Both the position numbers and the translations under genes were made by a program. From contig JAFUXA010000007.1 of the NCBI GenBank assembly GCA_017470985.1, positions 1 to 64,000 of the forward strand: DNA of 64,000 nt, given 5' to 3'. Positions within the stretch are counted from its first letter, which is position 1, and every line of letters begins with the position of its first letter. This stretch comes from Lachnospiraceae bacterium (GTDB lineage: Bacteria > Bacillota > Clostridia > Lachnospirales > Lachnospiraceae). This document shows positions 1-64,000 of the stretch, in pieces. Below the pieces are notes generated by a model that was given only the letters and a program-made list of their open reading frames with translations, was not told the origin of the DNA and did no database searches.

Positions 1-58
1 AAGCAGTGGCTTCTATGATTTAGCCACAGCCTACCAGTCTGTGCACGTCAACTATTGA
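1..58 (+). CDS. Group II intron maturase, C-terminal end (partial)
   Basis: The frame starting at base 2 reads 18 codons ending in HVNY before a TGA stop at 56-58. The rest of the gene lies outside the window. The stop sits one base before a group II intron domain V, the usual place for an intron-encoded reverse transcriptase/maturase carried in domain IV. The tail (GFYDLATAYQSVHVNY) fits the end of such proteins, but 18 residues cannot prove it by themselves; the call rests mainly on the adjoining intron RNA. Confidence 0.55.
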   Translation, partial: SSGFYDLATAYQSVHVNY

Positions 59-130
59 AAGCGCCGTATACCGAACGGTACGTACGGTGCTGTGAGAGGA
101 CGGGAGCTAATCACTCCCTTCTACTTGATT
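59..130 (+). ncRNA. Group II intron domains V and VI (3' end of intron)
   Basis: Bases 60-91 fold as a domain V hairpin. The AGC triad at the 5' base pairs with GCT at the 3' base, then CCGTA pairs with TACGG, a two-base CG bulge follows on the 3' strand, and UACC pairs with GGUA under a GAAC loop. Domain VI follows: GGGAG at 102-106 pairs with CTCCC and lies in the usual GAGAGGAC...TTCTACTTGAT context. The 3' splice site is probably near 129-130. Domains I-IV lie upstream of the window. The loop is GAAC rather than the usual GAAA. Confidence 0.8.
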
Positions 131-238
131 TGTAAACGGTAAATCATAAGTACCTCGCTCCATTTGTAAAACCTGTGTAAAATGTTTGTGAATTTTCAGG
201 AAACTACATATCAATTCATGCAATTGCGTGTTATTATG

Positions 239-275
239 GGTGCTAAGTATATAGAAACTTAGCACCTATTTTTTA
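239..275 (+). terminator. Rho-independent terminator between intron and tspO
   Basis: GGTGCTAAG (239-247) pairs perfectly with CTTAGCACC (258-266), followed by TATTTTTT. It closes transcription coming from the intron side. It ends only a few bases before the tspO ribosome site, so it could also act as an attenuator of that gene. Confidence 0.8.
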
Positions 276-288
276 TGGAGGTATGATT

Positions 289-762
289 ATGAGGGTAAGA
301 ATTAAGCATGTAATAACTTATGTGATCTGTATTGCGATTCCGGTTGCAGCTGGTATGATATCAGCTTTTTTCACTAGTAATAATATGATGATTTTTGCTG
401 AGTTGAATAAACCGCCGCTTGCGCCGCCGGCATGGTTGTTTCCGGTTGCCTGGACTATTCTATATATTCTTATGGGTATAGCTTCAGCTCGGGTTGTGCT
501 ATCAGGACATGAGAAAACGACACAACTGATAGAATTATATTTTGCTCAACTTGTACTAAACTTTTTGTGGAGCATTATATTTTTTAATTTTTCTATGTAT
601 TACTTTGCTGCTATATGGTTGTTTGTAATGTGGCTACTTATTGTGATATTTACTGTTAAATGCAGAAAAGTAGATATGGTAGCATTTTGTTGCTTCATTC
701 CATATGTATTATGGTGCACATTTGCGTTATACTTGAATATAGGAGTTGCGATGTTAAATTAG
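289..762 (+). CDS. tspO: TspO/MBR family membrane protein
   Basis: 157-residue integral membrane protein of the tryptophan-rich sensory protein (TspO/peripheral benzodiazepine receptor) family, which binds tetrapyrroles and is linked to stress and porphyrin handling. The family signature is plain near residues 38-65: LNKPPLAPPAWLFPVAW followed by TILYILMGIAS. About five membrane helices and the length match the family. An ATG at 283 is in frame but only one base from the GGAGG at 277-281, so the ATG at 289 with seven bases of spacing is preferred. It is followed after 22 bases by a redox-defence fusion gene, and the two are probably co-transcribed. Confidence 0.9.
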   Translation: MRVRIKHVITYVICIAIPVAAGMISAFFTSNNMMIFAELNKPPLAPPAWLFPVAWTILYILMGIASARVVLSGHEKTTQLIELYFAQLVLNFLWSIIFFNFSMYYFAAIWLFVMWLLIVIFTVKCRKVDMVAFCCFIPYVLWCTFALYLNIGVAMLN

Positions 763-784
763 ATATTTTTAGGAGGACAAAACT

Positions 785-1966
785 ATGGGAACAAATGCAA
801 TGTACAATTTGAGCTATGGTCTTTTTGTTATTACAGCTAATTGCCGAGGCAGGCATAATGGTTGCATTACAAATACTGCTATACAGGTCACATCTGAACC
901 TAATCGCATATCTGTGGCAATTAATAAAGCCAATTATACACACGACATGATTGCTGAAACTGGCATGTTTACAGTATCTGTTATTAGTGAAGACGCTGAC
1001 TTTGAATTGTTTAAACATTTTGGATTTCAGTCAGGCAGGGACGTGGATAAATTTGCTGATTATAAATATTGTAAGAAAGCTGGAAATGATACCATGATTG
1101 TCACTGCAGGAACAAATGCATATATTTCGGCTGCAGTTGAACAGATGGTGGATTTGGGTAGCCATACATTATTTATTGCAGCGGTTACAGAATCAGATGT
1201 GTTGTCTGAAGCTACATCAGCGACATATGCTTATTATCAAGAGCATATTAAACCGAAGCCTGAAGCTGTTGGCACAACTCCACAGGGAGAGACCATATGG
1301 AGATGCAAAATATGCGGTTATGAATATGTGGGAGAGGAGTTGCCGGATGATTTTATATGTCCGGTGTGCAAACATCCTGCAAGTGATTTTGAAAAGATCG
1401 AACCCGTTGATCCGCCTAAGCCGAGTACAACAAATATTTACGCAGGAACTAAGACAGAGAAGAACTTATGGGAGGCATTTGCAGGAGAATCACAGGCTAG
1501 AAATAAGTATACTTATTTCGCATCTGTAGCCAAGAAGGCTGGCTATGAGCAGATAGCAGCTATGTTTCTAAAGACTGCTGAAAATGAGAAAGAGCATGCC
1601 AAGTTATGGTTCAAGGCTTTGGGTGAATTAGGAACTACAGAGGAGAATCTGGCTCATGCAGCTGAGGGCGAGAATTACGAGTGGACCGATATGTATGAGC
1701 GTATGGCGCGGGAAGCTGACGAGGAAGGCTTCCATGATTTGGCAGAACAGTTTAGAGGTGTTGCAGAAATCGAGAAGCACCATGAGGAGAGATACAAGGC
1801 ACTTCTTCATAATGTAGAAACTATGGAGGTCTTTAAGAAAGCCGGTATTACCATGTGGGAATGCCGTAACTGTGGGCATCTGGTTATGGGAACAGAAGCT
1901 CCTGATATATGTCCGGTGTGCAATCATCCGCAGAGTTTCTTTGAGGTACATGCCGAGAATTATTAA
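785..1966 (+). CDS. Flavin reductase-rubredoxin-rubrerythrin-rubredoxin fusion protein
   Basis: 393-residue cytoplasmic redox protein with four modules. Residues 1 to about 150 form an FMN-binding flavin reductase-like domain ([19 protein letters not shown]). Residues about 172-206 form a rubredoxin with CKICG and CPVCK iron ligands. Residues about 219-355 form a rubrerythrin four-helix di-iron domain with ExxH-type ligands in ENEKEHAK and EIEKHHEER. Residues about 357-393 are a second rubredoxin-like knuckle (CRNCG, CPVCN). Such proteins reduce hydrogen peroxide or oxygen in anaerobes; here electron entry, transfer and peroxidase modules sit on one chain. A strong AGGAGG lies at 771-776. The partners are known singly and in smaller fusions; the joint function is inferred. 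Confidence 0.9.
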
Positions 1967-1986
1967 AGCAGATTTGCAAGACATAT

Positions 1987-2026
1987 TTTACATAGATTTT
2001 ACATAATCTTACATTTAGATTTTACA
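1987..2026 (+). promoter_or_regulatory. Tandem PhoP-type box
   Basis: Four direct copies of TTTACA or CTTACA start at 1987, 1998, 2008 and 2021, about one helical turn apart. This resembles the Gram-positive PhoP box (direct TTAACA-like repeats with an 11-bp period). It sits just upstream of a Na/Pi transporter gene that is followed by a PhoP/PhoR-type pair, so autoregulation under phosphate limitation is likely. A TACTAT at 2036-2041 could be the -10 element. Confidence 0.7.
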
Positions 2027-2084
2027 TTCGTGGGTTACTATTAGCTTGTAAGACGAATTATTAGTAGACACGAGGTAAAATGAA

Positions 2085-3107
2085 ATGGATATTTTCGATT
2101 TTTTGAATTTAATAGGAGGCCTGGCGCTATTCCTGTATGGTATGCACAAGATGGGTGAGAGCCTAACGGAAATGGCTGGCTCCAAGATGCAACAGATTCT
2201 TGAGAGACTCACCTCCAATAAATTTGTGGGAGTCTTGCTTGGAATGGCAGTGACAGCAGTGATTCAATCTTCTTCAGCAACTACAGTTATGGTTGTGGGT
2301 TTTGTGAATTCCGGTGTTATGAAGCTGTCTCAGGCGGTAGGCATAATTATGGGAGCAAATATTGGCACTACCATTACTTCATGGATTTTATCCATGGCTG
2401 GCCTGGAGAGTGACATGCTCTTCATTAAGTTATTAAAGCCTACATCTTTTGCACCAGTTATGGCAGCAATAGGAGTAATCCTTCTTATGACCGCCAGAGA
2501 GCAGTCGAAGAAGAAACATGTTGCAGGAATTATGCTTGGCTTTGCCATATTGATGATGGGCATGAACACTATGACAACGGCTGTTTCTGGCCTGGCAGAT
2601 AATCCTGCTTTTACGGACCTTATGACAGCATTTGACAATCCATTCCTGGGAGTGCTTATGGGAGTGATTCTCACAGCAGCTATTCAGAGCTCATCGGCTT
2701 CGGTTGGAATACTTCAGGCTCTCAGTATGACAGGAGTTATTAGCTACTATGCAGCTATACCTATAGTGCTGGGACAGAATATTGGCACCTGTGTCACATC
2801 CCTGATTTCATCAGTGGGAACCAGCAGAAATGCCAGACGCACGGCTATGGTACATCTGTATTTCAACATTACAGGGGCAGTCATTTTTATGATGGGATTT
2901 TTCCTGTTAAATATTTTCATGGCACCAACTCTGCAGACCATGGCTAATCCGGCAGGAATTGCAGTGATTCATTCAATATTTAACATAGTAACGACAGTTA
3001 TACTGTTCCCATTTTCAGACAAACTGGTGGCTTGGGCTCATGCAACCATTCCGGATGGGAGAGATTATAAAACCAAAACCTCTATTAGCAAGGGAAGAGC
3101 AAGCTAG
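2085..3107 (+). CDS. Na/Pi cotransporter family protein, without PhoU domain
   Basis: 340-residue membrane protein of the NptA/PNaS family, which couples sodium entry to phosphate uptake or export. It shows the inverted repeat typical of the family: a glutamine-serine motif (VIQSSSATT near residue 60 and AIQSSSASV near 200), each followed by a GANIGTT or GQNIGTC segment. Many family members run to 500-600 residues with a C-terminal PhoU-like domain; here the chain stops soon after the membrane core. GAGGT at 2072-2076 serves the ATG. The gene lies downstream of a PhoP-type box and 19 bases before the response-regulator gene, so this looks like a phosphate-responsive operon. Confidence 0.88.
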   Translation: MDIFDFLNLIGGLALFLYGMHKMGESLTEMAGSKMQQILERLTSNKFVGVLLGMAVTAVIQSSSATTVMVVGFVNSGVMKLSQAVGIIMGANIGTTITSWILSMAGLESDMLFIKLLKPTSFAPVMAAIGVILLMTAREQSKKKHVAGIMLGFAILMMGMNTMTTAVSGLADNPAFTDLMTAFDNPFLGVLMGVILTAAIQSSSASVGILQALSMTGVISYYAAIPIVLGQNIGTCVTSLISSVGTSRNARRTAMVHLYFNITGAVIFMMGFFLLNIFMAPTLQTMANPAGIAVIHSIFNIVTTVILFPFSDKLVAWAHATIPDGRDYKTKTSISKGRAS

Positions 3108-3126
3108 GGACAAGAAGGAGGCTCAT

Positions 3127-3795
3127 ATGGCACTGATTTACATAATTGAAGATGATGCGAGTATCCGGGAGATTGAGACAATAGCTCTGTCCAATGCAGG
3201 ACATGATGTCAGAGGTTTCTCCTGTGCCAGAGATTTCTACAAAGCGGTGGATAGTGTGATACCGGATTTGTGCATTGTGGATCTGATGCTTCCTGATGAG
3301 AGCGGTAATTCTATTGTGAGAAATATTCGCAAGAATCCTTATACTCGCAAGATGCCGGTGGTTATGGTTACGGCCAAAACCGCGGAGATGGATTTCGTGA
3401 AGGGAATCGAGGATGGTGCTGATGATTATATCAAGAAACCATTTTCTGTGGTGGAATTAATAACCAGAGTCAAAGCCTTGCTGCGACGAACCTGTGTGGT
3501 GGAAGACAAGCAGCTAGTATTAGATGATTTGGTAATCAATAATGAGAAACATGAGGTGACTCTACATGGTGAAACAATTGATTTAACTTACAAGGAATAC
3601 ACCTTGCTTTGCATGTTTCTGACCAATGTAGGCAATGTCTTGACTCGCAGAATGATTATGGACCGGGTGTGGGATACTGATTATCAGGGCGAAACAAGAA
3701 CAGTGGATATGCATGTGAAGACTTTGAGACAGAAACTTGGAGAATACGGCGACAGAATCCGCACCATTAGAAATGTAGGATATGTGATTGAATGA
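3127..3795 (+). CDS. phoP: OmpR/PhoB-family response regulator (PhoP-like)
   Basis: 222-residue DNA-binding response regulator. The receiver domain (1 to about 120) has the acidic pair E8/D9-D10, the phosphoacceptor D52 in VDLMLPDE, and the conserved lysine in KKPFSVVEL. A winged-helix DNA-binding domain follows (about 130-222; YKEYTLL, RTVDMHVKTLRQKLG, IRTIRNVGY). Longer in-frame starts exist, but AAGGAGG at 3115-3121 fits ATG 3127. It overlaps the kinase gene by four bases. Assignment as the phosphate regulator rests on the Pi-transporter neighbour and the tandem box, not on the protein sequence alone. Confidence 0.85.
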   Translation: MALIYIIEDDASIREIETIALSNAGHDVRGFSCARDFYKAVDSVIPDLCIVDLMLPDESGNSIVRNIRKNPYTRKMPVVMVTAKTAEMDFVKGIEDGADDYIKKPFSVVELITRVKALLRRTCVVEDKQLVLDDLVINNEKHEVTLHGETIDLTYKEYTLLCMFLTNVGNVLTRRMIMDRVWDTDYQGETRTVDMHVKTLRQKLGEYGDRIRTIRNVGYVIE

Positions 3796-5111
3796 AGAAA
3801 AGAATTAATATGCAGCTGATAAATATTGCGCTTCTTGCAATATTGGTTACAGCAATTGGAACTACAACTTTATATTACAATCTGTTTATAAAGCAGGTGA
3901 GAAATGATTTGAAAATCTGCGCAGAAGTCTTGAAGGACTGCAGTTATTTCGATGGACAGCTTCCAACTCAGCTCAAGAATGTCAAGGCTCAGACACAGCT
4001 TCGTCTCACTTGGGTTACGGCAGATGGTACAGTACTTTATGACAATGATTATGCCACATCAGAACTGACCAATCATCTGGATAGACCAGAGATTCAGGAG
4101 GCATTTGCCACGGGAGAGGGAGAAGCTATTCGCTCATCCGAGACCATGCAGCGAGACACTTATTATTATGCAATTTTGTTAGACAATATTACAGTGCTCC
4201 GTGTATCTATGGACGCTCATAGTTTCTGGTCAGTATTTGTATCAGCCCTTCCGATGATAGCATTTATCATTTCAGGAGTACTTCTGATGTGCGTGGCAAT
4301 TTCATATATATTGACCAGACAGCTTGTTAAGCCTATTGATGACATGGTGGAAAATGTGGAAAATAATGATTTCAAATCTCCATACAAGGAATTGGAACCA
4401 TTTTCCAGAAAGATTCGTGCACAGCATGCGGATATTCTCTCGGCTGCTAAGATGCGACAGGATTTCAGCGCAAGCATATCCCATGAGCTCAAGACTCCTC
4501 TGACAGCAATTTCTGGCTATACAGAGTTGCTGGAGGAAAACATGATTGAGGAGGAGAGACGAGTACATTTTTTAAGAGAGATAAGGAAGAATTCCAACAG
4601 ACTTTTGGCACTGATAAATGATATTATTAAGTTATCAGAAGTAGATCAGGTGGAGCGGGATTATACATTTGAAAATGTAGATCTTCTAGATGTAATGACA
4701 GAGTGCGCAGAGGATTTGCGGATTAGTGCCAAGCAGAGATTTATAGATATATCATTTTCCGGATCAGGCTGTGTCATATGCGGATGCAAGGATTTGCTGA
4801 AGGAAATGCTTGAAAACCTGGTGCAGAATGCTATCAGATATAATAATCCCGGAGGCAAGGTCAGTGTCACGGTTCATGAGATAAACGGCAGAGGTGTGTG
4901 TGTTGTGGAGGACAATGGAATAGGAATTCCGCTTGCTGATCAGGAGAGAATATTTGAGAGGTTCTACAGAGTGGATAAAAGCCGGTCCAAGGAGACTGGA
5001 GGCACAGGTCTAGGCCTGGCGATTGTGAAGCACATTGTAGAACTTCATGATGCAGGAATTGAACTACATAGTGAACCAGGTGTGGGAACCAGGGTGACTG
5101 TGAGGTTTTAA
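3792..5111 (+). CDS. phoR: Sensor histidine kinase (PhoR-like)
   Basis: 439-residue membrane histidine kinase. Membrane helices lie near residues 7-28 and 150-173, bracketing an extracellular sensor region of about 120 residues, followed by a linker, a HisKA domain with phosphoacceptor H231 (SISHELKTPL) and a HATPase domain with N box (LVQNAIRYN), G1 (DNGIGIP), F box (FERFYRVD) and G2 (GGTGLGLAIV). Translation is coupled to the regulator by an ATGA overlap. It presumably senses phosphate limitation together with the upstream transporter, which is inference. Confidence 0.88.
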   Translation: MKKRINMQLINIALLAILVTAIGTTTLYYNLFIKQVRNDLKICAEVLKDCSYFDGQLPTQLKNVKAQTQLRLTWVTADGTVLYDNDYATSELTNHLDRPEIQEAFATGEGEAIRSSETMQRDTYYYAILLDNITVLRVSMDAHSFWSVFVSALPMIAFIISGVLLMCVAISYILTRQLVKPIDDMVENVENNDFKSPYKELEPFSRKIRAQHADILSAAKMRQDFSASISHELKTPLTAISGYTELLEENMIEEERRVHFLREIRKNSNRLLALINDIIKLSEVDQVERDYTFENVDLLDVMTECAEDLRISAKQRFIDISFSGSGCVICGCKDLLKEMLENLVQNAIRYNNPGGKVSVTVHEINGRGVCVVEDNGIGIPLADQERIFERFYRVDKSRSKETGGTGLGLAIVKHIVELHDAGIELHSEPGVGTRVTVRF

Positions 5112-5144
5112 TATTATGATAATGTATTGAAGGAGGACAAAATT

Positions 5145-5753
5145 ATGTATGAACAGGTGAAACTTAGTTACAATTACGATGGGTTGGAGCCATTTATGGA
5201 TGCGGAGACAGTGGAGACACATTATGCCAAGCATCATGCAACTTATACTGCCAATCTTAACTCGGCAGCAGAGGCAGCAGGGGTGGCAGACAAGCCTATA
5301 GAGAAGCTGTTGGCTGAGCTTGATACAGTTGCTGATGAGGCTCAAAGAACAGCTCTTCGCAACAACGGAGGTGGTTTTTATAATCACAATCTCTTCTTCG
5401 AGCAACTTACTCCAGGCGGAGCAACTGAGCCTACAGGCAAGTTAAAAGCTGCTATTGATGAGAAATTTGGCAGCTTTGAGGAATTGAAAGCACAGATGAC
5501 AGCCTTGGCATTGGGACAGTTCGGCTCAGGCTGGGCATGGCTTTCTAAGGATGCTGCAGGTAAGTTATATGTATCCAAGTCAGCTAATCAGGATAATCCA
5601 ATATCTCTTGGCACAGGTCATATGCCGATATTTACAATTGATGTATGGGAGCATGCATATTATCTCAAGTACAAGAATCTGCGTGCATCTTATGTGGAGA
5701 ACCTCTGGAATCTCATTAATTGGGATGTTGTTGGTGAGAGATACGAGGCGTAG
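5145..5753 (+). CDS. sodA: Superoxide dismutase (Fe/Mn family)
   Basis: 202-residue iron/manganese superoxide dismutase, which converts superoxide to hydrogen peroxide and oxygen in the cytoplasm. Metal ligands are visible: H26 in ETHYAKHH, a histidine in FYNHNLFF, and D and H in DVWEHAYYLKY. The length is normal. An upstream in-frame ATG (5127) is rejected because the strong AAGGAGG at 5130-5136 is placed for ATG 5145. The metal cannot be decided by eye. It lies 33 bases after the kinase gene and is closed by a strong terminator. With the rubrerythrin fusion it forms an oxidative-defence group. Confidence 0.93.
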   Translation: MYEQVKLSYNYDGLEPFMDAETVETHYAKHHATYTANLNSAAEAAGVADKPIEKLLAELDTVADEAQRTALRNNGGGFYNHNLFFEQLTPGGATEPTGKLKAAIDEKFGSFEELKAQMTALALGQFGSGWAWLSKDAAGKLYVSKSANQDNPISLGTGHMPIFTIDVWEHAYYLKYKNLRASYVENLWNLINWDVVGERYEA

Positions 5754-5835
5754 CAGTCATAATAGTTAAATGAGAAATCTGAGAAATGACAGGCGCTATT
5801 CCTGAATAAAACTGAATATAAAAATGTAAATTTAA

Positions 5836-5883
5836 TCCTTCCTTACCGGACATGGTAATGTCTGGTAAGGAAGGATATTTTTA
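5836..5883 (+). terminator. Strong terminator after superoxide dismutase gene
   Basis: A 17-bp stem (5836-5852 with 5859-5875, one G-U pair) with a six-base loop is followed by TATTTTTAT. It separates the stress/phosphate group from the glycan locus. Confidence 0.85.
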
Positions 5884-5910
5884 TGCAGGAATTAATCGTG
5901 TTATTTACAA

Positions 5911-5940
5911 TTGGACAATAGCCACAACATAGAATAAAAT
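5911..5940 (+). promoter_or_regulatory. Candidate promoter of the glycan locus
   Basis: TTGGAC (5911-5916) and TAAAAT (5935-5940), spaced 18 bases, match a housekeeping sigma promoter. It lies between the terminator and the first GT2 gene of the long co-oriented run. Confidence 0.5.
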
Positions 5941-5992
5941 ATCATTTGTATAAGTTTGCATATAACTATTTTGTGATAGAAAGAAGAATGAT

Positions 5993-7879
5993 ATGACAGA
6001 TATAGATAATAATAGAGATGATGTGGTATTTCCAAAACGCACATTGGGAGAGCGCATCAATAATTATTACAGACGATATGGTCTTGGTAAGACCATATTG
6101 AAAATGGGAACCAAGATACTACATATAAATGTAAATGACAATAGATATGATAAATATGTAAAGAGTCATATGATATCAGAGGATGTATTGGCGAAGCAGC
6201 GAGAGATGGTATTTGCATACACCCCTCTTATTAGTGTAGTTATTCCGATGTATCATACACCTCTTGCTTTTTTGCAGGAGTTGATAGAGGCATTTCTTAA
6301 CCAGACTTATTCTAACTGGGAGCTATGCCTGGCGGATGGCGGAGAGGATGACTCTCTACGACAGTATGTATTGGAATATTCTCATGGAGATTCCAGAGTA
6401 GTCTATGGTGTTATAGGTTCTAATGAAGGAATATCATCCAATACCAATGCTGCAATCGCAATGGCAACTGGTGAGTGGATTGGATTTTCAGATCATGACG
6501 ATTTGGTTACACCGGATGCTTTGTATGAGGTGGTCAAGGCATTGAATGAGAATCCGGAAATAGATAGTGTCTATACTGATGAAGATAAGATAGATATGCT
6601 TGGCAAGAAATATTTTGATCCTCATTTCAAACCGGATTTCAATATAGATTTGCTTTGCAGTAATAACTATATTACACATTTCTTCCTGACCAGAAAGGCT
6701 GTTATAGATAAGGCGGGCTTATTGAATAGCAAGTTTGACGGTTCACAGGATTATGACATGATTTTCCGATGCGCTGAGAATTCCAGATGTGTGCATCATG
6801 TACCGAGGGTATTATATCACTGGAGATGTCATGAGAATTCTACAGCCATGAATCCGGAGAGTAAGATGTATTGTTATGAAGCAGGACGCGGTGCTCTCAA
6901 GGCTCATTGGGATAGAATGGGGATTCCTGCTGAGACAGAGATTTTGCCGGATTATGGATACTATAGAACCCGGTATAAATGGCCTGAAAGACCCGTTGTA
7001 GATATAGTCATTGCAGATGTAACTGACATAAATGATTTAGAGCAGACTATTGCATCTATTGATTCGAAATCTACATATGATAATTATAATTTCGTGATTG
7101 TATCTGGTAAGCATAACCCAGAGGATATTAGAGGAAATATTAAAACAGAGCATAATCTGCAAATTGTGGAATTCAAGTTTGAACGCGATATCAGAGCTGT
7201 TGAATCACAGTCGACTTGTTCTGCTGGTGTAGTTGAATCACAGTCTGAGCGTTCTGCCAGACTAGTTTCCATGTATAACCATGGAATTAAGCACTGTGAT
7301 TCAGAATACATATTATTGCTGGATTCTCAGATGCAACTTGATGAAGCAAGTACCATAAAAGAGATGCTTGATGTATGTATGCGACCGGATGTTGGATGCG
7401 TAGGCACAAGAGTATATGATATCAGAGGTATCATGGAACACACTGGAGTTATTCTGGGAAATGATAAGAAACTCAGATATGTATTCAACGGAATTGACAG
7501 ACGAGATCCAGGTTATTATCATCGTGCTACATCTACAATAGATGTTACCGCTGTTCCAATGCGTGGAATGATGACGAAGAAATCTCTGTGGGATAGTGTG
7601 AGTGAATTCAATTCAGATTATTTGACAGAATTTGCTCAGGTGGATTTTGGATTGAAAATTGAGGAATCAGGTAAACTGAATGTATATACACCATACGGTG
7701 GCATAATAGATTGTGGTGATAAATGTTGTAAAACTATTGAACCTGATTTAAGTGATAATCAATCTATGGAGCAATATGATAAGCTGACTGCTAAATGGCA
7801 GCAGATTTTTGACAGATATGACAAGCATTATAATCCTAATTTCGGAGATAAGGATGCTAATTATACTATAGAATTTTAG
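5993..7879 (+). CDS. Two-domain family 2 glycosyltransferase
   Basis: 628-residue cytoplasmic glycosyltransferase of surface polysaccharide synthesis. After a basic N-terminal region, a GT-A domain (about 75-310) shows ISVVIPMYHTP, the nucleotide-binding loop, the metal-binding SDHDDLVT, and YTDEDKI as found in rhamnosyltransferase-like GT2 enzymes. A second GT2-like half (about 340-600) is more diverged. The first half is clearly paralogous to the enzyme encoded at 30882-32897 (shared THFF, FDGSQD, YHWRCH and STAMNPE). Residues about 403-424 hold an 11-residue duplication (AVESQSTCSAG, VVESQSERSAR). The ribosome site is weak (AGAAAGAAG). Donor and acceptor are unknown. Confidence 0.85.
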   Translation: MTDIDNNRDDVVFPKRTLGERINNYYRRYGLGKTILKMGTKILHINVNDNRYDKYVKSHMISEDVLAKQREMVFAYTPLISVVIPMYHTPLAFLQELIEAFLNQTYSNWELCLADGGEDDSLRQYVLEYSHGDSRVVYGVIGSNEGISSNTNAAIAMATGEWIGFSDHDDLVTPDALYEVVKALNENPEIDSVYTDEDKIDMLGKKYFDPHFKPDFNIDLLCSNNYITHFFLTRKAVIDKAGLLNSKFDGSQDYDMIFRCAENSRCVHHVPRVLYHWRCHENSTAMNPESKMYCYEAGRGALKAHWDRMGIPAETEILPDYGYYRTRYKWPERPVVDIVIADVTDINDLEQTIASIDSKSTYDNYNFVIVSGKHNPEDIRGNIKTEHNLQIVEFKFERDIRAVESQSTCSAGVVESQSERSARLVSMYNHGIKHCDSEYILLLDSQMQLDEASTIKEMLDVCMRPDVGCVGTRVYDIRGIMEHTGVILGNDKKLRYVFNGIDRRDPGYYHRATSTIDVTAVPMRGMMTKKSLWDSVSEFNSDYLTEFAQVDFGLKIEESGKLNVYTPYGGIIDCGDKCCKTIEPDLSDNQSMEQYDKLTAKWQQIFDRYDKHYNPNFGDKDANYTIEF

Positions 7880-7896
7880 GGGTGGAATTCTGTACG

Positions 7897-9690
7897 ATGA
7901 AAGAGAAGAAGACTAGAGCGACGCTTGCTACTTCTGGCATAGTTATTATTTTACTGGGGTTATTTTGTAATTCTATGCTTTGGTTGGATGGAGTGGCAGC
8001 ATGGCACAAGTTGTTTGTGGCATTTATTTGCATTGCAGGATTTGTGGGTATTCCTGCATTGGTTTATCTGAATGAACCTGCGCATAACTTTGTAGATCAT
8101 CAAATCAGTAAGCTTATGAGGCTCATTAGATGGGTGAGAAACAATTATAGCGGACTTTTATTTGAAATATCTATATATGGTTCGATTGTACTATGCACTT
8201 TGCTTCTGGATATATTTATCCTAAGCAAAGCATATGGTGAGACTAATCATTATAGACTTACATTTCTCATAGCAGTAGTTACAGCAGTATATATTTTGAT
8301 CAGATTATATAAGGTGATTGCGAATCGTGTGGAAATTGTATTTGCTGCAGTGGCTCTTATAATTGGAATAGGTAGCATTATGGCATCTCCGAGATTTACA
8401 GCATATACATGGGATGATGATATTCATTATGTTAGAGCGATTTCTCTTGCTAGTGTATTTGATTTTGTGAAATATGATGCAGACAAGGTTATGCTGGAAA
8501 ATGATGTATATATCACCAATATGGTGTCTGAGAAAACATTTTCTGCAGAATTATTTGATGCAAATAGTGCTTTGCTTGAGGAAGTGTATGATGATCAGCA
8601 TGCTGCTGTTGCTGATGTATTGAATCGAGATGATAATATAGGTTATGATACAAAACTTGGTACTTATTCAATTGCCTATGTTGCGCCTGCGATTGCTATT
8701 ATTATTGCCAAAGGTTTGAGACTATCTTATGCTTCGGTTTTTATAGCTGGCAAAATTGGTATTTTGCTGAGTTATATAGGGATAATATATTTCGCAATTA
8801 AGAGAGTGAAATCGGGTAAGATGCTTATAGCACTTATTGCTTTATCTCCTACAGCATTTCTTATGGCGACCACATATAGCTATGACTGGTGGGTTACAGC
8901 CTGGATTATTGCAGCTTATTCATTTTACATATCTGAATTACAAAATATAGATGAACCTATCGAAATTCACAATTTGTTATTGATGTGGATGTGTATTATA
9001 ATAGGCATTGTGCCTAAATGGATATATGTTATTTTGGCATTGCCATTTATGTTTATTCCAGCACGGAAGTTTAGCAGTCGTAAGTTGAGATTATCATATT
9101 ACGGATTGTTTATTGCAGTAGCTATAGTAGGATATGCTATATTAATTCATCCAGCTTTGCATGGTGCAATAGGCCAGGGAGATTTAAGAGGCGGCGGAGA
9201 TGTTAGCCCGTTTTGGCAGTTATTTGGCATATATGCCAATCCACTTGCATATGCGAAGGTTCTTATGTCAAATATGGCGACATATTTGAATCCGTTAAAT
9301 TGCACTATGTATTTAAGCGAGTATGCATTTCTGGGACATAGCAATAGTGGTTATATTGTAGCAATATTTATCCTGATAATGGGACTAATAGATGGAAATG
9401 CAAATCGATATAGAGGCGCTATTTCGAGAGGCGTCGTGTTGGTATCGATATTTGTGTTGGTATCGGCAATTATGACTATTTTCTATCTGATATATACTCC
9501 TGTGGCATCAACTGTGATTAATGGATGTCAGCCGAGATATCTGATACCATGTATTTTGCCTTTTATGTATGCCATAGGTATAGATGGGCTGAAGAAGGTC
9601 AAGATTGCGCCAATGGCATTTGTCGGTTTTATGGCTACCATATTGATTTATTCATATGACTTTTGGAATTTATATATTAAATATTTGTAA
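7897..9690 (+). CDS. DUF2142-type polytopic membrane protein
   Basis: 597-residue protein with about twelve membrane helices, resembling the DUF2142 family of predicted glycosyltransferase-like membrane proteins found in polysaccharide loci. Family-like motifs are [12 protein letters not shown] (near residue 165), [12 protein letters not shown], and [11 protein letters not shown] near the C-terminus. An acidic pair in the first extracellular loop recalls GT-C enzymes. A GTG at 7882 is in frame but lies inside the GGGGTGG ribosome site (7879-7885), so ATG 7897 is chosen. It lies 17 bases after the GT2 gene. A related larger copy is at 32925-35189. The role (sugar transfer outside the membrane, or glycan polymerisation) is inference. 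Confidence 0.75.
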
Positions 9691-9719
9691 TGATTATTAG
9701 TGAAAAGGAGCATTTTACA

Positions 9720-10598
9720 ATGAAAGGAATTATACTTGCCGGAGGTTCCGGTACTAGACTTTATCCATTGACCAAGGCAATCAGTAAGCAGATTATGCCA
9801 GTGTATGATAAGCCAATGATTTATTATCCATTGTCTACACTTATGCTTGCTGGAATTAGAGAGGTACTTATTATCTCTACACCTAGAGATTTGCCGGTAT
9901 TTAAGGAGTTGCTTGGAGATGGAAGCCAGCTTGGAATGGATATTCAGTATGCAATTCAGGAAGCACCAAATGGACTCGCTGAGGCATTTATCATAGGTGA
10001 AGAATTTATTGGAAATGATTCTGTGGCCCTTGTTTTGGGAGATAATATTTTCTACGGAATGACATTTTCAAAGATTCTAAAAGAGGCAGCAGCTAGAACT
10101 GAGTCAGAACCTGGAGCAACAATCTTCGGCTACTATGTCAAGGATCCAAGAGAGTATGGTGTTGTAGAATTTGATGAAAATGGTATTGCTATTTCTATTG
10201 AAGAAAAGCCTGAGAAGCCAAAGAGTAATTATGCAGTACCTGGTTTGTACTTCTATGACAATGATGTAGTGCAGATTGCCAAGACAATTAAGCCAAGTGC
10301 AAGAGGTGAGCTTGAGATTACTGCTGTTAACAACGAGTATCTCAACAGAGGAAATCTCCATGTAGAGACTCTTGGACGCGGATTCGCATGGCTTGATACA
10401 GGAAATCATGACATGCTTCTCAATGCTGCTAACTTCGTAGCAACATTCCAGAAGAGACAGGGGATGTATGTATCTTGTATTGAGGAGATTGCTTACAAGA
10501 GAGGATTCATTGACAAGGAACAGCTTGTGAAACTTGCTCAGCCACTTCTCAAGACAGAGTATGGTCAGTATTTGATTGATGTAAGTGAAGGACTATAA
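9720..10598 (+). CDS. rmlA: Glucose-1-phosphate thymidylyltransferase
   Basis: 292 residues, normal for RmlA. It converts glucose-1-phosphate and dTTP to dTDP-glucose, the entry to dTDP-rhamnose and other dTDP-deoxysugars. The nucleotidyltransferase signature [11 protein letters not shown] is followed by [27 protein letters not shown] carries a catalytic aspartate and [13 protein letters not shown] follows. The in-frame ATG at 9690 overlaps the previous stop; AAGGAG at about 9705-9710 supports ATG 9720. In this window its products could feed the ketoisomerase/aminotransferase pair at 42.6-44.1 kb and RmlC at 45.3 kb. RmlB and RmlD are not present. Confidence 0.95.
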
Positions 10599-10688
10599 GC
10601 GCTTGCGAAAAACCTGGGGATTAAATTGATATATTAGGTCTGCGGTGGATTTTTTATATAGTAAATAATTAAAAAGGAGAGTTTGAAA

Positions 10689-11672
10689 ATGAAAAAATTA
10701 ATGAAGAAAATGTTACCTATTGTTGCACTTGTCTTTATGGCTTTTGTTGTTTTTCCTGTTAGTAGCAATGCACAAGCCTATGACAATGATTTGCATTTTG
10801 TGAATTCGGATGAGCCGGATTGCATAGAGTCTTATTATCTTCTTCAACCGGAGGAGTTAAATAGACCTATTACATTTAGACCTTCGCAATTCACAGCCAA
10901 GGATATGTCTGGAATAACATACGAATGGATGTGGGCAACCAGCGAGAATGATGTTCATGAGGTTTCCGGACAGGATTATTTTACATTTACACCAACGCAA
11001 ACTGTTGCTATTGGAGTAATGATTCAAGATGGCTATGGCAACTCAATCTTTCAGGAGTGGTCAGTGATTCCAGTGTCATATTCAGGCCAGACTGAAGGTA
11101 TGGTATATATCATTGATGATTGGTATTATCTGAGGAATGGTGTGGTTGACTGGGAATACACAGGAATGGCTAGCAATGAATATGGCTGGTGGTATTTCGA
11201 GGATGGCTCCTTGAATTGGACATATACAGGAATGGCCTGCAATGAATACGGTTGGTGGTATTACCGCAATGGTAACCTCGACTGGAACTATACAGGAATG
11301 GCCTGCAATGAGTATGGTTGGTGGTATTACCAGAATGGCCGCCTTGATTGGAACTATACAGGAATGGCTAACAACGAATATGGTTGGTGGTATTATCAGA
11401 ATGGTCGCCTTGATTGGAACTATACAGGAATGGCTAACAACGAATATGGCTGGTGGTATTATCAGAATGGTCGCTTAGATTGGACATATACGGGAATGGC
11501 CTGCAATGAGTATGGTTGGTGGTATTATCAAAATGGCCGTTTAGACTGGACATATACAGGATTCGGCTATAACGAATATGGTACATGGCTTTATTATAAT
11601 GGCCAAATTGCTTGGGGTTTCACAGGTGACTGGAATGGTCATTATGTCGTAAATGGACATGTAGAATCATAG
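10689..11672 (+). CDS. Secreted protein with 22-residue wall-binding repeats (1)
   Basis: 327 residues. A signal peptide (about 1-29, ending SSNAQA) is followed by a domain of about 110 residues that looks like an immunoglobulin-type fold (ITYEWMWATS, FTPTQTVAIGV), then an entry unit and, from 11157, six copies of a 22-residue unit (YTGMACNEYGWW then YYxNGxLDW), a variant terminal unit with GTWLYYNGQIAWG, and a cap (FTGDWNGHYVVNGH). The unit resembles choline- or glucan-binding cell-wall repeats, so non-covalent anchoring to a surface glycan is likely. TTG at 10683 is rejected for ATG 10689, served by AAGGAG. The ligand is unknown. Confidence 0.85.
   Translation: MKKLMKKMLPIVALVFMAFVVFPVSSNAQAYDNDLHFVNSDEPDCIESYYLLQPEELNRPITFRPSQFTAKDMSGITYEWMWATSENDVHEVSGQDYFTFTPTQTVAIGVMIQDGYGNSIFQEWSVIPVSYSGQTEGMVYIIDDWYYLRNGVVDWEYTGMASNEYGWWYFEDGSLNWTYTGMACNEYGWWYYRNGNLDWNYTGMACNEYGWWYYQNGRLDWNYTGMANNEYGWWYYQNGRLDWNYTGMANNEYGWWYYQNGRLDWTYTGMACNEYGWWYYQNGRLDWTYTGFGYNEYGTWLYYNGQIAWGFTGDWNGHYVVNGHVES
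11157..11622 (+). repeat. 66-bp coding tandem repeat array, first copy
   Basis: About seven 66-bp units encode the 22-residue aromatic repeat. Several neighbouring units are almost identical at DNA level, and they closely match units at 12282-12750, 18460-18620 and 24490-24610, giving substrate for unequal recombination within and between genes. Confidence 0.9.
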
Positions 11673-11696
11673 TGCCATCAAAACTAGGAGAATATT

Positions 11697-12860
11697 ATGA
11701 AGAAATTTATTAAAAGCGCATTTGCTGGCATGACAATGGCGATAGTTCTTTCATTGCTTCCACAGACTGCGGCAGAGGCGCACTGGACAGAACTTATTGA
11801 TGGATACTATTATTATGAGCATCCGGAGATAACAATTGATCCTACTTCAATTAGTGTAGATAAGAAGGAAGTCAAGGTTGGCGAACCTGTTATTATCAAA
11901 GTGAAAGTTACTAGGGATATAGATACCCCTATAAATGTATCATTTGATGTGCAGTACACTTCTGGAACATCAGCCTCATGGCAGAATAATTGGGGCACTA
12001 AGGAGGATGATTCCGATTATTGGTATACCTACTACACACCTCAGTCAGCCGGAGTGTATAGACTTCAGGAAGTTATTGCATTTGATGCTCATAGAAATGC
12101 TAAGAGTATAACTGGCTTGCCAATGACTCAGCCGATACATGAGGATGGCGTATATGATGCCGTCAACATGGACAGGGCGACATTTGTTGCATATGATGAT
12201 ACAAACTATGGTACATATACAGGTATGCTAAATATCGATGATAATTGGCGGTATGTTATCAATGGTAAAGTTGATTGGACATATACAGGAATGGCCTGTA
12301 ATGAGTATGGTTGGTGGTATTACCAGAATGGCCAGCTGGATTGGAATTACACAGGAATGGCCTGCAACGACTACGGCTGGTGGTATTACCGTAATGGTAA
12401 CCTCGATTGGAACTATACCGGAATGGCTTGCAATGATTACGGCTGGTGGTATTATCAGAATGGCCGCCTAGATTGGAATTACACGGGAATGGCTTGCAAT
12501 GAGTATGGCTGGTGGTATTATCGCAATGGAAATTTAGATTGGAACTATACCGGAATGGCATGCAATGAGTATGGCTGGTGGTATTATCGCAATGGCAATT
12601 TAGATTGGAACTATACCGGAATGGCATGCAATGATTACGGCTGGTGGTATTACCAAAATGGCAATTTAGATTGGAATTACACTGGAATGGCATGCAATGA
12701 GTATGGTTGGTGGTATTATCAGAATGGTAGACTAGATTGGACATACACGGGGGTTGGTTTTAATGAATATGGCGGATGGTTTTATTATAATGGTCAGATA
12801 GCTTGGGATTACACTGGTTGGTGGGATGGCTTCTATTGTGTAAATGGTCATCTGGCATAG
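11697..12860 (+). CDS. Secreted protein with 22-residue wall-binding repeats (2)
   Basis: 387 residues. A signal peptide (about 1-29, TAAEAH) precedes a beta-sandwich-like domain (about 36-150; ITIDPTSISVDKKEVKVGEP, typical of bacterial Ig-like folds), an entry unit (YTGMLNIDDNWRYVINGK), seven canonical repeat units, a terminal variant (VGFNEYGGWFYYNGQIAWD) and a cap GWWDGFYCVNGHLA. The architecture parallels the preceding gene, 24 bases upstream, and suggests tandem duplication with divergence of the N-terminal domain. AGGAG at 11685-11689 serves the ATG. It is probably surface-attached through the repeats; the Ig-like domain may be the functional head. Confidence 0.85.
   Translation: MKKFIKSAFAGMTMAIVLSLLPQTAAEAHWTELIDGYYYYEHPEITIDPTSISVDKKEVKVGEPVIIKVKVTRDIDTPINVSFDVQYTSGTSASWQNNWGTKEDDSDYWYTYYTPQSAGVYRLQEVIAFDAHRNAKSITGLPMTQPIHEDGVYDAVNMDRATFVAYDDTNYGTYTGMLNIDDNWRYVINGKVDWTYTGMACNEYGWWYYQNGQLDWNYTGMACNDYGWWYYRNGNLDWNYTGMACNDYGWWYYQNGRLDWNYTGMACNEYGWWYYRNGNLDWNYTGMACNEYGWWYYRNGNLDWNYTGMACNDYGWWYYQNGNLDWNYTGMACNEYGWWYYQNGRLDWTYTGVGFNEYGGWFYYNGQIAWDYTGWWDGFYCVNGHLA
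12216..12810 (+). repeat. 66-bp coding tandem repeat array, second copy
   Basis: Nine units of 66 bp, seven of them canonical, alternate between two near-identical sequence types (YYQNG and YYRNG; NEYG and NDYG), as expected from duplication of unit pairs. Confidence 0.9.
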
Positions 12861-12887
12861 AAATAATTTGATAATTGTATGATTATG

Positions 12888-12925
12888 ACAGGCGGACAAG
12901 GCAGATGCGGTTCGCCTGTTTTTTT
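12888..12925 (+). terminator. Terminator after second repeat protein
   Basis: ACAGGCG (12888-12894) pairs with CGCCTGT (12913-12919) around an 18-base loop region, followed by a run of T. Confidence 0.7.
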
Positions 12926-12970
12926 GATATAATGGCATTGATTTTGTAAAAGAGGGAGTTATGGCTCGAA

Positions 12971-14047
12971 GTGAACAGAAATAAAACTATTGATATAATA
13001 AAAGGCATTGCAATTCTATCCATTATAATAGGTCATAGTAGTTGGACCATAGGAAATGGATTCAATATAGGACCGTTTGTATATTCTTATCATATTATGG
13101 CTTTTATGTTTGTGGCGGGCTTTTGCTATAATGCAGAGAAGTATGCTAATAGATTTAGAGAATTTGTTGGAAGCAAACTGCTGTCTGTTATTCCGTTATA
13201 CTTTGTATATAATTTGGCATTTGTAATATTGCACAATGTATTGTTGCATTATCACATGATAGATGGAGAGCCTTATACATTGGTTTCTATGATTTCATTT
13301 ATTGCAATGGGACTCTGCATTACAACAAATGAGAATCTTATAGGACCATTTTGGTTTTTGGGAATGTATCTGGTGGCTCAGATTGTATTTGGATTTATAA
13401 TGGAGATGTCATCCCGGATGAAAGCCAAATATGCGAAGCATATATTTACGGCGGTAGCTACTGTTGCATTAGGTGCTGTCGGTTTATATATCACATGTAA
13501 TCAAGTGATGCTGCCATATCATGTACAGACATCCTTGCTGGCGATACCATTTATGATGATAGGATATCTTGTAAAGCTTTATTGGGATTATTTGAGAAGA
13601 TGGTTTAATGTCATTGGGTGCGTAGTATCCGCAATTTTGCTGTATATATTAATACAACAAGGTTTGGCGGGTTCTGATTTGTCTGCAAATATTATCTATA
13701 ATTACAAGTTGTATTATTTGACAACTTTGATCGGTATATATTTTTGCATATCATTTGCTCGAACTATCGAAAAGATTCCGGCCTTAAATTCCATTATGAC
13801 ATATGCTGGACAGAAGAGCTTTCATTTGATGGCGCTGCATATGACGGCATTTAAAATAGTAGATGGAATATATGGCAGGATGAGAGGGCTTGCTCCTGAA
13901 ACTTATGGAATATTTCCGCATTCATATGATATTTGGTGGGTGTATTATCTTGTTGGTTTCGGCGGAGTTCTTGGTGTGATTTACTTGGTTGATTGTATCA
14001 AGAGAATTATTGCAAAGAAGGTGCGTGTTGAAAATGTTGAAAACTAA
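12971..14047 (+). CDS. Membrane acyltransferase, family 3
   Basis: 358-residue protein with about ten membrane helices of the acyltransferase-3 family (OafA/NodX-like), which O-acetylates surface sugars using cytoplasmic acetyl-CoA. The N-terminus has the family signature DIIKGIAILSIIIGHSSW with the conserved histidine; GPFWFLGMYL is also typical. The start is a GTG at 12971. An ATG at 12961 is out of frame and meets a stop after seven codons, and the GAGGGAG at 12952-12958 is 12 bases from the GTG. It overlaps or abuts the following broken gene. It probably decorates a glycan made by the locus. Confidence 0.8.
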   Translation: MNRNKTIDIIKGIAILSIIIGHSSWTIGNGFNIGPFVYSYHIMAFMFVAGFCYNAEKYANRFREFVGSKLLSVIPLYFVYNLAFVILHNVLLHYHMIDGEPYTLVSMISFIAMGLCITTNENLIGPFWFLGMYLVAQIVFGFIMEMSSRMKAKYAKHIFTAVATVALGAVGLYITCNQVMLPYHVQTSLLAIPFMMIGYLVKLYWDYLRRWFNVIGCVVSAILLYILIQQGLAGSDLSANIIYNYKLYYLTTLIGIYFCISFARTIEKIPALNSIMTYAGQKSFHLMALHMTAFKIVDGIYGRMRGLAPETYGIFPHSYDIWWVYYLVGFGGVLGVIYLVDCIKRIIAKKVRVENVEN

Positions 14048-14069
14048 GTATGATAAAGGACGAACAAAA

Positions 14070-15434
14070 ATGTCAGCTGCTAAAACCATAGCATTGTTGG
14101 CATTGATAGCGGTGGCTGTTATCGCAATAACCATTATAGCAAATGCAAGAAATTCAACATCGCAGGTCGAAGAGATAAATCGCATTATAAATGAAGATTT
14201 GACAACTCAGGGTGAAGTGGAAAGAGCAGAGGTTGTTGTGGCATGCCCTGAGAAAGTGGCTGAGAAATATAAATCCACGGGAACTGATAATGTGATTGCA
14301 TAGGATTATCTTGTGCACGAATCGGATGAGTACCCGGAGGTCATGTCTATCAAAGCTGATATTATTAGAAAGCAGATTGATTATATCTGTACGGAAGCTG
14401 TGGATTTGCCAGAGGAGTATATATCGTTGCTTGGCTGTAGTGAGATTGGTGCTACACATAATTATAAGGTGTATAAGGTTTTGAATAACCATTATGCGCC
14501 AGTAAGTAATGAGCTGGAAGCGAAACAAATTGCTACTGATACAGGTCTTCAAATCAGAGATATATATGTATCCCTGAGTGGGCAAAATGATGCAGATTCA
14601 TATGGCAATAGTGAGAATGAACTTAGTACATTTCTTGTGCTGAATGATTTGCATACTCTTATGACAACAGATGATACAACATCTGAATTTGCAACAGATA
14701 TTTCTGGGCGATTTACAGGAATGTTTAGAACTAATACCGGAATGGCTTCTGAGGATGCATGGCAAAATATTTCCGCGATAATAGATAATTACAAAGCGGA
14801 TGGCATACTAATGGCAGGAGACATGGTGGATTTTGCGTCGAGTACAAATTATGAATTATTTCAAATGGGATTGAATAAAATTCAGACTCCTATTTTGTAC
14901 ACCAGAGCTGATCATGATGTGAGTGCCTGGTACAATAGTGATGGCTCCTATACTAATGAGGATGCCCAGGTGGCACATAATTCATTTACTTCTGCAGGTG
15001 GTAATGTAAGCAATGATGAGATTTTGGTGTGGGAATTCGATGAATATATAATTCTTGGTTGGAATAATTCTTGCTTTCAGATGAATTCTTCTGCGTTGGC
15101 TAAAGCTCGGGAGGCATTTGCCAAGAATAAACCGATTATACTTGTGACACATGTTCCTCTTGATGCCGGTGATGATGGCTTATATGAATCTTCTATTTCA
15201 GCTTATGACGGAGTTCATGCCAAGCTGTGGGGCGATAGAAATTGTTATTACCAGCCTGATGACATTACCAGACAGTTTATAAATATGTGTTTAGATAAGA
15301 ACTCGCAGGTTAGAAGTATTATTTGTGGACATTTGCATTATCAATATGATGCTCCGGTGCATGATGATGTAATGGAATATGTGTTGGCTCCTTCTTTTCA
15401 GGGGAGCATGTGCCGATTGCATATATTAAAATAG
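14070..15434 (+). pseudogene. Membrane-anchored metallophosphoesterase interrupted by in-frame TAG
   Basis: One reading frame runs from ATG 14070 (AAAGGA ribosome site at about 14054-14059) to TAA 15434, broken only by TAG at 14301-14303. The first part gives a 77-residue piece with an N-terminal membrane anchor (TIALLALIAVAVIAITII). The second carries the calcineurin-like phosphoesterase motifs in order: NDLHTL, MAGDMVDF, RADHDV (in place of GNHD), THVPLD and CGHLHY. A GTG at 14313 follows the stop in frame but has no good ribosome site. Nonsense mutation is the simplest reading; readthrough, or an independent cytoplasmic form, is possible. The substrate is unknown. Confidence 0.75.
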
Positions 15435-15531
15435 TTTTTTTGTATGTTGTATGAATGGTGAGAATCATTAGGGCGCAAGTATAGAATGCGGTGAATAAGT
15501 ATATTATGGAACAATAGAAATGAGGATTGGA

Positions 15532-16773
15532 ATGAAACGAGTAATTGAGTGGGTTAAGGTGATTGCGCTGGTTGTTGTGCTGGCGTTTATCGGAGCGGGA
15601 CTATTATGCTTGATTGAAATGATGCCCGTTCACGGAATAGAGAAAAATCTTAAAGCATCTGCAGATGTATTGGTAGCAGAAGGTCAATATCCTGTAGCTT
15701 CATCTAGATATGGTGGGTCTTTAGATAACTGGACTGATGCAGTAATGATATCCGAATGCATATATGATGGAAAAGATAATAGTGCTTGGAATAGAGCAAT
15801 GTTATCATTGATGCCGGAAACATCATGCGTGGATCCGATAGGCGGACTTGATGCTATAGCTTCAAGTATTTCAAGTACAGGTAAAACAGATGTGAACTAT
15901 GTATCATATGGTAGATACTGGCATGGATATAAGGTTGTTTTGAAACCATTGTTGTCAATAAAACCATATATGAGTATAAGAAAAGCTAATTTGATAGCTA
16001 TGATATTGTCGGTATTATTAGTGTGTGTATTGATGGCTTATAGAAAATGCACTGGCATTATAATACCGTATCTATTGACATTTATGTTGCTGATGCCGGA
16101 AGCAATATATAAATCAATGCAATATTCAACATGTTTTTATTCAATGCAAATAGGTTTAGTATTGCTCTTGCTTTTTTATAACAAATTTGAAAATGATAAG
16201 TATATATTCTTGTTTTCTTTAATTGGAGTGATAACAAATTATGTAGATTTGTTGACTTATCCGCTTGTTCCATTTGCAATAACTTTAATTGCATTTTTAT
16301 TTATGAGGCGAGGGGCTATCATTGATAATGTGATATGTATTATTAGAGCTGGAGTGGCATGGTCTCTTGGATATGGGGGACTGTGGATTATGAAATGGGT
16401 GCTTGCTACAGTAACGACTGGATTTAATGTATTACAAGATGCTGCAACAAATGCGGCAGTTCGTGCTGATGGTGGAGCTGCTTCTCTTTCTGAAGTATTT
16501 TGGACGAATTATAATGCATGTTTTGGGAATGAGCTTAGAATTTATATATTGATTTATATTATAATTGCTTTGGGGATTAAGATTTATCATAATCAAGTGA
16601 GCTTTAGAGATTATTTTATTTATTTGTTAGTTATGATTATGCCAGTTGTCTGGTACTTTGTGTTTAGGCAACATTCAATTATACACACTTTCTTTACAAA
16701 TAAGGAGGTGGTTGTGATTGCTATGGCAGCGATGGTGATGTGCACACCATGGATGAAAAAAGAGCGGTTTTAG
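15532..16773 (+). CDS. Polytopic membrane protein of unknown function
   Basis: 413 residues from ATG 15532, which has GAGG six bases upstream; an in-frame ATG at 15520 lacks a good site. One N-terminal helix precedes an extracellular loop of about 110 residues (YGGSLDNWTDAVMISECIY, YGRYWHGYKVVLKPLL), followed by about eight further helices. The layout, with a large first outside loop carrying acidic and aromatic residues, resembles GT-C type glycosyltransferases or polymerases of polysaccharide loci. I do not recognise a named family. Context between acyltransferase and repeat-protein genes suggests a cell-surface glycan role, which is inference. Confidence 0.6.
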   Translation: MKRVIEWVKVIALVVVLAFIGAGLLCLIEMMPVHGIEKNLKASADVLVAEGQYPVASSRYGGSLDNWTDAVMISECIYDGKDNSAWNRAMLSLMPETSCVDPIGGLDAIASSISSTGKTDVNYVSYGRYWHGYKVVLKPLLSIKPYMSIRKANLIAMILSVLLVCVLMAYRKCTGIIIPYLLTFMLLMPEAIYKSMQYSTCFYSMQIGLVLLLLFYNKFENDKYIFLFSLIGVITNYVDLLTYPLVPFAITLIAFLFMRRGAIIDNVICIIRAGVAWSLGYGGLWIMKWVLATVTTGFNVLQDAATNAAVRADGGAASLSEVFWTNYNACFGNELRIYILIYIIIALGIKIYHNQVSFRDYFIYLLVMIMPVVWYFVFRQHSIIHTFFTNKEVVVIAMAAMVMCTPWMKKERF

Positions 16774-16794
16774 GAAGACGTATTACAGTGCATA

Positions 16795-16947
16795 TGGTGA
16801 TAACTATACGGGCTTAGAGATGGCGGAGAAGCTAACTGGTATCTCTACTATAATGGTACTGTAAACAAGAATTATACAGGACTATATTGTGATTCGGTAT
16901 ATGGCTGGTGGGATGGTTACTATTGTGTAAATGGACATCTTGCATAG
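16795..16947 (+). pseudogene. Remnant of a wall-binding-repeat protein
   Basis: With no intact start, the sequence still encodes repeat-protein pieces: NYTGL in one frame, then after a frameshift ANWYLYYNGTVNKNYTG and finally GWWDGYYCVNGHLA before TAG at 16945-16947. The last segment is nearly the same as the C-terminal cap of the protein ending at 12860. This is the decayed 3' end of a fifth gene of the family, ended by its own terminator. Confidence 0.8.
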
Positions 16948-16992
16948 TAATTGAAAGCAATCGACATATTTGCTAAATGTGTGGTATATTAA

Positions 16993-17020
16993 GAGAGTGC
17001 TTTGTGGCACTCCCTTTTTT
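16993..17020 (+). terminator. Terminator after repeat-protein remnant
   Basis: GAGTGC (16995-17000) pairs with GCACTC (17007-17012), followed by CCTTTTTT. Confidence 0.7.
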
Positions 17021-17060
17021 AAATTAGGAGTATTTTTTGATAGTGTGATTGGAGAAATAT

Positions 17061-18983
17061 ATGAAGAAAAGATTATGTATGTTATTATTGGCAGCCGTTC
17101 TTGCTGTACCAAATCTTTTGGCGACTGGTAAAACAACTGCCTATGCTCAGGAAAATGATAAAACCGGATTGGAATCTATGGAGGAAACAGAACTATCCAG
17201 ACGACAGTTTAATGAATTCATAGATGATAATGAAAAGCCGGCGGCAGATGCATTGGAAAATGGTGCCCAGGTTGTTGAGTCAGGAACTCATAATGTGGTT
17301 ACATTTACCAAAGTGTCTCATGCAAATGCGGTAAATGGAGTGTATGCTTCATATACAACTGATAAATTGTATCAGACTATGACTAGTGCTCAGAAGAAAC
17401 TATATGATAGATTGTATACTACTTGTGAGAGCTATCTGATAAGTGATGCTGAGTTATATTATTCGGATTACGTAGGAGGATACTGTACTGCACCTGTACA
17501 ATATAGTGGTTTAAGCGATAGAGAAGCTGTGGACATATTATTATGCTTCGCATATTCTAATCCGCAATTCTACTATCTGGCTAATGGCTATGTAAGTGGT
17601 ACTAATTCTAGTGGTAAATATTTCATGTTGCAGTGCTATAGGGAATTTGCCAATGGTAGTACAAGAGCAACATATACTAACAGGGTATTTTCAGAAGCCA
17701 GAAAGATTATTGATGCAGCAAATGCTAAGTCTAATATATATGATAAACTGCGTACTGCTGAGGTGATGATTGGTCAGAAGGCAACATATGCAGAACTGGC
17801 AAATGGTTGGGATCAGAGCTGTTGTGGAATTCTTTTGAAAAACACTGGAGTGTGTGCTTCTTATTCGGAAACATATGAGTTGATCTGCAATGCGCTTGGC
17901 GTTCCGACTATTGCGGTGACAAGTATAGAGCATGAGTGGAATCAGGTATATATAAATGGTGCCTGGTATGTGGTGGATGCTACATGGGATGATAATAATA
18001 CTTATGGAACTGTGGATGCTGATTATTTCTTGAAGTCATACTCTACTATTAATAACTACTCAAGTGCTGATCGTACTAATCATACTATCGAAACGGATGT
18101 GTGGGCTACAGTGAGTGTGCCTGATTGTAGATATGATTTTGTTGAATCAAATAATACATCTTGGGAGCCGGCTCAAACTACATTATATGAAGCTGAGCAA
18201 TCATCTTTTACAGGTATGGCTTATGTAAATAATACATGGCGTTATCTGGTAAATGGTGTGGTTGATTATAACTATACTGGAATGGCAAATAACGAATATG
18301 GCTGGTGGTATTTTGTAAATGGCCAGTTGGATTGGTCATATACTGGTCTTGGTGTGAATCAATATGGTACATGGGTGTACGAGAATGGTAATTTGAATTT
18401 TGGTAGAAATGGCATGGTATGTGTGGATGGTACCTGGAGATATGCTGTAAATGGGCAGATAACCAATTATACCGGAATGGCCTGCAACGAATACGGTTGG
18501 TGGTATTATCAGAATGGTCTGTTGGATTGGACTTATACCGGAATGGCCTGCAATGACTATGGTTGGTGGTATTATCAGAACGGTAGATTAGATTGGAACT
18601 ATACCGGAGCTGCATCAAATCAATATGGAGTATGGTATTATATGAATGGCAATATCAACTGGGGCTATTCAGGTATGCTTGAAATCTATGGCAATTGGTG
18701 GTACGTGGTAAATGGTCAGTTTATAATGGATTATACCGGAATGGCCTGTAATGAATGGGGCTGGTGGTACTATACCAATGGTAATATTAATTGGAATTAT
18801 ACCGGAATGGCTTGCAACGACTATGGTTGGTGGTATTACCAAAATGGCAGATTAGATTGGAATTATACCGGATTTGGGTATAATCAGTATGGAACATGGC
18901 TGTATTACAACGGGCAGATTGCTTGGGGATATACAGGTGATTGGTATGGCCATTGGGTTGAGGGTGGCCAGGTTATGTCATAG
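17061..18983 (+). CDS. Secreted transglutaminase-like protein with wall-binding repeats
   Basis: 640 residues. A signal peptide (about 1-31, ending AYAQ) is followed by a helical region (about 95-230) and a transglutaminase-like cysteine domain. NTGVCASYSETYEL carries the nucleophile, EHEWNQVYINGAWY the histidine and VVDATWDD the aspartate, giving a complete Cys-His-Asp triad. From about residue 380 come some twelve 22-residue repeats of several types, including canonical units, and a GDWYGHWVEGG cap. Such enzymes may crosslink or cleave peptide bonds at the wall. TTG at 17049 is rejected; GGAG at 17051-17054 serves ATG 17061. Confidence 0.85.
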   Translation: MKKRLCMLLLAAVLAVPNLLATGKTTAYAQENDKTGLESMEETELSRRQFNEFIDDNEKPAADALENGAQVVESGTHNVVTFTKVSHANAVNGVYASYTTDKLYQTMTSAQKKLYDRLYTTCESYLISDAELYYSDYVGGYCTAPVQYSGLSDREAVDILLCFAYSNPQFYYLANGYVSGTNSSGKYFMLQCYREFANGSTRATYTNRVFSEARKIIDAANAKSNIYDKLRTAEVMIGQKATYAELANGWDQSCCGILLKNTGVCASYSETYELICNALGVPTIAVTSIEHEWNQVYINGAWYVVDATWDDNNTYGTVDADYFLKSYSTINNYSSADRTNHTIETDVWATVSVPDCRYDFVESNNTSWEPAQTTLYEAEQSSFTGMAYVNNTWRYLVNGVVDYNYTGMANNEYGWWYFVNGQLDWSYTGLGVNQYGTWVYENGNLNFGRNGMVCVDGTWRYAVNGQITNYTGMACNEYGWWYYQNGLLDWTYTGMACNDYGWWYYQNGRLDWNYTGAASNQYGVWYYMNGNINWGYSGMLEIYGNWWYVVNGQFIMDYTGMACNEWGWWYYTNGNINWNYTGMACNDYGWWYYQNGRLDWNYTGFGYNQYGTWLYYNGQIAWGYTGDWYGHWVEGGQVMS

Positions 18984-19010
18984 ATGAATAGTACGGTGTA
19001 TTTATTGTAT

Positions 19011-19040
19011 TTGTTATTAATATTGAAAACTGAATAAATA
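19011..19040 (+). promoter_or_regulatory. Weak candidate promoter before small ORF and sugar transferase
   Basis: TTGTTA (19011-19016) and TAAATA (19035-19040), spaced 18 bases. No terminator was found between the transglutaminase-like gene and this point, so the promoter may be internal or not used. Confidence 0.25.
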
Positions 19041-19060
19041 ATATTGGAGGCGTGAGTCGG

Positions 19061-19180
19061 ATGTTATTATATTTGCTAACATACGGACTTGCGCCTTTTG
19101 TATTTATTGTACATATATTTCATCGCTTCATATTACTTTTTGGGCGCTCTTTACTTCAAAAAGCATCAAAAAAATGGTAA
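19061..19180 (+). CDS. Putative 39-residue membrane peptide
   Basis: ATG 19061 follows GGAGG (19046-19050) with ten bases of spacing and opens a 39-codon frame ended by TAA. The peptide is one hydrophobic helix (LLYLLTYGLAPFVFIVHIF) with a basic tail (GRSLLQKASKKW), the layout of a small inner-membrane peptide with its C-terminus inside. It lies 16 bases before the sugar-transferase gene. No family is recognised. The good ribosome site and positive-inside tail favour a real gene, but chance is not excluded. Confidence 0.45.
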   Translation: MLLYLLTYGLAPFVFIVHIFHRFILLFGRSLLQKASKKW

Positions 19181-19196
19181 AATAACATGATATGTT

Positions 19197-20603
19197 ATGT
19201 CTAAATGGAGGTCGTATATTTATATCATGACAAGAGATAATGCAAAATATTGGTATAGAGGTATCAGTAATATTATTATTGTACTTTTGCTGACATTTGA
19301 ATATTCATGCGCATGGCTGAAGGGAATCAATATATTGATGATTAGGCCATTTGAAAATAAAGGTAATCTTCTCGTATATATTATATATATAGTGTTGAGT
19401 ATATTGGTTATACGCACATTTGATGGATTTAATATGGGCGTAAATCGTATATCACATATTATCATTTCACAGTGGGTTTCGATGGTAATAGTCAATGGCA
19501 TTACTTTCTTAGAGAACTTCCTGATGGTAGGTTATTTGAATGAGCTGGGTCATATTCTTATGGCGTATGTGTGGCTGGTAGTGGTTCAGTCTATCACAAT
19601 TTTGGTGGTAACATATTGCCTTACTAAGCTTTATCGTATGGTATTCCCGCCACTTCGTATGCTGATGGTATATGGAGAGCATGCCAATAATTTGGCCAAG
19701 AAGATGAACAGTCGAGCTGATAAATATTTCATCGCAGATAGAATTGCGGACAGTGAATCCATAGAAACAATAGCTGCGACTATGGCAGATTATGATGCTG
19801 TTGTATTAAATGACATTGCAAGTGATAAGAAGAATCTGGTTTTGAAAGAATGTTATGACCAGAAGAAGAGAGTATATTTTACACCAAAGATTTCAGACAT
19901 TCTGGTAAAGAATGCTGATGAGTTGCATCTGTTTGATACACCGCTTTATCTCTGTAGAAATTTAGGACTTACGGCCAGTCAGAAATTTATCAAGAGAGCA
20001 GGAGATATATTTATATCTCTAATTGGAATAATAATTACTAGTCCGTTGATGCTTTTTGCCGCTATTGCTATCAAGGCATATGATGGTGGTCCTGCCTTGT
20101 ATAAGCAGAAGCGTGTGACGATTGATGATAGAGAATTCTATATCATGAAATTCAGAAGCATGATAGTAGATGCGGAAAAGGACGGTAAAGCAAGACTTGC
20201 CGGTGAAAATGATGATCGAATTACACCTATTGGTAAATTCATCAGAGCAACCAGAATAGATGAACTGCCACAGTTTTTCAATGTTTTAAAAGGTGATATG
20301 TCAATGGTGGGACCGCGTCCTGAAAGACCGGAGATTATAAAACAGTATGTGCAGGAAATTCCAGAGTTTGCCTATAGGACACGAGTGAAAGCTGGACTTA
20401 CAGGTTATGCTCAGGTTTATGGTAAATATAATACAACCAACTTGGATAAGTTGAAGCTGGATATGATATATGTTGAGCGTGGTTCGATTTTGTTGGATAT
20501 TAAACTGATTTTGCTTACATTCAAAGTTATTTTTATCAAAGATAGTACAGAAGGACTTGATGAAGGAGAGACAACAGCAACTACAGGTAATGGAAACAAA
20601 TAG
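19197..20603 (+). CDS. Polyprenyl-phosphate sugar-1-phosphate transferase
   Basis: 468-residue WbaP/exopolysaccharide-type initiating transferase. It moves a hexose-1-phosphate from a UDP-sugar to undecaprenyl phosphate at the inner membrane face, priming repeat-unit synthesis. There are about four N-terminal helices, a Rossmann-like middle region (about 155-245), a re-entrant helix (FISLIGIIITSPLMLF) and the catalytic C-terminal domain with KFRSMIVDAE (catalytic D-E pair), RATRIDELPQ, GDMSMVGPRPERP and VKAGLTGYAQV. The ATG 19197 has no ribosome site; another ATG at 19227 has GGAGG 16 bases upstream, so the start is uncertain by ten codons. It is the likely first committed enzyme of the glycan. 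Confidence 0.88.
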   Translation: MSKWRSYIYIMTRDNAKYWYRGISNIIIVLLLTFEYSCAWLKGINILMIRPFENKGNLLVYIIYIVLSILVIRTFDGFNMGVNRISHIIISQWVSMVIVNGITFLENFLMVGYLNELGHILMAYVWLVVVQSITILVVTYCLTKLYRMVFPPLRMLMVYGEHANNLAKKMNSRADKYFIADRIADSESIETIAATMADYDAVVLNDIASDKKNLVLKECYDQKKRVYFTPKISDILVKNADELHLFDTPLYLCRNLGLTASQKFIKRAGDIFISLIGIIITSPLMLFAAIAIKAYDGGPALYKQKRVTIDDREFYIMKFRSMIVDAEKDGKARLAGENDDRITPIGKFIRATRIDELPQFFNVLKGDMSMVGPRPERPEIIKQYVQEIPEFAYRTRVKAGLTGYAQVYGKYNTTNLDKLKLDMIYVERGSILLDIKLILLTFKVIFIKDSTEGLDEGETTATTGNGNK

Positions 20604-20615
20604 TGGGTGGTTTTT

Positions 20616-21404
20616 ATGAAGATAGACAATAAGCCATTAGTCAGTATAATAATGCCGGCATATAATGCAGAGAGCTTTATTGCAGAGACAATTGATAGTG
20701 TTCTTGACCAGACCTATGACAACTGGGAATTGATAATTGTAGATGATAACTCTGATGATCATACAGTATCGGTTGTGGAGGGTTATACGGATTCGAGAAT
20801 TCTACTTTTGAAAAATGATTCTAACCGAGGTGTGGCACAGACTAGAAATACGGCTATTGCTGAGGCCAAGGGTGAATATGTAGCTTTTATAGATAGCGAC
20901 GATCTCTGGGAAGTAACCAAGCTGGAGAGACAGCTGGAAGCAGTTGCTGATAATTCATTGGTGCTTTGTTATACATCATATGATTTTATTGCAGAAGACG
21001 GCGCTAAAGTATTGAAACCTTATATTGTTCCGGTAACGACAGATTTTGAGCATATGCTTGAAGAAAATGTAATTGGATGTTCCAGTGTATTAGTTAGTAA
21101 GTCGGTGCTTGATGCGATAGATGGCCCATTTGACGGGAAGTACTATCATGAGGACTATGCTCTTTGGATGGAACTGCTGAATAGATATAACAATGAACAG
21201 GGCTTGGCGGAATTGATGGTTATAGGAGTTTCTGATGTGCTTATGCATCATAGGCAGGTTCATACTGCCAGATCAATTTCTAAAACAAAGGCGGCAAAAG
21301 AACGTTGGAGAATATATCGCGATAAGTTGCACATGACTTTGGGCATGAGCGTGAAGTATATGGCTAAATATTTCATTAATGGAGTGAAGAAGTATTCGAA
21401 ATGA
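20616..21404 (+). CDS. Family 2 glycosyltransferase
   Basis: 262-residue cytoplasmic GT2 with the GT-A fold. VSIIMPAYNAE starts the domain, NWELIIVDDNSDD binds nucleotide, and FIDSDDLW holds the metal-binding DxD. EDYALWMELL is the usual acceptor-side acidic motif. A GTG at 20607 overlaps the GGGTGG ribosome site, so ATG 20616 is taken. It follows the sugar transferase by 12 bases and overlaps the next GT2 by four bases, so it probably adds an early sugar to the lipid-linked intermediate. Specificity is not predictable. Confidence 0.88.
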   Translation: MKIDNKPLVSIIMPAYNAESFIAETIDSVLDQTYDNWELIIVDDNSDDHTVSVVEGYTDSRILLLKNDSNRGVAQTRNTAIAEAKGEYVAFIDSDDLWEVTKLERQLEAVADNSLVLCYTSYDFIAEDGAKVLKPYIVPVTTDFEHMLEENVIGCSSVLVSKSVLDAIDGPFDGKYYHEDYALWMELLNRYNNEQGLAELMVIGVSDVLMHHRQVHTARSISKTKAAKERWRIYRDKLHMTLGMSVKYMAKYFINGVKKYSK

Positions 21405-22399
21405 GAGACAAAATCCTTACAATAACTGTTCCATCATATAATGCACAGAAGTATTTGAAGAAGTGTTTGGACAGTTTTAAACAAGACGAGATTATAGATG
21501 ATATAGAAATTATTATTGTAAATGATGGTTCTACGGATGCTACAGCTGAAATAGCAGAAGCATATGTTGGAGAGTATCCGGATACATATAAATTGATAAA
21601 TAAGGAAAATGGTGGCCATGGATCAGGCATTAATGCAGGAATCCAAAATGCTACTGGTAAATATTTCAAAGTAGTAGATGCAGATGATTGGGTAAATGAA
21701 ACAGAGTTTGTTGGCTTTGTTAAAATGCTCCGTGATATTGACAGTGATATTGTCTCATCGGATTTCTTGTGTATTGAGGATGAGACATATAATGAACTGA
21801 GACATATTCCTGCAACAGATGATGAGGCTAGATATGGTCATGAGTATGATATGTCTGAAGTTAAGTTAGACAGAGTTGTGAAAATGCATAACCTAACTGT
21901 TAAGACTGGGATTTTGAAGGAACATTACAGACCGATAGATGAGCATTGCTTCTATGTGGATGAAGAATATATTACATACCCGATTCCGTATGTGAATACC
22001 ATTTATTATGACAAGAGAAGCTTGTATATGTATCGACTTGGCAGAGCTGGACAGAGCATGAATTGGGATAGTATGGCTAGAAACAAAGATATGCACCTGA
22101 AGGTCTTGAGTCAGCTGATAAAGTTTTATGATGAGATATCTCCTGAGATGTCGGGATATAAATTAGAATATCTAGAACGTTGCATTGGAGATATGATTGA
22201 TAATCAGTTTCAGATATTTATCATACTTGGAAACAAGGCGGGGATAAGAAATGAAATAAAACAGTGGGACGAGAGCTTAAAGACTAATTATCCACGATTG
22301 TATAATGCTACAAGTAAGAAGAGTATTGATTTGATTAGAAAGACTAATTATATGATATTGCCGATTGCAAAATTGGCTCATAAGATTGTGAAAGGCTAG
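21401..22399 (+). CDS. Family 2 glycosyltransferase
   Basis: 332-residue GT2. LTITVPSYNAQKYL, IEIIIVNDGSTD and VVDADDWV give the nucleotide- and metal-binding core; NGGHGSGINAGI is typical of a GT2 subgroup common in Firmicute polysaccharide loci. The C-terminal 120 residues are helical and basic, suited to membrane-edge binding. Translation is coupled to the previous GT2 by a four-base overlap. It is followed by the GH25 gene after 45 bases. Donor and acceptor are unknown. Confidence 0.87.
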   Translation: MRDKILTITVPSYNAQKYLKKCLDSFKQDEIIDDIEIIIVNDGSTDATAEIAEAYVGEYPDTYKLINKENGGHGSGINAGIQNATGKYFKVVDADDWVNETEFVGFVKMLRDIDSDIVSSDFLCIEDETYNELRHIPATDDEARYGHEYDMSEVKLDRVVKMHNLTVKTGILKEHYRPIDEHCFYVDEEYITYPIPYVNTIYYDKRSLYMYRLGRAGQSMNWDSMARNKDMHLKVLSQLIKFYDEISPEMSGYKLEYLERCIGDMIDNQFQIFIILGNKAGIRNEIKQWDESLKTNYPRLYNATSKKSIDLIRKTNYMILPIAKLAHKIVKG

Positions 22400-22444
22400 A
22401 TTATAGAAATGATGCAAGTGGAAAACGAGAGGAGAGAAGGAACT

Positions 22445-24754
22445 ATGAAAAAGTTGCGCAGTATTATGGTGGCATGTCTTGTGCCGGCATTAGCACTGGC
22501 GTGCGTACTGGCTTTTAATGTTACATCAGAGGCAAGCGAATCATCAGAAGGATATGACAAGATTGTATGTATTACAACAACAAATTCTGATGGAACAGAA
22601 GATGTAATTTATAAGGATATGCCAGATGATAAGGACAGAATTACAGTTTACGAAGCTAAGAAGATGGCAGGAGCTGCCAGTGGCAAAACTGTTACTGAGA
22701 TCAGATATGGTATCGATGTGTCTCATCATCAGAAGATTATAGATTGGGATGCAGTTAAAGCTGAGGGAATGCAATTTGCTTTTGTTCGTGTTGGTTATAG
22801 AAGTGAAACTGCTGAGGGCAAACTTGGTGAAGACGATTATTATAAGAGAAATCTATCTGAAGCTAATCGAGTAGGTGTTCCGGTTGGAGCATATATTTAT
22901 TCTCAGGCAATTAACCAGCAGGAAGCAAGAGAAGAAGCACAATTTCTTATGCAGCGTGTAAGAGATTACAAAATAAGCCTGCCTCTTGCTATTGATTATG
23001 AATCAAGTAATACAATGAAAAATGGAAAACCATATAAGGGTAGACTTCAGGTTTATTATGAGATAGGGGTAGTGAACAAAGAAATTGGAACAGGTAACTG
23101 TTGGGCTTTCTGTGATGAGATACAGAAGTCTGGCATGTATACTCCTATGGTTTATGCCAGCAAGTACTGGTTGAATAATTATATTGATGGCAAAGCCTTG
23201 GGAGAGCAATTTAGAATATGGGTTGCTCAATATAATTCGAAGAATACATACAATGAGCCATGGGATTTCTGGCAGTATAGTTCCGAGGGACAGATAGCTG
23301 GAATCAAAGGTAATGTAGACTGCAATGCATGGTATATCAAAGATGGAATTGTAGATTTCTCATATACTGGTGTTGCTGAAGTAGATACTGATGGCGATGG
23401 AGTCAAAGAGCTGAGATATATAAATGGCGGTGGCGTTGATAAAGAATATACCGGTGCAGCTTATAATGGCAATACACTTGTATATTTCAATAATGGAGTA
23501 GTAGATACTAATTATACTGGAATGGCTTGTACACCGGATGGAGCATGGTGGTACTTTAATAACGGCAGCAGAGATCCTTACTATACAGGAATGGCATCCA
23601 ATGCATATGGTTGGTGGTATTTCAATAATGGTATGGTTGATTTCAGCTATACAGGAATGGCTGTAAATGATTATGGCTGGTGGTATTACAAGAATGGAAC
23701 TATAGATTTCAAATATAATGGTTTAGGTCATAATTCATTAGGATTATGGGTTTATAGAAATGGAAATATCGACTTTAATCTCAATGGCATGGTTGAGGTT
23801 GGTGGTACATGGTACTATGCAGATGGTGGTAAGCTGACTGATTATACAGGAATGGCCCAAAATGATTATGGCTGGTGGTACTACAATAATGGAATTCTTG
23901 ATTTCAATTACAAAGGTATTGGAACGAACAAGTATGGTTCATGGGTTATGAAGAATGGAACGATTGACTACAGTTGTTCGGGAATGATTGAAATTGGTGG
24001 TTCTTGGAGATATGCATCAGAAGGCAAGTTAATCAACTATACTGGAATGGCCAACAACAGATTTGGTTGGTGGTACTATCGTGATGGATATCTTGATTTC
24101 GGATATACAGGAATGGCATCCAACGAATATGGCTGGTGGTATTACAGAAATGGTAATATCGATTTTGGTTATAACGGAGTAGGTCATAACGAGTATGGTG
24201 ACTGGTTGTACCAGAATGGTACAATTGCATGGAACCAAAGTGGAATGGTCTTTGTGTCTGGAGACTGGAAATATGCCCAAAATGGACAGCTGATTAAATA
24301 CACAGGAATGGCATCTAATGAATATGGCTGGTGGTATTACAGAAATGGTAATATCGACTTGGGTTATAACGGAGTAGGTCACAATGACTATGGTGACTGG
24401 TTGTATCAAAATGGTACAATTGCCTGGGGCTATAATGGAATGGTTTATACCAATGAAGGCTGGAGATATGCTGTAAATGGTGCAATAACAGCTTACACAG
24501 GAATGGCATGCAATGAATACGGATGGTGGTACTACCAAAACGGTCAAATTAATTTTGGTTACACCGGAATGGCATGCAACGAATATGGTTGGTGGTATTA
24601 TCGAAACGGGCAGTTGGATTGGAATTATACCGGCTTGGGAGTAAATGAATATGGTACCTGGTACTATCAAAATGGAAATATTGATTTTGGCTACAATGGT
24701 ACAGTAGATATAGATGGTAAGACTTATACTGTTGCTGGCGGTAGAGTGTTGTAG
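22445..24754 (+). CDS. Secreted GH25 lysozyme with long wall-binding-repeat tail
   Basis: 769 residues. A signal peptide (about 1-32) and linker precede a glycoside hydrolase 25 domain (about 80-300), a muramidase that cuts peptidoglycan. The catalytic acids are seen in YGIDVSHHQ and LAIDYESS; YIYSQAINQQEAREEA and FWQYSSEGQIAGIKGNVD are typical of GH25. The remaining 460 residues are about twenty repeat units of three kinds: a canonical unit with GWWYY, a weaker unit ending LWVYRNGNIDF or DWLYQNGTIAW, and a spacer unit such as GMVEVGGTWYYADGGK. They recur as a higher-order block. ATG 22445 follows GGAGAGAAGG; upstream ATGs are rejected. Confidence 0.92.
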   Translation: MKKLRSIMVACLVPALALACVLAFNVTSEASESSEGYDKIVCITTTNSDGTEDVIYKDMPDDKDRITVYEAKKMAGAASGKTVTEIRYGIDVSHHQKIIDWDAVKAEGMQFAFVRVGYRSETAEGKLGEDDYYKRNLSEANRVGVPVGAYIYSQAINQQEAREEAQFLMQRVRDYKISLPLAIDYESSNTMKNGKPYKGRLQVYYEIGVVNKEIGTGNCWAFCDEIQKSGMYTPMVYASKYWLNNYIDGKALGEQFRIWVAQYNSKNTYNEPWDFWQYSSEGQIAGIKGNVDCNAWYIKDGIVDFSYTGVAEVDTDGDGVKELRYINGGGVDKEYTGAAYNGNTLVYFNNGVVDTNYTGMACTPDGAWWYFNNGSRDPYYTGMASNAYGWWYFNNGMVDFSYTGMAVNDYGWWYYKNGTIDFKYNGLGHNSLGLWVYRNGNIDFNLNGMVEVGGTWYYADGGKLTDYTGMAQNDYGWWYYNNGILDFNYKGIGTNKYGSWVMKNGTIDYSCSGMIEIGGSWRYASEGKLINYTGMANNRFGWWYYRDGYLDFGYTGMASNEYGWWYYRNGNIDFGYNGVGHNEYGDWLYQNGTIAWNQSGMVFVSGDWKYAQNGQLIKYTGMASNEYGWWYYRNGNIDLGYNGVGHNDYGDWLYQNGTIAWGYNGMVYTNEGWRYAVNGAITAYTGMACNEYGWWYYQNGQINFGYTGMACNEYGWWYYRNGQLDWNYTGLGVNEYGTWYYQNGNIDFGYNGTVDIDGKTYTVAGGRVL
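23340..24750 (+). repeat. Higher-order repeat region in GH25 gene
   Basis: About twenty 60-66-bp units arranged in blocks of spacer unit, one to three canonical GWWYY units, and a closing unit with single W. Two blocks around 24110-24440 are almost identical to each other in protein sequence. Confidence 0.85.
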
Positions 24755-24795
24755 TTTTATGTATAAATTGACAGATATAGTCTGGAGATAGACGG

Positions 24796-25875
24796 ATGAT
24801 AGAGATAGCAAAGAGCATCATAGTACTTGTGATTATGATGAGCCTGTTTTATATATGGGGCCGAGGAACAACTGAATTATGTGGAATCAAGACAAGAAAT
24901 GTCGCTCTCATGGAACTGCTTGGATTATGTCTGTTCTTTGTGGTGCAACAAATAGTTGTTCAACCTCTGGTCTTTACTCACAATAGTTTGCATGTGACTG
25001 CTATAGTGGATGCTATTGTAGTTATTGTAATTAGCGGCATTTTGGTTTATGTACATACAAGCCGCAGGTCAGTTGCTGGCAAGATATTTTACAAATTAAA
25101 TTCTGTACAGTTATTATTTGCTGCTGTTGGCATACTGGCTACAATCTGCATGATGATTGTGGCATATAACATGATGTATAGAGGGTATGATACAAGTTAT
25201 TACATCGGCATAATGAATTCCTTTGTATATGATGGAAAGTTTTGGACTAGAGATGGATTTAGAGGACTTTGGCCAACTGATTTTATTCCTCTTCACTATG
25301 CTATTTCCTGCTATTATCCAGTGTGGTCCATAGTGGCATATATTACTGGAATTCCAGTGAGAATATTTGCAATGTTTTCTGTGAAGGGGTTACTGATTGT
25401 ATTATTTTCCTGCGTATGCTTTTGTTATGGATATGAATTGCTAGGTGATCATATTAAAGAAGGAGAGGACAACAGATGGCTCAATAGATTTAATCTGGGC
25501 TTTGCTTTCATAAGTATAACAGCATTGGTATCGCTGTTTTTGAGTGAGGAACATTCTCTTGTTGGAATGATGTACTTAAGAGGTTATGAATCCAAAGGCT
25601 ATTGCGCAGCTGTTGTATGTCCATTGTGCTTATTGATTCTGATAAAGATATGCAAGAATCCAACGGATGATTCATTATGGAAGATGCTTGCAGTAGTAGC
25701 CTGGTCTAGTATGCCCATTGCAATGTCATCTATGGCAATCATTCCATTAGCCATTGGAATTGTGGGCGTTATATTAATGGTAACAGAGAAGCGATTCTGG
25801 CCGATTTTTATCAGATGCCTGATTTGCGTGATACCTAATATTGCAATGATGGCATGGTACATGTTGGGAAAATAG
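24796..25875 (+). CDS. DUF6077-like membrane protein, N-terminal part (probable frameshift)
   Basis: 359 residues with about nine membrane helices. The DTSYYIGIMNSFVYDGKFW loop near residue 135 and the RGYESKGYCAAVVCPLC region recall the DUF6077-type polytopic proteins of Lachnospiraceae polysaccharide loci, which are about 650 residues long and GT-C-like. The frame stops at TAG 25873-25875 right after an AAAA run (25869-25872), and the next frame continues with further helices. One extra A would join both parts into a protein of about 645 residues. The family call is tentative. Confidence 0.6.
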   Translation: MIEIAKSIIVLVIMMSLFYIWGRGTTELCGIKTRNVALMELLGLCLFFVVQQIVVQPLVFTHNSLHVTAIVDAIVVIVISGILVYVHTSRRSVAGKIFYKLNSVQLLFAAVGILATICMMIVAYNMMYRGYDTSYYIGIMNSFVYDGKFWTRDGFRGLWPTDFIPLHYAISCYYPVWSIVAYITGIPVRIFAMFSVKGLLIVLFSCVCFCYGYELLGDHIKEGEDNRWLNRFNLGFAFISITALVSLFLSEEHSLVGMMYLRGYESKGYCAAVVCPLCLLILIKICKNPTDDSLWKMLAVVAWSSMPIAMSSMAIIPLAIGIVGVILMVTEKRFWPIFIRCLICVIPNIAMMAWYMLGK

Positions 25876-25889
25876 TCGGAGGAATATAT

Positions 25890-26735
25890 ATGTCATTTAT
25901 TACAAATTCAGCTATATATAATATGATAACCGGCTATTATTTTCACTCTCATGTGTGGATGATATTGACCTTGTTATCGATTCTATATTTGATAATCAAA
26001 GCTGAAAAAGCGGTTAAGACCAAGATTATCCTGGCAATAGTTCTTACAATACTGACTGTGGGAAATGATTTGAGTTATATTATCTTGGTTAGATTTTTCG
26101 CAGCGGCGTCATACTATAGATTTTATTGGATGGTGCCATATATATTAATAGTATCCTATACCTTGTGCAGAATCGGTCTGGATATATATTATAGTGAGAG
26201 ACTGACTCGTAAGAGAAAATGCATCATAGGCGCGGCTCTTGTGCTTATATTTATTATCTCTATCGTGTCTACAGGCTCTCTGTATCTGCAGAAATTAAGA
26301 AGTGACAGACCACAAAATGCTTATATGGTAGATGTGGATACCTTAGAATTGCAGGATATAATGAACTCGGAAAGAGAAGCTGGGAATTGTGAGGCTATGA
26401 TGATAATGGCTACACCATCCACTCTGGCGTTGCAGTATCAGACTGTGGACGCTGGTTCATATATGGCGGTGGATAGAACAACTCTTCTTGATATTAGAGC
26501 TATGTCTCCAGATCCTGCCACTTTAGAATGGTACGATGCAGACAGAGTATATCTCATGGGATTGTGTGAAGATGGGATACAATATGATGCTAATCTTATA
26601 ACAAAGGCAGTGCAGGAGCTGGCCGTGGGGTATATAGTTGTTCACAAGGCATATGAATTGGATAATTATATGTCTCAGTTTAATTATAATTATGTAGGTG
26701 AGACCACAAATTATAAGGTCTACAGAACATATTAG
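25890..26735 (+). CDS. DUF6077-like membrane protein, C-terminal part
   Basis: 281 residues with about five helices, then a soluble C-terminal domain of about 120 residues (LELQDIMNSEREAGNCEAMM, VYRTY end), the usual tail of polytopic sugar-transfer proteins. It looks like the second half of the preceding gene shifted by one base. It does, however, have its own excellent ribosome site: GGAGG at 25878-25882, seven bases before ATG 25890. The two halves may therefore still be made as separate chains. An upstream in-frame ATG at 25854 overlaps the first part. Confidence 0.6.
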   Translation: MSFITNSAIYNMITGYYFHSHVWMILTLLSILYLIIKAEKAVKTKIILAIVLTILTVGNDLSYIILVRFFAAASYYRFYWMVPYILIVSYTLCRIGLDIYYSERLTRKRKCIIGAALVLIFIISIVSTGSLYLQKLRSDRPQNAYMVDVDTLELQDIMNSEREAGNCEAMMIMATPSTLALQYQTVDAGSYMAVDRTTLLDIRAMSPDPATLEWYDADRVYLMGLCEDGIQYDANLITKAVQELAVGYIVVHKAYELDNYMSQFNYNYVGETTNYKVYRTY

Positions 26736-26771
26736 TTAGATTTTAAGCCAATAGATAATTGGAGGATATAT

Positions 26772-27623
26772 ATGAATAATCAGAAGAAGAGCGTAGCTTT
26801 TATAGAGATTATTAGAGAATTAATAGAAAACAGGAAACTAATCAAGACTTTGTCGAGAAATGATTTCAAGGCCAAGTTTGCAGGATCTTTTTTTGGAATC
26901 CTGTGGGCCTTTGTTCAGCCTATAGTAACCGTGCTTGTATACTGGTTTGTATTTGACAAAGCTATTAATGTAGGTGGCCAGGTAACCAAGGCTGGTCTTA
27001 CTGCTCCTTACGTAGTATGGCTCGTGGCAGGTATGGTGCCATGGTTTTACTTTTCTGAAGTGGTAAATCTGGGCAGTAATACATTGATTGAATATGATTA
27101 TCTGGTGAAGAAGGTTGTGTTCAAAATAAGTACTCTTCCTATAGTGAAGATTATATCAAGCTTGTTTGTTCATATATTCTTCATAGGCTTCATGGTGGTG
27201 CTTTATATATTCTATGGTTATGCTCCAACTCTATATATGCTACAGGTATTTTATTATTCATTTGCCATGATAATACTGTGCATAGGAATTATATATGCTA
27301 CAAGTGCCATTGCAGTTTTCTTTAGAGATTTAACTCAGATTATAAGCATATTTATGCAGGTACTTATGTGGATGACTCCTATAATGTGGAACATGCAGGG
27401 CATGGTAGATCAGGGTAGAATCAGTAAGCCAATAGAGGTTTTGCTGAAAATGAATCCCATGTATTATGTCGTTTCAGGATATAGAGATGCTATGTTAAAT
27501 AATACCTGGTTCTGGGAACGTGGAACTATGAATTTATATTTCTGGGGCGTGACAATAGTGCTGTTTATACTTGGCACAACAATATTTAAGAAATTACAGC
27601 CACATTTTGCGGATGTATTATAG
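26772..27623 (+). CDS. wzm: ABC-2 type polysaccharide export permease (Wzm/TagG-like)
   Basis: 283-residue permease with six membrane helices. Together with the ATPase encoded 12 bases downstream it exports a lipid-linked glycan across the membrane. RNDFKAKFAGSFFGILWAFVQP near the N-terminus is the amphipathic gate-helix region of this family; GMVPWFYFSEV and FMQVLMWMTPIMW are typical later motifs. The length is normal. Pairing with an ATPase bearing a C-terminal extension points to the Wzm type rather than an unmodified teichoic-acid exporter. Confidence 0.9.
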   Translation: MNNQKKSVAFIEIIRELIENRKLIKTLSRNDFKAKFAGSFFGILWAFVQPIVTVLVYWFVFDKAINVGGQVTKAGLTAPYVVWLVAGMVPWFYFSEVVNLGSNTLIEYDYLVKKVVFKISTLPIVKIISSLFVHIFFIGFMVVLYIFYGYAPTLYMLQVFYYSFAMIILCIGIIYATSAIAVFFRDLTQIISIFMQVLMWMTPIMWNMQGMVDQGRISKPIEVLLKMNPMYYVVSGYRDAMLNNTWFWERGTMNLYFWGVTIVLFILGTTIFKKLQPHFADVL

Positions 27624-27635
27624 AGAGGAATATTC

Positions 27636-28979
27636 ATGAGTGAATATGCTATTAGAGTAAAGAATGTAAGCAAAGTTTATAAATTGTTTGAGGGTAACAA
27701 GGATAGAGTTCTTGACGCTCTTAGTTTATCGAAGAAGAAGAGATACAAAGAGCATTATGCTTTGAACAATATGAACTTCGATATAGCCAGAGGCGAGACT
27801 GTTGGTATTATTGGAACCAATGGTGCCGGTAAATCTACTATCCTGAAAATCATAACTGGTGTTTTGAGCCCTACAGATGGTGAGGTTGAAATCAATGGTA
27901 GAATATCAGCTCTTCTTGAACTTGGTGCTGGATTTAATATGGAATATACCGGTATTGAAAATATTTACCTCAACGGTACCATGATTGGTTTTACCAAAGA
28001 AGAGATTGATGAGAGACTGGATGATATATTGGCTTTTGCAGATATTGGCGATTTCGTCTACCAACCGGTGAAGACATATTCCAGTGGTATGTTTGTGCGA
28101 CTTGCTTTTGCAGTTGCCATCAATATTGATCCGGAGATATTGATAGTTGATGAGGCCTTATCTGTGGGAGATGTATTCTTTCAGGCAAAATGCTATAAGA
28201 AATTCGAGGACTTCAAGAAAATGGGTAAGACCATATTATTTGTCAGTCACGATTTGACAAGTATTGCCAGATATTGCGACAAGGTTATCCTGCTTGACCA
28301 CGGTCGTAAGCTTGATGAAGGAACACCGAAGGAAATGGTGGGCCTGTACAAGAGAATTCTGGCTGGTAAGAATCCATCTGCCCGAGGAGTTATGGTATCT
28401 GATGAGTCGGGAGTTGTTTCATCTGATTCTGTGGGAAATGATAGTACAATTGAAGCTCAGAATCAGAGTGGAGATTCGGAAAGAACTGCTAATAATGAAA
28501 TTTTGTGGAAAACCAACTATGATATCAATCCGAATGTGGATGAGTATGGTAACGGCGAAGCAGAAATAATTGATTTCGCAGTTATGGATGATTTGGGAGA
28601 CTGCTCCAATAATATTGTAAAAGGTTCTAGCTTTACCATTAAGTCCAAGGTCCGTTTTAATAACGATGTAGTTGATCCGATTTTTACATATACCATCAAG
28701 AACATTCACGGAACCGCAATTACTGGTACCAATACAATGTTCGAGAGAGTAAGTGTGGGTACTGCCAAGGCAGGTGAGACCTATGTGGCTAGTTTTGAGC
28801 AGGAGATGAACCTCCAGGGTGGGGAGTATTTACTTTCCATTAGTTGCACAGGTTATAAGGAAGGCGAATTGATAGTATATCATCGACTTTATGATGTGAT
28901 AAATATTACTGTTATTTCAGATAAAAATACTGTGGGATTCTATGATATGAATTCCGTGACTTCTATTGAGAAGGTATAA
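27636..28979 (+). CDS. wzt: Polysaccharide ABC exporter ATPase with C-terminal glycan-binding domain (Wzt-like)
   Basis: 447 residues. The ATPase domain (1 to about 245) has Walker A GTNGAGKST, the signature region VKTYSSGMFVRLAF, Walker B EILIVDEALSVGD and the switch histidine in FVSHDL. After a Ser/Asp-rich linker (about 250-290), a beta-sandwich domain (about 290-440; FTIKSKVRFNNDV, GGEYLLSISCTGY) matches the carbohydrate-binding domain of Wzt, which in O-antigen exporters recognises a modified chain end. Its presence, and the methyltransferase-kinase gene next door, argue for export gated by a terminal modification. That link is inference from the E. coli O9a system. Confidence 0.9.
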   Translation: MSEYAIRVKNVSKVYKLFEGNKDRVLDALSLSKKKRYKEHYALNNMNFDIARGETVGIIGTNGAGKSTILKIITGVLSPTDGEVEINGRISALLELGAGFNMEYTGIENIYLNGTMIGFTKEEIDERLDDILAFADIGDFVYQPVKTYSSGMFVRLAFAVAINIDPEILIVDEALSVGDVFFQAKCYKKFEDFKKMGKTILFVSHDLTSIARYCDKVILLDHGRKLDEGTPKEMVGLYKRILAGKNPSARGVMVSDESGVVSSDSVGNDSTIEAQNQSGDSERTANNEILWKTNYDINPNVDEYGNGEAEIIDFAVMDDLGDCSNNIVKGSSFTIKSKVRFNNDVVDPIFTYTIKNIHGTAITGTNTMFERVSVGTAKAGETYVASFEQEMNLQGGEYLLSISCTGYKEGELIVYHRLYDVINITVISDKNTVGFYDMNSVTSIEKV

Positions 28980-29016
28980 ATGGGAGTGTATCTAATTGAT
29001 ACAGGAAGAAACTGAT

Positions 29017-30885
29017 ATGAGAGTTGATTCGACAAATATATTAGAAGATGTACAACAACATAATGAGATAGAATTACAACAAATTGCACGAGAATCCGGG
29101 GATTGGGAGAGATTATTTCACCTGTCGGATAATCGTGCCAATGTAGTTCAGTGGCTTGAGGTAGCACCTGAAACTTGCGCATTGGAAATTGGAGCGCAGG
29201 CAGGTGCTATTAGTGCTGTTATTGCACCGAAATATGATAGATATGTGGCATTGGACATTGCTGAGGATATGAAACGTGCCTTTGAAGCGAGAAAATCATG
29301 CTCCGGTATTGAGTATGTATTGGACAATATATGTAATTATGCAGTCGGCCATCAGGGAGAATTTGATGATATCTATATGATAGGATGTCTGGCTAATGCG
29401 CTGGAGTATATCTCTTATGGTTCTGCTGTAAATTATAATCTGACAGATTCTGAAGCTTGTGCAGTAAATGACAATTTAACAGATGCTCAGGATTGCGCAA
29501 TAAAGCTTATTGAAACTGCTAAATCTATGATGAAACCAAATGGCCGATTGATAATTGCATCAGAAAATAAGCTTGGTATGAAATATTGGGCTGGCTGTCA
29601 GGAAGAGAATAATGGTGGCTATTATATCAATATTGAGAATTATCCAAACGGTGAGGTGAGACGCACATTTTCTAAAAAAGAATTAGCATCCATTCTAGAA
29701 AAGAGTGACTTGAGAAATTTAGATTGGTATTATCCTTATCCGGACTTGTATTTTGCCAAGAGTATATATTCCGATGAATATTTGCCGCAGCCGGGAGAAT
29801 TGCTTGATAATATCAACAATTATAATAGAGATAGATATCTCTTCTTTGATGAAGGCAAAGCTTATTCTTCCATTATCAAAGAGGGATTGTATCCGGAATT
29901 TGCTAACAGTTTCCTGGTTATAGCCCATAATAATGTTGGCACAGATGCCTCAGTAAGTGATAATGACAAGACTGTGTATGTGAAATATTCCAAAGAGAGA
30001 GATAGAAGATTTGCCATTAGAACGGATATAAAGAGGCGTCGTGAAACTGCAAATCATAATGAGATAGAAGCCTTGAATTGTGACAATTGTTATGTGGTGA
30101 AAAAGCCGTGCTATCCGCAAGGCGTTGAGCATATTGAGCATGCATATAAATGCTTTGAAAATATGTTTAACGAGTATGAAGCTGCCGGCATGTCGTTGAA
30201 TAATTGTAAATTGTCAGTAGATGAGCTGCGCTTTGAATATGTGGAGGGAGAGAATTTACAGACCAGAATTGATTCTCTTATAAGAAGAGGAGATGAACAG
30301 GCGGCAGAAGAGCTGTTTGATGAATATATCAATAGATGTTTCATGTCTCTTCCTACAGTTGATTTTGTTACAAGTGAAGCATTTGAAGAAGTATATGGCA
30401 AGGTTGATCTGGGCACTGATGAAGCAGCATATCTCCAGTCAGATGTGGATATGATATGTTCGAATATATTTATCCAGGGAGATAAATGGCAGGTTATTGA
30501 CTACGAGTGGTCTATGGACTTTGCTGTTCCAAGAAATTATATTCTCTACAGGGCGTTGTATCTGGCGCATCATCAGATTGCTAGATGTGAATTCCTTGAA
30601 CTGGACAGACTTATGAAGAAATATGGTATTTCTGAAGATAAGCAAAATATTTTCCAGAGTATGGAAAATCATTTTCAGGAATATGTCAGAGGTCAGTCAC
30701 TTTCTGATTCAGAGGTTCATAAGCGGATTGGCAAGAAGATATTTACCATAAATGAGTTAAACGAAATGAATTATGAAAATGCTCGTCTGGCTAATGATAA
30801 TGCAAATATGAGCAAGAGAATTGAGCAATTAATGCGAGAGAGGAGCTTGATAAAAGCTGCTTTGAGTAAGCTTAGAAGATTATGA
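29017..30885 (+). CDS. WbdD-like methyltransferase-kinase with C-terminal coiled coil
   Basis: 622 residues. An N-terminal SAM methyltransferase (about 30-220) shows motif I ALEIGAQAGAIS and a following VALDI acid. The middle part (about 290-530) has kinase-like features: a strand with lysine (VYVKYSKERDRRFAIR), a helix, then NIFIQGDKWQVIDYEW resembling the metal/ATP loop of aminoglycoside/LPS-kinase folds. The last 70 residues are a heptad-like helix (MNYENARLANDNANMSKRI) ending in a basic helix. That is the layout of WbdD, which caps and measures O9a chains, and it adjoins wzm-wzt here as there. TTG 28996 with GGGAG upstream is an alternative start. It overlaps the next gene by four bases. 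Confidence 0.7.
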   Translation: MRVDSTNILEDVQQHNEIELQQIARESGDWERLFHLSDNRANVVQWLEVAPETCALEIGAQAGAISAVIAPKYDRYVALDIAEDMKRAFEARKSCSGIEYVLDNICNYAVGHQGEFDDIYMIGCLANALEYISYGSAVNYNLTDSEACAVNDNLTDAQDCAIKLIETAKSMMKPNGRLIIASENKLGMKYWAGCQEENNGGYYINIENYPNGEVRRTFSKKELASILEKSDLRNLDWYYPYPDLYFAKSIYSDEYLPQPGELLDNINNYNRDRYLFFDEGKAYSSIIKEGLYPEFANSFLVIAHNNVGTDASVSDNDKTVYVKYSKERDRRFAIRTDIKRRRETANHNEIEALNCDNCYVVKKPCYPQGVEHIEHAYKCFENMFNEYEAAGMSLNNCKLSVDELRFEYVEGENLQTRIDSLIRRGDEQAAEELFDEYINRCFMSLPTVDFVTSEAFEEVYGKVDLGTDEAAYLQSDVDMICSNIFIQGDKWQVIDYEWSMDFAVPRNYILYRALYLAHHQIARCEFLELDRLMKKYGISEDKQNIFQSMENHFQEYVRGQSLSDSEVHKRIGKKIFTINELNEMNYENARLANDNANMSKRIEQLMRERSLIKAALSKLRRL

Positions 30886-32897
30886 ATATTAAGAAGATAA
30901 AGAACAAGATTAAAAACAAGATAAGTTCAAATGAGATTACATATGTCCTTGATGAAGTCTTTGAGGACTATGATGAAGTAGATATTCGAGGATGGGCATA
31001 TGTTTATCTGGGGGATAATGTCTATGATATTCCCAGATATGAGTTGATGAATATTGACGGTGATCCGGTGAAATGCACCTATGAGACTAGCAGCCGCAAA
31101 GATGTAAATCTAATGATATGCGGTGGAACGCAGCCTGATAATAAATTTGGATTTATGATTCGCGTGAAGAATTCTGATATTGAATCCAGATATTCAAATA
31201 TGACATTGAAATTAATCTATGGCAACAATATTCAAGAGATTGAAATTGATATTGTAGCCGCTGCTGAATCTTATAGAAGATATAAGAGCATTGAGGATAT
31301 GGAGCGCATGGCTGATAAGCGTCAGGCTCAGGATGATGAATTCTACAAGGCGGTTAGAGGTCGTAAATACTACAACAAGGTTCTAGCCAATAGATTAAAT
31401 GGAACTGATGTGCCATATATGGCATGGCGCAGATATCAGGAGATTTCAGATGAGGAGAGAATTCGACAGAGCCAGCAGAAGTTTGATTACATGCCATGTA
31501 TCTCAATATTGGTTCCGGCTTATCGTACACCTAGAGATTTTCTGGTTCAGATGATTGAATCAGTTGTGAATCAGACTTATGCCAATTGGCAGCTTTGCAT
31601 CGCAGATGCCAGTCTTGATGATTCAATCGTGGATATATTGGAGGATTATCACAAGAGAGATTCCAGGGTTGTATATAAGCTTCTGGAAGAGAACCTGGGT
31701 ATTTCTGACAATACCAATGCGGCTCTTGATTTGGCTACAGGAGATTTTATTGCTCTGTTGGATCATGATGATTTGTTGGATGAGGATGCCTTGTATGAGG
31801 TGGTTAAGTGCATAAATGAGGAGCAGGTGGATGTGGTTTATACTGACGAGGACAAGGTGAATATGACCTTGGATTATTATTTTGAACCACATTATAAGCC
31901 TGATTATAATCGTGAACTTCTTATGAGCTGCAATTATATAACACATTTCTTTGTAGTGAAGAGAGATATTGTAGATAGAGTGGGACTCCTTGATAACCGT
32001 TTTGATGGATCTCAGGATTTTGAATTTATTCTAAGATGTACAAATCAGGTTGAAAAGGTAGGCCATGTGAGAAAGGTAGTATATCATTGGAGATGTCATC
32101 CGGATTCTACAGCAATGAATCCTGAGACCAAGATGTACTGTTATACTGCCGGAGTTGATGGAATTCAAAATACTCTGGATGCAGCCGGAATCAAGGGCGA
32201 AGCTTATAGACAGGATTCTTTTGGATGCTATGGAGTCAGATATCCATTAAATGGAAAGCCGAAGATTCTTACTATAGTTGTAAATGGGGATAAATATTTA
32301 ACAGATTATGAAAATGAGACGGTTGAATATTTGTCAAATATAAATGACGAGACTATCTGGTCAGAGATAATGAAGGCTGAGAAAATTCATGATGCTGACT
32401 ATGTGTTTATAGTTCAGGGCAATGGCGAGATGACAGGAATGGAAGATCTCATTGCCAATATAGCCAGGGATGATATAGGTATGGTTGGAGCCAAGGTCAC
32501 TTCTTCAGATGGATTGATTGTGGAAGCTGGCAGAGTTGTATCAAGAAATGCTGGATGCCAGAATGTATGTCTTGGAATGAAGACAGATGATCTGAGATAT
32601 GACATGAGAACAATTCTACAGCAGGAAGTTATGGCATATGGATTGAATGGTATCATGATACCAATTGAAGCACTGAGGGATTATGTAGAGAATAAATCTC
32701 GTGAGGAGACTTTGAATCAGTATATTGAAAATACTGGTGAGAAAATAGTATATGTGCCAATAGCTGAGTATAGAATGAATGATGATTTAAATCAGGTTAT
32801 GAAAAATTATATAGATATAGCTGAGCCTGTTGGAGAAGACAGATATTATAGCAGTGAATACAGCTTGAGTGGAGATCCATATACATTTTCATGGTAA
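30882..32897 (+). CDS. Family 2 glycosyltransferase with N-terminal accessory domain
   Basis: 671 residues. Residues 15-130 form a beta-rich accessory domain (VDIRGWAYVYLGDN, KFGFMIRVKN). A GT-A domain (about 205-450) follows with ISILVPAYRTPRDFL, NWQLCIADASLDD, LLDHDDLLDEDAL and YTDEDKVNM, then a second diverged GT2-like half. It is a paralogue of the first GT2 of the locus (5993-7879): both share THFF, FDGSQD, YHWRCH and STAMNPE. Because it follows the wzm-wzt-capping cluster with a four-base overlap, it is likely to build the exported chain. Confidence 0.87.
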   Translation: MNIKKIKNKIKNKISSNEITYVLDEVFEDYDEVDIRGWAYVYLGDNVYDIPRYELMNIDGDPVKCTYETSSRKDVNLMICGGTQPDNKFGFMIRVKNSDIESRYSNMTLKLIYGNNIQEIEIDIVAAAESYRRYKSIEDMERMADKRQAQDDEFYKAVRGRKYYNKVLANRLNGTDVPYMAWRRYQEISDEERIRQSQQKFDYMPCISILVPAYRTPRDFLVQMIESVVNQTYANWQLCIADASLDDSIVDILEDYHKRDSRVVYKLLEENLGISDNTNAALDLATGDFIALLDHDDLLDEDALYEVVKCINEEQVDVVYTDEDKVNMTLDYYFEPHYKPDYNRELLMSCNYITHFFVVKRDIVDRVGLLDNRFDGSQDFEFILRCTNQVEKVGHVRKVVYHWRCHPDSTAMNPETKMYCYTAGVDGIQNTLDAAGIKGEAYRQDSFGCYGVRYPLNGKPKILTIVVNGDKYLTDYENETVEYLSNINDETIWSEIMKAEKIHDADYVFIVQGNGEMTGMEDLIANIARDDIGMVGAKVTSSDGLIVEAGRVVSRNAGCQNVCLGMKTDDLRYDMRTILQQEVMAYGLNGIMIPIEALRDYVENKSREETLNQYIENTGEKIVYVPIAEYRMNDDLNQVMKNYIDIAEPVGEDRYYSSEYSLSGDPYTFSW

Positions 32898-32924
32898 GTA
32901 TATTTCTATAAGGAGATTGAGGGA

Positions 32925-35189
32925 TTGTTAAAGAAAATATTTGAGAAACTAAAGATTGGTTTCGAGAAATTAAAGAATAAATATAGTGTGATATATATGA
33001 TTATTACACTGGTTCTGTCCTTGTTAATAGGGGTTGCAATGATGTGGACTGGACTTCCGGTGGAATATTATCAGCCGAGGGAAGATGATCTGGTAGGAAC
33101 CATGCAGCTGAATAGTTCAACGGTTACTCATAGTGCGACTGTTGATGATGCCGGTAATGTTGTGCTTGATGGAATTGATTGTTATTTTGAGGTCAATAAT
33201 ATAGCTCATAGTGCTAAGACAGTTGTGCTTAGATTAGCTGAACCTGTTACTGAGATTACATCATTTAGAGTATCTGTAAATTATGGTGATGGATATGTTG
33301 ATGAGCGCATGGATGAATTGCGTGGAGAGCTTAATGATGTGGAACTTCAGATGACTCAGGAGACAGATGAGGCTGAGTTAGAGAATTTAGAAGACAGACA
33401 GATTGAATTAGTAGAAGGTATAAATGATTTAGAAGGTGAGCGTATTGTCACAAGTGTATTTCGTGGCGCTGACTGTGTATGTATAAACATACCATCTGAA
33501 CAATATACTGACTTGAGAATCCGCCCTGATGGTAATTTACATGTGGCTGCCGTGGAATTTCATTCACAGGATCCAATACTGATTACAGTGCCGTATCCAA
33601 AGACTAATCTTAGAGTTCTATGTGGATTGGTTGGCGGTTTTGCTTTATGGCTGATTTTTATACTGCTTGAAATGTTGACAGGTGTTGCCAAAAAGATCGC
33701 GGACTTGTTTTCAAGAAACAAGAAATTGTTGCTTCAGGATGTGTTGGCAGTGGTGATTATTGGTGTAGGTGCTGTGCTGATAAATCTTGTGGTTAGCCAA
33801 GGTGCATATCCATTTACATATCCGCTGTTTGTGGCTCTTGTGATGGCTACAATTTATGTGGTTGTGAGAAATGTTATCATTCTGGAATTACCTTTGGAGA
33901 GAACCGTATTTGCCGTGACGATTCTCATGGGATTGGCAATGATTCTGTGTACGCCATTTGGTTCATACAGTTGGGATGTGGCTATTCATTATGTGAATAC
34001 TCTCCGTAATTCAGGTTTACATGGAAGTATTGGAACAACTACAAGTGATATATCATTTTTTGAAAGCAGTAATATCGCTTTGGATACATTTAGGAATACC
34101 CTGAACTATTTTAATGAGAATGGTAAATATGTGGTATCTTCAACTGATGCTGATTTGGCTATTAATTATTTGCCATCAGGAGTTGCTATAGCTGTTGCCC
34201 GTCTTCTTCATTTTAATTATTTCTGGAGATACAATATCGGTCGCATTGTGCAGCTTGTGACATATGCTTTGTGCGGTTATTTTGGTATTAAGAGATTACA
34301 TAGTGGCAAGATGATTTTCACTACAATATTTTTCTATCCTGTATCAATTTTCCTTGCATCTCATTATTCATATGATTACTGGGTGACAGGTTTTATTATG
34401 CTTGGAATGGCATACTTTGTTGGAATATGCCAGGAGCAGGAAGAGTCGGTGAAGTACTCGGATACAATTATTATGTGTCTGGCAATGGCAATAGGCTGTA
34501 TGCCGAAGAAAATATATGTGCCGGTATTATTATTCCCGCTGCTTATTGCAACTCGCAAAATTAAGGATAAGAAGTGGATATATTATGGTATATGCATAGC
34601 AGCTTTGGTATTGGTATTTGCCACATTTTTCATGGAATCCACATCTCAGATTTCCAATGGAGGAGATGTAAGAGGCGGTTCTGCAGTTAATCCATCTGAA
34701 CAGTTGGCGGGAATGATTGCAAATCCAATAGGATATGCAGGAATACTTATTAATTTTATGATAGGTTATCTGAACCCTTCTGTTACCAAGGTTGGGACTT
34801 TCTTCGCTTATTTCCATACAGGAGTAGGCTATACTTTGATTGTGTTGATTCTTGCTATAGTTACACTTACTGACAAGGATGAATGTGACAGAGGCGCATA
34901 TCCGGTTTTGGCAAGACTGTATTCAGTTCCATTTTTCTTTGGTGAAATAGCGCTTATGGCAACGGCCTTATACATGGCATTTACCCCTGTGGGAAGCCTG
35001 GAAATCAATGGCTGTCAGGGCAGATATATGATTCCATTGTTGTATCCGTTATGCTCTATATTGTGCGGCGGTGGAATAAGGATTAAAAAGAATTGGAAGA
35101 AATGGTATAATAGTGCCATATTGGCGCTGTTAATTGCCATTATATATATTAATACTTATTACCTTATGGTGGTAAATACTCTATATTGA
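32925..35189 (+). CDS. DUF2142-type polytopic membrane protein with coiled-coil loop
   Basis: 754 residues starting at TTG 32925, supported by AAGGAG at 32910-32915; no ATG lies nearby in frame. One N-terminal helix is followed by an outside region of about 190 residues with a beta-rich part and a charged helix (DERMDELRGELNDVELQ to NDLEGER) able to form a coiled coil. About eleven helices then carry the same marks as the smaller copy at 7897-9690: SWDVAIHYVNTL, SHYSYDYWVTGF and NGCQGRYMIPLLYP. It is probably a GT-C-like enzyme using polyprenyl-phosphate sugars outside the membrane (inference). Confidence 0.75.
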   Translation: MLKKIFEKLKIGFEKLKNKYSVIYMIITLVLSLLIGVAMMWTGLPVEYYQPREDDLVGTMQLNSSTVTHSATVDDAGNVVLDGIDCYFEVNNIAHSAKTVVLRLAEPVTEITSFRVSVNYGDGYVDERMDELRGELNDVELQMTQETDEAELENLEDRQIELVEGINDLEGERIVTSVFRGADCVCINIPSEQYTDLRIRPDGNLHVAAVEFHSQDPILITVPYPKTNLRVLCGLVGGFALWLIFILLEMLTGVAKKIADLFSRNKKLLLQDVLAVVIIGVGAVLINLVVSQGAYPFTYPLFVALVMATIYVVVRNVIILELPLERTVFAVTILMGLAMILCTPFGSYSWDVAIHYVNTLRNSGLHGSIGTTTSDISFFESSNIALDTFRNTLNYFNENGKYVVSSTDADLAINYLPSGVAIAVARLLHFNYFWRYNIGRIVQLVTYALCGYFGIKRLHSGKMIFTTIFFYPVSIFLASHYSYDYWVTGFIMLGMAYFVGICQEQEESVKYSDTIIMCLAMAIGCMPKKIYVPVLLFPLLIATRKIKDKKWIYYGICIAALVLVFATFFMESTSQISNGGDVRGGSAVNPSEQLAGMIANPIGYAGILINFMIGYLNPSVTKVGTFFAYFHTGVGYTLIVLILAIVTLTDKDECDRGAYPVLARLYSVPFFFGEIALMATALYMAFTPVGSLEINGCQGRYMIPLLYPLCSILCGGGIRIKKNWKKWYNSAILALLIAIIYINTYYLMVVNTLY

Positions 35190-35208
35190 TTAGAAATAGG
35201 AGATTTCA

Positions 35209-35907
35209 ATGAATAACATTTTACTTATCATTCCGGCTTATAATGAGTCTGAAAATATTGAGAGGGTTGTGGATAATTTAATAGAGAATTATCCTGAGTA
35301 TGATTATGTTGTGGTAAATGATGGAAGCACTGACAATACCCGCAAGATTTTACATAATAGAGGATACAATTATCTCGACTTGCCAGTTAATACAGGTTTG
35401 GCGGGAGCTTTTCGCTGTGGAGTGAGATATGCCAATGCCAAGGGATATGATTACGCAGTGCAGTTCGATGGAGATGGACAGCATAGAGCTGAATCTGTCA
35501 GCAAGATGTATCAGAAAATGGTTGAAACTGATTCCGATATTGTCATTGGATCCAGATTCTGTGAGGTTGGAAAGGACCATAGCGCCCGCATGATTGGTAG
35601 TCGTCTTATCTCAACTCTTATTAAAATGAGAACCCATAGAAAGATTAATGATCCGACTTCGGGACTTAGAATGTACAATAAGCGCATGATTAAGCTTATA
35701 GGTTATGATATTGCCTACACACCTGAACCTGATACACTGGCTTATCTCATTGGTTGTGGAGCTAAGGTTGAAGAGGTGCAGGTTGATATGGATGAGAGAA
35801 TGTTCGGTACAAGTTATTTGAACATGTGGAATGCAATTAAATATATGTCAACAGTTATTATGAATATTATTATATTGCAGTGGGTTAGAAAGAAGGAGGA
35901 ATTATAA
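35209..35907 (+). CDS. Dolichyl-phosphate mannose synthase-like GT2
   Basis: 232 residues. NILLIIPAYNESENIERV, DYVVVNDGSTDNT, FDGDGQHRAE and VIGSRF are typical of DPM1-like enzymes that transfer a sugar from a nucleotide to polyprenyl phosphate. The product could be the donor for the DUF2142-type protein encoded just upstream. The stop overlaps the start of the DUF2304 gene by one base; these two families commonly pair, and the small protein presumably anchors the enzyme to the membrane. Confidence 0.88.
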   Translation: MNNILLIIPAYNESENIERVVDNLIENYPEYDYVVVNDGSTDNTRKILHNRGYNYLDLPVNTGLAGAFRCGVRYANAKGYDYAVQFDGDGQHRAESVSKMYQKMVETDSDIVIGSRFCEVGKDHSARMIGSRLISTLIKMRTHRKINDPTSGLRMYNKRMIKLIGYDIAYTPEPDTLAYLIGCGAKVEEVQVDMDERMFGTSYLNMWNAIKYMSTVIMNIIILQWVRKKEEL

Positions 35908-36254
35908 TGTCCAATATGCTTCGAATTCTGCTTCTTGTTGGAGCGGTTTTAATGCTTATATATACAATCAAATCTATTCGCAAATCCAAGATTCAGATGA
36001 AGGATGCTCTGGTCTGGGTGCTGATAGCAGTTCTTATTGCTATATTTGGAATATTTCCTGCAATTCCTTTCTGGGTAGCAGGAATGCTTGGAATTGATTC
36101 TGCTGCAAATATGGTATTTCTTATATTTATTGCAATTATGATTTTATGCATATTTGCAATGGCACGAAGAATATCTCTTTTGGAAGATAAGTTGAATACT
36201 ATGGCGGGAGAGATTGCCATTAGAACCAAGAAAGATGATGGAGAGGAAGAATAA
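35907..36254 (+). CDS. DUF2304 small membrane protein
   Basis: 115 residues with three membrane helices (LRILLLVGAVLMLIYTI, ALVWVLIAVLIAIFGIF, MVFLIFIAIMILCIFAM) and a charged cytoplasmic tail (ISLLEDKLNTMAGEIAI). It matches DUF2304, a family found next to DPM-like glycosyltransferases, and its start overlaps the upstream GT2 stop by one base. A role as membrane partner of that enzyme is likely but not shown by sequence. Confidence 0.85.
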   Translation: MSNMLRILLLVGAVLMLIYTIKSIRKSKIQMKDALVWVLIAVLIAIFGIFPAIPFWVAGMLGIDSAANMVFLIFIAIMILCIFAMARRISLLEDKLNTMAGEIAIRTKKDDGEEE

Positions 36255-36258
36255 AAAT

Positions 36259-37041
36259 ATGGTTGATCATATTTTTGTAATATGTGCTTATAAGGAAAGC
36301 CCATATCTTGAAGAGTGCATACAGTCATTGAAGAATCAGACATTGCAGTCAGATATAATTATGATTACATCTACTCCATGTGATTATATAACTGATATGG
36401 CAGCAAAGTACAATATTCCATTGTATGAAAATACGGGAGAGGGCGGAATTGCGCAGGATTGGAATTTTGGAGTGTCAAAATGCGATGCACATTATATAAC
36501 AATTGCTCATCAGGATGATATATACGAGCCTGAGTATGCCAGCAAGATTGTAGATTCAATGAAGAAATCACGCAAACCGTTGATTGCGTTTACCGGTTAT
36601 GGTGAATTGAGAAACGGGCAGAAATTATATTCTACCCCTTTGATAAATGTTAAGAAGACTATGCTGATACCTATGAAGGTGAAAGCCTTTGCAGGCAGTA
36701 AATTTATCAGAAGAAGATGTATATCACTTGGAAATTCTATTTGTTGTCCCGCAGTGACTTATTGTATGGATAATTTGGAAAAACCGGTATTTAGAATTGG
36801 ATTGAAGAGTAATCTTGACTGGGAGACATGGGAGAGATTGTCCAGAGAAGATGGAGATTTCATCTATATCCAAGAGCCACTGATGTGTCATAGATTACAT
36901 GAGGAATCAACTACTTCTAAGCTTATAAATGAGAATAAGCGTGGTAATGAGGATCTGGAAATGTTCTATAAATTCTGGCCGAAACCAATTGCTAAGCTCA
37001 TTAATAGATTGTACTCGAGAGGAGAGTCATATAATGGATAA
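36259..37041 (+). CDS. Family 2 glycosyltransferase
   Basis: 260 residues. IFVICAYKESPYLEECI, an AQDWNFGVSKC segment and the metal site AHQDDIYEP mark a GT2 of the kind that starts directly with the Rossmann strand. DWETWERLSREDGDFIYI and the final MCHRLHEESTTS are typical of polysaccharide-locus enzymes. In-frame upstream ATGs lie inside the DUF2304 gene; ATG 36259 has GAGGAAG ten bases before it. It overlaps the next GT2 gene by eight bases. Confidence 0.85.
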   Translation: MVDHIFVICAYKESPYLEECIQSLKNQTLQSDIIMITSTPCDYITDMAAKYNIPLYENTGEGGIAQDWNFGVSKCDAHYITIAHQDDIYEPEYASKIVDSMKKSRKPLIAFTGYGELRNGQKLYSTPLINVKKTMLIPMKVKAFAGSKFIRRRCISLGNSICCPAVTYCMDNLEKPVFRIGLKSNLDWETWERLSREDGDFIYIQEPLMCHRLHEESTTSKLINENKRGNEDLEMFYKFWPKPIAKLINRLYSRGESYNG

Positions 37042-38023
37042 GATGCCCAAGGCAACCATTATTATACCTGTATATAATGTGGAACAGTATCTGAGAAAAT
37101 GCATAGATAGTGCTCTGAATCAGACTTATTATAATTGTGAAGTTATATGTGTAAATGATTGCAGCCCCGATGACAGCCAGAAGATTCTGGATGAATATCA
37201 GGTGAAGTATCCTGACAGATTCTCTTATATTTTGAACAAAGAAAATATGGGACAGGGAAGAAGCCGAATGGCAGCACTAGAGCAGTCTACAGGTGATTAC
37301 ATATTTTTCTTAGATGGTGATGATTATCTGGCAGAAGATTATGTTGCAACATATATGAGAGAAGTGGAAAACGAGGACTACGATATTGTAGTTGGAGGCT
37401 TCACTCGCATAATGCCAGACAAAGAAGTCGTACATGATATTGTAGAAAGCGAGTTTACTCGAGTGTGCTATACAGTTGCATGCTGTAAGATGTATCGCAA
37501 AGCATTTATAACTGAACATAATATCGATTTTACGGATAAGCGAATAGGAGAGGATATCTTCTTTATGCTGTCCTTTTATTGCTGTAATGCAAAAACAAAA
37601 TTTATTCATTACTATGGATATAAATATTTGTTAAATCCGAAATCTACTACAGGTGCTTTGAATTACAATAAGCACTTTGAACGGATTGCTGTTGGTATGT
37701 TTTCTGATTTAATGGAGAAGTATCCTGTGTCATCATTGAGTGATGAACAGATTAGATTATTAGAATATGCATATTTATCTACTATGACAGATGCTTTGCT
37801 GCACTATGGTCATGGATGTAAACCACAGATTATGAGAGACATGCACGAGTATGTCATGAATGATATGAAAGAGCGTTTCCCGAATATTAGAAGTAATCCA
37901 TATTTCAAGATGTTTGGTATTTCGGGGCCGTCCTTGGCCAACAGAATTGGTGTGAGTGTTTTCATGGCTTGTATCAAGTTACATTTGGACAAATCATTAT
38001 GCTTCTTGGCATCGCTGATTTAG
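37034..38023 (+). CDS. Family 2 glycosyltransferase
   Basis: 329 residues. ATIIIPVYNVEQYLRKCI, CEVICVNDCSPDDS, ENMGQGRSRMAAL and FFLDGDDYL form a standard GT2 catalytic core; GEDIFFMLSFYC is the later acidic motif. The C-terminal part is helical and basic. The ATG lies within the end of the preceding gene and has a GAGAGGAGAG site upstream. It is one of five clustered GT2 genes probably acting in sequence on one repeat unit; the specificity is unknown. Confidence 0.88.
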   Translation: MDKMPKATIIIPVYNVEQYLRKCIDSALNQTYYNCEVICVNDCSPDDSQKILDEYQVKYPDRFSYILNKENMGQGRSRMAALEQSTGDYIFFLDGDDYLAEDYVATYMREVENEDYDIVVGGFTRIMPDKEVVHDIVESEFTRVCYTVACCKMYRKAFITEHNIDFTDKRIGEDIFFMLSFYCCNAKTKFIHYYGYKYLLNPKSTTGALNYNKHFERIAVGMFSDLMEKYPVSSLSDEQIRLLEYAYLSTMTDALLHYGHGCKPQIMRDMHEYVMNDMKERFPNIRSNPYFKMFGISGPSLANRIGVSVFMACIKLHLDKSLCFLASLI

Positions 38024-38035
38024 GTTTGGAGATTT

Positions 38036-39136
38036 ATGGTTAGTGTAATAATACCCGTATATAACGGCGCAAATTATATAAGACAGACAGTTACAAATAT
38101 TTTAAATAGTACATATCAAGATCTAGAAGTTATATTAGTTGTGGATGGAAGTCCTGATAATAGTCTGGAGATATGTCAGGAATTATCCAAGGAAGATTCT
38201 AGAGTTCATGCTTATTACAAGGAAAATGGTGGAATTCCCCACGCTAGAAATTATGGAATCGAAAGAGCTACAGGAGATTATATATGTGTATGTGATCAGG
38301 ATGATGTGGTTCAAAATGAGATGTATGAGCGCATGGTGGATAGGATTGACGGTGAGGGCGCAGATATATGTATGTGCAGTACAGGTCAGTTGATAAATGG
38401 TGAGATTGTACCATTTGAGACATTTCCTGATTCTACATATGTAGGGGATGAAGTGAGACGCAAGTTGTTATATCCAGTTGTATTTGAAGGATATGATATT
38501 CCTGGTTATGAGAGTGTAGAGAATCGTCATCCAAGTATATGGAAGACTTTGATTAGACGCGATTTTTATTTAGAGCATAAGTTGAACTTTCATGCATATG
38601 TTAGTTTTGAAGATGATTTATTGATGCTTGTAAATTTACTTGCTGTAGCAGATAAAGTCTGTACAGTAAGTTACAGAGGTTATCTGTGGAATATTAATCT
38701 GAATTCTGAGTCCCATGCCAGAAAATATATAGCTGATATGGGATTGAAACAAAGAGGCTGGGTGGATGACATATGCGCCTCTGTGGCGCTGTCGGAAGCG
38801 GATGATGAAGTGCAGAAGTATGTGAGACAGGTTACAAACTGCAAGGTGTTCGTTGATGCTATTTTGAATTTGTGCAGCCCATATAGACAGGAGAAGTTTG
38901 GCGATATTCGAGATTACTATGAGAAGAACATATATTGCTATGATTTCAAAGAGGCTATGGAGGTGGCTCCATATGCTCAGCGTAAATTCCCGATGCAGAG
39001 ATATATTTTGAAATCCCTGTCACAAGGTCATACATATAGAAGCTATTTCGTTGCAAGGACTTTGGTATTTATTCTGGATAATGTATTAAAGAGTAAGTTG
39101 ATGATGAAATTAGACAGTTTGATGAAAGGTAATTAA
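38036..39136 (+). CDS. Family 2 glycosyltransferase
   Basis: 366 residues. [18 protein letters not shown] begins at residue 2, with [14 protein letters not shown], a [12 protein letters not shown] loop and [10 protein letters not shown] as the metal site, and SFEDDLLML as the acceptor-side acidic motif. The C-terminal third is helical with a basic end ([15 protein letters not shown]). It is separated by 12 bases from the upstream GT2 and by four from the downstream acetyltransferase gene, consistent with co-translation. Confidence 0.87.
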
Positions 39137-39140
39137 ACGG

Positions 39141-39704
39141 ATGTCAGTTTTGAATTCTATTAGAAATATAATATATAGCCGGATACAGGGACGGAAGTTT
39201 AAGCGCGTTGGCGGGCAATTTTTGACCAATGGCAAGGTGTCAATAATCGGTGGAAAATGTGTGGAAGCAGAAGGCAATTTCTATGTTGGAAATGGGTTTC
39301 GCATTGAGGCAGTTGAGAAATTCGGTGGCAAGACATTTCATCCAAGTATCAGAATAGGCAAGAATTTTGCGGCGGGAGATTATGTACATATTGGAGCTTT
39401 AGATAGCATTACCATAGGAGATGATGTTCTCTTTGGCTCCAAGATATATGTGACAGATCATCAGCATGGTAATACAACATATGTTGATTTATCACAATCT
39501 CCTCATGAGAGAATGCTGGTGAGCAAGGGACCTGTTGTCATCGGCAATAAAGTATGGATAGGAGATAATGCTGTCATAATGGACGGTGTTACAATAGGGG
39601 ATAGCGCAATTATTGCAGCCAACGCAGTGGTTACGAAAGATGTGCCACCATTTTCTGTTGTTGGCGGAGTTCCTGCCAAAGTTATAAAGCAGGTAGAAGC
39701 ATAA
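39141..39704 (+). CDS. Hexapeptide-repeat acyltransferase (WbbJ/LacA type)
   Basis: 187 residues forming a left-handed beta helix. Hexapeptide turns such as [55 protein letters not shown] and [20 protein letters not shown] are plain, with the catalytic histidine in TDHQHG. The family transfers acetyl from acetyl-CoA to a sugar hydroxyl or amine. In this locus it may O-acetylate a repeat unit, or be the N-acetyltransferase for the 3-amino sugar made by the genes at 42.6-44.1 kb. Confidence 0.88.
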
Positions 39705-39726
39705 TAGATTAGAGGAATTAGTAGTG

Positions 39727-40647
39727 ATGGATAAAGAACAGAAATCCATAGATGTATCAGTGGTAGTAGCTTCATATTATCCTAGTTGGGAGAAGATGAA
39801 GTTCACTCTTGATTCTATATTGATGCAGACTGGAGTGAATATACAGATAATCATTTCCGACGATGGATCTGATGATAATTTGTTTGATGAAATACAGGCT
39901 TATATGCAGGAAAATCATTTTGATAATTATAAGCTGGTTGGAGATGACATAAATCACGGTACTGTTATAAATATTTATAATGGAATTTGCGAAGCAAACG
40001 GAAGATACTCGAAATTCATAAGTCCTGGTGATGCCTTAAATGGTAAGGACACTCTTGCTAAGTGGCTGAAGGCTCTGGAAGAATCCGGAAAGAGATGGAG
40101 CTTCTGTGATGCAGTATATTTTGGAGATGTGAGGGATTTGAAGCCTGTTATAGCCAATGCAAATCCTCAGATTATAGATTGTTATCAAAGAAATGATGCT
40201 ATAACCTGTCGCTGGAATTATCTGGTATTAAATGATTTGGCTTTAGGGGCTTGTACTTTAGGTCAGACTGATTTGCTAAAGGAATGCCTGTCAGAGATAG
40301 TCGGCAAGGTTAAATATGCAGAAGACAATATATACAGATTGATGATGTATAGAAATATAGTACCTATGTATTATGAGCATAACTCAGTATTATATGAGTA
40401 TGGAACTGGAGTATCAACTTCAGCTAATGATAAGTGGACGAAGCTGTTGCTGGCAGATTCCAATGAGACTGATAAAGTGATGTTTTCTGATGAAAACAGA
40501 GATGAATTTCAGGACAAGATATATAGAGCATATGAGAAGAGAAAGGCAGAGTCGAAAATAAGTCAGCTTAATCTTGGAGCAAAAGGTCGTTTGAAAATAA
40601 TGTTGAAGCGCAACCTCTTCCCGAGAAAGACTCCTTCGAAATTATGA
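39727..40647 (+). CDS. Family 2 glycosyltransferase
   Basis: 306 residues. VSVVVASYYPSWEKMKFTL, IQIIISDDGSDDN and FISPGDALNG (metal site, with GD in place of the usual DD) give a GT2 core. AEDNIYRLMMYRN is the later acidic segment. A GTG at 39724 is also in frame; ATG 39727 has GAGGA ten bases upstream. Its stop overlaps the flippase start by four bases, linking the last sugar addition to export. Confidence 0.83.
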   Translation: MDKEQKSIDVSVVVASYYPSWEKMKFTLDSILMQTGVNIQIIISDDGSDDNLFDEIQAYMQENHFDNYKLVGDDINHGTVINIYNGICEANGRYSKFISPGDALNGKDTLAKWLKALEESGKRWSFCDAVYFGDVRDLKPVIANANPQIIDCYQRNDAITCRWNYLVLNDLALGACTLGQTDLLKECLSEIVGKVKYAEDNIYRLMMYRNIVPMYYEHNSVLYEYGTGVSTSANDKWTKLLLADSNETDKVMFSDENRDEFQDKIYRAYEKRKAESKISQLNLGAKGRLKIMLKRNLFPRKTPSKL

Positions 40648-42077
40648 ATAAATTAAAACTCTTTTTGGAAAATTTTTTGGTATATGGATTGGGCGGCGTA
40701 ATCAGTCAGATTGTTCCGCTTATTATGGTACCTATTGTTACCCATATTATGCCCAATACAGATTATTATGGAATTACAGATATGTCCCAGACTATTGTAA
40801 GTTTCTGTAGCGCCATTGCACTTATGGGAATGTATGATGCCATGTATCGTATGTTCTTTGAAAAAGAAGAGAGTGAATACAAAAAGACTGTGTGCTCCAC
40901 TGCATTATTATTTACAATAGCATCATCATTTATAGTCTTTTTGTTGATGATTATATTTAGAGCGCAAATTGCAGGAGCATTTTATAATAATAGAAATCTG
41001 GCATATGTGGTATATATTACTGCCATGTCAACTCTTGTGGGAGCCACCAATGGTATTATATCTGCTCCTACTCGAATGGAGAATAAACGCAAGATTTTCC
41101 TGATTACCAATACACTTAGTCCGGTATTCTCATATTCTATTGCAATACCTTTGCTTTTGGCAGGACATTATATAATTGCTTTGCCGCTTGCTTATGCATT
41201 GTCTGCATTGATTTTGGAAGCATCATTTGCATGTATGAATCATAAGTGGTTTTCCCTTGGATTATTTGATAAGGAACTGCTGAAGAAGATGCTTGTTATT
41301 GCCTTGCCTTTAATGCCGAATTTTCTGGTATACTGGTTGTTCAACTCAGCTGACAGGCTTATGATTACACATTTGATAGGTATAGGGGCTTCCGGTGTCT
41401 ATGCTGTCGGTGCCAAGCTTGGATTGGCAAGCCAGTTAATATATACTGCCTTTGCAGGTGGTTGGCAGTTTTTCGCATTTTCAACTATGAAGGAGGAGAA
41501 TCAGGTTCAAACCAACTCCAGAATATTTGAATATTTAGGTGGTATTTCCTTTGCTGCAACTATGTTTATATGTGCGTTGGCAGAACCGATTTATGCTTTG
41601 TTATTTGACCAGGAATATCATGGTGCATTTATTGTATCTCCATACCTGTTTTTGGCGCCATTACTTCAGATGTTGTTTCAGGTGGCAGCCAACCAGTTTC
41701 TTGTTATCAAGAAGACCTGGCCGAATTTATTTATATTGGCTGTAGGTGCTTTGGCAAATATTATTATTAATTATGTGATGATTCCGAAAATTGGAATTGA
41801 GGGAGCAGCGTTGGCAACTCTTATTGGATATGCTATGGCAGATATAATCTGCTGTATCGTCTTAATCAAGATGGATTTGATGGTACTGTCAACCAGATTC
41901 ATGTTGGCAGTGTTGATTACAGGATTTTTGCTTGTTATGTGGAGATTTGTATTTATCCATCATGTCTTTATTACATTGGTAGCAGCAGTGGGATTGAGCC
42001 TGATACTGGTAGTTTTATATAGAGATGATGTTATGAGAATAGTGAATGCTTTGATTCATAGAGGAGATAATAAATAA
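40644..42077 (+). CDS. Wzx-like polysaccharide flippase
   Basis: 477 residues with about fourteen membrane helices of the MOP/PST superfamily, which flips lipid-linked oligosaccharides to the outer face. LVYGLGGVISQIVPLIMVPIVT at the N-terminus, followed by IMPNTDYYGITDM, is characteristic, as is LFNSADRLMITHLIGIGASGVYAVG in the middle. Length and helix number are normal for Wzx. Its presence besides Wzm/Wzt in one locus implies two export routes or two glycans. It is coupled to the preceding GT2 by an ATGA overlap. Confidence 0.9.
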   Translation: MNKLKLFLENFLVYGLGGVISQIVPLIMVPIVTHIMPNTDYYGITDMSQTIVSFCSAIALMGMYDAMYRMFFEKEESEYKKTVCSTALLFTIASSFIVFLLMIIFRAQIAGAFYNNRNLAYVVYITAMSTLVGATNGIISAPTRMENKRKIFLITNTLSPVFSYSIAIPLLLAGHYIIALPLAYALSALILEASFACMNHKWFSLGLFDKELLKKMLVIALPLMPNFLVYWLFNSADRLMITHLIGIGASGVYAVGAKLGLASQLIYTAFAGGWQFFAFSTMKEENQVQTNSRIFEYLGGISFAATMFICALAEPIYALLFDQEYHGAFIVSPYLFLAPLLQMLFQVAANQFLVIKKTWPNLFILAVGALANIIINYVMIPKIGIEGAALATLIGYAMADIICCIVLIKMDLMVLSTRFMLAVLITGFLLVMWRFVFIHHVFITLVAAVGLSLILVVLYRDDVMRIVNALIHRGDNK

Positions 42078-42078
42078 C

Positions 42079-42567
42079 ATGAGAATGAGAAGATTAGAGG
42101 AGAAAGATGCTCCTTTTATGCTGGAGTGGATGCATGATGAAAGCGTAGTTGAATATTTATCAGCGAATTTTGCAGCCAAGACAATAGATGACTGCAAGGC
42201 TTTTATAGAGTCATCATACACGGATACAGATGTAAATATGGCTGTGGTAAATGATGATGATGAGTATATGGGAACTGTCAGTTTGAAACATATACAGGAT
42301 AAAACAGCAGAATTTGCTATTACATTTCGCAAATGTGCCATGGGCCAGGGATATTCAACTTATGGCATAAAGAAAATCATAGAATATGGACTGGAAGAGT
42401 TAGGACTTGAGAGCGTATATTGGTGTGTATCTCCGGATAATGCCAGAGCGGTTCGCTTTTATGACAAAAATGGTTATAATAGAGTAGATTCAGCTATTTT
42501 GAATATAGTAGGAGATTATTCACCTGAACAGATTGAATATTTTATATGGTATCAGGTGTGCAAATAA
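42079..42567 (+). CDS. GNAT-family N-acetyltransferase
   Basis: 162 residues. MRMRRLEEKDAPFMLEWM is the usual start of RimJ/RimL-like GNAT enzymes; GTVSLKHI, GQGYSTYGIKKII (acetyl-CoA loop) and NARAVRFYDKNGYNRV complete the fold. It lies one base after the flippase and 19 before the ketoisomerase gene. Placement beside the ketoisomerase and aminotransferase makes it a good candidate for acetylating the 3-amino group of the dTDP-sugar, although known enzymes for that step are mostly of other types. Confidence 0.85.
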   Translation: MRMRRLEEKDAPFMLEWMHDESVVEYLSANFAAKTIDDCKAFIESSYTDTDVNMAVVNDDDEYMGTVSLKHIQDKTAEFAITFRKCAMGQGYSTYGIKKIIEYGLEELGLESVYWCVSPDNARAVRFYDKNGYNRVDSAILNIVGDYSPEQIEYFIWYQVCK

Positions 42568-42586
42568 AGCGCGAGAGGATTAGAAA

Positions 42587-42988
42587 ATGCAAGTAGTAAA
42601 ATATGTATTTCAGCCCCATGGTGATGATAGAGGGCAGTTGGTTGCTTTGGAAGAAATGAAAGATATCCCTTTTGAAATAAAGAGAGTTTATTATATGTAT
42701 GACACCAAGGAAGGTGTAACCAGAGGTTATCATGCTCATAAGAATTTGGAGCAGATTCTGATTTGCATACATGGCAGTTGCAAGATTCGCCTCAATGATG
42801 GAACAGAGACCAAGGTGGTTCCTCTTGAAAAACCATACGAGGGATTGTATGTTGCCAATAATATGTGGAGAGAAATGTTTGACTTCTCTCCTGACGCAGT
42901 TCTTATGGTCTTGGCATCAGAATTGTATGATGAATCAGATTATATCAGAGATTATGACGAATTTTTGAAATTCGTAGGAGGTAAATAA
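42587..42988 (+). CDS. dTDP-4-keto-6-deoxyglucose ketoisomerase (FdtA/QdtA family)
   Basis: 133-residue cupin of the FdtA/QdtA/WxcM family. It moves the keto group of dTDP-4-keto-6-deoxyglucose from C4 to C3 before amination. Signature segments are [30 protein letters not shown] (catalytic histidines) and [13 protein letters not shown]. The length is typical. Two bases separate it from the aminotransferase gene. FdtA gives the galacto and QdtA the gluco epimer; the two cannot be told apart by eye, so the product is dTDP-Fuc3N or dTDP-Qui3N. Confidence 0.88.
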
Positions 42989-42990
42989 TT

Positions 42991-44088
42991 ATGAAGGTAC
43001 CATTTGTTACATTTGGACCTCTTCAGCAGGAATTGGATTCTGAATTAAGAGGTGCATTTGAGAGAGTATATGATAGAAGTTGGTATATAGAAGGCGTAGA
43101 GGATGAGGCTTTTGAGAAGGCTTTTGCTAAATATTGTCATACAGATTACTGTGTGGGAGTCGGCAATGGTTTGGATTCTCTTATGCTTGCATTGAAGGCT
43201 TTGGGAGTAGGCGAAGGTGACGAGGTTATAGTGCCTTCTAATACTTATATTGCTACAGCCCTGGCTGTAACTTATGTAGGAGCTAAGCCTGTATTTGTTG
43301 AGCCTGATATCAATACATTCAATATTGATCCAAATAGAATTGAAGCGGCTGTGACCGAGAAAACCAAGGCTATAATGCCGGTACATCTATATGGTCAGGC
43401 TTGTGATATGGATCCGATTATGGAGATCGCCAGAAAACATGGCTTGTATGTGGTAGAAGATTGCGCTCAGGCACATGGTGCTACTTATAAGGGAAGAGTT
43501 ATTGGTTCCTTTGGTGATGCGGCAGGATTCTCATTCTATCCTGGCAAGAACTTAGGAGCTCTTGGTGATGCAGGTGCTACAACTACCAACAGTAAAGAGC
43601 TGGCTGATAAGATTCGTGCTTTGGGAAATTACGGATCTGATTATAAGTACCATCATATATATCAGGGGAATAATTCCAGATTAGATGAGTTGCAGGCAGC
43701 ATTTTTGGCAGCTAAGCTTCCACATCTTGAAAAGGTAAATGAGAATAGAAGAGCTACTGCAGATAAATATTTATCAGGAATTAATAATCCTGAAGTTATT
43801 CTGCCTGTTGTTCCGGATTATGCTGTTCCTGTATGGCATATATTTGGAATCAGATGTAAGAGAAGAGATGAGTTAGAGAAGCATCTAAATGATTTGGGAA
43901 TAAGCACTAATAAGCATTATCCAATACCTATGCATCTGCAGGGATGCTATTCAGATTTGGGATATAGCGAGGGTGATTTCCCGATTGCAGAAGAGATAAG
44001 CAAGACTGAATTAAGTTTGCCGATGTACTATGGTATGACTGATGAAGAGATACAGTATGTTATAGATGGTATCAACAGTTTTAAATAA
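42991..44088 (+). CDS. dTDP-3-keto-6-deoxyhexose aminotransferase (FdtB/QdtB, DegT family)
   Basis: 365-residue PLP-dependent sugar aminotransferase. [45 protein letters not shown], the [13 protein letters not shown] cofactor site and [18 protein letters not shown] with the PLP lysine are typical of the DegT/DnrJ/EryC1 family; its partner two bases upstream points to the FdtB/QdtB branch acting on the 3-keto sugar. With RmlA, an RmlB encoded elsewhere and an acetyltransferase, it would give a 3-acetamido-3,6-dideoxyhexose for the glycan. Confidence 0.9.
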
Positions 44089-44110
44089 TTAGTTGTGAGC
44101 GAAGAGGATA

Positions 44111-45178
44111 ATGAACAATAATAGAAATGCTAGGCAATCAAATATAGAATTGTTGAGAGTACTATGTATGCTTGGTGTAGTAGTTCTTCATTTTAACAAT
44201 CCTGTAATTGGAGGAGCGATAGACAAAGTTGCTCCTGCATCTATGCATAGACTGGCTCTATGTGTTGCGGAAAGTATAGCTGTATGTGCAGTTGATTTGT
44301 TTGTATTAATTACAGGATATTTCTTGTGTAACAGTTCAAAATCCAGAAGTGTAGTGAAGCCGATTAAGCTGTTGGTTCAGGTGATTGTATTTAATGAAGC
44401 CTGGTATTTAATCGAAAGCTTTATACAACACCGACCTATTGATATGAAGTATGGCGTGTTTAATTATTTATTTCCGGCATCTTACTTTGCAATTTTGTAT
44501 GCGGCAGTTTATCTGGTGTCACCGTTGATCAATAGAGCCTTTGATGGTATGCAAGATGCTAATCTTGACAAAGTAGTAGCTTTGCTGGTGATATTATTTT
44601 CCATCGAGCCTTATGCAGTGGAGTTATTAGAACATAAGACTGGAATGAGTTTTGTGGGGCTGTCTTTTATAAGCGCTTATGGAAATGGTGATGGATATAA
44701 TATTGTGAATTTTATCCTCATGTATATTATTGGTCTGTGGATTAGACGGCGGGAAGATTCTATCAAGAAGATTTCAAGCTGGATAATATTTTGGATATGG
44801 ATTGTTGATGTTGCATTTATTGTATGGATTATTCAATATGACTGGAACTATGCATTGGAATATTTAAGCCCATTTGTAGTTGCGCAGGCGGCACTGTTAT
44901 TTGTAATATTTAACAGATTGAGTATTCAGAGCAGGATTATCAACAGCCTGGCCAAAGCTACATTTAGCGTATATTTATTAAATGGCTTTATGCTTCATTA
45001 TATAGATGTGAATAAAATCGTGAATCAAAACATATTGGTTATGATTATAGAAATTGCAATTGTGGCAATTGTGATTTATATCTTGTGTTGGATTCTCGAA
45101 ATGATTTATTCATTTATTGTAGACAGAGTGATTCTGGGTGGAATTTCCAAGGATGCATTGTCTATAAAATACCATTAG
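44111..45178 (+). CDS. Membrane acyltransferase, family 3
   Basis: 355 residues with about ten helices. QSNIELLRVLCMLGVVVLHF carries the acyltransferase-3 signature with the conserved histidine; the FVLITGYFLCNS motif in helix two and an ASYFAILYAAVYLVSPLIN segment are typical of the subgroup in Gram-positive polysaccharide loci. It probably O-acetylates the glycan from the membrane. It is the second such enzyme in the window; sequence similarity to the one at 12971-14047 is low. GCGAAGAGG upstream serves the ATG. Confidence 0.85.
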   Translation: MNNNRNARQSNIELLRVLCMLGVVVLHFNNPVIGGAIDKVAPASMHRLALCVAESIAVCAVDLFVLITGYFLCNSSKSRSVVKPIKLLVQVIVFNEAWYLIESFIQHRPIDMKYGVFNYLFPASYFAILYAAVYLVSPLINRAFDGMQDANLDKVVALLVILFSIEPYAVELLEHKTGMSFVGLSFISAYGNGDGYNIVNFILMYIIGLWIRRREDSIKKISSWIIFWIWIVDVAFIVWIIQYDWNYALEYLSPFVVAQAALLFVIFNRLSIQSRIINSLAKATFSVYLLNGFMLHYIDVNKIVNQNILVMIIEIAIVAIVIYILCWILEMIYSFIVDRVILGGISKDALSIKYH

Positions 45179-45256
45179 TCGACATCGTGATAGTTTAATG
45201 ATAGAATAAACAAGGTTTTTAGTTTACAACCTGTATTTTTGGAGGAACAAATAGAT

Positions 45257-45841
45257 ATGGCAAAATATGGCAAGATTGAAGTTACTGAAGATTGTAACGG
45301 TATTAAAGGTTTAAAGGTAATCGAGCCTTCAGTATTCGGTGATGAGCGCGGTTACTTTATGGAGACATATAATTATAATGATTTCAAGGCAGCAGGCATT
45401 GACTGCGAATTTGTACAGGACAATCAGTCTGCTTCCAAGAAGGGCGTGCTTCGTGGATTGCATTTCCAGCTTAATTACCCACAGGATAAGCTTGTGCGCG
45501 TAATCAAAGGTGAAGTCTATGATGTGGCAGTTGATTTGCGTGAAGGTTCTGAGACATTTGGTAAATGGTTTGGAATTAAGCTTACAGAGGAGAACAAGAA
45601 GCAGTTCTTCATTCCAAAGAATTTCGCACATGGATTCCTTGTGCTTTCTGATTATGCAGAGTTTTGCTACAAGGTTACTGATTTCTATCATCCAAATGAT
45701 GAGGGTGGATTAATGTACAACGATCCTGATATTGGAGTTGAGTGGCCACTTCCGGAAGGAATGACAGAGGATGATTTGATTTTGTCTGACAAGGACAAGG
45801 TGAACTGGAGTTATAAAGAATATTTAGCTGAACATCGTTAG
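45257..45841 (+). CDS. rmlC: dTDP-4-dehydrorhamnose 3,5-epimerase
   Basis: 194-residue cupin-fold epimerase of dTDP-L-rhamnose synthesis. FGDERGYFMETYN, the GVLRGLHFQLNYPQDKLVRV segment with the catalytic histidine, GEVYDVAVDLR and FAHGFLVLSDYAEFCYKVTD are classic. An in-frame ATG at 45239 overlaps the GGAGG site (45241-45245), so ATG 45257 is used. RmlA is at 9.7 kb; RmlB and RmlD are not in the window, so rhamnose synthesis must be completed from elsewhere if it occurs. Confidence 0.95.
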   Translation: MAKYGKIEVTEDCNGIKGLKVIEPSVFGDERGYFMETYNYNDFKAAGIDCEFVQDNQSASKKGVLRGLHFQLNYPQDKLVRVIKGEVYDVAVDLREGSETFGKWFGIKLTEENKKQFFIPKNFAHGFLVLSDYAEFCYKVTDFYHPNDEGGLMYNDPDIGVEWPLPEGMTEDDLILSDKDKVNWSYKEYLAEHR

Positions 45842-45921
45842 GATTTTCGGGCTGACATAAGTGCAACGGATACTGATTCGATGCATTTGTTGTATGAAAT
45901 GTTGGATAAGGAATATAAGAA

Positions 45922-46458
45922 ATGAGCAACAATGAGTTGAGAATTCGAATGTATCCCAAACCTAGGGATGTATTTGATATAATTGTCAATTGGTTGACAA
46001 AATATAAAGCTTTTGCATGGTTTAAACCTATTTACTATGCTGCCAAAGAATTTTGGCTCTACGCCCTGTTCGGCCTGGGAACCATAATTATAAGTATTGG
46101 CTCCTATGACATAATGACAGAAAGCATGGGCATGCCGATTCTGATTGCCAATGCAATCTCCTGGATTGGCGCTACACTTTTTGCTTTTGCAACAAACCGT
46201 AAATGGGTATTTACTACTCATGTGAAGGGCGCATGGGCCTTTGTGGTTCAATTGGTAGGATTCAGTGGCGGCCGATTCGTTACTCTTATTATGGAGGAGT
46301 GGATACTTCTGTTTTTCGTATATATGAAGGGCTTGCCAAATATGCCTGTGAAATATGTGGCACAGGTATTGGTTATTGCTATCAACTACTTGATTAGCAA
46401 GCTGGTAGTATTCAGAAGCAGAACGGCTCCGGTGGATCATGAGAGATTAGAGTCTTAG
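45922..46458 (+). CDS. GtrA-family membrane protein
   Basis: 178 residues with four membrane helices: LYALFGLGTIIISIGSYD, ANAISWIGATLFAFATNRKWVF, FVVQLVGFSGGRFV and VKYVAQVLVIAINYLISKLVVF. The ANAISW...FATNRKWVF signature is typical of GtrA, thought to flip polyprenyl-phosphate sugars for side-chain glycosylation. It is followed after 17 bases by a GtrB-like GT2, the standard pairing. The 80 bases before it hold nothing I recognise. Confidence 0.88.
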   Translation: MSNNELRIRMYPKPRDVFDIIVNWLTKYKAFAWFKPIYYAAKEFWLYALFGLGTIIISIGSYDIMTESMGMPILIANAISWIGATLFAFATNRKWVFTTHVKGAWAFVVQLVGFSGGRFVTLIMEEWILLFFVYMKGLPNMPVKYVAQVLVIAINYLISKLVVFRSRTAPVDHERLES

Positions 46459-46475
46459 TTAGGAGAATTATTAGG

Positions 46476-47402
46476 ATGGATAAAATAGCAGTACTTATAC
46501 CATGCTATAATGAATCTCAGACAATAGAGAAAGTAGTGACAGATTTCAAACGGGCATTGCCTGACGCTGTCGTTTATGTATATGACAATAATTCCACAGA
46601 TAACACTGCTGAGATTGCAGCGGCAGCAGGTGCTGTTGTTCGACATGAGTATCAGCAGGGCAAGGGAAATGTTATTCGCCGTATGTTTAGAGACATAGAT
46701 GCCCAGTGCTATCTCATGGTGGATGGTGATGACACATATCCGGCAGAGTTTGCGCCGGAGATGGCAGCTAAGGTCTTGGAGAGAAATGTGGATATGGTTG
46801 TGGGAGACAGATTGTCTTCTACTTATTTTGAGGAGAACAAGAGACCATTTCATAACTTCGGAAATTCTCTGGTTCGCTGGTCCATTAATAAATTATTCCA
46901 CAATGATATCAAGGATATCATGACTGGTTACAGAGCTTTCTCTTATCAGTTTGTGAAGACATTTCCTGTATTATCACAGGGCTTTGAGATTGAGACAGAG
47001 ATGACAATCCATGCATCTGACAAGAATATGTTCATGGAAAATGTTGTTATAGAATATCGTGACAGACCGGAAGGTTCAGAGTCCAAGCTGAATACATATT
47101 CAGACGGTATGAAGGTTTTGCTTACCATTGCAGGGCTTTTTAGAAATTATAAGCCTATGGCTTTCTTTGGAGCTATATCAATTATTTTGATGCTTCTTGG
47201 TGTGGTATTTTTGATTCCGGTATTGGTTGAATATGCAAATACCGGTTTGGTTGAGCGATTCCCAACACTTATAGTGTGTGGCTTCGTTTTTCTGACAGCT
47301 ATTATCTCGTTCTTCTCAGGAATGATTTTACAGACAATAGCTCACAAGAATCGCCAGGACTTCGAAATGGAGTTGCAGCGCGTCGCTCACGACGTCAAGT
47401 AA
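46476..47402 (+). CDS. GtrB-like GT2 with C-terminal membrane helices
   Basis: 308 residues. The GT-A domain shows KIAVLIPCYNESQTIEKVV, VYVYDNNSTDNT, GKGNVIRRMF, MVDGDDTYPAE and DIMTGYRAFS, all typical of polyprenyl-phosphate hexose synthases. Two C-terminal helices (MAFFGAISIILMLLGVVFLIPVL and TLIVCGFVFLTAIISFFSGMI, about residues 228-290) anchor it. With the GtrA gene upstream it should provide an extracellular donor for side-branch addition by a GT-C-like enzyme such as the DUF2142-type proteins. Confidence 0.88.
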   Translation: MDKIAVLIPCYNESQTIEKVVTDFKRALPDAVVYVYDNNSTDNTAEIAAAAGAVVRHEYQQGKGNVIRRMFRDIDAQCYLMVDGDDTYPAEFAPEMAAKVLERNVDMVVGDRLSSTYFEENKRPFHNFGNSLVRWSINKLFHNDIKDIMTGYRAFSYQFVKTFPVLSQGFEIETEMTIHASDKNMFMENVVIEYRDRPEGSESKLNTYSDGMKVLLTIAGLFRNYKPMAFFGAISIILMLLGVVFLIPVLVEYANTGLVERFPTLIVCGFVFLTAIISFFSGMILQTIAHKNRQDFEMELQRVAHDVK

Positions 47403-47414
47403 TTAGAATATTTA

Positions 47415-47553
47415 TTGTTGTGATAGTTATCTATTATCAGGATCGCTTCCGCTACCTGCTCGCACCAGCGGTACTAAATTTGCTGCGCTTGTGCTTGCTC
47501 ATTAAGTACCGGGGCTCGCAATGTTCCTGATATATAGATAACTATCACAACAA
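47415..47553 (+). repeat. Palindromic repeat element A
   Basis: A 139-bp inverted-repeat element. Left arm 47415-47442 and right arm 47525-47553 pair over about 28 bases with one small mismatch. The core, read on the minus strand (47510 to 47461), contains GGTACTTAATGAG and AAATTTAGTACCGCTG, shared with elements B and C. It could form a long hairpin RNA in the 3' UTR of the GtrB-like gene, acting as terminator or stability element, or be a mobile repeat. Confidence 0.85.
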
Positions 47554-47597
47554 TTCAATTAGTTAATTGCACTTGAAATCCTGACCAACGCAGGGCT

Positions 47598-47754
47598 GGT
47601 AGGTATGCGGAACCAGTATCTATTTACAGGAACGTGGAAAACGCCGGCACTTAACGAAGAAGCGATAGCTTCTGAGTTTAGTATCCGCTGCGTTTTCCCC
47701 GTAACGAGAGTGTTCCTGATAATAGATACTGGTTCCACCTACCGGAATAATTGG
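47598..47754 (+). repeat. Palindromic repeat element B
   Basis: A 157-bp inverted-repeat element. Arms 47598-47634 and 47712-47754 pair (GGTAGG...GGAACCAGTATCTAT against its complement) apart from an extra ATGC. An inner stem (GGAAAACGC with GCGTTTTCC) flanks a core GGCACTTAACGAAG...GAGTTTAGTATCCGCTG (47646-47692). The inner part of the arms (TATCTATT-CAGGA) resembles that of element A. Confidence 0.85.
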
Positions 47755-47808
47755 TTAAATAAACATCGGGGGTATAAGGGGAAGAATTTGAGTGGAGGTT
47801 ACTTTGAA

Positions 47809-49032
47809 ATGACTAAAGAACAGGCAATGAAAGTGCTTGAGGAGCACAATCAGACACATGTAATGAGAGGTTTCGATGATTTAACATCAAGCCAGCAGGA
47901 GACACTTCTCAACCAGATCGCAGATCTGCAGTGGGATGATATAGCTCTTGCAGGAAATCAGACAGAGATTCCACTTGGTGAGATTACACCAATTGAAGGA
48001 ATGGATGTAGAAGAAATTGATGCCAAGAGAGATGAGTTTGCCAAGATTGGCTATGATGCTATCAAGGAAGGCAAAGTTGCAGCACTTCTTCTTGCAGGTG
48101 GTATGGGTACTCGTCTCGGATTTGACAAGCCAAAGGGTGAGTTGAATGTGGGAATTGATAATACTTTATACATTTTCCAGTGCTTAATTAACAATCTCAT
48201 GGATGTGACAAATGTGGCAGGCAAGACTGTTCCACTTTATATTATGACAAGTGAGAAGAACAATGACGAGACAATCCGCTTCTTCGAGGAGCAGAATTAC
48301 TTCGGTTATCCTAAGGAGGATGTGGCTTTCTTCGTTCAGGAGATGGCAGCAGCTGTAGATTATGACGGCAAGCTTCTCATGGAAGAGCCAGGTCGTCTTG
48401 CAACATCACCAAATGGTAATGGTGGATGGTTCTCATCTCTTCAGAAAGCAGGTCTTTTGGAGGATGTACATAAGCGTGGCGTTGAGTGGATTAATATTTT
48501 TGCAGTGGATAATGTGCTTCAGAGAATTTGTGATCCTGCATTTATCGGAGCTACAATCGCCAGCGGCAAGGTCAGCGGAAGCAAGGTTGTCCGCAAGGTT
48601 GATCCATATGAGAAGATGGGTGTAATGTGTCTTGAGGATGGCAAGCCATCAGTTGTAGAATATTATGAGCTCAGCGAAGATATGGCAGAAGCTACCAACG
48701 CTGATGGAAAACTTACATATGCATACGGGGTTATTCTCAATTACATTTTCCGAGTAGATAAGCTTGAGGAGATTGTGGAGAAGCATTTACCGGTTCATGT
48801 GGTGGAGAAAAAGATTCCATATATTACAGCAGAGGGCGAGAATGTTAAGCCTACAGAACCAAATGGTTACAAGTTTGAGACACTTGTTGTTGACATGATT
48901 CGTCTCATGGATGATAATCTGCCATTTGAGGTTGTTCGTGAGAAGGAGTTTGCTCCAATCAAAAACTTGCACGGTGTGGACTCACTTGATTCAGCTCGCG
49001 AGTTGCTCAAGGCAAATGGTGTGGAATTATAA
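47809..49032 (+). CDS. UDPGP-family UTP-sugar-1-phosphate uridylyltransferase
   Basis: 407-residue nucleotidyltransferase of the UDPGP family (eukaryote-type UDP-glucose/UDP-N-acetylhexosamine pyrophosphorylases). VAALLLAGGMGTRLGFDKPKG is the uridine-binding signature; YIMTSEKNNDET, PNGNGGWFSSL and FAVDNVLQRICDPAFIG follow as in that family. It makes UDP-glucose or UDP-GlcNAc/GalNAc from UTP and sugar-1-phosphate. The frame is open upstream through palindromic element B, but GGAGG at 47794-47798 sets ATG 47809. The substrate cannot be decided; nearby GlmS favours a hexosamine link weakly. Confidence 0.88.
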   Translation: MTKEQAMKVLEEHNQTHVMRGFDDLTSSQQETLLNQIADLQWDDIALAGNQTEIPLGEITPIEGMDVEEIDAKRDEFAKIGYDAIKEGKVAALLLAGGMGTRLGFDKPKGELNVGIDNTLYIFQCLINNLMDVTNVAGKTVPLYIMTSEKNNDETIRFFEEQNYFGYPKEDVAFFVQEMAAAVDYDGKLLMEEPGRLATSPNGNGGWFSSLQKAGLLEDVHKRGVEWINIFAVDNVLQRICDPAFIGATIASGKVSGSKVVRKVDPYEKMGVMCLEDGKPSVVEYYELSEDMAEATNADGKLTYAYGVILNYIFRVDKLEEIVEKHLPVHVVEKKIPYITAEGENVKPTEPNGYKFETLVVDMIRLMDDNLPFEVVREKEFAPIKNLHGVDSLDSARELLKANGVEL

Positions 49033-49046
49033 AAAGATTTATATAG

Positions 49047-49075
49047 ACCCCGGCTTTTTAGTCGGGGTAATTTCA
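49047..49075 (+). terminator. Terminator-like hairpin after UDP-sugar pyrophosphorylase gene
   Basis: ACCCCGGC (49047-49054) pairs with GTCGGGGT (49061-49068) with one G-U pair; the T tract after it is weak (AATTTC), so termination may be partial. Confidence 0.55.
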
Positions 49076-49091
49076 GTATAAAGAGGTTGTT

Positions 49092-50501
49092 ATGGCAGAA
49101 CCAATATTTTCTATAATAATGTGGACTCATAATACCAATGAAGCATTCTTTCGCGATTGCATGGAAACTCTGGCATCTCAGACTTATGAGGGATGGCAGC
49201 TGTATATTATGGACAATAACGGAGCTGGATTTGTTCATCGAATCGCTACAGAATTCTTTCCTGAGGATATCCGAGTACATTATCGAAAACTGAAGACTGA
49301 CAAAGGTATGGCATATGCTTACAATGTTGGAACACATTTTGTCATGACAAGTCTGGCTGGTGATGACCGGGCCAATGCGTCAAGTGAGTATATGCTCTTT
49401 ATGAATCAGCATGATCGCTTAAGTCCTGAGGCATTATCGCTCATGGCTTCTGTGGTAAATGGTGTGGAAGATGTGTCTGACTGGCCTGAGATTATCTATA
49501 CTGATGAGGACGAGATAGAGGGCGTGGATAGAGTTCGCCCGAATTTCAAGACGGGATTTAACAAAGAATTATTGCTGCACAGAGACTATATCGGCGGATT
49601 TTTCGTCTTGTCAGTTCAGGCTGCTAGACAGCTTGGAGAGTTTCAGTCCAAGCTGCAGCACGCGGTGACTTATGATTATCTGTTGCGCGCCATGGAGAAT
49701 CGTATGCGTTTTGCTCATGTGCCGGCTTTGATTTATCATAAGCGTCATGTATATGATGTCAATCTGGAAAATATGTCCCGTAAAGAGCGCCGCAAATATG
49801 AGTTGAAAATAAAAAGAGAGTACATGGTTGCAGCCAAGGCTTCCCTTGCCAGACAGGGTATTGACGGAGAGATTACTGAGGGAAGCGATATGTCATACTG
49901 GATTATAGATTATAATGGAGTGGATTATGATCATCACAATCGTGATTTTATCTTCCTGAAAAAAGATGGTATCAAGACATATACCAAGGATGCACAGAAT
50001 ATAAAGCGCATGTATGGTTATATAAAGCAGCTGGATGTGGCGGTAGTCGGTGGCAGATTTATAAAGTCTGGATTTGCCATAGAAAATTGTGGCTACATCT
50101 ACAACAGCGGTGGAATAGCATTTCCTGCATTTTATGACCAGAAATTTTACAGACCTACTTATCAGCAGTTGGCTTCAATTCCAAGAGATGTAAGTATGGT
50201 AGATTTTGATTATTGCATGCTGGATGCGAAAATCTATCGCAAGCTGGGCGGCTTTGATGGCAATCTCACTGGCAGGGATTTGATGCTTGATTATTGTATG
50301 AGAGCCATTGAGAGAGGCTATAGAGTGGTTGTTGACCCTGCTATTATTGTCAGAGGTGGCAAGCGGGAATTCGATAGCACCAGAGAATCCAGTGCATATT
50401 TCCTTGAGAAATGGCAGGATAGACTGATTCCAGAAGATCCATTTTACAATAGAAACCTGCCTATGGGATTAGAGAATTTCAGATTAGATATTGGAGAGTA
50501 A
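49092..50501 (+). CDS. Family 2 glycosyltransferase
   Basis: 469 residues. FSIIMWTHNTNEAFFRDCM and GWQLYIMDNNG start an atypical GT-A domain; FMNQHDRLSPEA takes the place of the usual DDD site and YTDEDEIE follows, as in the rhamnosyltransferase-like GT2 group that also includes the enzymes at 5993 and 30882. The second half (from about residue 290) is a diverged GT2-like repeat with VDFDYCMLDAKIYRKLGGFDG. It is 17 bases before the LCP gene. The aspartates of the metal site are reduced to QHD, so activity or metal use may differ. Confidence 0.8.
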   Translation: MAEPIFSIIMWTHNTNEAFFRDCMETLASQTYEGWQLYIMDNNGAGFVHRIATEFFPEDIRVHYRKLKTDKGMAYAYNVGTHFVMTSLAGDDRANASSEYMLFMNQHDRLSPEALSLMASVVNGVEDVSDWPEIIYTDEDEIEGVDRVRPNFKTGFNKELLLHRDYIGGFFVLSVQAARQLGEFQSKLQHAVTYDYLLRAMENRMRFAHVPALIYHKRHVYDVNLENMSRKERRKYELKIKREYMVAAKASLARQGIDGEITEGSDMSYWIIDYNGVDYDHHNRDFIFLKKDGIKTYTKDAQNIKRMYGYIKQLDVAVVGGRFIKSGFAIENCGYIYNSGGIAFPAFYDQKFYRPTYQQLASIPRDVSMVDFDYCMLDAKIYRKLGGFDGNLTGRDLMLDYCMRAIERGYRVVVDPAIIVRGGKREFDSTRESSAYFLEKWQDRLIPEDPFYNRNLPMGLENFRLDIGE

Positions 50502-50518
50502 TAAAGAGGGAGAATTCT

Positions 50519-52069
50519 ATGGCAAAGAAAGAGATTTATAATATCGAATTGCCTTCAGAAAGAGGAAGTAGAACAAGTAGTTCTGGCGGAATGAGAACCA
50601 GAGCAAATGGTGGCACAACAAGAAATAGTGGCGCTTCTAGAAGCGGTGTCGGTACAAGAACTGGTGCTTCATCAACTAGAGGTGGCTCATCCCGAGGCGG
50701 TTATGCTTCTGGAGCCAGAAACGGCGCTAGTAAGAAGAAAATATCGACTGGCACTTCAAACAGAAGCGGCTATGGCTCGGGGAGCAGAACCGGATCTGCA
50801 TCATCCAGAAATGGAGCATCTACAAGAACTGGATCTGCATCATCAAGAAGAGGATATGATTCCAGACGAGATTCATCAGAATACAGAAGCAGCACACGAG
50901 GCGCCTCACGAACGACTTCCTCTCGTAACAGACATATAGATGAGTACGAGGGGGCTGAGAACTACGAAAGACCTCGTAGAAGTTCTCGTCAGATTGCCAA
51001 GGCCAGAAAGAAGCGTAAGCGCAGGAAGATATTATTTATAATCGAAGCAATTGCTCTTATCTTATTGCTTCTATTCCTGTTTGCCTGGTTGAAACTGGGA
51101 CTTATCAATTGGGATGACCTTAAAAACCTGCGGACCAACAAGTTGGATGATGAGACTGCAGCTTTGCTTGATGGTTATACAACAGTTGCCTTCTTTGGTG
51201 TGGATAACCGTTCCGCAGGACATTATGAAGGTGGAAACAGTGATAGTATTATGATTTGTACTATCAACAACGACACCAAGGAAGTGCGAGTGGCATCTGT
51301 TTACAGAGATACTGTTCTCGATGTAGACGGCAAGGGAACTTATAAGAAATGTAATTATGCATACAACCATGGTGGCCCTGAGGAAGCAATCAATATGCTG
51401 AATCTCAACATGGATTTGGATATACAGAAATATGTGGCGGTAGACTTCTTCGCTCTTGCTGAAGTGATTGATGCCTTTGGTGGAATTGATTTGGATATTA
51501 CTGAGGATGAGGCATATCATATGAATTCCGGTGGAGATATGTGCTACATTTGGGAGACTGCAACCAGTGCCGGTGTGGAAGTGCCGCCTGATGTAACTCC
51601 TGGAACAGGTGTCCATGTAAATGGAGTTCAGGCCGTAGCTTACGCCCGAATCAGAAAGACCTCCGGTGGAGATTTCGCTAGAGCTCAGAGACAGAGAATA
51701 GTTCTGGAAAAGGTTGTAGAAAAGGCTCAGCATGCCAACATATTTACATTGAACAAAGTGGCGGATGCAGCTTTTGATGATGTGGGAACCAACTTTACTT
51801 TGAATCAGATTCTAAGCCTGGCCAAGTATGTGAAGGATTATCAGCTGGTGGATACAGCAGGCTTCCCATTTTACAAGAACTCAGAGCACAGATTGGAGGG
51901 AACATCAGTTGTATGCCCATGTACACTTGAGTCAAATGTGCGTCAGCTTCACGCTTTCTTGTACAATAATCCGGAAGTGAAATTGTCTGATGTTGTTGTA
52001 AGTACATCCAAGGACATTGAAAATCTCATGGGATTAGGCGAGGAAGATGCACTGGATTACGGTTATTAA
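50519..52069 (+). CDS. LCP-family glycan ligase with long Ser/Gly/Arg-rich cytoplasmic tail
   Basis: 516 residues. The LytR-CpsA-Psr domain (about 220-500), outside the membrane, transfers undecaprenyl-phosphate-linked glycans onto peptidoglycan. TTVAFFGVDNRS, GNSDSIMICTINNDTKEV, VASVYRDTVLDVDG, FFALAEVIDAFGGIDLDI and VNGVQAVAYARIRK are the usual motifs, including the phosphate-binding arginines. One helix (residues about 174-198) follows a basic KKRKRRK stretch. Residues 15-150 are a low-complexity, positively charged Ser/Gly/Arg/Thr sequence with repeats such as GSASSR, unlike the short tails of most LCP proteins. Confidence 0.92.
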   Translation: MAKKEIYNIELPSERGSRTSSSGGMRTRANGGTTRNSGASRSGVGTRTGASSTRGGSSRGGYASGARNGASKKKISTGTSNRSGYGSGSRTGSASSRNGASTRTGSASSRRGYDSRRDSSEYRSSTRGASRTTSSRNRHIDEYEGAENYERPRRSSRQIAKARKKRKRRKILFIIEAIALILLLLFLFAWLKLGLINWDDLKNLRTNKLDDETAALLDGYTTVAFFGVDNRSAGHYEGGNSDSIMICTINNDTKEVRVASVYRDTVLDVDGKGTYKKCNYAYNHGGPEEAINMLNLNMDLDIQKYVAVDFFALAEVIDAFGGIDLDITEDEAYHMNSGGDMCYIWETATSAGVEVPPDVTPGTGVHVNGVQAVAYARIRKTSGGDFARAQRQRIVLEKVVEKAQHANIFTLNKVADAAFDDVGTNFTLNQILSLAKYVKDYQLVDTAGFPFYKNSEHRLEGTSVVCPCTLESNVRQLHAFLYNNPEVKLSDVVVSTSKDIENLMGLGEEDALDYGY

Positions 52070-52076
52070 TAAAGTG

Positions 52077-52106
52077 TTGGGAATATTTGCCCAATAATGC
52101 TATAAT
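52077..52106 (+). promoter_or_regulatory. Candidate promoter of glmS
   Basis: TTGGGA (52077-52082) and a perfect TATAAT (52101-52106), spaced 18 bases, lie 157 bases before the GlmS start. The leader shows no glmS ribozyme core that I can find. Confidence 0.65.
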
Positions 52107-52262
52107 AAGTGGACGTGTAGTTAGATTGACAATTGAAAATGTGTGAATCTGAATGCATGTTGTTGAAGAATTAAATGGTAATATTTGATACATAAAAGCA
52201 AAAATCATTGTGATTGGATGAATGGCTTTTATGAAATTAATAGTGATAGAAAGGGAACAAAT

Positions 52263-54092
52263 ATGTGTGGAATAGTTGGATATATAGGTAAGTCACAGGC
52301 TGCACCTATATTGCTTGATGGACTTTCACGATTGGAATACAGGGGATATGATTCAGCCGGAATTGCAGTATATAATGGCAACGAGCTGGTGGGCAAGAAA
52401 GCTATGGGTAAGCTGAAGGCCCTGTCTGAGCTTACTCATGATGGCGAGAATATGCCTGGAACAGTTGGTATTGGGCATACTCGTTGGGCTACCCATGGAG
52501 AACCATCTGTAACCAATGCTCATCCTCATTTCAACTCTGATGAGACAATTGCAGTGGTACACAATGGTATCATTGAAAATTATATGAAGATTCGCGAGAA
52601 GCTTACAGCCAAGGGTTATGTATTTCAGTCAGAGACTGATACAGAGTGTGTAGCACATTTGCTTGATTATTATTACAATGGCAATCCGCTGGAGGCTATT
52701 ACCAAGGTTATTCACCGTGTGGAAGGTTCGTATGCTCTTGGAATTATTTTCGCAGAGCATCCGGACAAGGTTTATGCAGTTCGTAAGAACAGTCCGCTTA
52801 TTGTAGGCGAGAGCGAGACGGGAAGTCTCATTGCATCAGATGTGCCTGCTGTTTTGAAGTACACTCGCGATGTGTATATGATTGAAAATGATGAGATTGC
52901 TGAGCTTACAGAAGATGATATTAAGTTCTTTGATGTGGATGGTCAGCCAATTGAGAAGCAGTCTAAGCACATTGATTGGGATGCGGATGCTGCTGAAAAG
53001 GGTGGTTATGAATATTTCATGTTGAAGGAAATGTTCGAGCAGCCAAAGACGGTTAGAGATACATTGAATCCTAGAATTGACAAGGATGACAATATATTTA
53101 TCGAAGAGCTTGGAATGACAGACGAGGAAATCAGGGATATTTCCCGAATTAGAATTGTGGCATGTGGTTCTGCATATCACACTGGTGTAACTTCCAAGTA
53201 TGTATTTGAAGGAATGGCTCGAATTCCAGTTGAGGTGGATCTGGCATCAGAGTTCAGATACAGAGATCCAATTCTAGATCCAAAGGAATTGGTGATTATC
53301 GTATCTCAGTCAGGTGAGACAGCTGATTCCCTTGAGGCATTGAAGTTGGCTCGCGCCAAGGGTAATATCACTCTTGGTATTGTAAATGTAGTTGGATCAT
53401 CCATTGCCCGTGAAGCTGACAAGGTAATGTACACATGGGCTGGACCTGAAATAGCCGTTGCTACAACCAAGGCTTATACAGCACAGCTTATTGCTGAGTA
53501 CTTATTGGCAATTAAATTTGCTTATGTTAGAGGTCAGATTACAGCAGATGAGATGCATGAGTATGTAGGTGACTTGAAGAAGTTGCCAGAGCAGATTGAG
53601 ATGCTTCTTGCAAATCAGACTCGTATTCAGAAGTTTGCTAACAGATATGTTTCTGCCAAGGATGTGTTCTTCATTGGTAGAGGAATTGATTATGCTATTT
53701 CTCTTGAGGGCTCATTGAAGTTGAAAGAGATTTCTTACATTCATTCGGAGGCTTATGCAGCCGGAGAATTGAAACATGGTACAATCTCACTTATTGAGGA
53801 GGGAACTCTTGTTGCTGCAGTTGTAACACAGAAGGATCTGTATCCGAAGACAATCAGCAACATTCGTGAGGTTACAACTCGCGGAGCATTTGTTCTTGCA
53901 GTTACTAATGAGGACAATACAGAGATTGAAAATGTAGCAGATTATGTTATTTACATACCTGAGACTAATCAGTATTTCACAAACTCACTTGCAATTATTC
54001 CATTACAGCTATTTGGTTACTATGTATCAGTAGGCAAGGGATTGGATGTGGATAAGCCAAGAAATCTGGCTAAGTCAGTTACAGTAGAGTAA
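52263..54092 (+). CDS. glmS: Glutamine-fructose-6-phosphate aminotransferase (isomerizing)
   Basis: 609 residues, the normal length. It makes glucosamine-6-phosphate from fructose-6-phosphate and glutamine, the first step to UDP-GlcNAc for wall and glycan. The start MCGIVGYIG puts the glutaminase cysteine at position 2, which fixes ATG 52263 over the longer frame. HTRWATHGEPS, HNGIIENY and SETDTE are glutaminase motifs; two SIS domains follow (CGSAYHTG, SQSGETADSLEAL) and the C-terminus ends DKPRNLAKSVTVE as in most GlmS. Confidence 0.97.
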   Translation: MCGIVGYIGKSQAAPILLDGLSRLEYRGYDSAGIAVYNGNELVGKKAMGKLKALSELTHDGENMPGTVGIGHTRWATHGEPSVTNAHPHFNSDETIAVVHNGIIENYMKIREKLTAKGYVFQSETDTECVAHLLDYYYNGNPLEAITKVIHRVEGSYALGIIFAEHPDKVYAVRKNSPLIVGESETGSLIASDVPAVLKYTRDVYMIENDEIAELTEDDIKFFDVDGQPIEKQSKHIDWDADAAEKGGYEYFMLKEMFEQPKTVRDTLNPRIDKDDNIFIEELGMTDEEIRDISRIRIVACGSAYHTGVTSKYVFEGMARIPVEVDLASEFRYRDPILDPKELVIIVSQSGETADSLEALKLARAKGNITLGIVNVVGSSIAREADKVMYTWAGPEIAVATTKAYTAQLIAEYLLAIKFAYVRGQITADEMHEYVGDLKKLPEQIEMLLANQTRIQKFANRYVSAKDVFFIGRGIDYAISLEGSLKLKEISYIHSEAYAAGELKHGTISLIEEGTLVAAVVTQKDLYPKTISNIREVTTRGAFVLAVTNEDNTEIENVADYVIYIPETNQYFTNSLAIIPLQLFGYYVSVGKGLDVDKPRNLAKSVTVE

Positions 54093-54096
54093 GTTT

Positions 54097-54134
54097 GGGG
54101 CTCGTCACCTTTTGGGGGCGAGCTCATTTTATTA
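54097..54134 (+). terminator. Terminator after glmS
   Basis: GGCTCG (54099-54104) pairs with CGAGCT (54119-54124) around further CC/GG pairs, followed by CATTTTATT. Confidence 0.7.
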
Positions 54135-54173
54135 AAAATATTTAACACAGGCATAACAAAATGTGTGCTAAAT

Positions 54174-54191
54174 CATCACATTTCCATCACA
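54174..54191 (+). promoter_or_regulatory. Direct-repeat site upstream of htrA
   Basis: CATCACA occurs at 54174-54180 and again at 54185-54191, one helical turn apart (11 bp), just upstream of a possible -10 (TATATT, 54201-54206). This spacing suits a dimeric OmpR-type response regulator; which one is unknown. Confidence 0.35.
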
Positions 54192-54241
54192 AATGAAAAT
54201 TATATTAGTATCTAGAAAGTATATGAAGGGAGCGCAAAGAG

Positions 54242-55573
54242 ATGGATACTTCAAATAATAACAATAATAATTACAATTATTATTACGACCCAAACGAGAA
54301 TAAATCAAAGGAAGAAAAGAAGGCTATAAAGCGAGCAAAGCGTGCCCAGAAGCAGGCTCAGAGAAGAGAGAGAAGACAGGGCGAGAGCTTTGGATTCAAG
54401 TTGGCCAAGGTGGCATGTGTGGCTGTAGTATTTGGTCTGGTATCAGGTTCAGTATTTGCAGGAACTGAGAGATTTATCCTGAAGGACAGAGGAAATGATT
54501 CTTCAACACAGTCAGTAGAAGCTCAGACTATATCTAAGTCCAATTTGCTTGACTCTACTTCAGTTTCAACAGCTACAACAGTTTCTGATGTGTCAGATAT
54601 TGTAGACAATGTAATGCCTTCTATTGTGGCAGTTACAAATCTGTCTTACACAGAATATAGAAATCTATTTGGCAGAACTGCAACTTATGAGAATGAAGCA
54701 GCAGGTTCCGGTATTATCATCAGCCAGGATGACGAGTATATATATATTGCAACCAACAATCATGTTGTTGAAGGTGCTGAGACTCTTACAATTACATTTT
54801 GCGATGACGCAGCAGTGCCTGCGACTGTAAAAGGTACAGATGCATCCGTGGATTTGGCAGTAGTTGCGGTAAAGATTTCAGATATTGACTCAGATACAAT
54901 GAGCAATATTCAGGTGGCTTCTGTTGGCGATTCAGATACATTGAAAGTTGGTGAATCTGCAGTTGTTATTGGAAATGCCTTGGGCTATGGACAGTCCGTA
55001 ACTACAGGTATCATTTCTGCCACAGAGCGTGATGTTACTCTGCAAAATGAGGACGGAACAACTATTACCAATTCGCTTATACAGACAGATGCGGCAGTTA
55101 ACCCTGGAAACAGTGGTGGTGCTTTGTTAAATATTAATGGTCAGGTAGTTGGTATTGTATCTGCTAAATATTCAGATACTGCAGTTGAAGGTATGGGATA
55201 TGCAATTCCTATTACAACTGCCCAGACAATTATTTCAGAACTTATTAATCGTAAAGAGGTGTCAGCTGAGGATGCTTCTTACTTTGGAATAGCAGGTGTA
55301 GATATATCTGCTTCCATGTCATCTTACTATAACATTCCTCAGGGCGTATATGTGTCAAAGGTTGCCAGTGGAAGCGGTGCTGAACTTGCTGACATTTCAC
55401 AGAAGGATGTAATTACCAAGTTCAATGGTAAGTCAGTCAGCTCAATGGAAGAGATTAGTGAGCAGATGAAATATATTCCAGCCGGCACAACTATTTCAGT
55501 TACAGTTGCCAAGGCAAATGATGATTATAAAGAGACTGATGTGAAGGTTACACTGAGTAACAAGATGAAATAA
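54242..55573 (+). CDS. htrA: HtrA/DegP-like membrane-anchored serine protease
   Basis: 443 residues. A basic, Asn-rich cytoplasmic N-terminus, then a membrane anchor (about 62-82; VACVAVVFGLVSGSVFAG), a trypsin-like protease domain with H in TNNHVVEGAE, D in ASVDLAVVAV and S in NPGNSGGALLN, and one PDZ domain (about 355-440; GVYVSKVASGSGAE, KDVITKFNGKSV). It degrades misfolded proteins outside the membrane and is commonly induced by secretion stress. It follows glmS but has its own upstream region. The start context GGGAGCGCAAAG is a good ribosome site. Confidence 0.93.
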   Translation: MDTSNNNNNNYNYYYDPNENKSKEEKKAIKRAKRAQKQAQRRERRQGESFGFKLAKVACVAVVFGLVSGSVFAGTERFILKDRGNDSSTQSVEAQTISKSNLLDSTSVSTATTVSDVSDIVDNVMPSIVAVTNLSYTEYRNLFGRTATYENEAAGSGIIISQDDEYIYIATNNHVVEGAETLTITFCDDAAVPATVKGTDASVDLAVVAVKISDIDSDTMSNIQVASVGDSDTLKVGESAVVIGNALGYGQSVTTGIISATERDVTLQNEDGTTITNSLIQTDAAVNPGNSGGALLNINGQVVGIVSAKYSDTAVEGMGYAIPITTAQTIISELINRKEVSAEDASYFGIAGVDISASMSSYYNIPQGVYVSKVASGSGAELADISQKDVITKFNGKSVSSMEEISEQMKYIPAGTTISVTVAKANDDYKETDVKVTLSNKMK

Positions 55574-55585
55574 TTGCTCTCCTCC

Positions 55586-55614
55586 TTGCTTAAGAAGTGG
55601 AACTTACTTATAAT
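55586..55614 (+). promoter_or_regulatory. Promoter of carbamate kinase gene
   Basis: TTGCTT (55586-55591) and TATAAT (55609-55614) with exactly 17 bases between, 36 bases before the start codon. Confidence 0.75.
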
Positions 55615-55649
55615 ATTTACATACAGAAATTTCCAGGGAGGAGACTGAA

Positions 55650-56582
55650 ATGGGAAATAAGAGAATAGTAATTGCTTTGGGACATGAAGCACTTGGAACT
55701 ACTTTACCTGAACAACAGAAGGCTTTAGAGAAGACTGCCAAGGCAGTAGCAAAATTTATCTTGCAGGATTATCAGGTGGTAATTACACATAGTAACGGGC
55801 CACAGGTTAGCACAATTCATGCAGCAATGTCTGAATTTGCCAAGAACCATCCGGAATATTCTGCGACTCCTATGTCAGTTTGCTCTGCAATGAGTCAGGG
55901 ATTTATCGGATATGATTTGCAGAATGCTATCAGATCTGAACTTATTATGCATGGTATATACAAGACTGTATCTACTATTTTGACACAGGTTACAGTTGAC
56001 CCATATGATGAAGCATTTTACAAGCCTAGCAAAGTTGTAGGTAGAATTCTTACAGCAGCAGAGGCTGAAGCTGAGGAGCAGAAAGGCAATCACGTGGTTG
56101 AAGTAGAAGGTGGTTTCCGTAGAATCGTAGCGACACCTAAGCCAATGGAGATTGTAGAGTTGGATGCTATCAAAGCACTGCTTGATGCAGGTCAGGTTGT
56201 AATAGCCTGCGGTGGCGGCGGAATCCCTGTTCTTCCACAGGAGAACAAATTACAGGGCGCCAGTGCTGTGATTGAAAAGGATACAATTGCTGGATGTCTG
56301 GCTGACAAGCTTGATGCAGATATGCTTGTTATCTTGACAGGAGCTGATAAGGTGGCATTGAATTATGGCACAGATAATCAGACAAATCTGGATTATATCA
56401 CAGTGAAACAGGCCAAGGATTATATGGCCCAGGGACAGTTTGAGGCTGGCACAATGCTTCCAAAGATTCAGGCGGCTGTGGAATATATTGGAGATTCAGC
56501 AGTGAGAAAGGCTCTGATTACAAAGCTTTCAGCCGACAAGGTTTCTCTCGGTGGCGAGATGGGAACTATGATTGGTAAGTAA
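55650..56582 (+). CDS. arcC: Carbamate kinase
   Basis: 310 residues, the family length. It transfers phosphate between carbamoyl phosphate and ADP to make ATP, or works in reverse. RIVIALGHEALGTTLPEQQ opens the amino-acid kinase fold, where GHEAL replaces the more usual GGNAL; THSNGPQVS, QVTVDPYDEAF, GGGGIPV, VIEKDTIAGCLA and ILTGADKVALNYG follow. No arginine deiminase or ornithine carbamoyltransferase gene is beside it, so it stands alone, with its own promoter. AGGGAGG serves the ATG. Confidence 0.93.
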   Translation: MGNKRIVIALGHEALGTTLPEQQKALEKTAKAVAKFILQDYQVVITHSNGPQVSTIHAAMSEFAKNHPEYSATPMSVCSAMSQGFIGYDLQNAIRSELIMHGIYKTVSTILTQVTVDPYDEAFYKPSKVVGRILTAAEAEAEEQKGNHVVEVEGGFRRIVATPKPMEIVELDAIKALLDAGQVVIACGGGGIPVLPQENKLQGASAVIEKDTIAGCLADKLDADMLVILTGADKVALNYGTDNQTNLDYITVKQAKDYMAQGQFEAGTMLPKIQAAVEYIGDSAVRKALITKLSADKVSLGGEMGTMIGK

Positions 56583-56680
56583 GAATTAAGTCTGGAAAGT
56601 AAGAACTAAGACTGGTGAGTAAGAATTAAGACTGGTAAGTGAGAATTAAGATTAACAAGTAAGAATTAAGATATAAGTTG
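56575..56680 (+). repeat. 20-bp tandem repeats spanning the end of arcC
   Basis: Five copies of a 20-bp unit (AAGAATTAAGACTGGTAAGT and variants) start at 56581, 56601, 56621, 56641 and 56661. The preceding ATTGGTAAGT, the last codons of arcC, is a half copy, so the array seems to have grown from the gene end. The copies diverge gradually downstream. Confidence 0.85.
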
Positions 56681-56718
56681 ATAAGTGTGTGCAAATAGAC
56701 TTGTTGGCTGTAGTTTTG

Positions 56719-56760
56719 CTCAAGAAATATGTGGTAGACATATATTTCTTGAGTTTTTTA
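56719..56760 (+). terminator. Terminator after arcC
   Basis: CTCAAGAAATAT (56719-56730) pairs with ATATTTCTTGAG (56742-56753), followed by TTTTTTA. Confidence 0.85.
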
Positions 56761-56898
56761 TTTCAGCTGTTTGCATGCATTATGGAGTCAGTGATGACTC
56801 GAGCAGGAGTATTTGAACTGCATGAGTTAGAAAATGTGAATTGGAATTGATTAAACAAATACTGGTTTATGCCGGGTAAATATACTAGAATATAGTTT
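56761..56898. other. Non-coding stretch before GT2 gene
   Basis: With the repeats and terminator this completes a gene-free gap of about 316 bases. I see a TATACT (56881-56886) that might be a -10 element but no convincing -35 and no good ribosome site before ATG 56899. Confidence 0.4.
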
Positions 56899-58143
56899 AT
56901 GAGAGATGTGAAATTTGCGGTGGTAATTCCGGCGTATAATGCCCAGGATTATTTACCAGAAATGTATAAAACTTTATTAGAACAGACATACAAGAATTTC
57001 CTTGTGATAACCATTGATGATTGCAGTCAGGATAAGACTGGTGATATTGCAGATGAGTATGTGGAAATATTTCACCAGGCAGGCATTGATATGGTGGCTC
57101 ACCACAAGACTGTAAACGAAGGCCTAAGTGCTGCGAGAAATACAGGAATTGATATTGCAATTTATGCAGGTAATTGCGATTATATCCTGTTTTTGGATGC
57201 TGATGATACAGTATCTGTTGAACTCTTGGCTACACTGGTGGAGAAGATTACTGGTGCAAATGCTGTCCAGGAAAGCGAAATCGATAATCATGATGATTTT
57301 ATGAGAAATGCTCCTGACATGCTAATTTACGGATTCAGCGAGGATTATTATTCTGAACATGGTGAACTGACATTTTCCAGAGAGATTCACACTGACGAAG
57401 CATATTTGACACGTCATAAAAAGAGTGACGAGGCTCAGGTTTTGGATTTTGTGAAGGACAACCGGGCGTATATGACTATGCTGGCAGAATTGGAAGCTAA
57501 TACAATGCTTGGTTATGCATGGAACAAGGCATATAAGCTGGCATTATTTGACAGGTATAACTTGATTTTTGAGGTGGTGATGCATATCGAGGACATAGTC
57601 TTTAATCTGGCTTTCCTGGAGCATGCCACAAGCCTATGTGTGGTTGATGAGATTTTGTATCACTATAGAAATGCCAATCAGGTCAGGTTAACTGCCAAAG
57701 TGCTGCCTAATTACATGCGGTTGCAGAAGCGTCGCGTATATGAATTTATGCGATTACAGAATCATGTGGCTGAGGATTCGGCTGGCATGAAGAGGGATTC
57801 TGTTGGTGAAGCAGAGATTCCTGAGAGGGTATATCAGGTGGCTGCGGGAGTGTATTTTAGATCATTGGAATCTATGATTGTGAGAGAAATCTCGCAGAAG
57901 AAAAACAAAAGAGATATAATAGAGATGGTTGAATCAGAACTTGTTGATGAATTATATACTGTCAACGGCAAGAATCTGTATTTGCTATTGAGGGGACATT
58001 TGCCGGAGAGTAAGACGGCTGAATTATTGTATAAGCCTCTGGCTCAGGGAAAAATTAATAAGGCTTACCGAAATGCTTGTATTATTGGCTTTGTTCAGAA
58101 GCATTTCTCGGGACTTTATGCAAAATTGAAACAACACAGGTAG
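56899..58143 (+). CDS. Family 2 glycosyltransferase
   Basis: 414 residues. FAVVIPAYNAQDYLPEMY, FLVITIDDCSQDKTG, EGLSAARNTGI and LFLDADDTVSVE give the GT2 core, and HIEDIVFNLAFLEH the acceptor-side motif. An insertion of about 60 residues between the metal site and the middle of the domain contains a DMLIYGFSEDYYSEHGEL segment. The C-terminal helical region is long. The start has no clear ribosome site, so expression may be low or the true start differs. It lies 12 bases before mgsA. Confidence 0.82.
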   Translation: MRDVKFAVVIPAYNAQDYLPEMYKTLLEQTYKNFLVITIDDCSQDKTGDIADEYVEIFHQAGIDMVAHHKTVNEGLSAARNTGIDIAIYAGNCDYILFLDADDTVSVELLATLVEKITGANAVQESEIDNHDDFMRNAPDMLIYGFSEDYYSEHGELTFSREIHTDEAYLTRHKKSDEAQVLDFVKDNRAYMTMLAELEANTMLGYAWNKAYKLALFDRYNLIFEVVMHIEDIVFNLAFLEHATSLCVVDEILYHYRNANQVRLTAKVLPNYMRLQKRRVYEFMRLQNHVAEDSAGMKRDSVGEAEIPERVYQVAAGVYFRSLESMIVREISQKKNKRDIIEMVESELVDELYTVNGKNLYLLLRGHLPESKTAELLYKPLAQGKINKAYRNACIIGFVQKHFSGLYAKLKQHR

Positions 58144-58155
58144 AAGGAGAGAATT

Positions 58156-58632
58156 ATGAACGAGAATTACATTACACTTACAATTGGTAAGCAGAAGAAC
58201 ATTGCACTGATTGCCCATGATGGCAAGAAGCAGGAATTGATTAAATGGTGTCAGGATAATGCTGAGATTTTGAATCAGCATTTCTTGTGTGGAACTGGAA
58301 CAACTGCCCGTATGATTACAGATGGAACAGGACTTCCTGTTCGTGGATATAACAGCGGCCCATTGGGTGGTGACCAGCAGATTGGTGCCAGAATTGTAGA
58401 GGGCAAAGTTGATTTTGTAGTATTCTTCTCAGATCCACTTACAGCAGCACCTCATGATCCTGATGTGAAGGCGCTTCTTCGTATAGCTCAGGTTTATGAT
58501 ATTCCAATTGCTATGAACAAGGCTTCCGCTGATTTCATGTTACAGTCGGCGCTTATGGATCAGTTCTATGATCACGAGGTTATCAATTTCAACAAGAACA
58601 TCGCAGACCGCGCGAAGAATATGGAAAAGTAA
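58156..58632 (+). CDS. mgsA: Methylglyoxal synthase
   Basis: 158 residues, slightly longer than E. coli MgsA. It converts dihydroxyacetone phosphate to methylglyoxal and phosphate, a bypass that relieves phosphate-starved glycolysis. IALIAHDGKKQEL, GTGTTARMI, SGPLGGDQQIGARI and FFSDPLTAAPHDPDVKALLRI contain the catalytic aspartates and histidine. AGAAGGAGAG upstream gives a firm start. The coupling with a GT2 gene looks accidental. Confidence 0.95.
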   Translation: MNENYITLTIGKQKNIALIAHDGKKQELIKWCQDNAEILNQHFLCGTGTTARMITDGTGLPVRGYNSGPLGGDQQIGARIVEGKVDFVVFFSDPLTAAPHDPDVKALLRIAQVYDIPIAMNKASADFMLQSALMDQFYDHEVINFNKNIADRAKNMEK

Positions 58633-58704
58633 AACTGATTGTGGTAGAATAAACCCATGTATGAAACATATAACTTATGACTTTATGGGGAAAGAGGTAA
58701 TAAT

Positions 58705-58848
58705 ATGACAGAATTAGGATTTATTATATTTTTTGCAATATTAATCTTGCTGGTTGTTGTGGTTGCAGTTGTTGTAACAGTTGCTTCTGTCGCTGGTGCA
58801 TCAGCAGCTATCGCAAATGAGATTAGTGAGGAAAACGACGCGAAATAA
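58705..58848 (+). CDS. 47-residue single-pass membrane peptide
   Basis: ATG 58705 follows an AAAGAGGT ribosome site and opens a 47-codon frame to TAA, directly followed by a strong terminator. The peptide has a short polar start (MTELG), one very hydrophobic helix rich in Val/Ile/Phe (FIIFFAILILLVVVVAVVV), an Ala/Ser-rich stretch and an acidic tail (EISEENDAK). No family is recognised. Good ribosome site, terminator and bipolar layout support a real gene. Confidence 0.65.
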   Translation: MTELGFIIFFAILILLVVVVAVVVTVASVAGASAAIANEISEENDAK

Positions 58849-58876
58849 CAATTAGAATATGCTATTTTGAGATTGA

Positions 58877-58903
58877 AAGCAGCCCTTGGCGGCTGCTTTT
58901 TTT
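58877..58903 (+). terminator. Terminator after small membrane peptide gene
   Basis: AAGCAGCC (58877-58884) pairs perfectly with GGCTGCTT (58891-58898), with six-base loop and a run of seven T. Confidence 0.9.
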
Positions 58904-58944
58904 AGGACTTATGGCGCACCGGCTACCAAAAGAGGAAAAAACAA

Positions 58945-59715
58945 ATGAAGACGAAGATAATCATAGCAATGCACAAACCCTATAATGTGCCTACAGAGGA
59001 AGTCTATCAACCACTTCATGTGGGAGCTTCTGGCAAGGAGACTATTACTGGCGCCAGAAGAGACGACGAGGGCGAGAATATTTCACAGAAGAATCCTTAC
59101 TACTGCGAGCTGACAGGTCTGTACTGGGCGTGGAAGAATCTGGATGCGGATGCCATTGGCCTTGTACACTATCGCAGATATTTTGTTAACGAGAATAAGG
59201 AGACTCTGTCTTCTAAAGAGGTAGAGAAGCTGATGGATGGCTGCGATGTGGCGGTGCCGGCTAAGAGACGCTATTATATTGAGTCCCTTTATTCTCATTA
59301 TGCTCATACACTGGATGGAGAGCACCTGGACAAAGCCAGGGAGATAATTTCAAGACAATATCCTGAGTATCTGCATGCCTGTGATGAAGTTTACAAGCGC
59401 ACCTGGGGATATATGTTCAACATGTGCATTATGAGACGGGAGTATTTGGATGGATATTGCACTTGGCTTTTTGATATCCTGTCACAGCTTGAGAAGGAAA
59501 TTGGAATTTTAGATGATGCATTTTCTGCCAGATTGTATGGTCGTGTAAGCGAGATCTTATTCGATGTATGGCTTTTGTATAAGCAGGAAAATGATTCTGC
59601 AATTCGCGTGACTGAGGTTCGAACCAGACACTTAGAGCATGTGAACTGGCTGAAAAAAGGTGGTGCATTTCTTGTGGCCAAATTCTTCGGAAAGAAGTAT
59701 AAGAAGAGTTTCTAA
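58945..59715 (+). CDS. DUF4422 family (putative glycosyltransferase)
   Basis: 256 residues of the DUF4422 family, predicted GT-A-like enzymes found in capsule loci. IIIAMHKPYNVP, HVGASGKETI, NPYYCELTGLYWAWKN, IGLVHYRRYF and the CDVAVPAKRRYYIESLYSHY region are the conserved family blocks; GYMFNMCIMRREYLDGYC and GRVSEILFDVWLL follow. Sugar specificity is not known. It lies after a terminator and 47 bases before another GT2, forming a small glycan group. Confidence 0.87.
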   Translation: MKTKIIIAMHKPYNVPTEEVYQPLHVGASGKETITGARRDDEGENISQKNPYYCELTGLYWAWKNLDADAIGLVHYRRYFVNENKETLSSKEVEKLMDGCDVAVPAKRRYYIESLYSHYAHTLDGEHLDKAREIISRQYPEYLHACDEVYKRTWGYMFNMCIMRREYLDGYCTWLFDILSQLEKEIGILDDAFSARLYGRVSEILFDVWLLYKQENDSAIRVTEVRTRHLEHVNWLKKGGAFLVAKFFGKKYKKSF

Positions 59716-59762
59716 ATCCTTCGGGAAGAATTGCAAGTAATAAGATAGGTTGGAAAATGTAA

Positions 59763-60725
59763 ATGAAAGTATCGGTTATAACAGCTTTTTACAAAGGCAA
59801 TAAATATATGCCGTCATATGTGAAGTGCATGCTGGCAAATGCTGCCTATTTGCAGGGGGCAGGCCATGAGCTGGAGGTCATTTTGGTAAATGACAGCCCG
59901 GCTGACAAGGTTATGCTGGTAAATGACAGTCAGACCAGGCAACTGATTAAAGTGATCAACCAGTCTCAAAACACGGGAATTCATGGGGCGCGAGTTGCTG
60001 GATTGAAACATGCTACCGGCGATTACATAATGTTTCTGGATCAGGATGATTTGCTTGCAGATGATGCTTTGCTTCAACATGTGAATTGCATCCTGGAATG
60101 GCAGAACAAGCTGGACGAAATCAACAAGAACATGTCACAGGAATTACAGCAGACAGAGACAATTCAGAAAATGTATAATCCTGTATCTGTATCCAATGCT
60201 TCGTTGGAACAGGCTGATGGAAACTCCCTCACATGGTATAGGACTGATTATCATAAGAGACAGATTGGCAATCTACAGACCTATCTGAAAGTTGGAAATC
60301 AGATTATATCTCCAGGGCAATGCCTGATTCCACGACAGTTTGTGCCTCGTATATGGACGGAGAGAATCTGTAAGGAAAATGGCTCTGACGATTATTATTT
60401 ATGGCTTGTAATGTTGGGGCTTCGCCATCATTTCATACTGGTGGATGAGGAACTATATACTCATAAATTTACCGGGGCAAATATTTCTGCAGACACTACC
60501 AATACAGATGTGTCTACCTACGAGTTTGTGGATTTTCTGCGAGATACAGATTACCTGTCATCCGGTGATATTAATAAGCTCCTTAGAATGAATAAATACA
60601 AGGCAAATTTCAGAGCGTCAAATAAATTCATGAAAATTATTTTGTCCATTTGCAATATGGATATTTTCCTCGCCAATGTATTTTATAAAATCAAAACCAA
60701 AACACCGGTTGGGTTCAACAGGTGA
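59763..60725 (+). CDS. Family 2 glycosyltransferase
   Basis: 320 residues. VSVITAFYKGNKYMPSYV, LEVILVNDSPADK, GIHGARVAGLKHATGDYIMFLDQDD (metal site at the end) and NGSDDYYLWLVMLGL mark a GT2 enzyme. A second, partly duplicated MLVNDSQTRQ segment follows the first LVNDS motif, so the nucleotide loop is longer than usual. The ATG follows GGTTGGAAAAT, a weak site. It ends a short group with the DUF4422 gene and is closed by a terminator. Confidence 0.83.
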   Translation: MKVSVITAFYKGNKYMPSYVKCMLANAAYLQGAGHELEVILVNDSPADKVMLVNDSQTRQLIKVINQSQNTGIHGARVAGLKHATGDYIMFLDQDDLLADDALLQHVNCILEWQNKLDEINKNMSQELQQTETIQKMYNPVSVSNASLEQADGNSLTWYRTDYHKRQIGNLQTYLKVGNQIISPGQCLIPRQFVPRIWTERICKENGSDDYYLWLVMLGLRHHFILVDEELYTHKFTGANISADTTNTDVSTYEFVDFLRDTDYLSSGDINKLLRMNKYKANFRASNKFMKIILSICNMDIFLANVFYKIKTKTPVGFNR

Positions 60726-60800
60726 TAGACCAAAATAATCATAATATGTCAGATGTTAAAACATGAGAAATTCCTTTAAAACAGAAGGAAATAAAACCCG

Positions 60801-60840
60801 AAGGCTATGCGTTAAATCCTTGTAACGTGTGGCCTTTTTT
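60801..60840 (+). terminator. Terminator after last GT2 gene
   Basis: A 13-bp stem (60801-60813 with 60824-60836, including G-U pairs) with a ten-base loop ends in TTTTTT. The valS promoter overlaps its 3' half. Confidence 0.75.
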
Positions 60841-60848
60841 GATAAAAT
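60820..60848 (+). promoter_or_regulatory. Candidate valS promoter overlapping the terminator
   Basis: TTGTAA (60820-60825) and TAAAAT (60843-60848) with 17 bases between. The leader then carries two small hairpins (TTGCG/CGCAA near 60878-60895; ATCTCAT 60897-60903 with ATGAGAT 60909-60915). No T-box element (AGGGTGGNACCGCG) is present. Confidence 0.6.
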
Positions 60849-60942
60849 AAAGAAGATTATAAGGAAAAATATATACTTGCGTTAAGAAGGCGCAAAATCT
60901 CATAGAAAATGAGATGGGAAAATTAGATGACAGGAGTTTATC

Positions 60943-63609
60943 ATGAGTAAGGAACTAGCAAAAACTTACGATCCTAGTGGATTAGAGGACAGACTATATA
61001 AGAAGTGGGAGGAGAATGGATATTTCCACGCGGAAGTGGACAGAAGCAAGAAACCATTTACAATTGTGATGCCACCTCCAAATATTACAGGACAGCTTCA
61101 TATGGGACATGCTCTCGACAACACTATGCAGGATATTCTGATTAGATATAAGAGAATGCAGGGTTACAACGCTTTGTGGCAGCCGGGAACAGATCATGCG
61201 GCAATTGCTACAGAGGTAAAGGTTATCGAGCATCTCAAGAAACAGGGAATTGACAAGGCTGATTTAGGCAGAGAAGGCTTCCTTGAGAAATGTTGGGACT
61301 GGAGAGAAGAATACGGCAATAGAATTATCAATCAGTTGAAGAAGATGGGTTCTTCTGCAGATTGGCAGAGAGAGCGTTTCACAATGGATGAAGGATGCTC
61401 TAAGGCTGTTGAAGAAGTATTCGTTAAGCTTTATAACGAGGGATACATCTACAAGGGCAATAGAATTATTAACTGGTGTCCGGTTTGTCAGACTTCTATT
61501 TCTGATGCCGAGGTTGTACACGAGGAGCAGGCTGGACATTTCTGGCATATGAAATACGAGATAGTAGGTGAGCCTGGCAGATATGTAGAGTTTGCAACTA
61601 CTCGTCCAGAGACAATGCTTGGAGATACAGCTGTTGCTGTAAATCCTGATGATGAGAGATATACAGATATTGTTGGCAAGACTGTAATGCTTCCATTTAT
61701 GAATCGCGAGATTCCGGTTATTGCTGATGAGTATGTAGACAAAGAGTTTGGTACAGGTGTGGTAAAGATTACACCGGCTCATGATCCAAACGATTTCGAG
61801 GTTGGTAAGAGACATGACTTGCCAGTTATAAATATTTTAAATGATGATGCTACTATCAATGAAAATGGTGGCGAGTTCGCTGGAATGGATAGATATGAAG
61901 CCCGCGATATCATCGTCAAGAAGATGGACGAGATGGGACTTCTGGTAGGCATTGAAGACTACAGCCACAATGTTGGTACACATGACAGATGTAAGACAAC
62001 AGTTGAGCCAATGGTTAAGCCACAGTGGTTCGTTGCAATGCAAGAGCTTGCAAAGCCTGCCATCGAAGCTATCAAGACTGAGGAATTGCAGTTCGTTCCA
62101 AAGAATTATGACAAGACATATTTACATTGGCTTGATAACATCCGCGACTGGTGTATCTCAAGACAGTTGTGGTGGGGACATAGAATTCCTGCATACTATT
62201 GCGAGGAATGCGGCGAGACAGTAGTTGCCAGAAGCGACGAGGCTCCAACAGTTTGTCCTAAGTGTGGATGCACACATATGAAGCAGGATGATGATACACT
62301 GGATACATGGTTCTCATCAGCGTTGTGGCCATTTTCTACACTTGGCTGGCCGGATAAGACAGAGGATTTGGATTACTTCTATCCTACCAATGTTCTTGTT
62401 ACAGGTTACGATATCATTTTCTTCTGGGTTGTTAGAATGGTATTTTCCGGATATGCTCACACTGGCAAGAGCCCGTTTAACACAGTATTGATTCACGGAC
62501 TTGTTCGTGACGATCAGGGCCGCAAGATGAGTAAGTCTCTGGGAAATGGTATTGACCCACTTGAAGTTATTGATAAATATGGTGCTGATGCACTTAGACT
62601 TACACTTATTACAGGAAATGCTCCTGGAAATGACATGCGTTTCTATTGGGAGCGTGTGGAAAATAGTAGAAACTTCGCCAACAAGATATGGAATGCTTCT
62701 AGATTTATCATGATGAATTTAGACGGCGTGGATGTAACAAAGCCGGCAGATGCTGATTTGAAGCCTGAAGACAGATGGATTCTGTCTCTGGTAAATACTC
62801 TTGCCAAGGATGTTACAGAGAACATGGATAAGTTCGAGCTTGGAATCGCAGTTCAGAAGGTTTATGACTTCATCTGGGATGAGTTCTGCGATTGGTATAT
62901 CGAGATTGTAAAGCCTCGTATGTACAAGAAGGACGAGGATATGGTTTCGGCAAATGCAGCTCTTTGGACATTGAAGACTGTGCTTACCAATGCTTTGAAG
63001 CTTCTTCATCCATATATGCCATTTATCACAGAGGAAATCTACTGCACTCTTCATCCGGAAGAGGATTCTATTATGATTTCTGATTGGCCGGTTTATACAG
63101 ATGCATGGAACTTCGCTGCTGAGGAAGCAATGCTTGCTCATGTGAAGGATTTGATCAAGGGTACAAGAAATATTCGTACAGAAATGGATGTACCACCAAG
63201 CCGCAAGGCTAAGCTTCTTATTGCAGCCAAGACAGAAGATGTGGCAGATATATTTGAGCAGATGATTCCAGCTTATATGACTCTGGCAAATGCCAGCGAA
63301 GTTGCAGTGGCAGCAGGAGAAAATGCTTCTGAGGAATTGTCAGTTCCAGAGGATGCAGTATCAGTAGTTATTCCGGATGCTGTAGTTTACATGCCTCTTT
63401 CTGATTTGGTTGACTTCGAGAAGGAGAAGGAGCGTCTCACTAAGGAGAAGGCTAAGCTTGAAAAGGAACTTGCTCGTTCCAAGGGCATGCTCTCAAATGA
63501 GAAGTTCTTGAGCAAAGCTCCTGAAGCAAAGGTTGCTGAAGAGAAAGCCAAACTTGCAAAATACGAGCAGATGATGGCAGAAGTTGAGGCCCGCCTGGCT
63601 TCACTGTAG
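60943..63609 (+). CDS. valS: Valyl-tRNA synthetase
   Basis: 888 residues, usual for ValS. It charges tRNA-Val. The class I HIGH motif is PPNITGQLHMGHAL, the KMSKS loop is GRKMSKSLGNGIDP; an editing domain (about 190-340; TTRPETMLGDTAVAVNP), a zinc-like CEECG...CPKCG pair, the anticodon-binding helices and a C-terminal coiled-coil arm (about 815-888; KEKERLTKEKAKLEKEL) follow. GACAGGAG upstream serves ATG 60943. It marks the end of the glycan region and the return to housekeeping genes. Confidence 0.97.
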   Translation: MSKELAKTYDPSGLEDRLYKKWEENGYFHAEVDRSKKPFTIVMPPPNITGQLHMGHALDNTMQDILIRYKRMQGYNALWQPGTDHAAIATEVKVIEHLKKQGIDKADLGREGFLEKCWDWREEYGNRIINQLKKMGSSADWQRERFTMDEGCSKAVEEVFVKLYNEGYIYKGNRIINWCPVCQTSISDAEVVHEEQAGHFWHMKYEIVGEPGRYVEFATTRPETMLGDTAVAVNPDDERYTDIVGKTVMLPFMNREIPVIADEYVDKEFGTGVVKITPAHDPNDFEVGKRHDLPVINILNDDATINENGGEFAGMDRYEARDIIVKKMDEMGLLVGIEDYSHNVGTHDRCKTTVEPMVKPQWFVAMQELAKPAIEAIKTEELQFVPKNYDKTYLHWLDNIRDWCISRQLWWGHRIPAYYCEECGETVVARSDEAPTVCPKCGCTHMKQDDDTLDTWFSSALWPFSTLGWPDKTEDLDYFYPTNVLVTGYDIIFFWVVRMVFSGYAHTGKSPFNTVLIHGLVRDDQGRKMSKSLGNGIDPLEVIDKYGADALRLTLITGNAPGNDMRFYWERVENSRNFANKIWNASRFIMMNLDGVDVTKPADADLKPEDRWILSLVNTLAKDVTENMDKFELGIAVQKVYDFIWDEFCDWYIEIVKPRMYKKDEDMVSANAALWTLKTVLTNALKLLHPYMPFITEEIYCTLHPEEDSIMISDWPVYTDAWNFAAEEAMLAHVKDLIKGTRNIRTEMDVPPSRKAKLLIAAKTEDVADIFEQMIPAYMTLANASEVAVAAGENASEELSVPEDAVSVVIPDAVVYMPLSDLVDFEKEKERLTKEKAKLEKELARSKGMLSNEKFLSKAPEAKVAEEKAKLAKYEQMMAEVEARLASL

Positions 63610-63637
63610 TTGTACTGATTATAGTTCCAGCTTCGAG

Positions 63638-63818
63638 CTGAGCAAATGTCTCTCAGAGGAACCCTTAGAAGCGACAGCACTTAACGAGCTTTAGCGAGTT
63701 TAGTACTGCTTCGCTTCTACGGGAGCGAGAGCGCTTCCGCGAGAGATATATGCTCAGCGATGAAGCGGATATGTGATTACGCTTCTACGGGAGCGAGAGC
63801 GCTTCCGAAAGAGATATA
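63638..63818 (+). repeat. Palindromic repeat element C with duplicated arm
   Basis: Left arm TGAGCAAATGTCTCTC...GAAGCGA pairs imperfectly with TCGCTTC...GAGAGATATATGCTCA (about 63711-63755). The core at 63676-63710 (GCACTTAACGAG...GAGTTTAGTACTGCT) matches cores A and B. The right arm segment 63713-63750 is repeated directly at 63781-63818 with two changes, so the element has been partly duplicated. Confidence 0.85.
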
Positions 63819-63875
63819 CCCGTCAAACACGGACTATTATAATTTTTATTCAAATTTATCAAGGAGAGTATAAAT

Positions 63876-64000
63876 ATGACAGATACACAGATTAAGGATA
63901 TTCTCGCTCACAGCGACCACACCCTACTCGCAGTGGACGCAATATGGGCAGATATTAAGCAGATCGCAGACGATGGCATGAAATATGACACAGCATCAAT
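63876..64000 (+). CDS. deoC: Deoxyribose-phosphate aldolase, N-terminal part
   Basis: The first 41 codons of a gene cut by the window edge. AAGGAGAG at 63861-63868 serves ATG 63876. The visible sequence has the DeoC N-terminal signature: a DHTLLAVDAIWADIKQI stretch (the usual form is DHTLL followed by T-x-W-x-x-I) and the start of KYDTAS. DeoC splits deoxyribose-5-phosphate into glyceraldehyde-3-phosphate and acetaldehyde. The catalytic lysines lie beyond the window. Confidence 0.8.
   Translation, partial: MTDTQIKDILAHSDHTLLAVDAIWADIKQIADDGMKYDTAS

What the first reader, a model, noticed from the sequence alone, without database searches (positions are those of the whole stretch)
26772..30885. 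WbdD-like capping and chain-measuring system in a Gram-positive
wzm, a wzt with C-terminal carbohydrate domain, and a methyltransferase-kinase protein ending in a coiled coil follow one another. In E. coli O9a the same set (Wzm, Wzt, WbdD) ends the chain by phosphorylation and methylation, sets the length by a coiled-coil ruler, and exports only capped chains. Such a system appears little described in Firmicutes.
Basis: inference. Interest (0 to 1): 0.7.

Follow-up and report, generated by a model that had tools for sequence, protein, structure and literature searches.

The report
Sugar-chain capping kinase, gut Firmicute
A gut bacterium's wall-sugar gene cluster encodes a chain-capping enzyme whose phosphate-adding half looks intact while its methyl-adding half looks worn out, and the same wear seems to have happened repeatedly in its relatives.

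Summary
The genes are as described: Wzm, a Wzt with a carbohydrate-binding C-terminus, and a 622-residue methyltransferase-like/kinase protein ending in a helix. "Chain-terminating capper beside a CBM-bearing ABC exporter" is well supported by context. "WbdD-like" is only partly right: the kinase has an aminoglycoside-phosphotransferase-type fold and no detectable WbdD-kinase relation. The nearest characterised enzyme is the Klebsiella pneumoniae O7 terminator (ORF6-O7); a homologous Pseudomonas protein carries all six published SAM-site residues at identical numbers. The family matches in 131 of 250 same-family genomes; 63 of 75 readable loci have a Wzt_C gene directly upstream.
New observation: four of six SAM-site positions are changed or missing in the window's copy. 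Such erosion recurs (20 of 121 sequences, partly hand-picked; 13 changes on a kinase-only tree, three forced by well-supported branches), while kinase catalytic residues are kept in 121 of 121. I infer capping by phosphorylation, with the methyltransferase kept as a scaffold. That matches chemistry reported in a Firmicute: the cyclophospho-rhamnose cap of a C. difficile S-layer glycan, for which I saw no enzyme assigned. The "ruler" claim is weak: about 44 residues. No activity was tested.

The parts
26772..27623 (+). Wzm-type permease of the polysaccharide ABC exporter (283 aa)
   Evidence: PF01061 E 4.8e-17
27636..28979 (+). Wzt ATPase with C-terminal carbohydrate-binding domain (447 aa; Wzt_C at 28536-28949)
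   Evidence: PF00005 E 5.2e-24, PF14524 E 5.3e-42; Wzt_C once in the assembly
29017..30885 (+). O7-type chain-terminator homologue, 622 aa: methyltransferase-like + kinase + short helix
   Evidence: AlphaFold2 pLDDT 89, pTM 0.88; family alignments
29017..29925 (+). Methyltransferase-like domain (residues 1-303); SAM-site positions: first Tyr absent, F34 for Tyr, G59 kept, Q61 for Gly, D80 kept, N127 for Tyr
   Evidence: family boundary at about 303/317 shown by split genes
29965..30741 (+). Kinase domain (residues 317-575), APH-like fold; K362, D478, N483, D495
   Evidence: model pLDDT 92.6; (4fex_C E 1.4e-5); residues kept in 121 of 121 rows
30748..30879 (+). C-terminal helix, residues 578-621, possible short coiled coil
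   Evidence: secondary structure; heptad test (972 of 20,000 shuffles as good)
30882..32897 (+). GT2 glycosyltransferase (671 aa), start overlaps the terminator's stop; candidate chain-extending partner
   Evidence: PF00535 E 5.6e-26; 6 of 80 relatives carry a GT2 match in one chain with both terminator domains
19197..20603 (+). Initiating sugar-phosphate transferase (Bac_transf)
   Evidence: PF02397 E 3e-63
45239..45841 (+). dTDP-4-dehydrorhamnose 3,5-epimerase family: rhamnose supply (inferred)
   Evidence: PF00908 E 1.7e-71
50519..52069 (+). LytR-CpsA-Psr family protein: likely attaches the glycan to peptidoglycan (inferred)
   Evidence: PF03816 E 5.8e-35,

Best explanation
The protein at 29017-30885 is a homologue of the O7-type (ORF6-O7) polysaccharide terminator. 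It phosphorylates the non-reducing end of a lipid-linked, probably rhamnose-containing wall glycan; the phosphate stops elongation and is the export tag read by the C-terminal domain of Wzt. In this copy the methyltransferase half has probably lost methylation and is kept, mainly its second half (residues 172-303), as a structural or acceptor-binding partner of the kinase; the short helix tethers the terminator to itself or to the adjacent GT2 rather than acting as a long ruler. Shown: gene order, predicted folds, residue patterns, homology, fusions in relatives. Inferred: phosphorylation of the chain end, loss of methylation, export gating, the polymer's identity.
For: Kinase fold with K362/D478/N483/D495 invariant in 121 of 121 rows, eroded or not; in 12 more distant loci the D, N and D are kept in 12 of 12 and K in the 11 that cover it. 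APH-type fold, as published for ORF6-O7 (PMC11231755 section 11, part 1 of 2). The P. asturiensis homologue has Y28, Y66, G91, G93, E112 and Y158 at exactly the published ORF6-O7 numbers and its catalytic Asp at 443 against 441, plus a CBM match and two GT2 modules, after Wzm and Wzt_C. Wzt_C gene directly upstream in 63 of 75 loci with readable upstream DNA, one Wzt fusion, five more with Wzt_C within 3 kb; 6 of 80 carry GT2 in the same chain. SAM-site erosion: 7 of 110 in the first set, 20 of 121 distinct rows after adding 20 loci chosen for late-starting matches, 13 changes on a quick kinase-only tree, at least 3 forced by starred branches; window clade support 98/91 on the careful tree. 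In the 20 eroded rows the second half keeps 147 of 160 conserved letters against 42 of 120 SAM-site letters. Standalone methyltransferase genes show a broken site in 11 of 18 chosen loci, all 11 still between a Wzt_C gene and the kinase gene. All three genomes held for the genus have a copy (the other two 29 and 24% identical to the window's), both of the others with a truncated methyltransferase half.
Against: No activity or glycan was measured. Q61 alone does not prove loss of SAM binding: WbdD has Ala at that place (DLGCAQG), and F for Y is conservative. The window's N-half is full length (130 of 131 positions), unlike the strongly eroded relatives. Eroded loci were partly picked for late-starting matches, so 20 of 121 is not a prevalence. 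Eroded rows were defined by the SAM site, and the second-half positions were chosen after seeing the alignment. The kinase residues are not universal outside the Lachnospiraceae set: the C. braakii homologue aligns Glu at the second Asp and Arg at the Lys, and P. asturiensis aligns His at the Lys (the Lys column is uncertain there). Six of 75 loci have no Wzt_C within 3 kb upstream; in three of these (L044, L045, L076) less than 3 kb is held, and L033 has one about 8 kb upstream.
Confidence: 0.6

Rival explanations
1. A fully bifunctional terminator: the methyltransferase still works with a divergent SAM site and the cap is methyl phosphate, as in E. coli O9a and K. pneumoniae O7.
For: Domain complete in the model; D80, G59 and G63 kept; WbdD itself departs from GxGxG; 103 of 110 sequences in the first set keep the SAM site.
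Against: 4 of 6 positions changed or missing in the window; its closest kin on the kinase tree (L033, L052, L057, L076) all have broken sites; both other genomes of the genus have lost most of the N-half.
Confidence: 0.22
2. The kinase decorates internal residues or a lipid-linked primer rather than terminating the chain, and Wzt_C reads something else.
For: I saw no end-group data for any Lachnospiraceae glycan; six of 75 loci have no Wzt_C within 3 kb upstream.
Against: Position between wzt and glycosyltransferase genes, the Wzt fusion (L099) and GT fusions; the ORF6-O7 D441A mutant makes chain that is not exported (PMC11231755, passages).
Confidence: 0.13
3. The WbdD-type ruler reading: the coiled coil sets chain length. 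(Not exclusive of the other readings.)
For: Heptad pattern in residues 577-621; extended coiled coils are described as a marker of terminators (PMC11231755, passages).
Against: About 44 residues (about 6.6 nm if helical) against a C-terminal region 460-708 with predicted coiled coils in WbdD (PMC3482155, passages); only marginally beyond shuffles; 45 of 119 kinase-bearing ORFs carry the CBM-like domain and no coiled-coil call by a crude scan that over-calls.
Confidence: 0.15

Closest known systems
ORF6-O7 terminator of Klebsiella pneumoniae O7 (PMC11231755)
   Same: N-terminal methyltransferase, unannotated APH/AmiN-like kinase, Wzm/Wzt export; a homologous Pseudomonas protein reproduces six of six published SAM-site residue numbers. 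Family offset from the first Gly to the catalytic Asp: commonest value 352 (14 of 90 sequences; median 373.5, range 344-431) against 350.
   Different: The window's copy lacks the CBM-like domain, has GT2 as a separate gene, a short helix, a broken SAM-site pattern, and sits in a wall-glycan cluster of a Gram-positive. The ORF6-O7 sequence itself was not available to compare.
WbdD of E. coli O9a, here taken from strain HS (L032, P0001); PDB 4azs, 4azt, 4ax8
   Same: Methyltransferase-kinase-coiled coil order beside wzm/wzt; whole-chain Foldseek alignment; D351/N356/D369 of the paper correspond by eye to D478/N483/D495.
   Different: No detectable sequence relation of the kinase (hhalign probability 0.3%; BLASTP E 1.7 for the whole pair); hhalign finds only the SAM motif region (probability 53%).
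WsaE of Geobacillus stearothermophilus (PMC2943079, passages)
   Same: Firmicute; Wzm, Wzt, then a methyltransferase fused to glycosyltransferases, methyl cap predicted to be read by Wzt.
   Different: No kinase described; methyl cap directly on rhamnose. Not compared by sequence.
C. difficile Ox247 S-layer glycan (PMC6254364, abstract and passages)
   Same: Firmicute, ABC-exported glycan ending in 2,3-cyclophosphoryl-rhamnose.
   Different: No capping enzyme named in the passages seen; locus sequence not compared here.
Lcin_0519 kinase-methyltransferase family (PMC9758233 section 9, read)
   Same: Kinase, methyltransferase, frequent coiled coil, Wzt/Wzm/GT neighbours.
   Different: The groups named in the paper are Proteobacteria; 96% of members keep the methyltransferase domain according to the paper; relation to our family not tested.

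Membership tests
O7-type (ORF6-O7) terminators | Kinase domain of APH type with catalytic Asp | tested here: met
   kinase profile against the P. asturiensis homologue: domain E 3.2e-9 in a two-sequence search, hhalign 94.6%; the C. braakii homologue only weakly (hhalign 27%)
O7-type (ORF6-O7) terminators | SAM-site residues equivalent to Y28, Y66, G91, G93, E112, Y158 | tested here: not met
   Window keeps 2 of 6 (G59, D80); 103 of 110 sequences of the family keep the site
O7-type (ORF6-O7) terminators | Homology over the methyltransferase domain to a protein with the published residue numbering | tested here: met
   Window against P. asturiensis 27% over 293 aligned positions, E 9.5e-24 in a two-sequence search
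O7-type (ORF6-O7) terminators | CBM-like domain after the kinase | tested here: not met
   Absent in the window by alignment and model; present in 81 of 119 kinase-bearing relatives
O7-type (ORF6-O7) terminators | Adjacent Wzm and Wzt with C-terminal domain | tested here: met
   in relatives
O7-type (ORF6-O7) terminators | ATP- and SAM-dependent addition of methyl phosphate to chain end | not testable with these tools
   Needs enzyme assay
WbdD family | Sequence homology to the WbdD kinase | tested here: not met
   hhalign probability 0.3%; BLASTP E 1.7 for the whole pair
WbdD family | Methyltransferase-kinase arrangement in one chain | tested here: met
   Foldseek 4azt/4azs/4ax8, 594-619 columns; low TM-score 0.24
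WbdD family | Extended coiled coil followed by a membrane-associated region | tested here: not met
   Single helix 578-621 then end of chain; no separate test for a membrane helix was made
WbdD family | Recruitment of the polymerase | not testable with these tools
   Only indirect: GT2 fusions in 6 of 80 relatives

The most novel reading that the evidence does not exclude
Across Lachnospiraceae, terminators have repeatedly turned into phosphate-only cappers. The retained methyltransferase remnant has been recruited to a new step, such as closing the terminal phosphate into a 2,3-cyclic phosphate, which would supply the missing enzyme class for cyclophospho-rhamnose caps like that of C. difficile Ox247.
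Probability: 0.1. Interest if true: 0.85.

Novelty: new variant of a known kind. Interest (0 to 1): 0.6.

Why it matters
Terminators decide the length and export of ABC-exported glycans, and the prototypes cited here with a kinase are Gram-negative O antigens. Finding O7-type homologues in about half of the sampled genera of a large gut family (130 of 249), with kinase residues kept in 121 of 121 and the methyltransferase repeatedly decayed, suggests that phosphate is the essential part of the cap and predicts unmethylated or cyclic phosphate ends on wall glycans of common gut bacteria. It also gives a candidate enzyme family for a cap chemistry seen in a Firmicute without a named enzyme.

Tried and rejected
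Rejected: the WbdD family as the home of this protein; methylation as the default reading for this copy; a chance or artefact reading of the ORF (model pLDDT 89, 131 of 250 genomes). Led nowhere: viral contigs (two pattern matches, no relative); PDB sequence searches for the kinase (nothing below E 0.067); a weak own-genome hit on contig C31 (E 4.6e-4), where no ORF in the fetched stretch matched the kinase or methyltransferase profile; a crude coiled-coil scan that also flags enzyme domains and so cannot count rulers. Of 12 loci fetched from other families of the phylum and two further same-family genomes, my kinase profile first re-found the domain in 8 (L172, L174-L180); the other four (L169-L171, L173) had been dropped by HMMER's speed filters and score sequence E 4e-14 to 4e-17 without them. 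I could not obtain the K. pneumoniae O7 ORF6 sequence or the C. difficile Ox247 locus, so those links rest on published residue numbers and chemistry.

Dropped rows: the kinase trees left out identical kinase sequences (8 pairs); L009 is identical to L052 in the kinase. The SAM-site tally counts L047 and L063, cut at the contig start, as intact although their first Tyr is not held. L147-L164, L169-L180 and L196 are in no tree. The script ended in an error after building; one search repeated it.
Full report
What is there. Three genes in a row on the + strand encode a Wzm permease (26772-27623), a Wzt ATPase with a Wzt_C domain (27636-28979) and a 622-residue protein (29017-30885), followed with a four-base overlap by a GT2 glycosyltransferase. 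The surroundings hold an initiating sugar transferase (19197), a nucleotidyl transferase (9690), a dTDP-dehydrorhamnose epimerase family protein (45239), many GT2 genes, two acyltransferases, choline-binding-repeat proteins and a LytR-CpsA-Psr protein (50519). The product is therefore probably a rhamnose-containing glycan linked to peptidoglycan (inference).

Fold. With 51 rows AlphaFold2 gives pLDDT 89 and pTM 0.88. Foldseek against PDB lists methyltransferases first, plus three WbdD entries that alone in the 50 rows shown align over both domains (594-619 columns, E about 6e-8, TM-score 0.24). The kinase domain modelled alone (pLDDT 92.6) matches aminoglycoside phosphotransferase APH(3')-Ia best (E 1.4e-5, TM 0.50); macrolide phosphotransferases, methylthioribose kinases and LicA are also among the 50 rows shown, WbdD and AmiN are not. 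Sequence profiles of the kinase find nothing significant in PDB.

Family. With the whole protein as query, 131 of 250 same-family genomes (own included, about one per genus) match (such a match may rest on the methyltransferase alone); with the kinase alone, 27 of the 60 same-family genomes of another draw. With the kinase profile, 17 of 291 genomes of the class match (9 of them in the same family) and 7 of 299 of the phylum (4 in the same family). The split sites place the domain border at window residues 303-317. Upstream DNA could be read in 75 loci: Wzt_C gene immediately upstream in 63, fused in 1, within 3 kb in 5, not within 3 kb in 6, of which three hold less than 3 kb and one has it about 8 kb away. 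This gene order and the two kinds of fusion are the main evidence that the protein works between chain synthesis and Wzt.

Which known terminator. WbdD of E. coli HS (L032) shows no kinase relation (hhalign 0.3%) and only the SAM motif region in common. A paper on K. pneumoniae O7 (PMC11231755; section 11 part 1 of 2 read, passages) describes ORF6-O7: methyltransferase, an unannotated AmiN-like kinase with catalytic D441, an Ig-like CBM, a coiled coil and two GT2 modules; it puts methyl phosphate on rhamnose, and D441A gave no exported chain. Searching 72,556 plasmid records with a family member found three: a P. asturiensis protein of 1457 aa (E 1e-37, 26% over 83% of the query), a C. braakii protein (E 4e-28) and a weak Deinococcus match (E 3e-4). 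The first two lie right after Wzm and a Wzt with Wzt_C. The Pseudomonas protein has Y28, Y66, G91, G93, E112 and Y158 exactly as published for ORF6-O7 and its Asp at 443; the C. braakii protein is shifted by a residue and has Glu where the second kinase Asp should be. The Lachnospiraceae family has the same pattern at commonest offsets -60, -25, 0, +2, +21, +69 and, more variably, +352 (14 of 90; range 344-431), against -63, -25, 0, +2, +21, +67, +350 for ORF6-O7. I therefore place the family with ORF6-O7, with the caveat that the ORF6-O7 sequence itself was not on hand.

The worn methyltransferase. Of 110 sequences, 103 keep the SAM-site pattern; the window has a missing Tyr (its N-terminus is about 22 residues shorter than L082's, 15 if the TTG start is used), F34 for Tyr, Q61 for Gly and N127 for Tyr. 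On a tree of 101 kinase domains, which does not use the methyltransferase columns, the window groups with L033, L052, L057 and L076, all with broken sites (support 98/91); L022 stands apart. Twenty further loci, chosen because their match to the window began late or was partial, raised the total to 20 eroded of 121 distinct kinase rows; six of those twenty were intact. The quick tree needs 13 changes, of which well-supported branches force 3; several of the added rows have long branches and unsure places. Eleven of the 20 hold fewer than 100 of 131 aligned N-half positions. Their second half keeps 147 of 160 conserved letters, against 42 of 120 at the SAM site, by which they were defined. Separate methyltransferase genes show the same: 11 of 18 chosen loci have a broken site, and in all 11 the gene still lies between a Wzt_C gene and the kinase gene. 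K362, D478, N483, D495, E497, R328, T336 and R512 are kept in 121 of 121, and D478, N483 and D495 in 12 of 12 further loci. The two other genomes held for the window's genus carry divergent copies with truncated methyltransferase halves. Because loci were picked, these are not frequencies; and the scan patterns favour DYEW and KYWAGC motifs.

Mechanism proposed. The kinase phosphorylates the last sugar; this stops growth and marks the chain for Wzt_C. The WbdD paper states that phosphorylation alone suffices to terminate (PMC3482155, passages; section 6 read), so loss of methylation is tolerable in principle. The retained second half probably supports the kinase or holds the acceptor. A phosphate cap without methyl has been reported in a Firmicute: the C. 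difficile Ox247 S-layer glycan ends in 2,3-cyclophosphoryl-rhamnose and is thought to be exported by a two-component ABC transporter (PMC6254364, abstract and passages). Geobacillus WsaE is a Firmicute precedent for a methyl cap (PMC2943079, passages).

The ruler. The tail is one helix of about 44 residues with a fair heptad pattern (9 of 13 a/d positions, 972 of 20,000 shuffles as good). In 119 kinase-bearing ORFs of relatives, 81 carry the CBM-like domain after the kinase, as ORF6-O7 does. A chain-length ruler is not excluded but is not shown.

What is not in print, as far as searched: and 82 of the open-licence library returned no account that I saw of methyltransferase-kinase terminators in Lachnospiraceae or of repeated methyltransferase loss; apart from the six papers opened (PMC3482155, PMC2943079, PMC11231755, PMC6254364, PMC9758233, PMC6379404) I saw only listings, and subscription papers are not held.

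Noticed in passing
window 29422-29496 (residues 136-160 of the protein): An insertion of about 23 residues holding a near-repeat (NLTDxxxCA twice) sits in a methyltransferase loop after the lost SAM-site Tyr; model confidence is lowest there apart from the last two residues.
   Followed up: partly
L099:8501-12010: Apparent natural fusion of Wzt (ABC + Wzt_C) with methyltransferase and kinase in one 1170-aa open frame; near relatives L061, L068 and L071 have separate genes. A MAG contig; an assembly error is not excluded.
   Followed up: partly
window 10683-12860, 17049-18983, 22409-24754: Several choline-binding-repeat proteins, one with a GH25 lysozyme domain and one with a transglutaminase core, lie among the glycan genes; they may bind the glycan made here.
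   Followed up: no
G139 (L127) and G825 (L196), same genus as the window: All three genomes held for the genus carry a terminator in this family, but the other two are only 29 and 24% identical to the window's: the locus looks serotype-like and often exchanged.
   Followed up: partly
L085:11290-13812: A second, partial kinase-family ORF with GT2 similarity downstream of a complete terminator in the same locus.
   Followed up: no
L181 (C. braakii plasmid pF217-3): Rhamnose genes, Wzm/Wzt_C and an O7-type terminator homologue on a plasmid typed as conjugative, with transposase genes nearby; its kinase has Glu at the second Asp position.
   Followed up: partly
window 24796-26735: A DUF6077 ORF followed by a second ORF directly upstream of wzm; matches to both lie next to each other in L034, L035, L040, L052, L107 and L143.
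   Followed up: no
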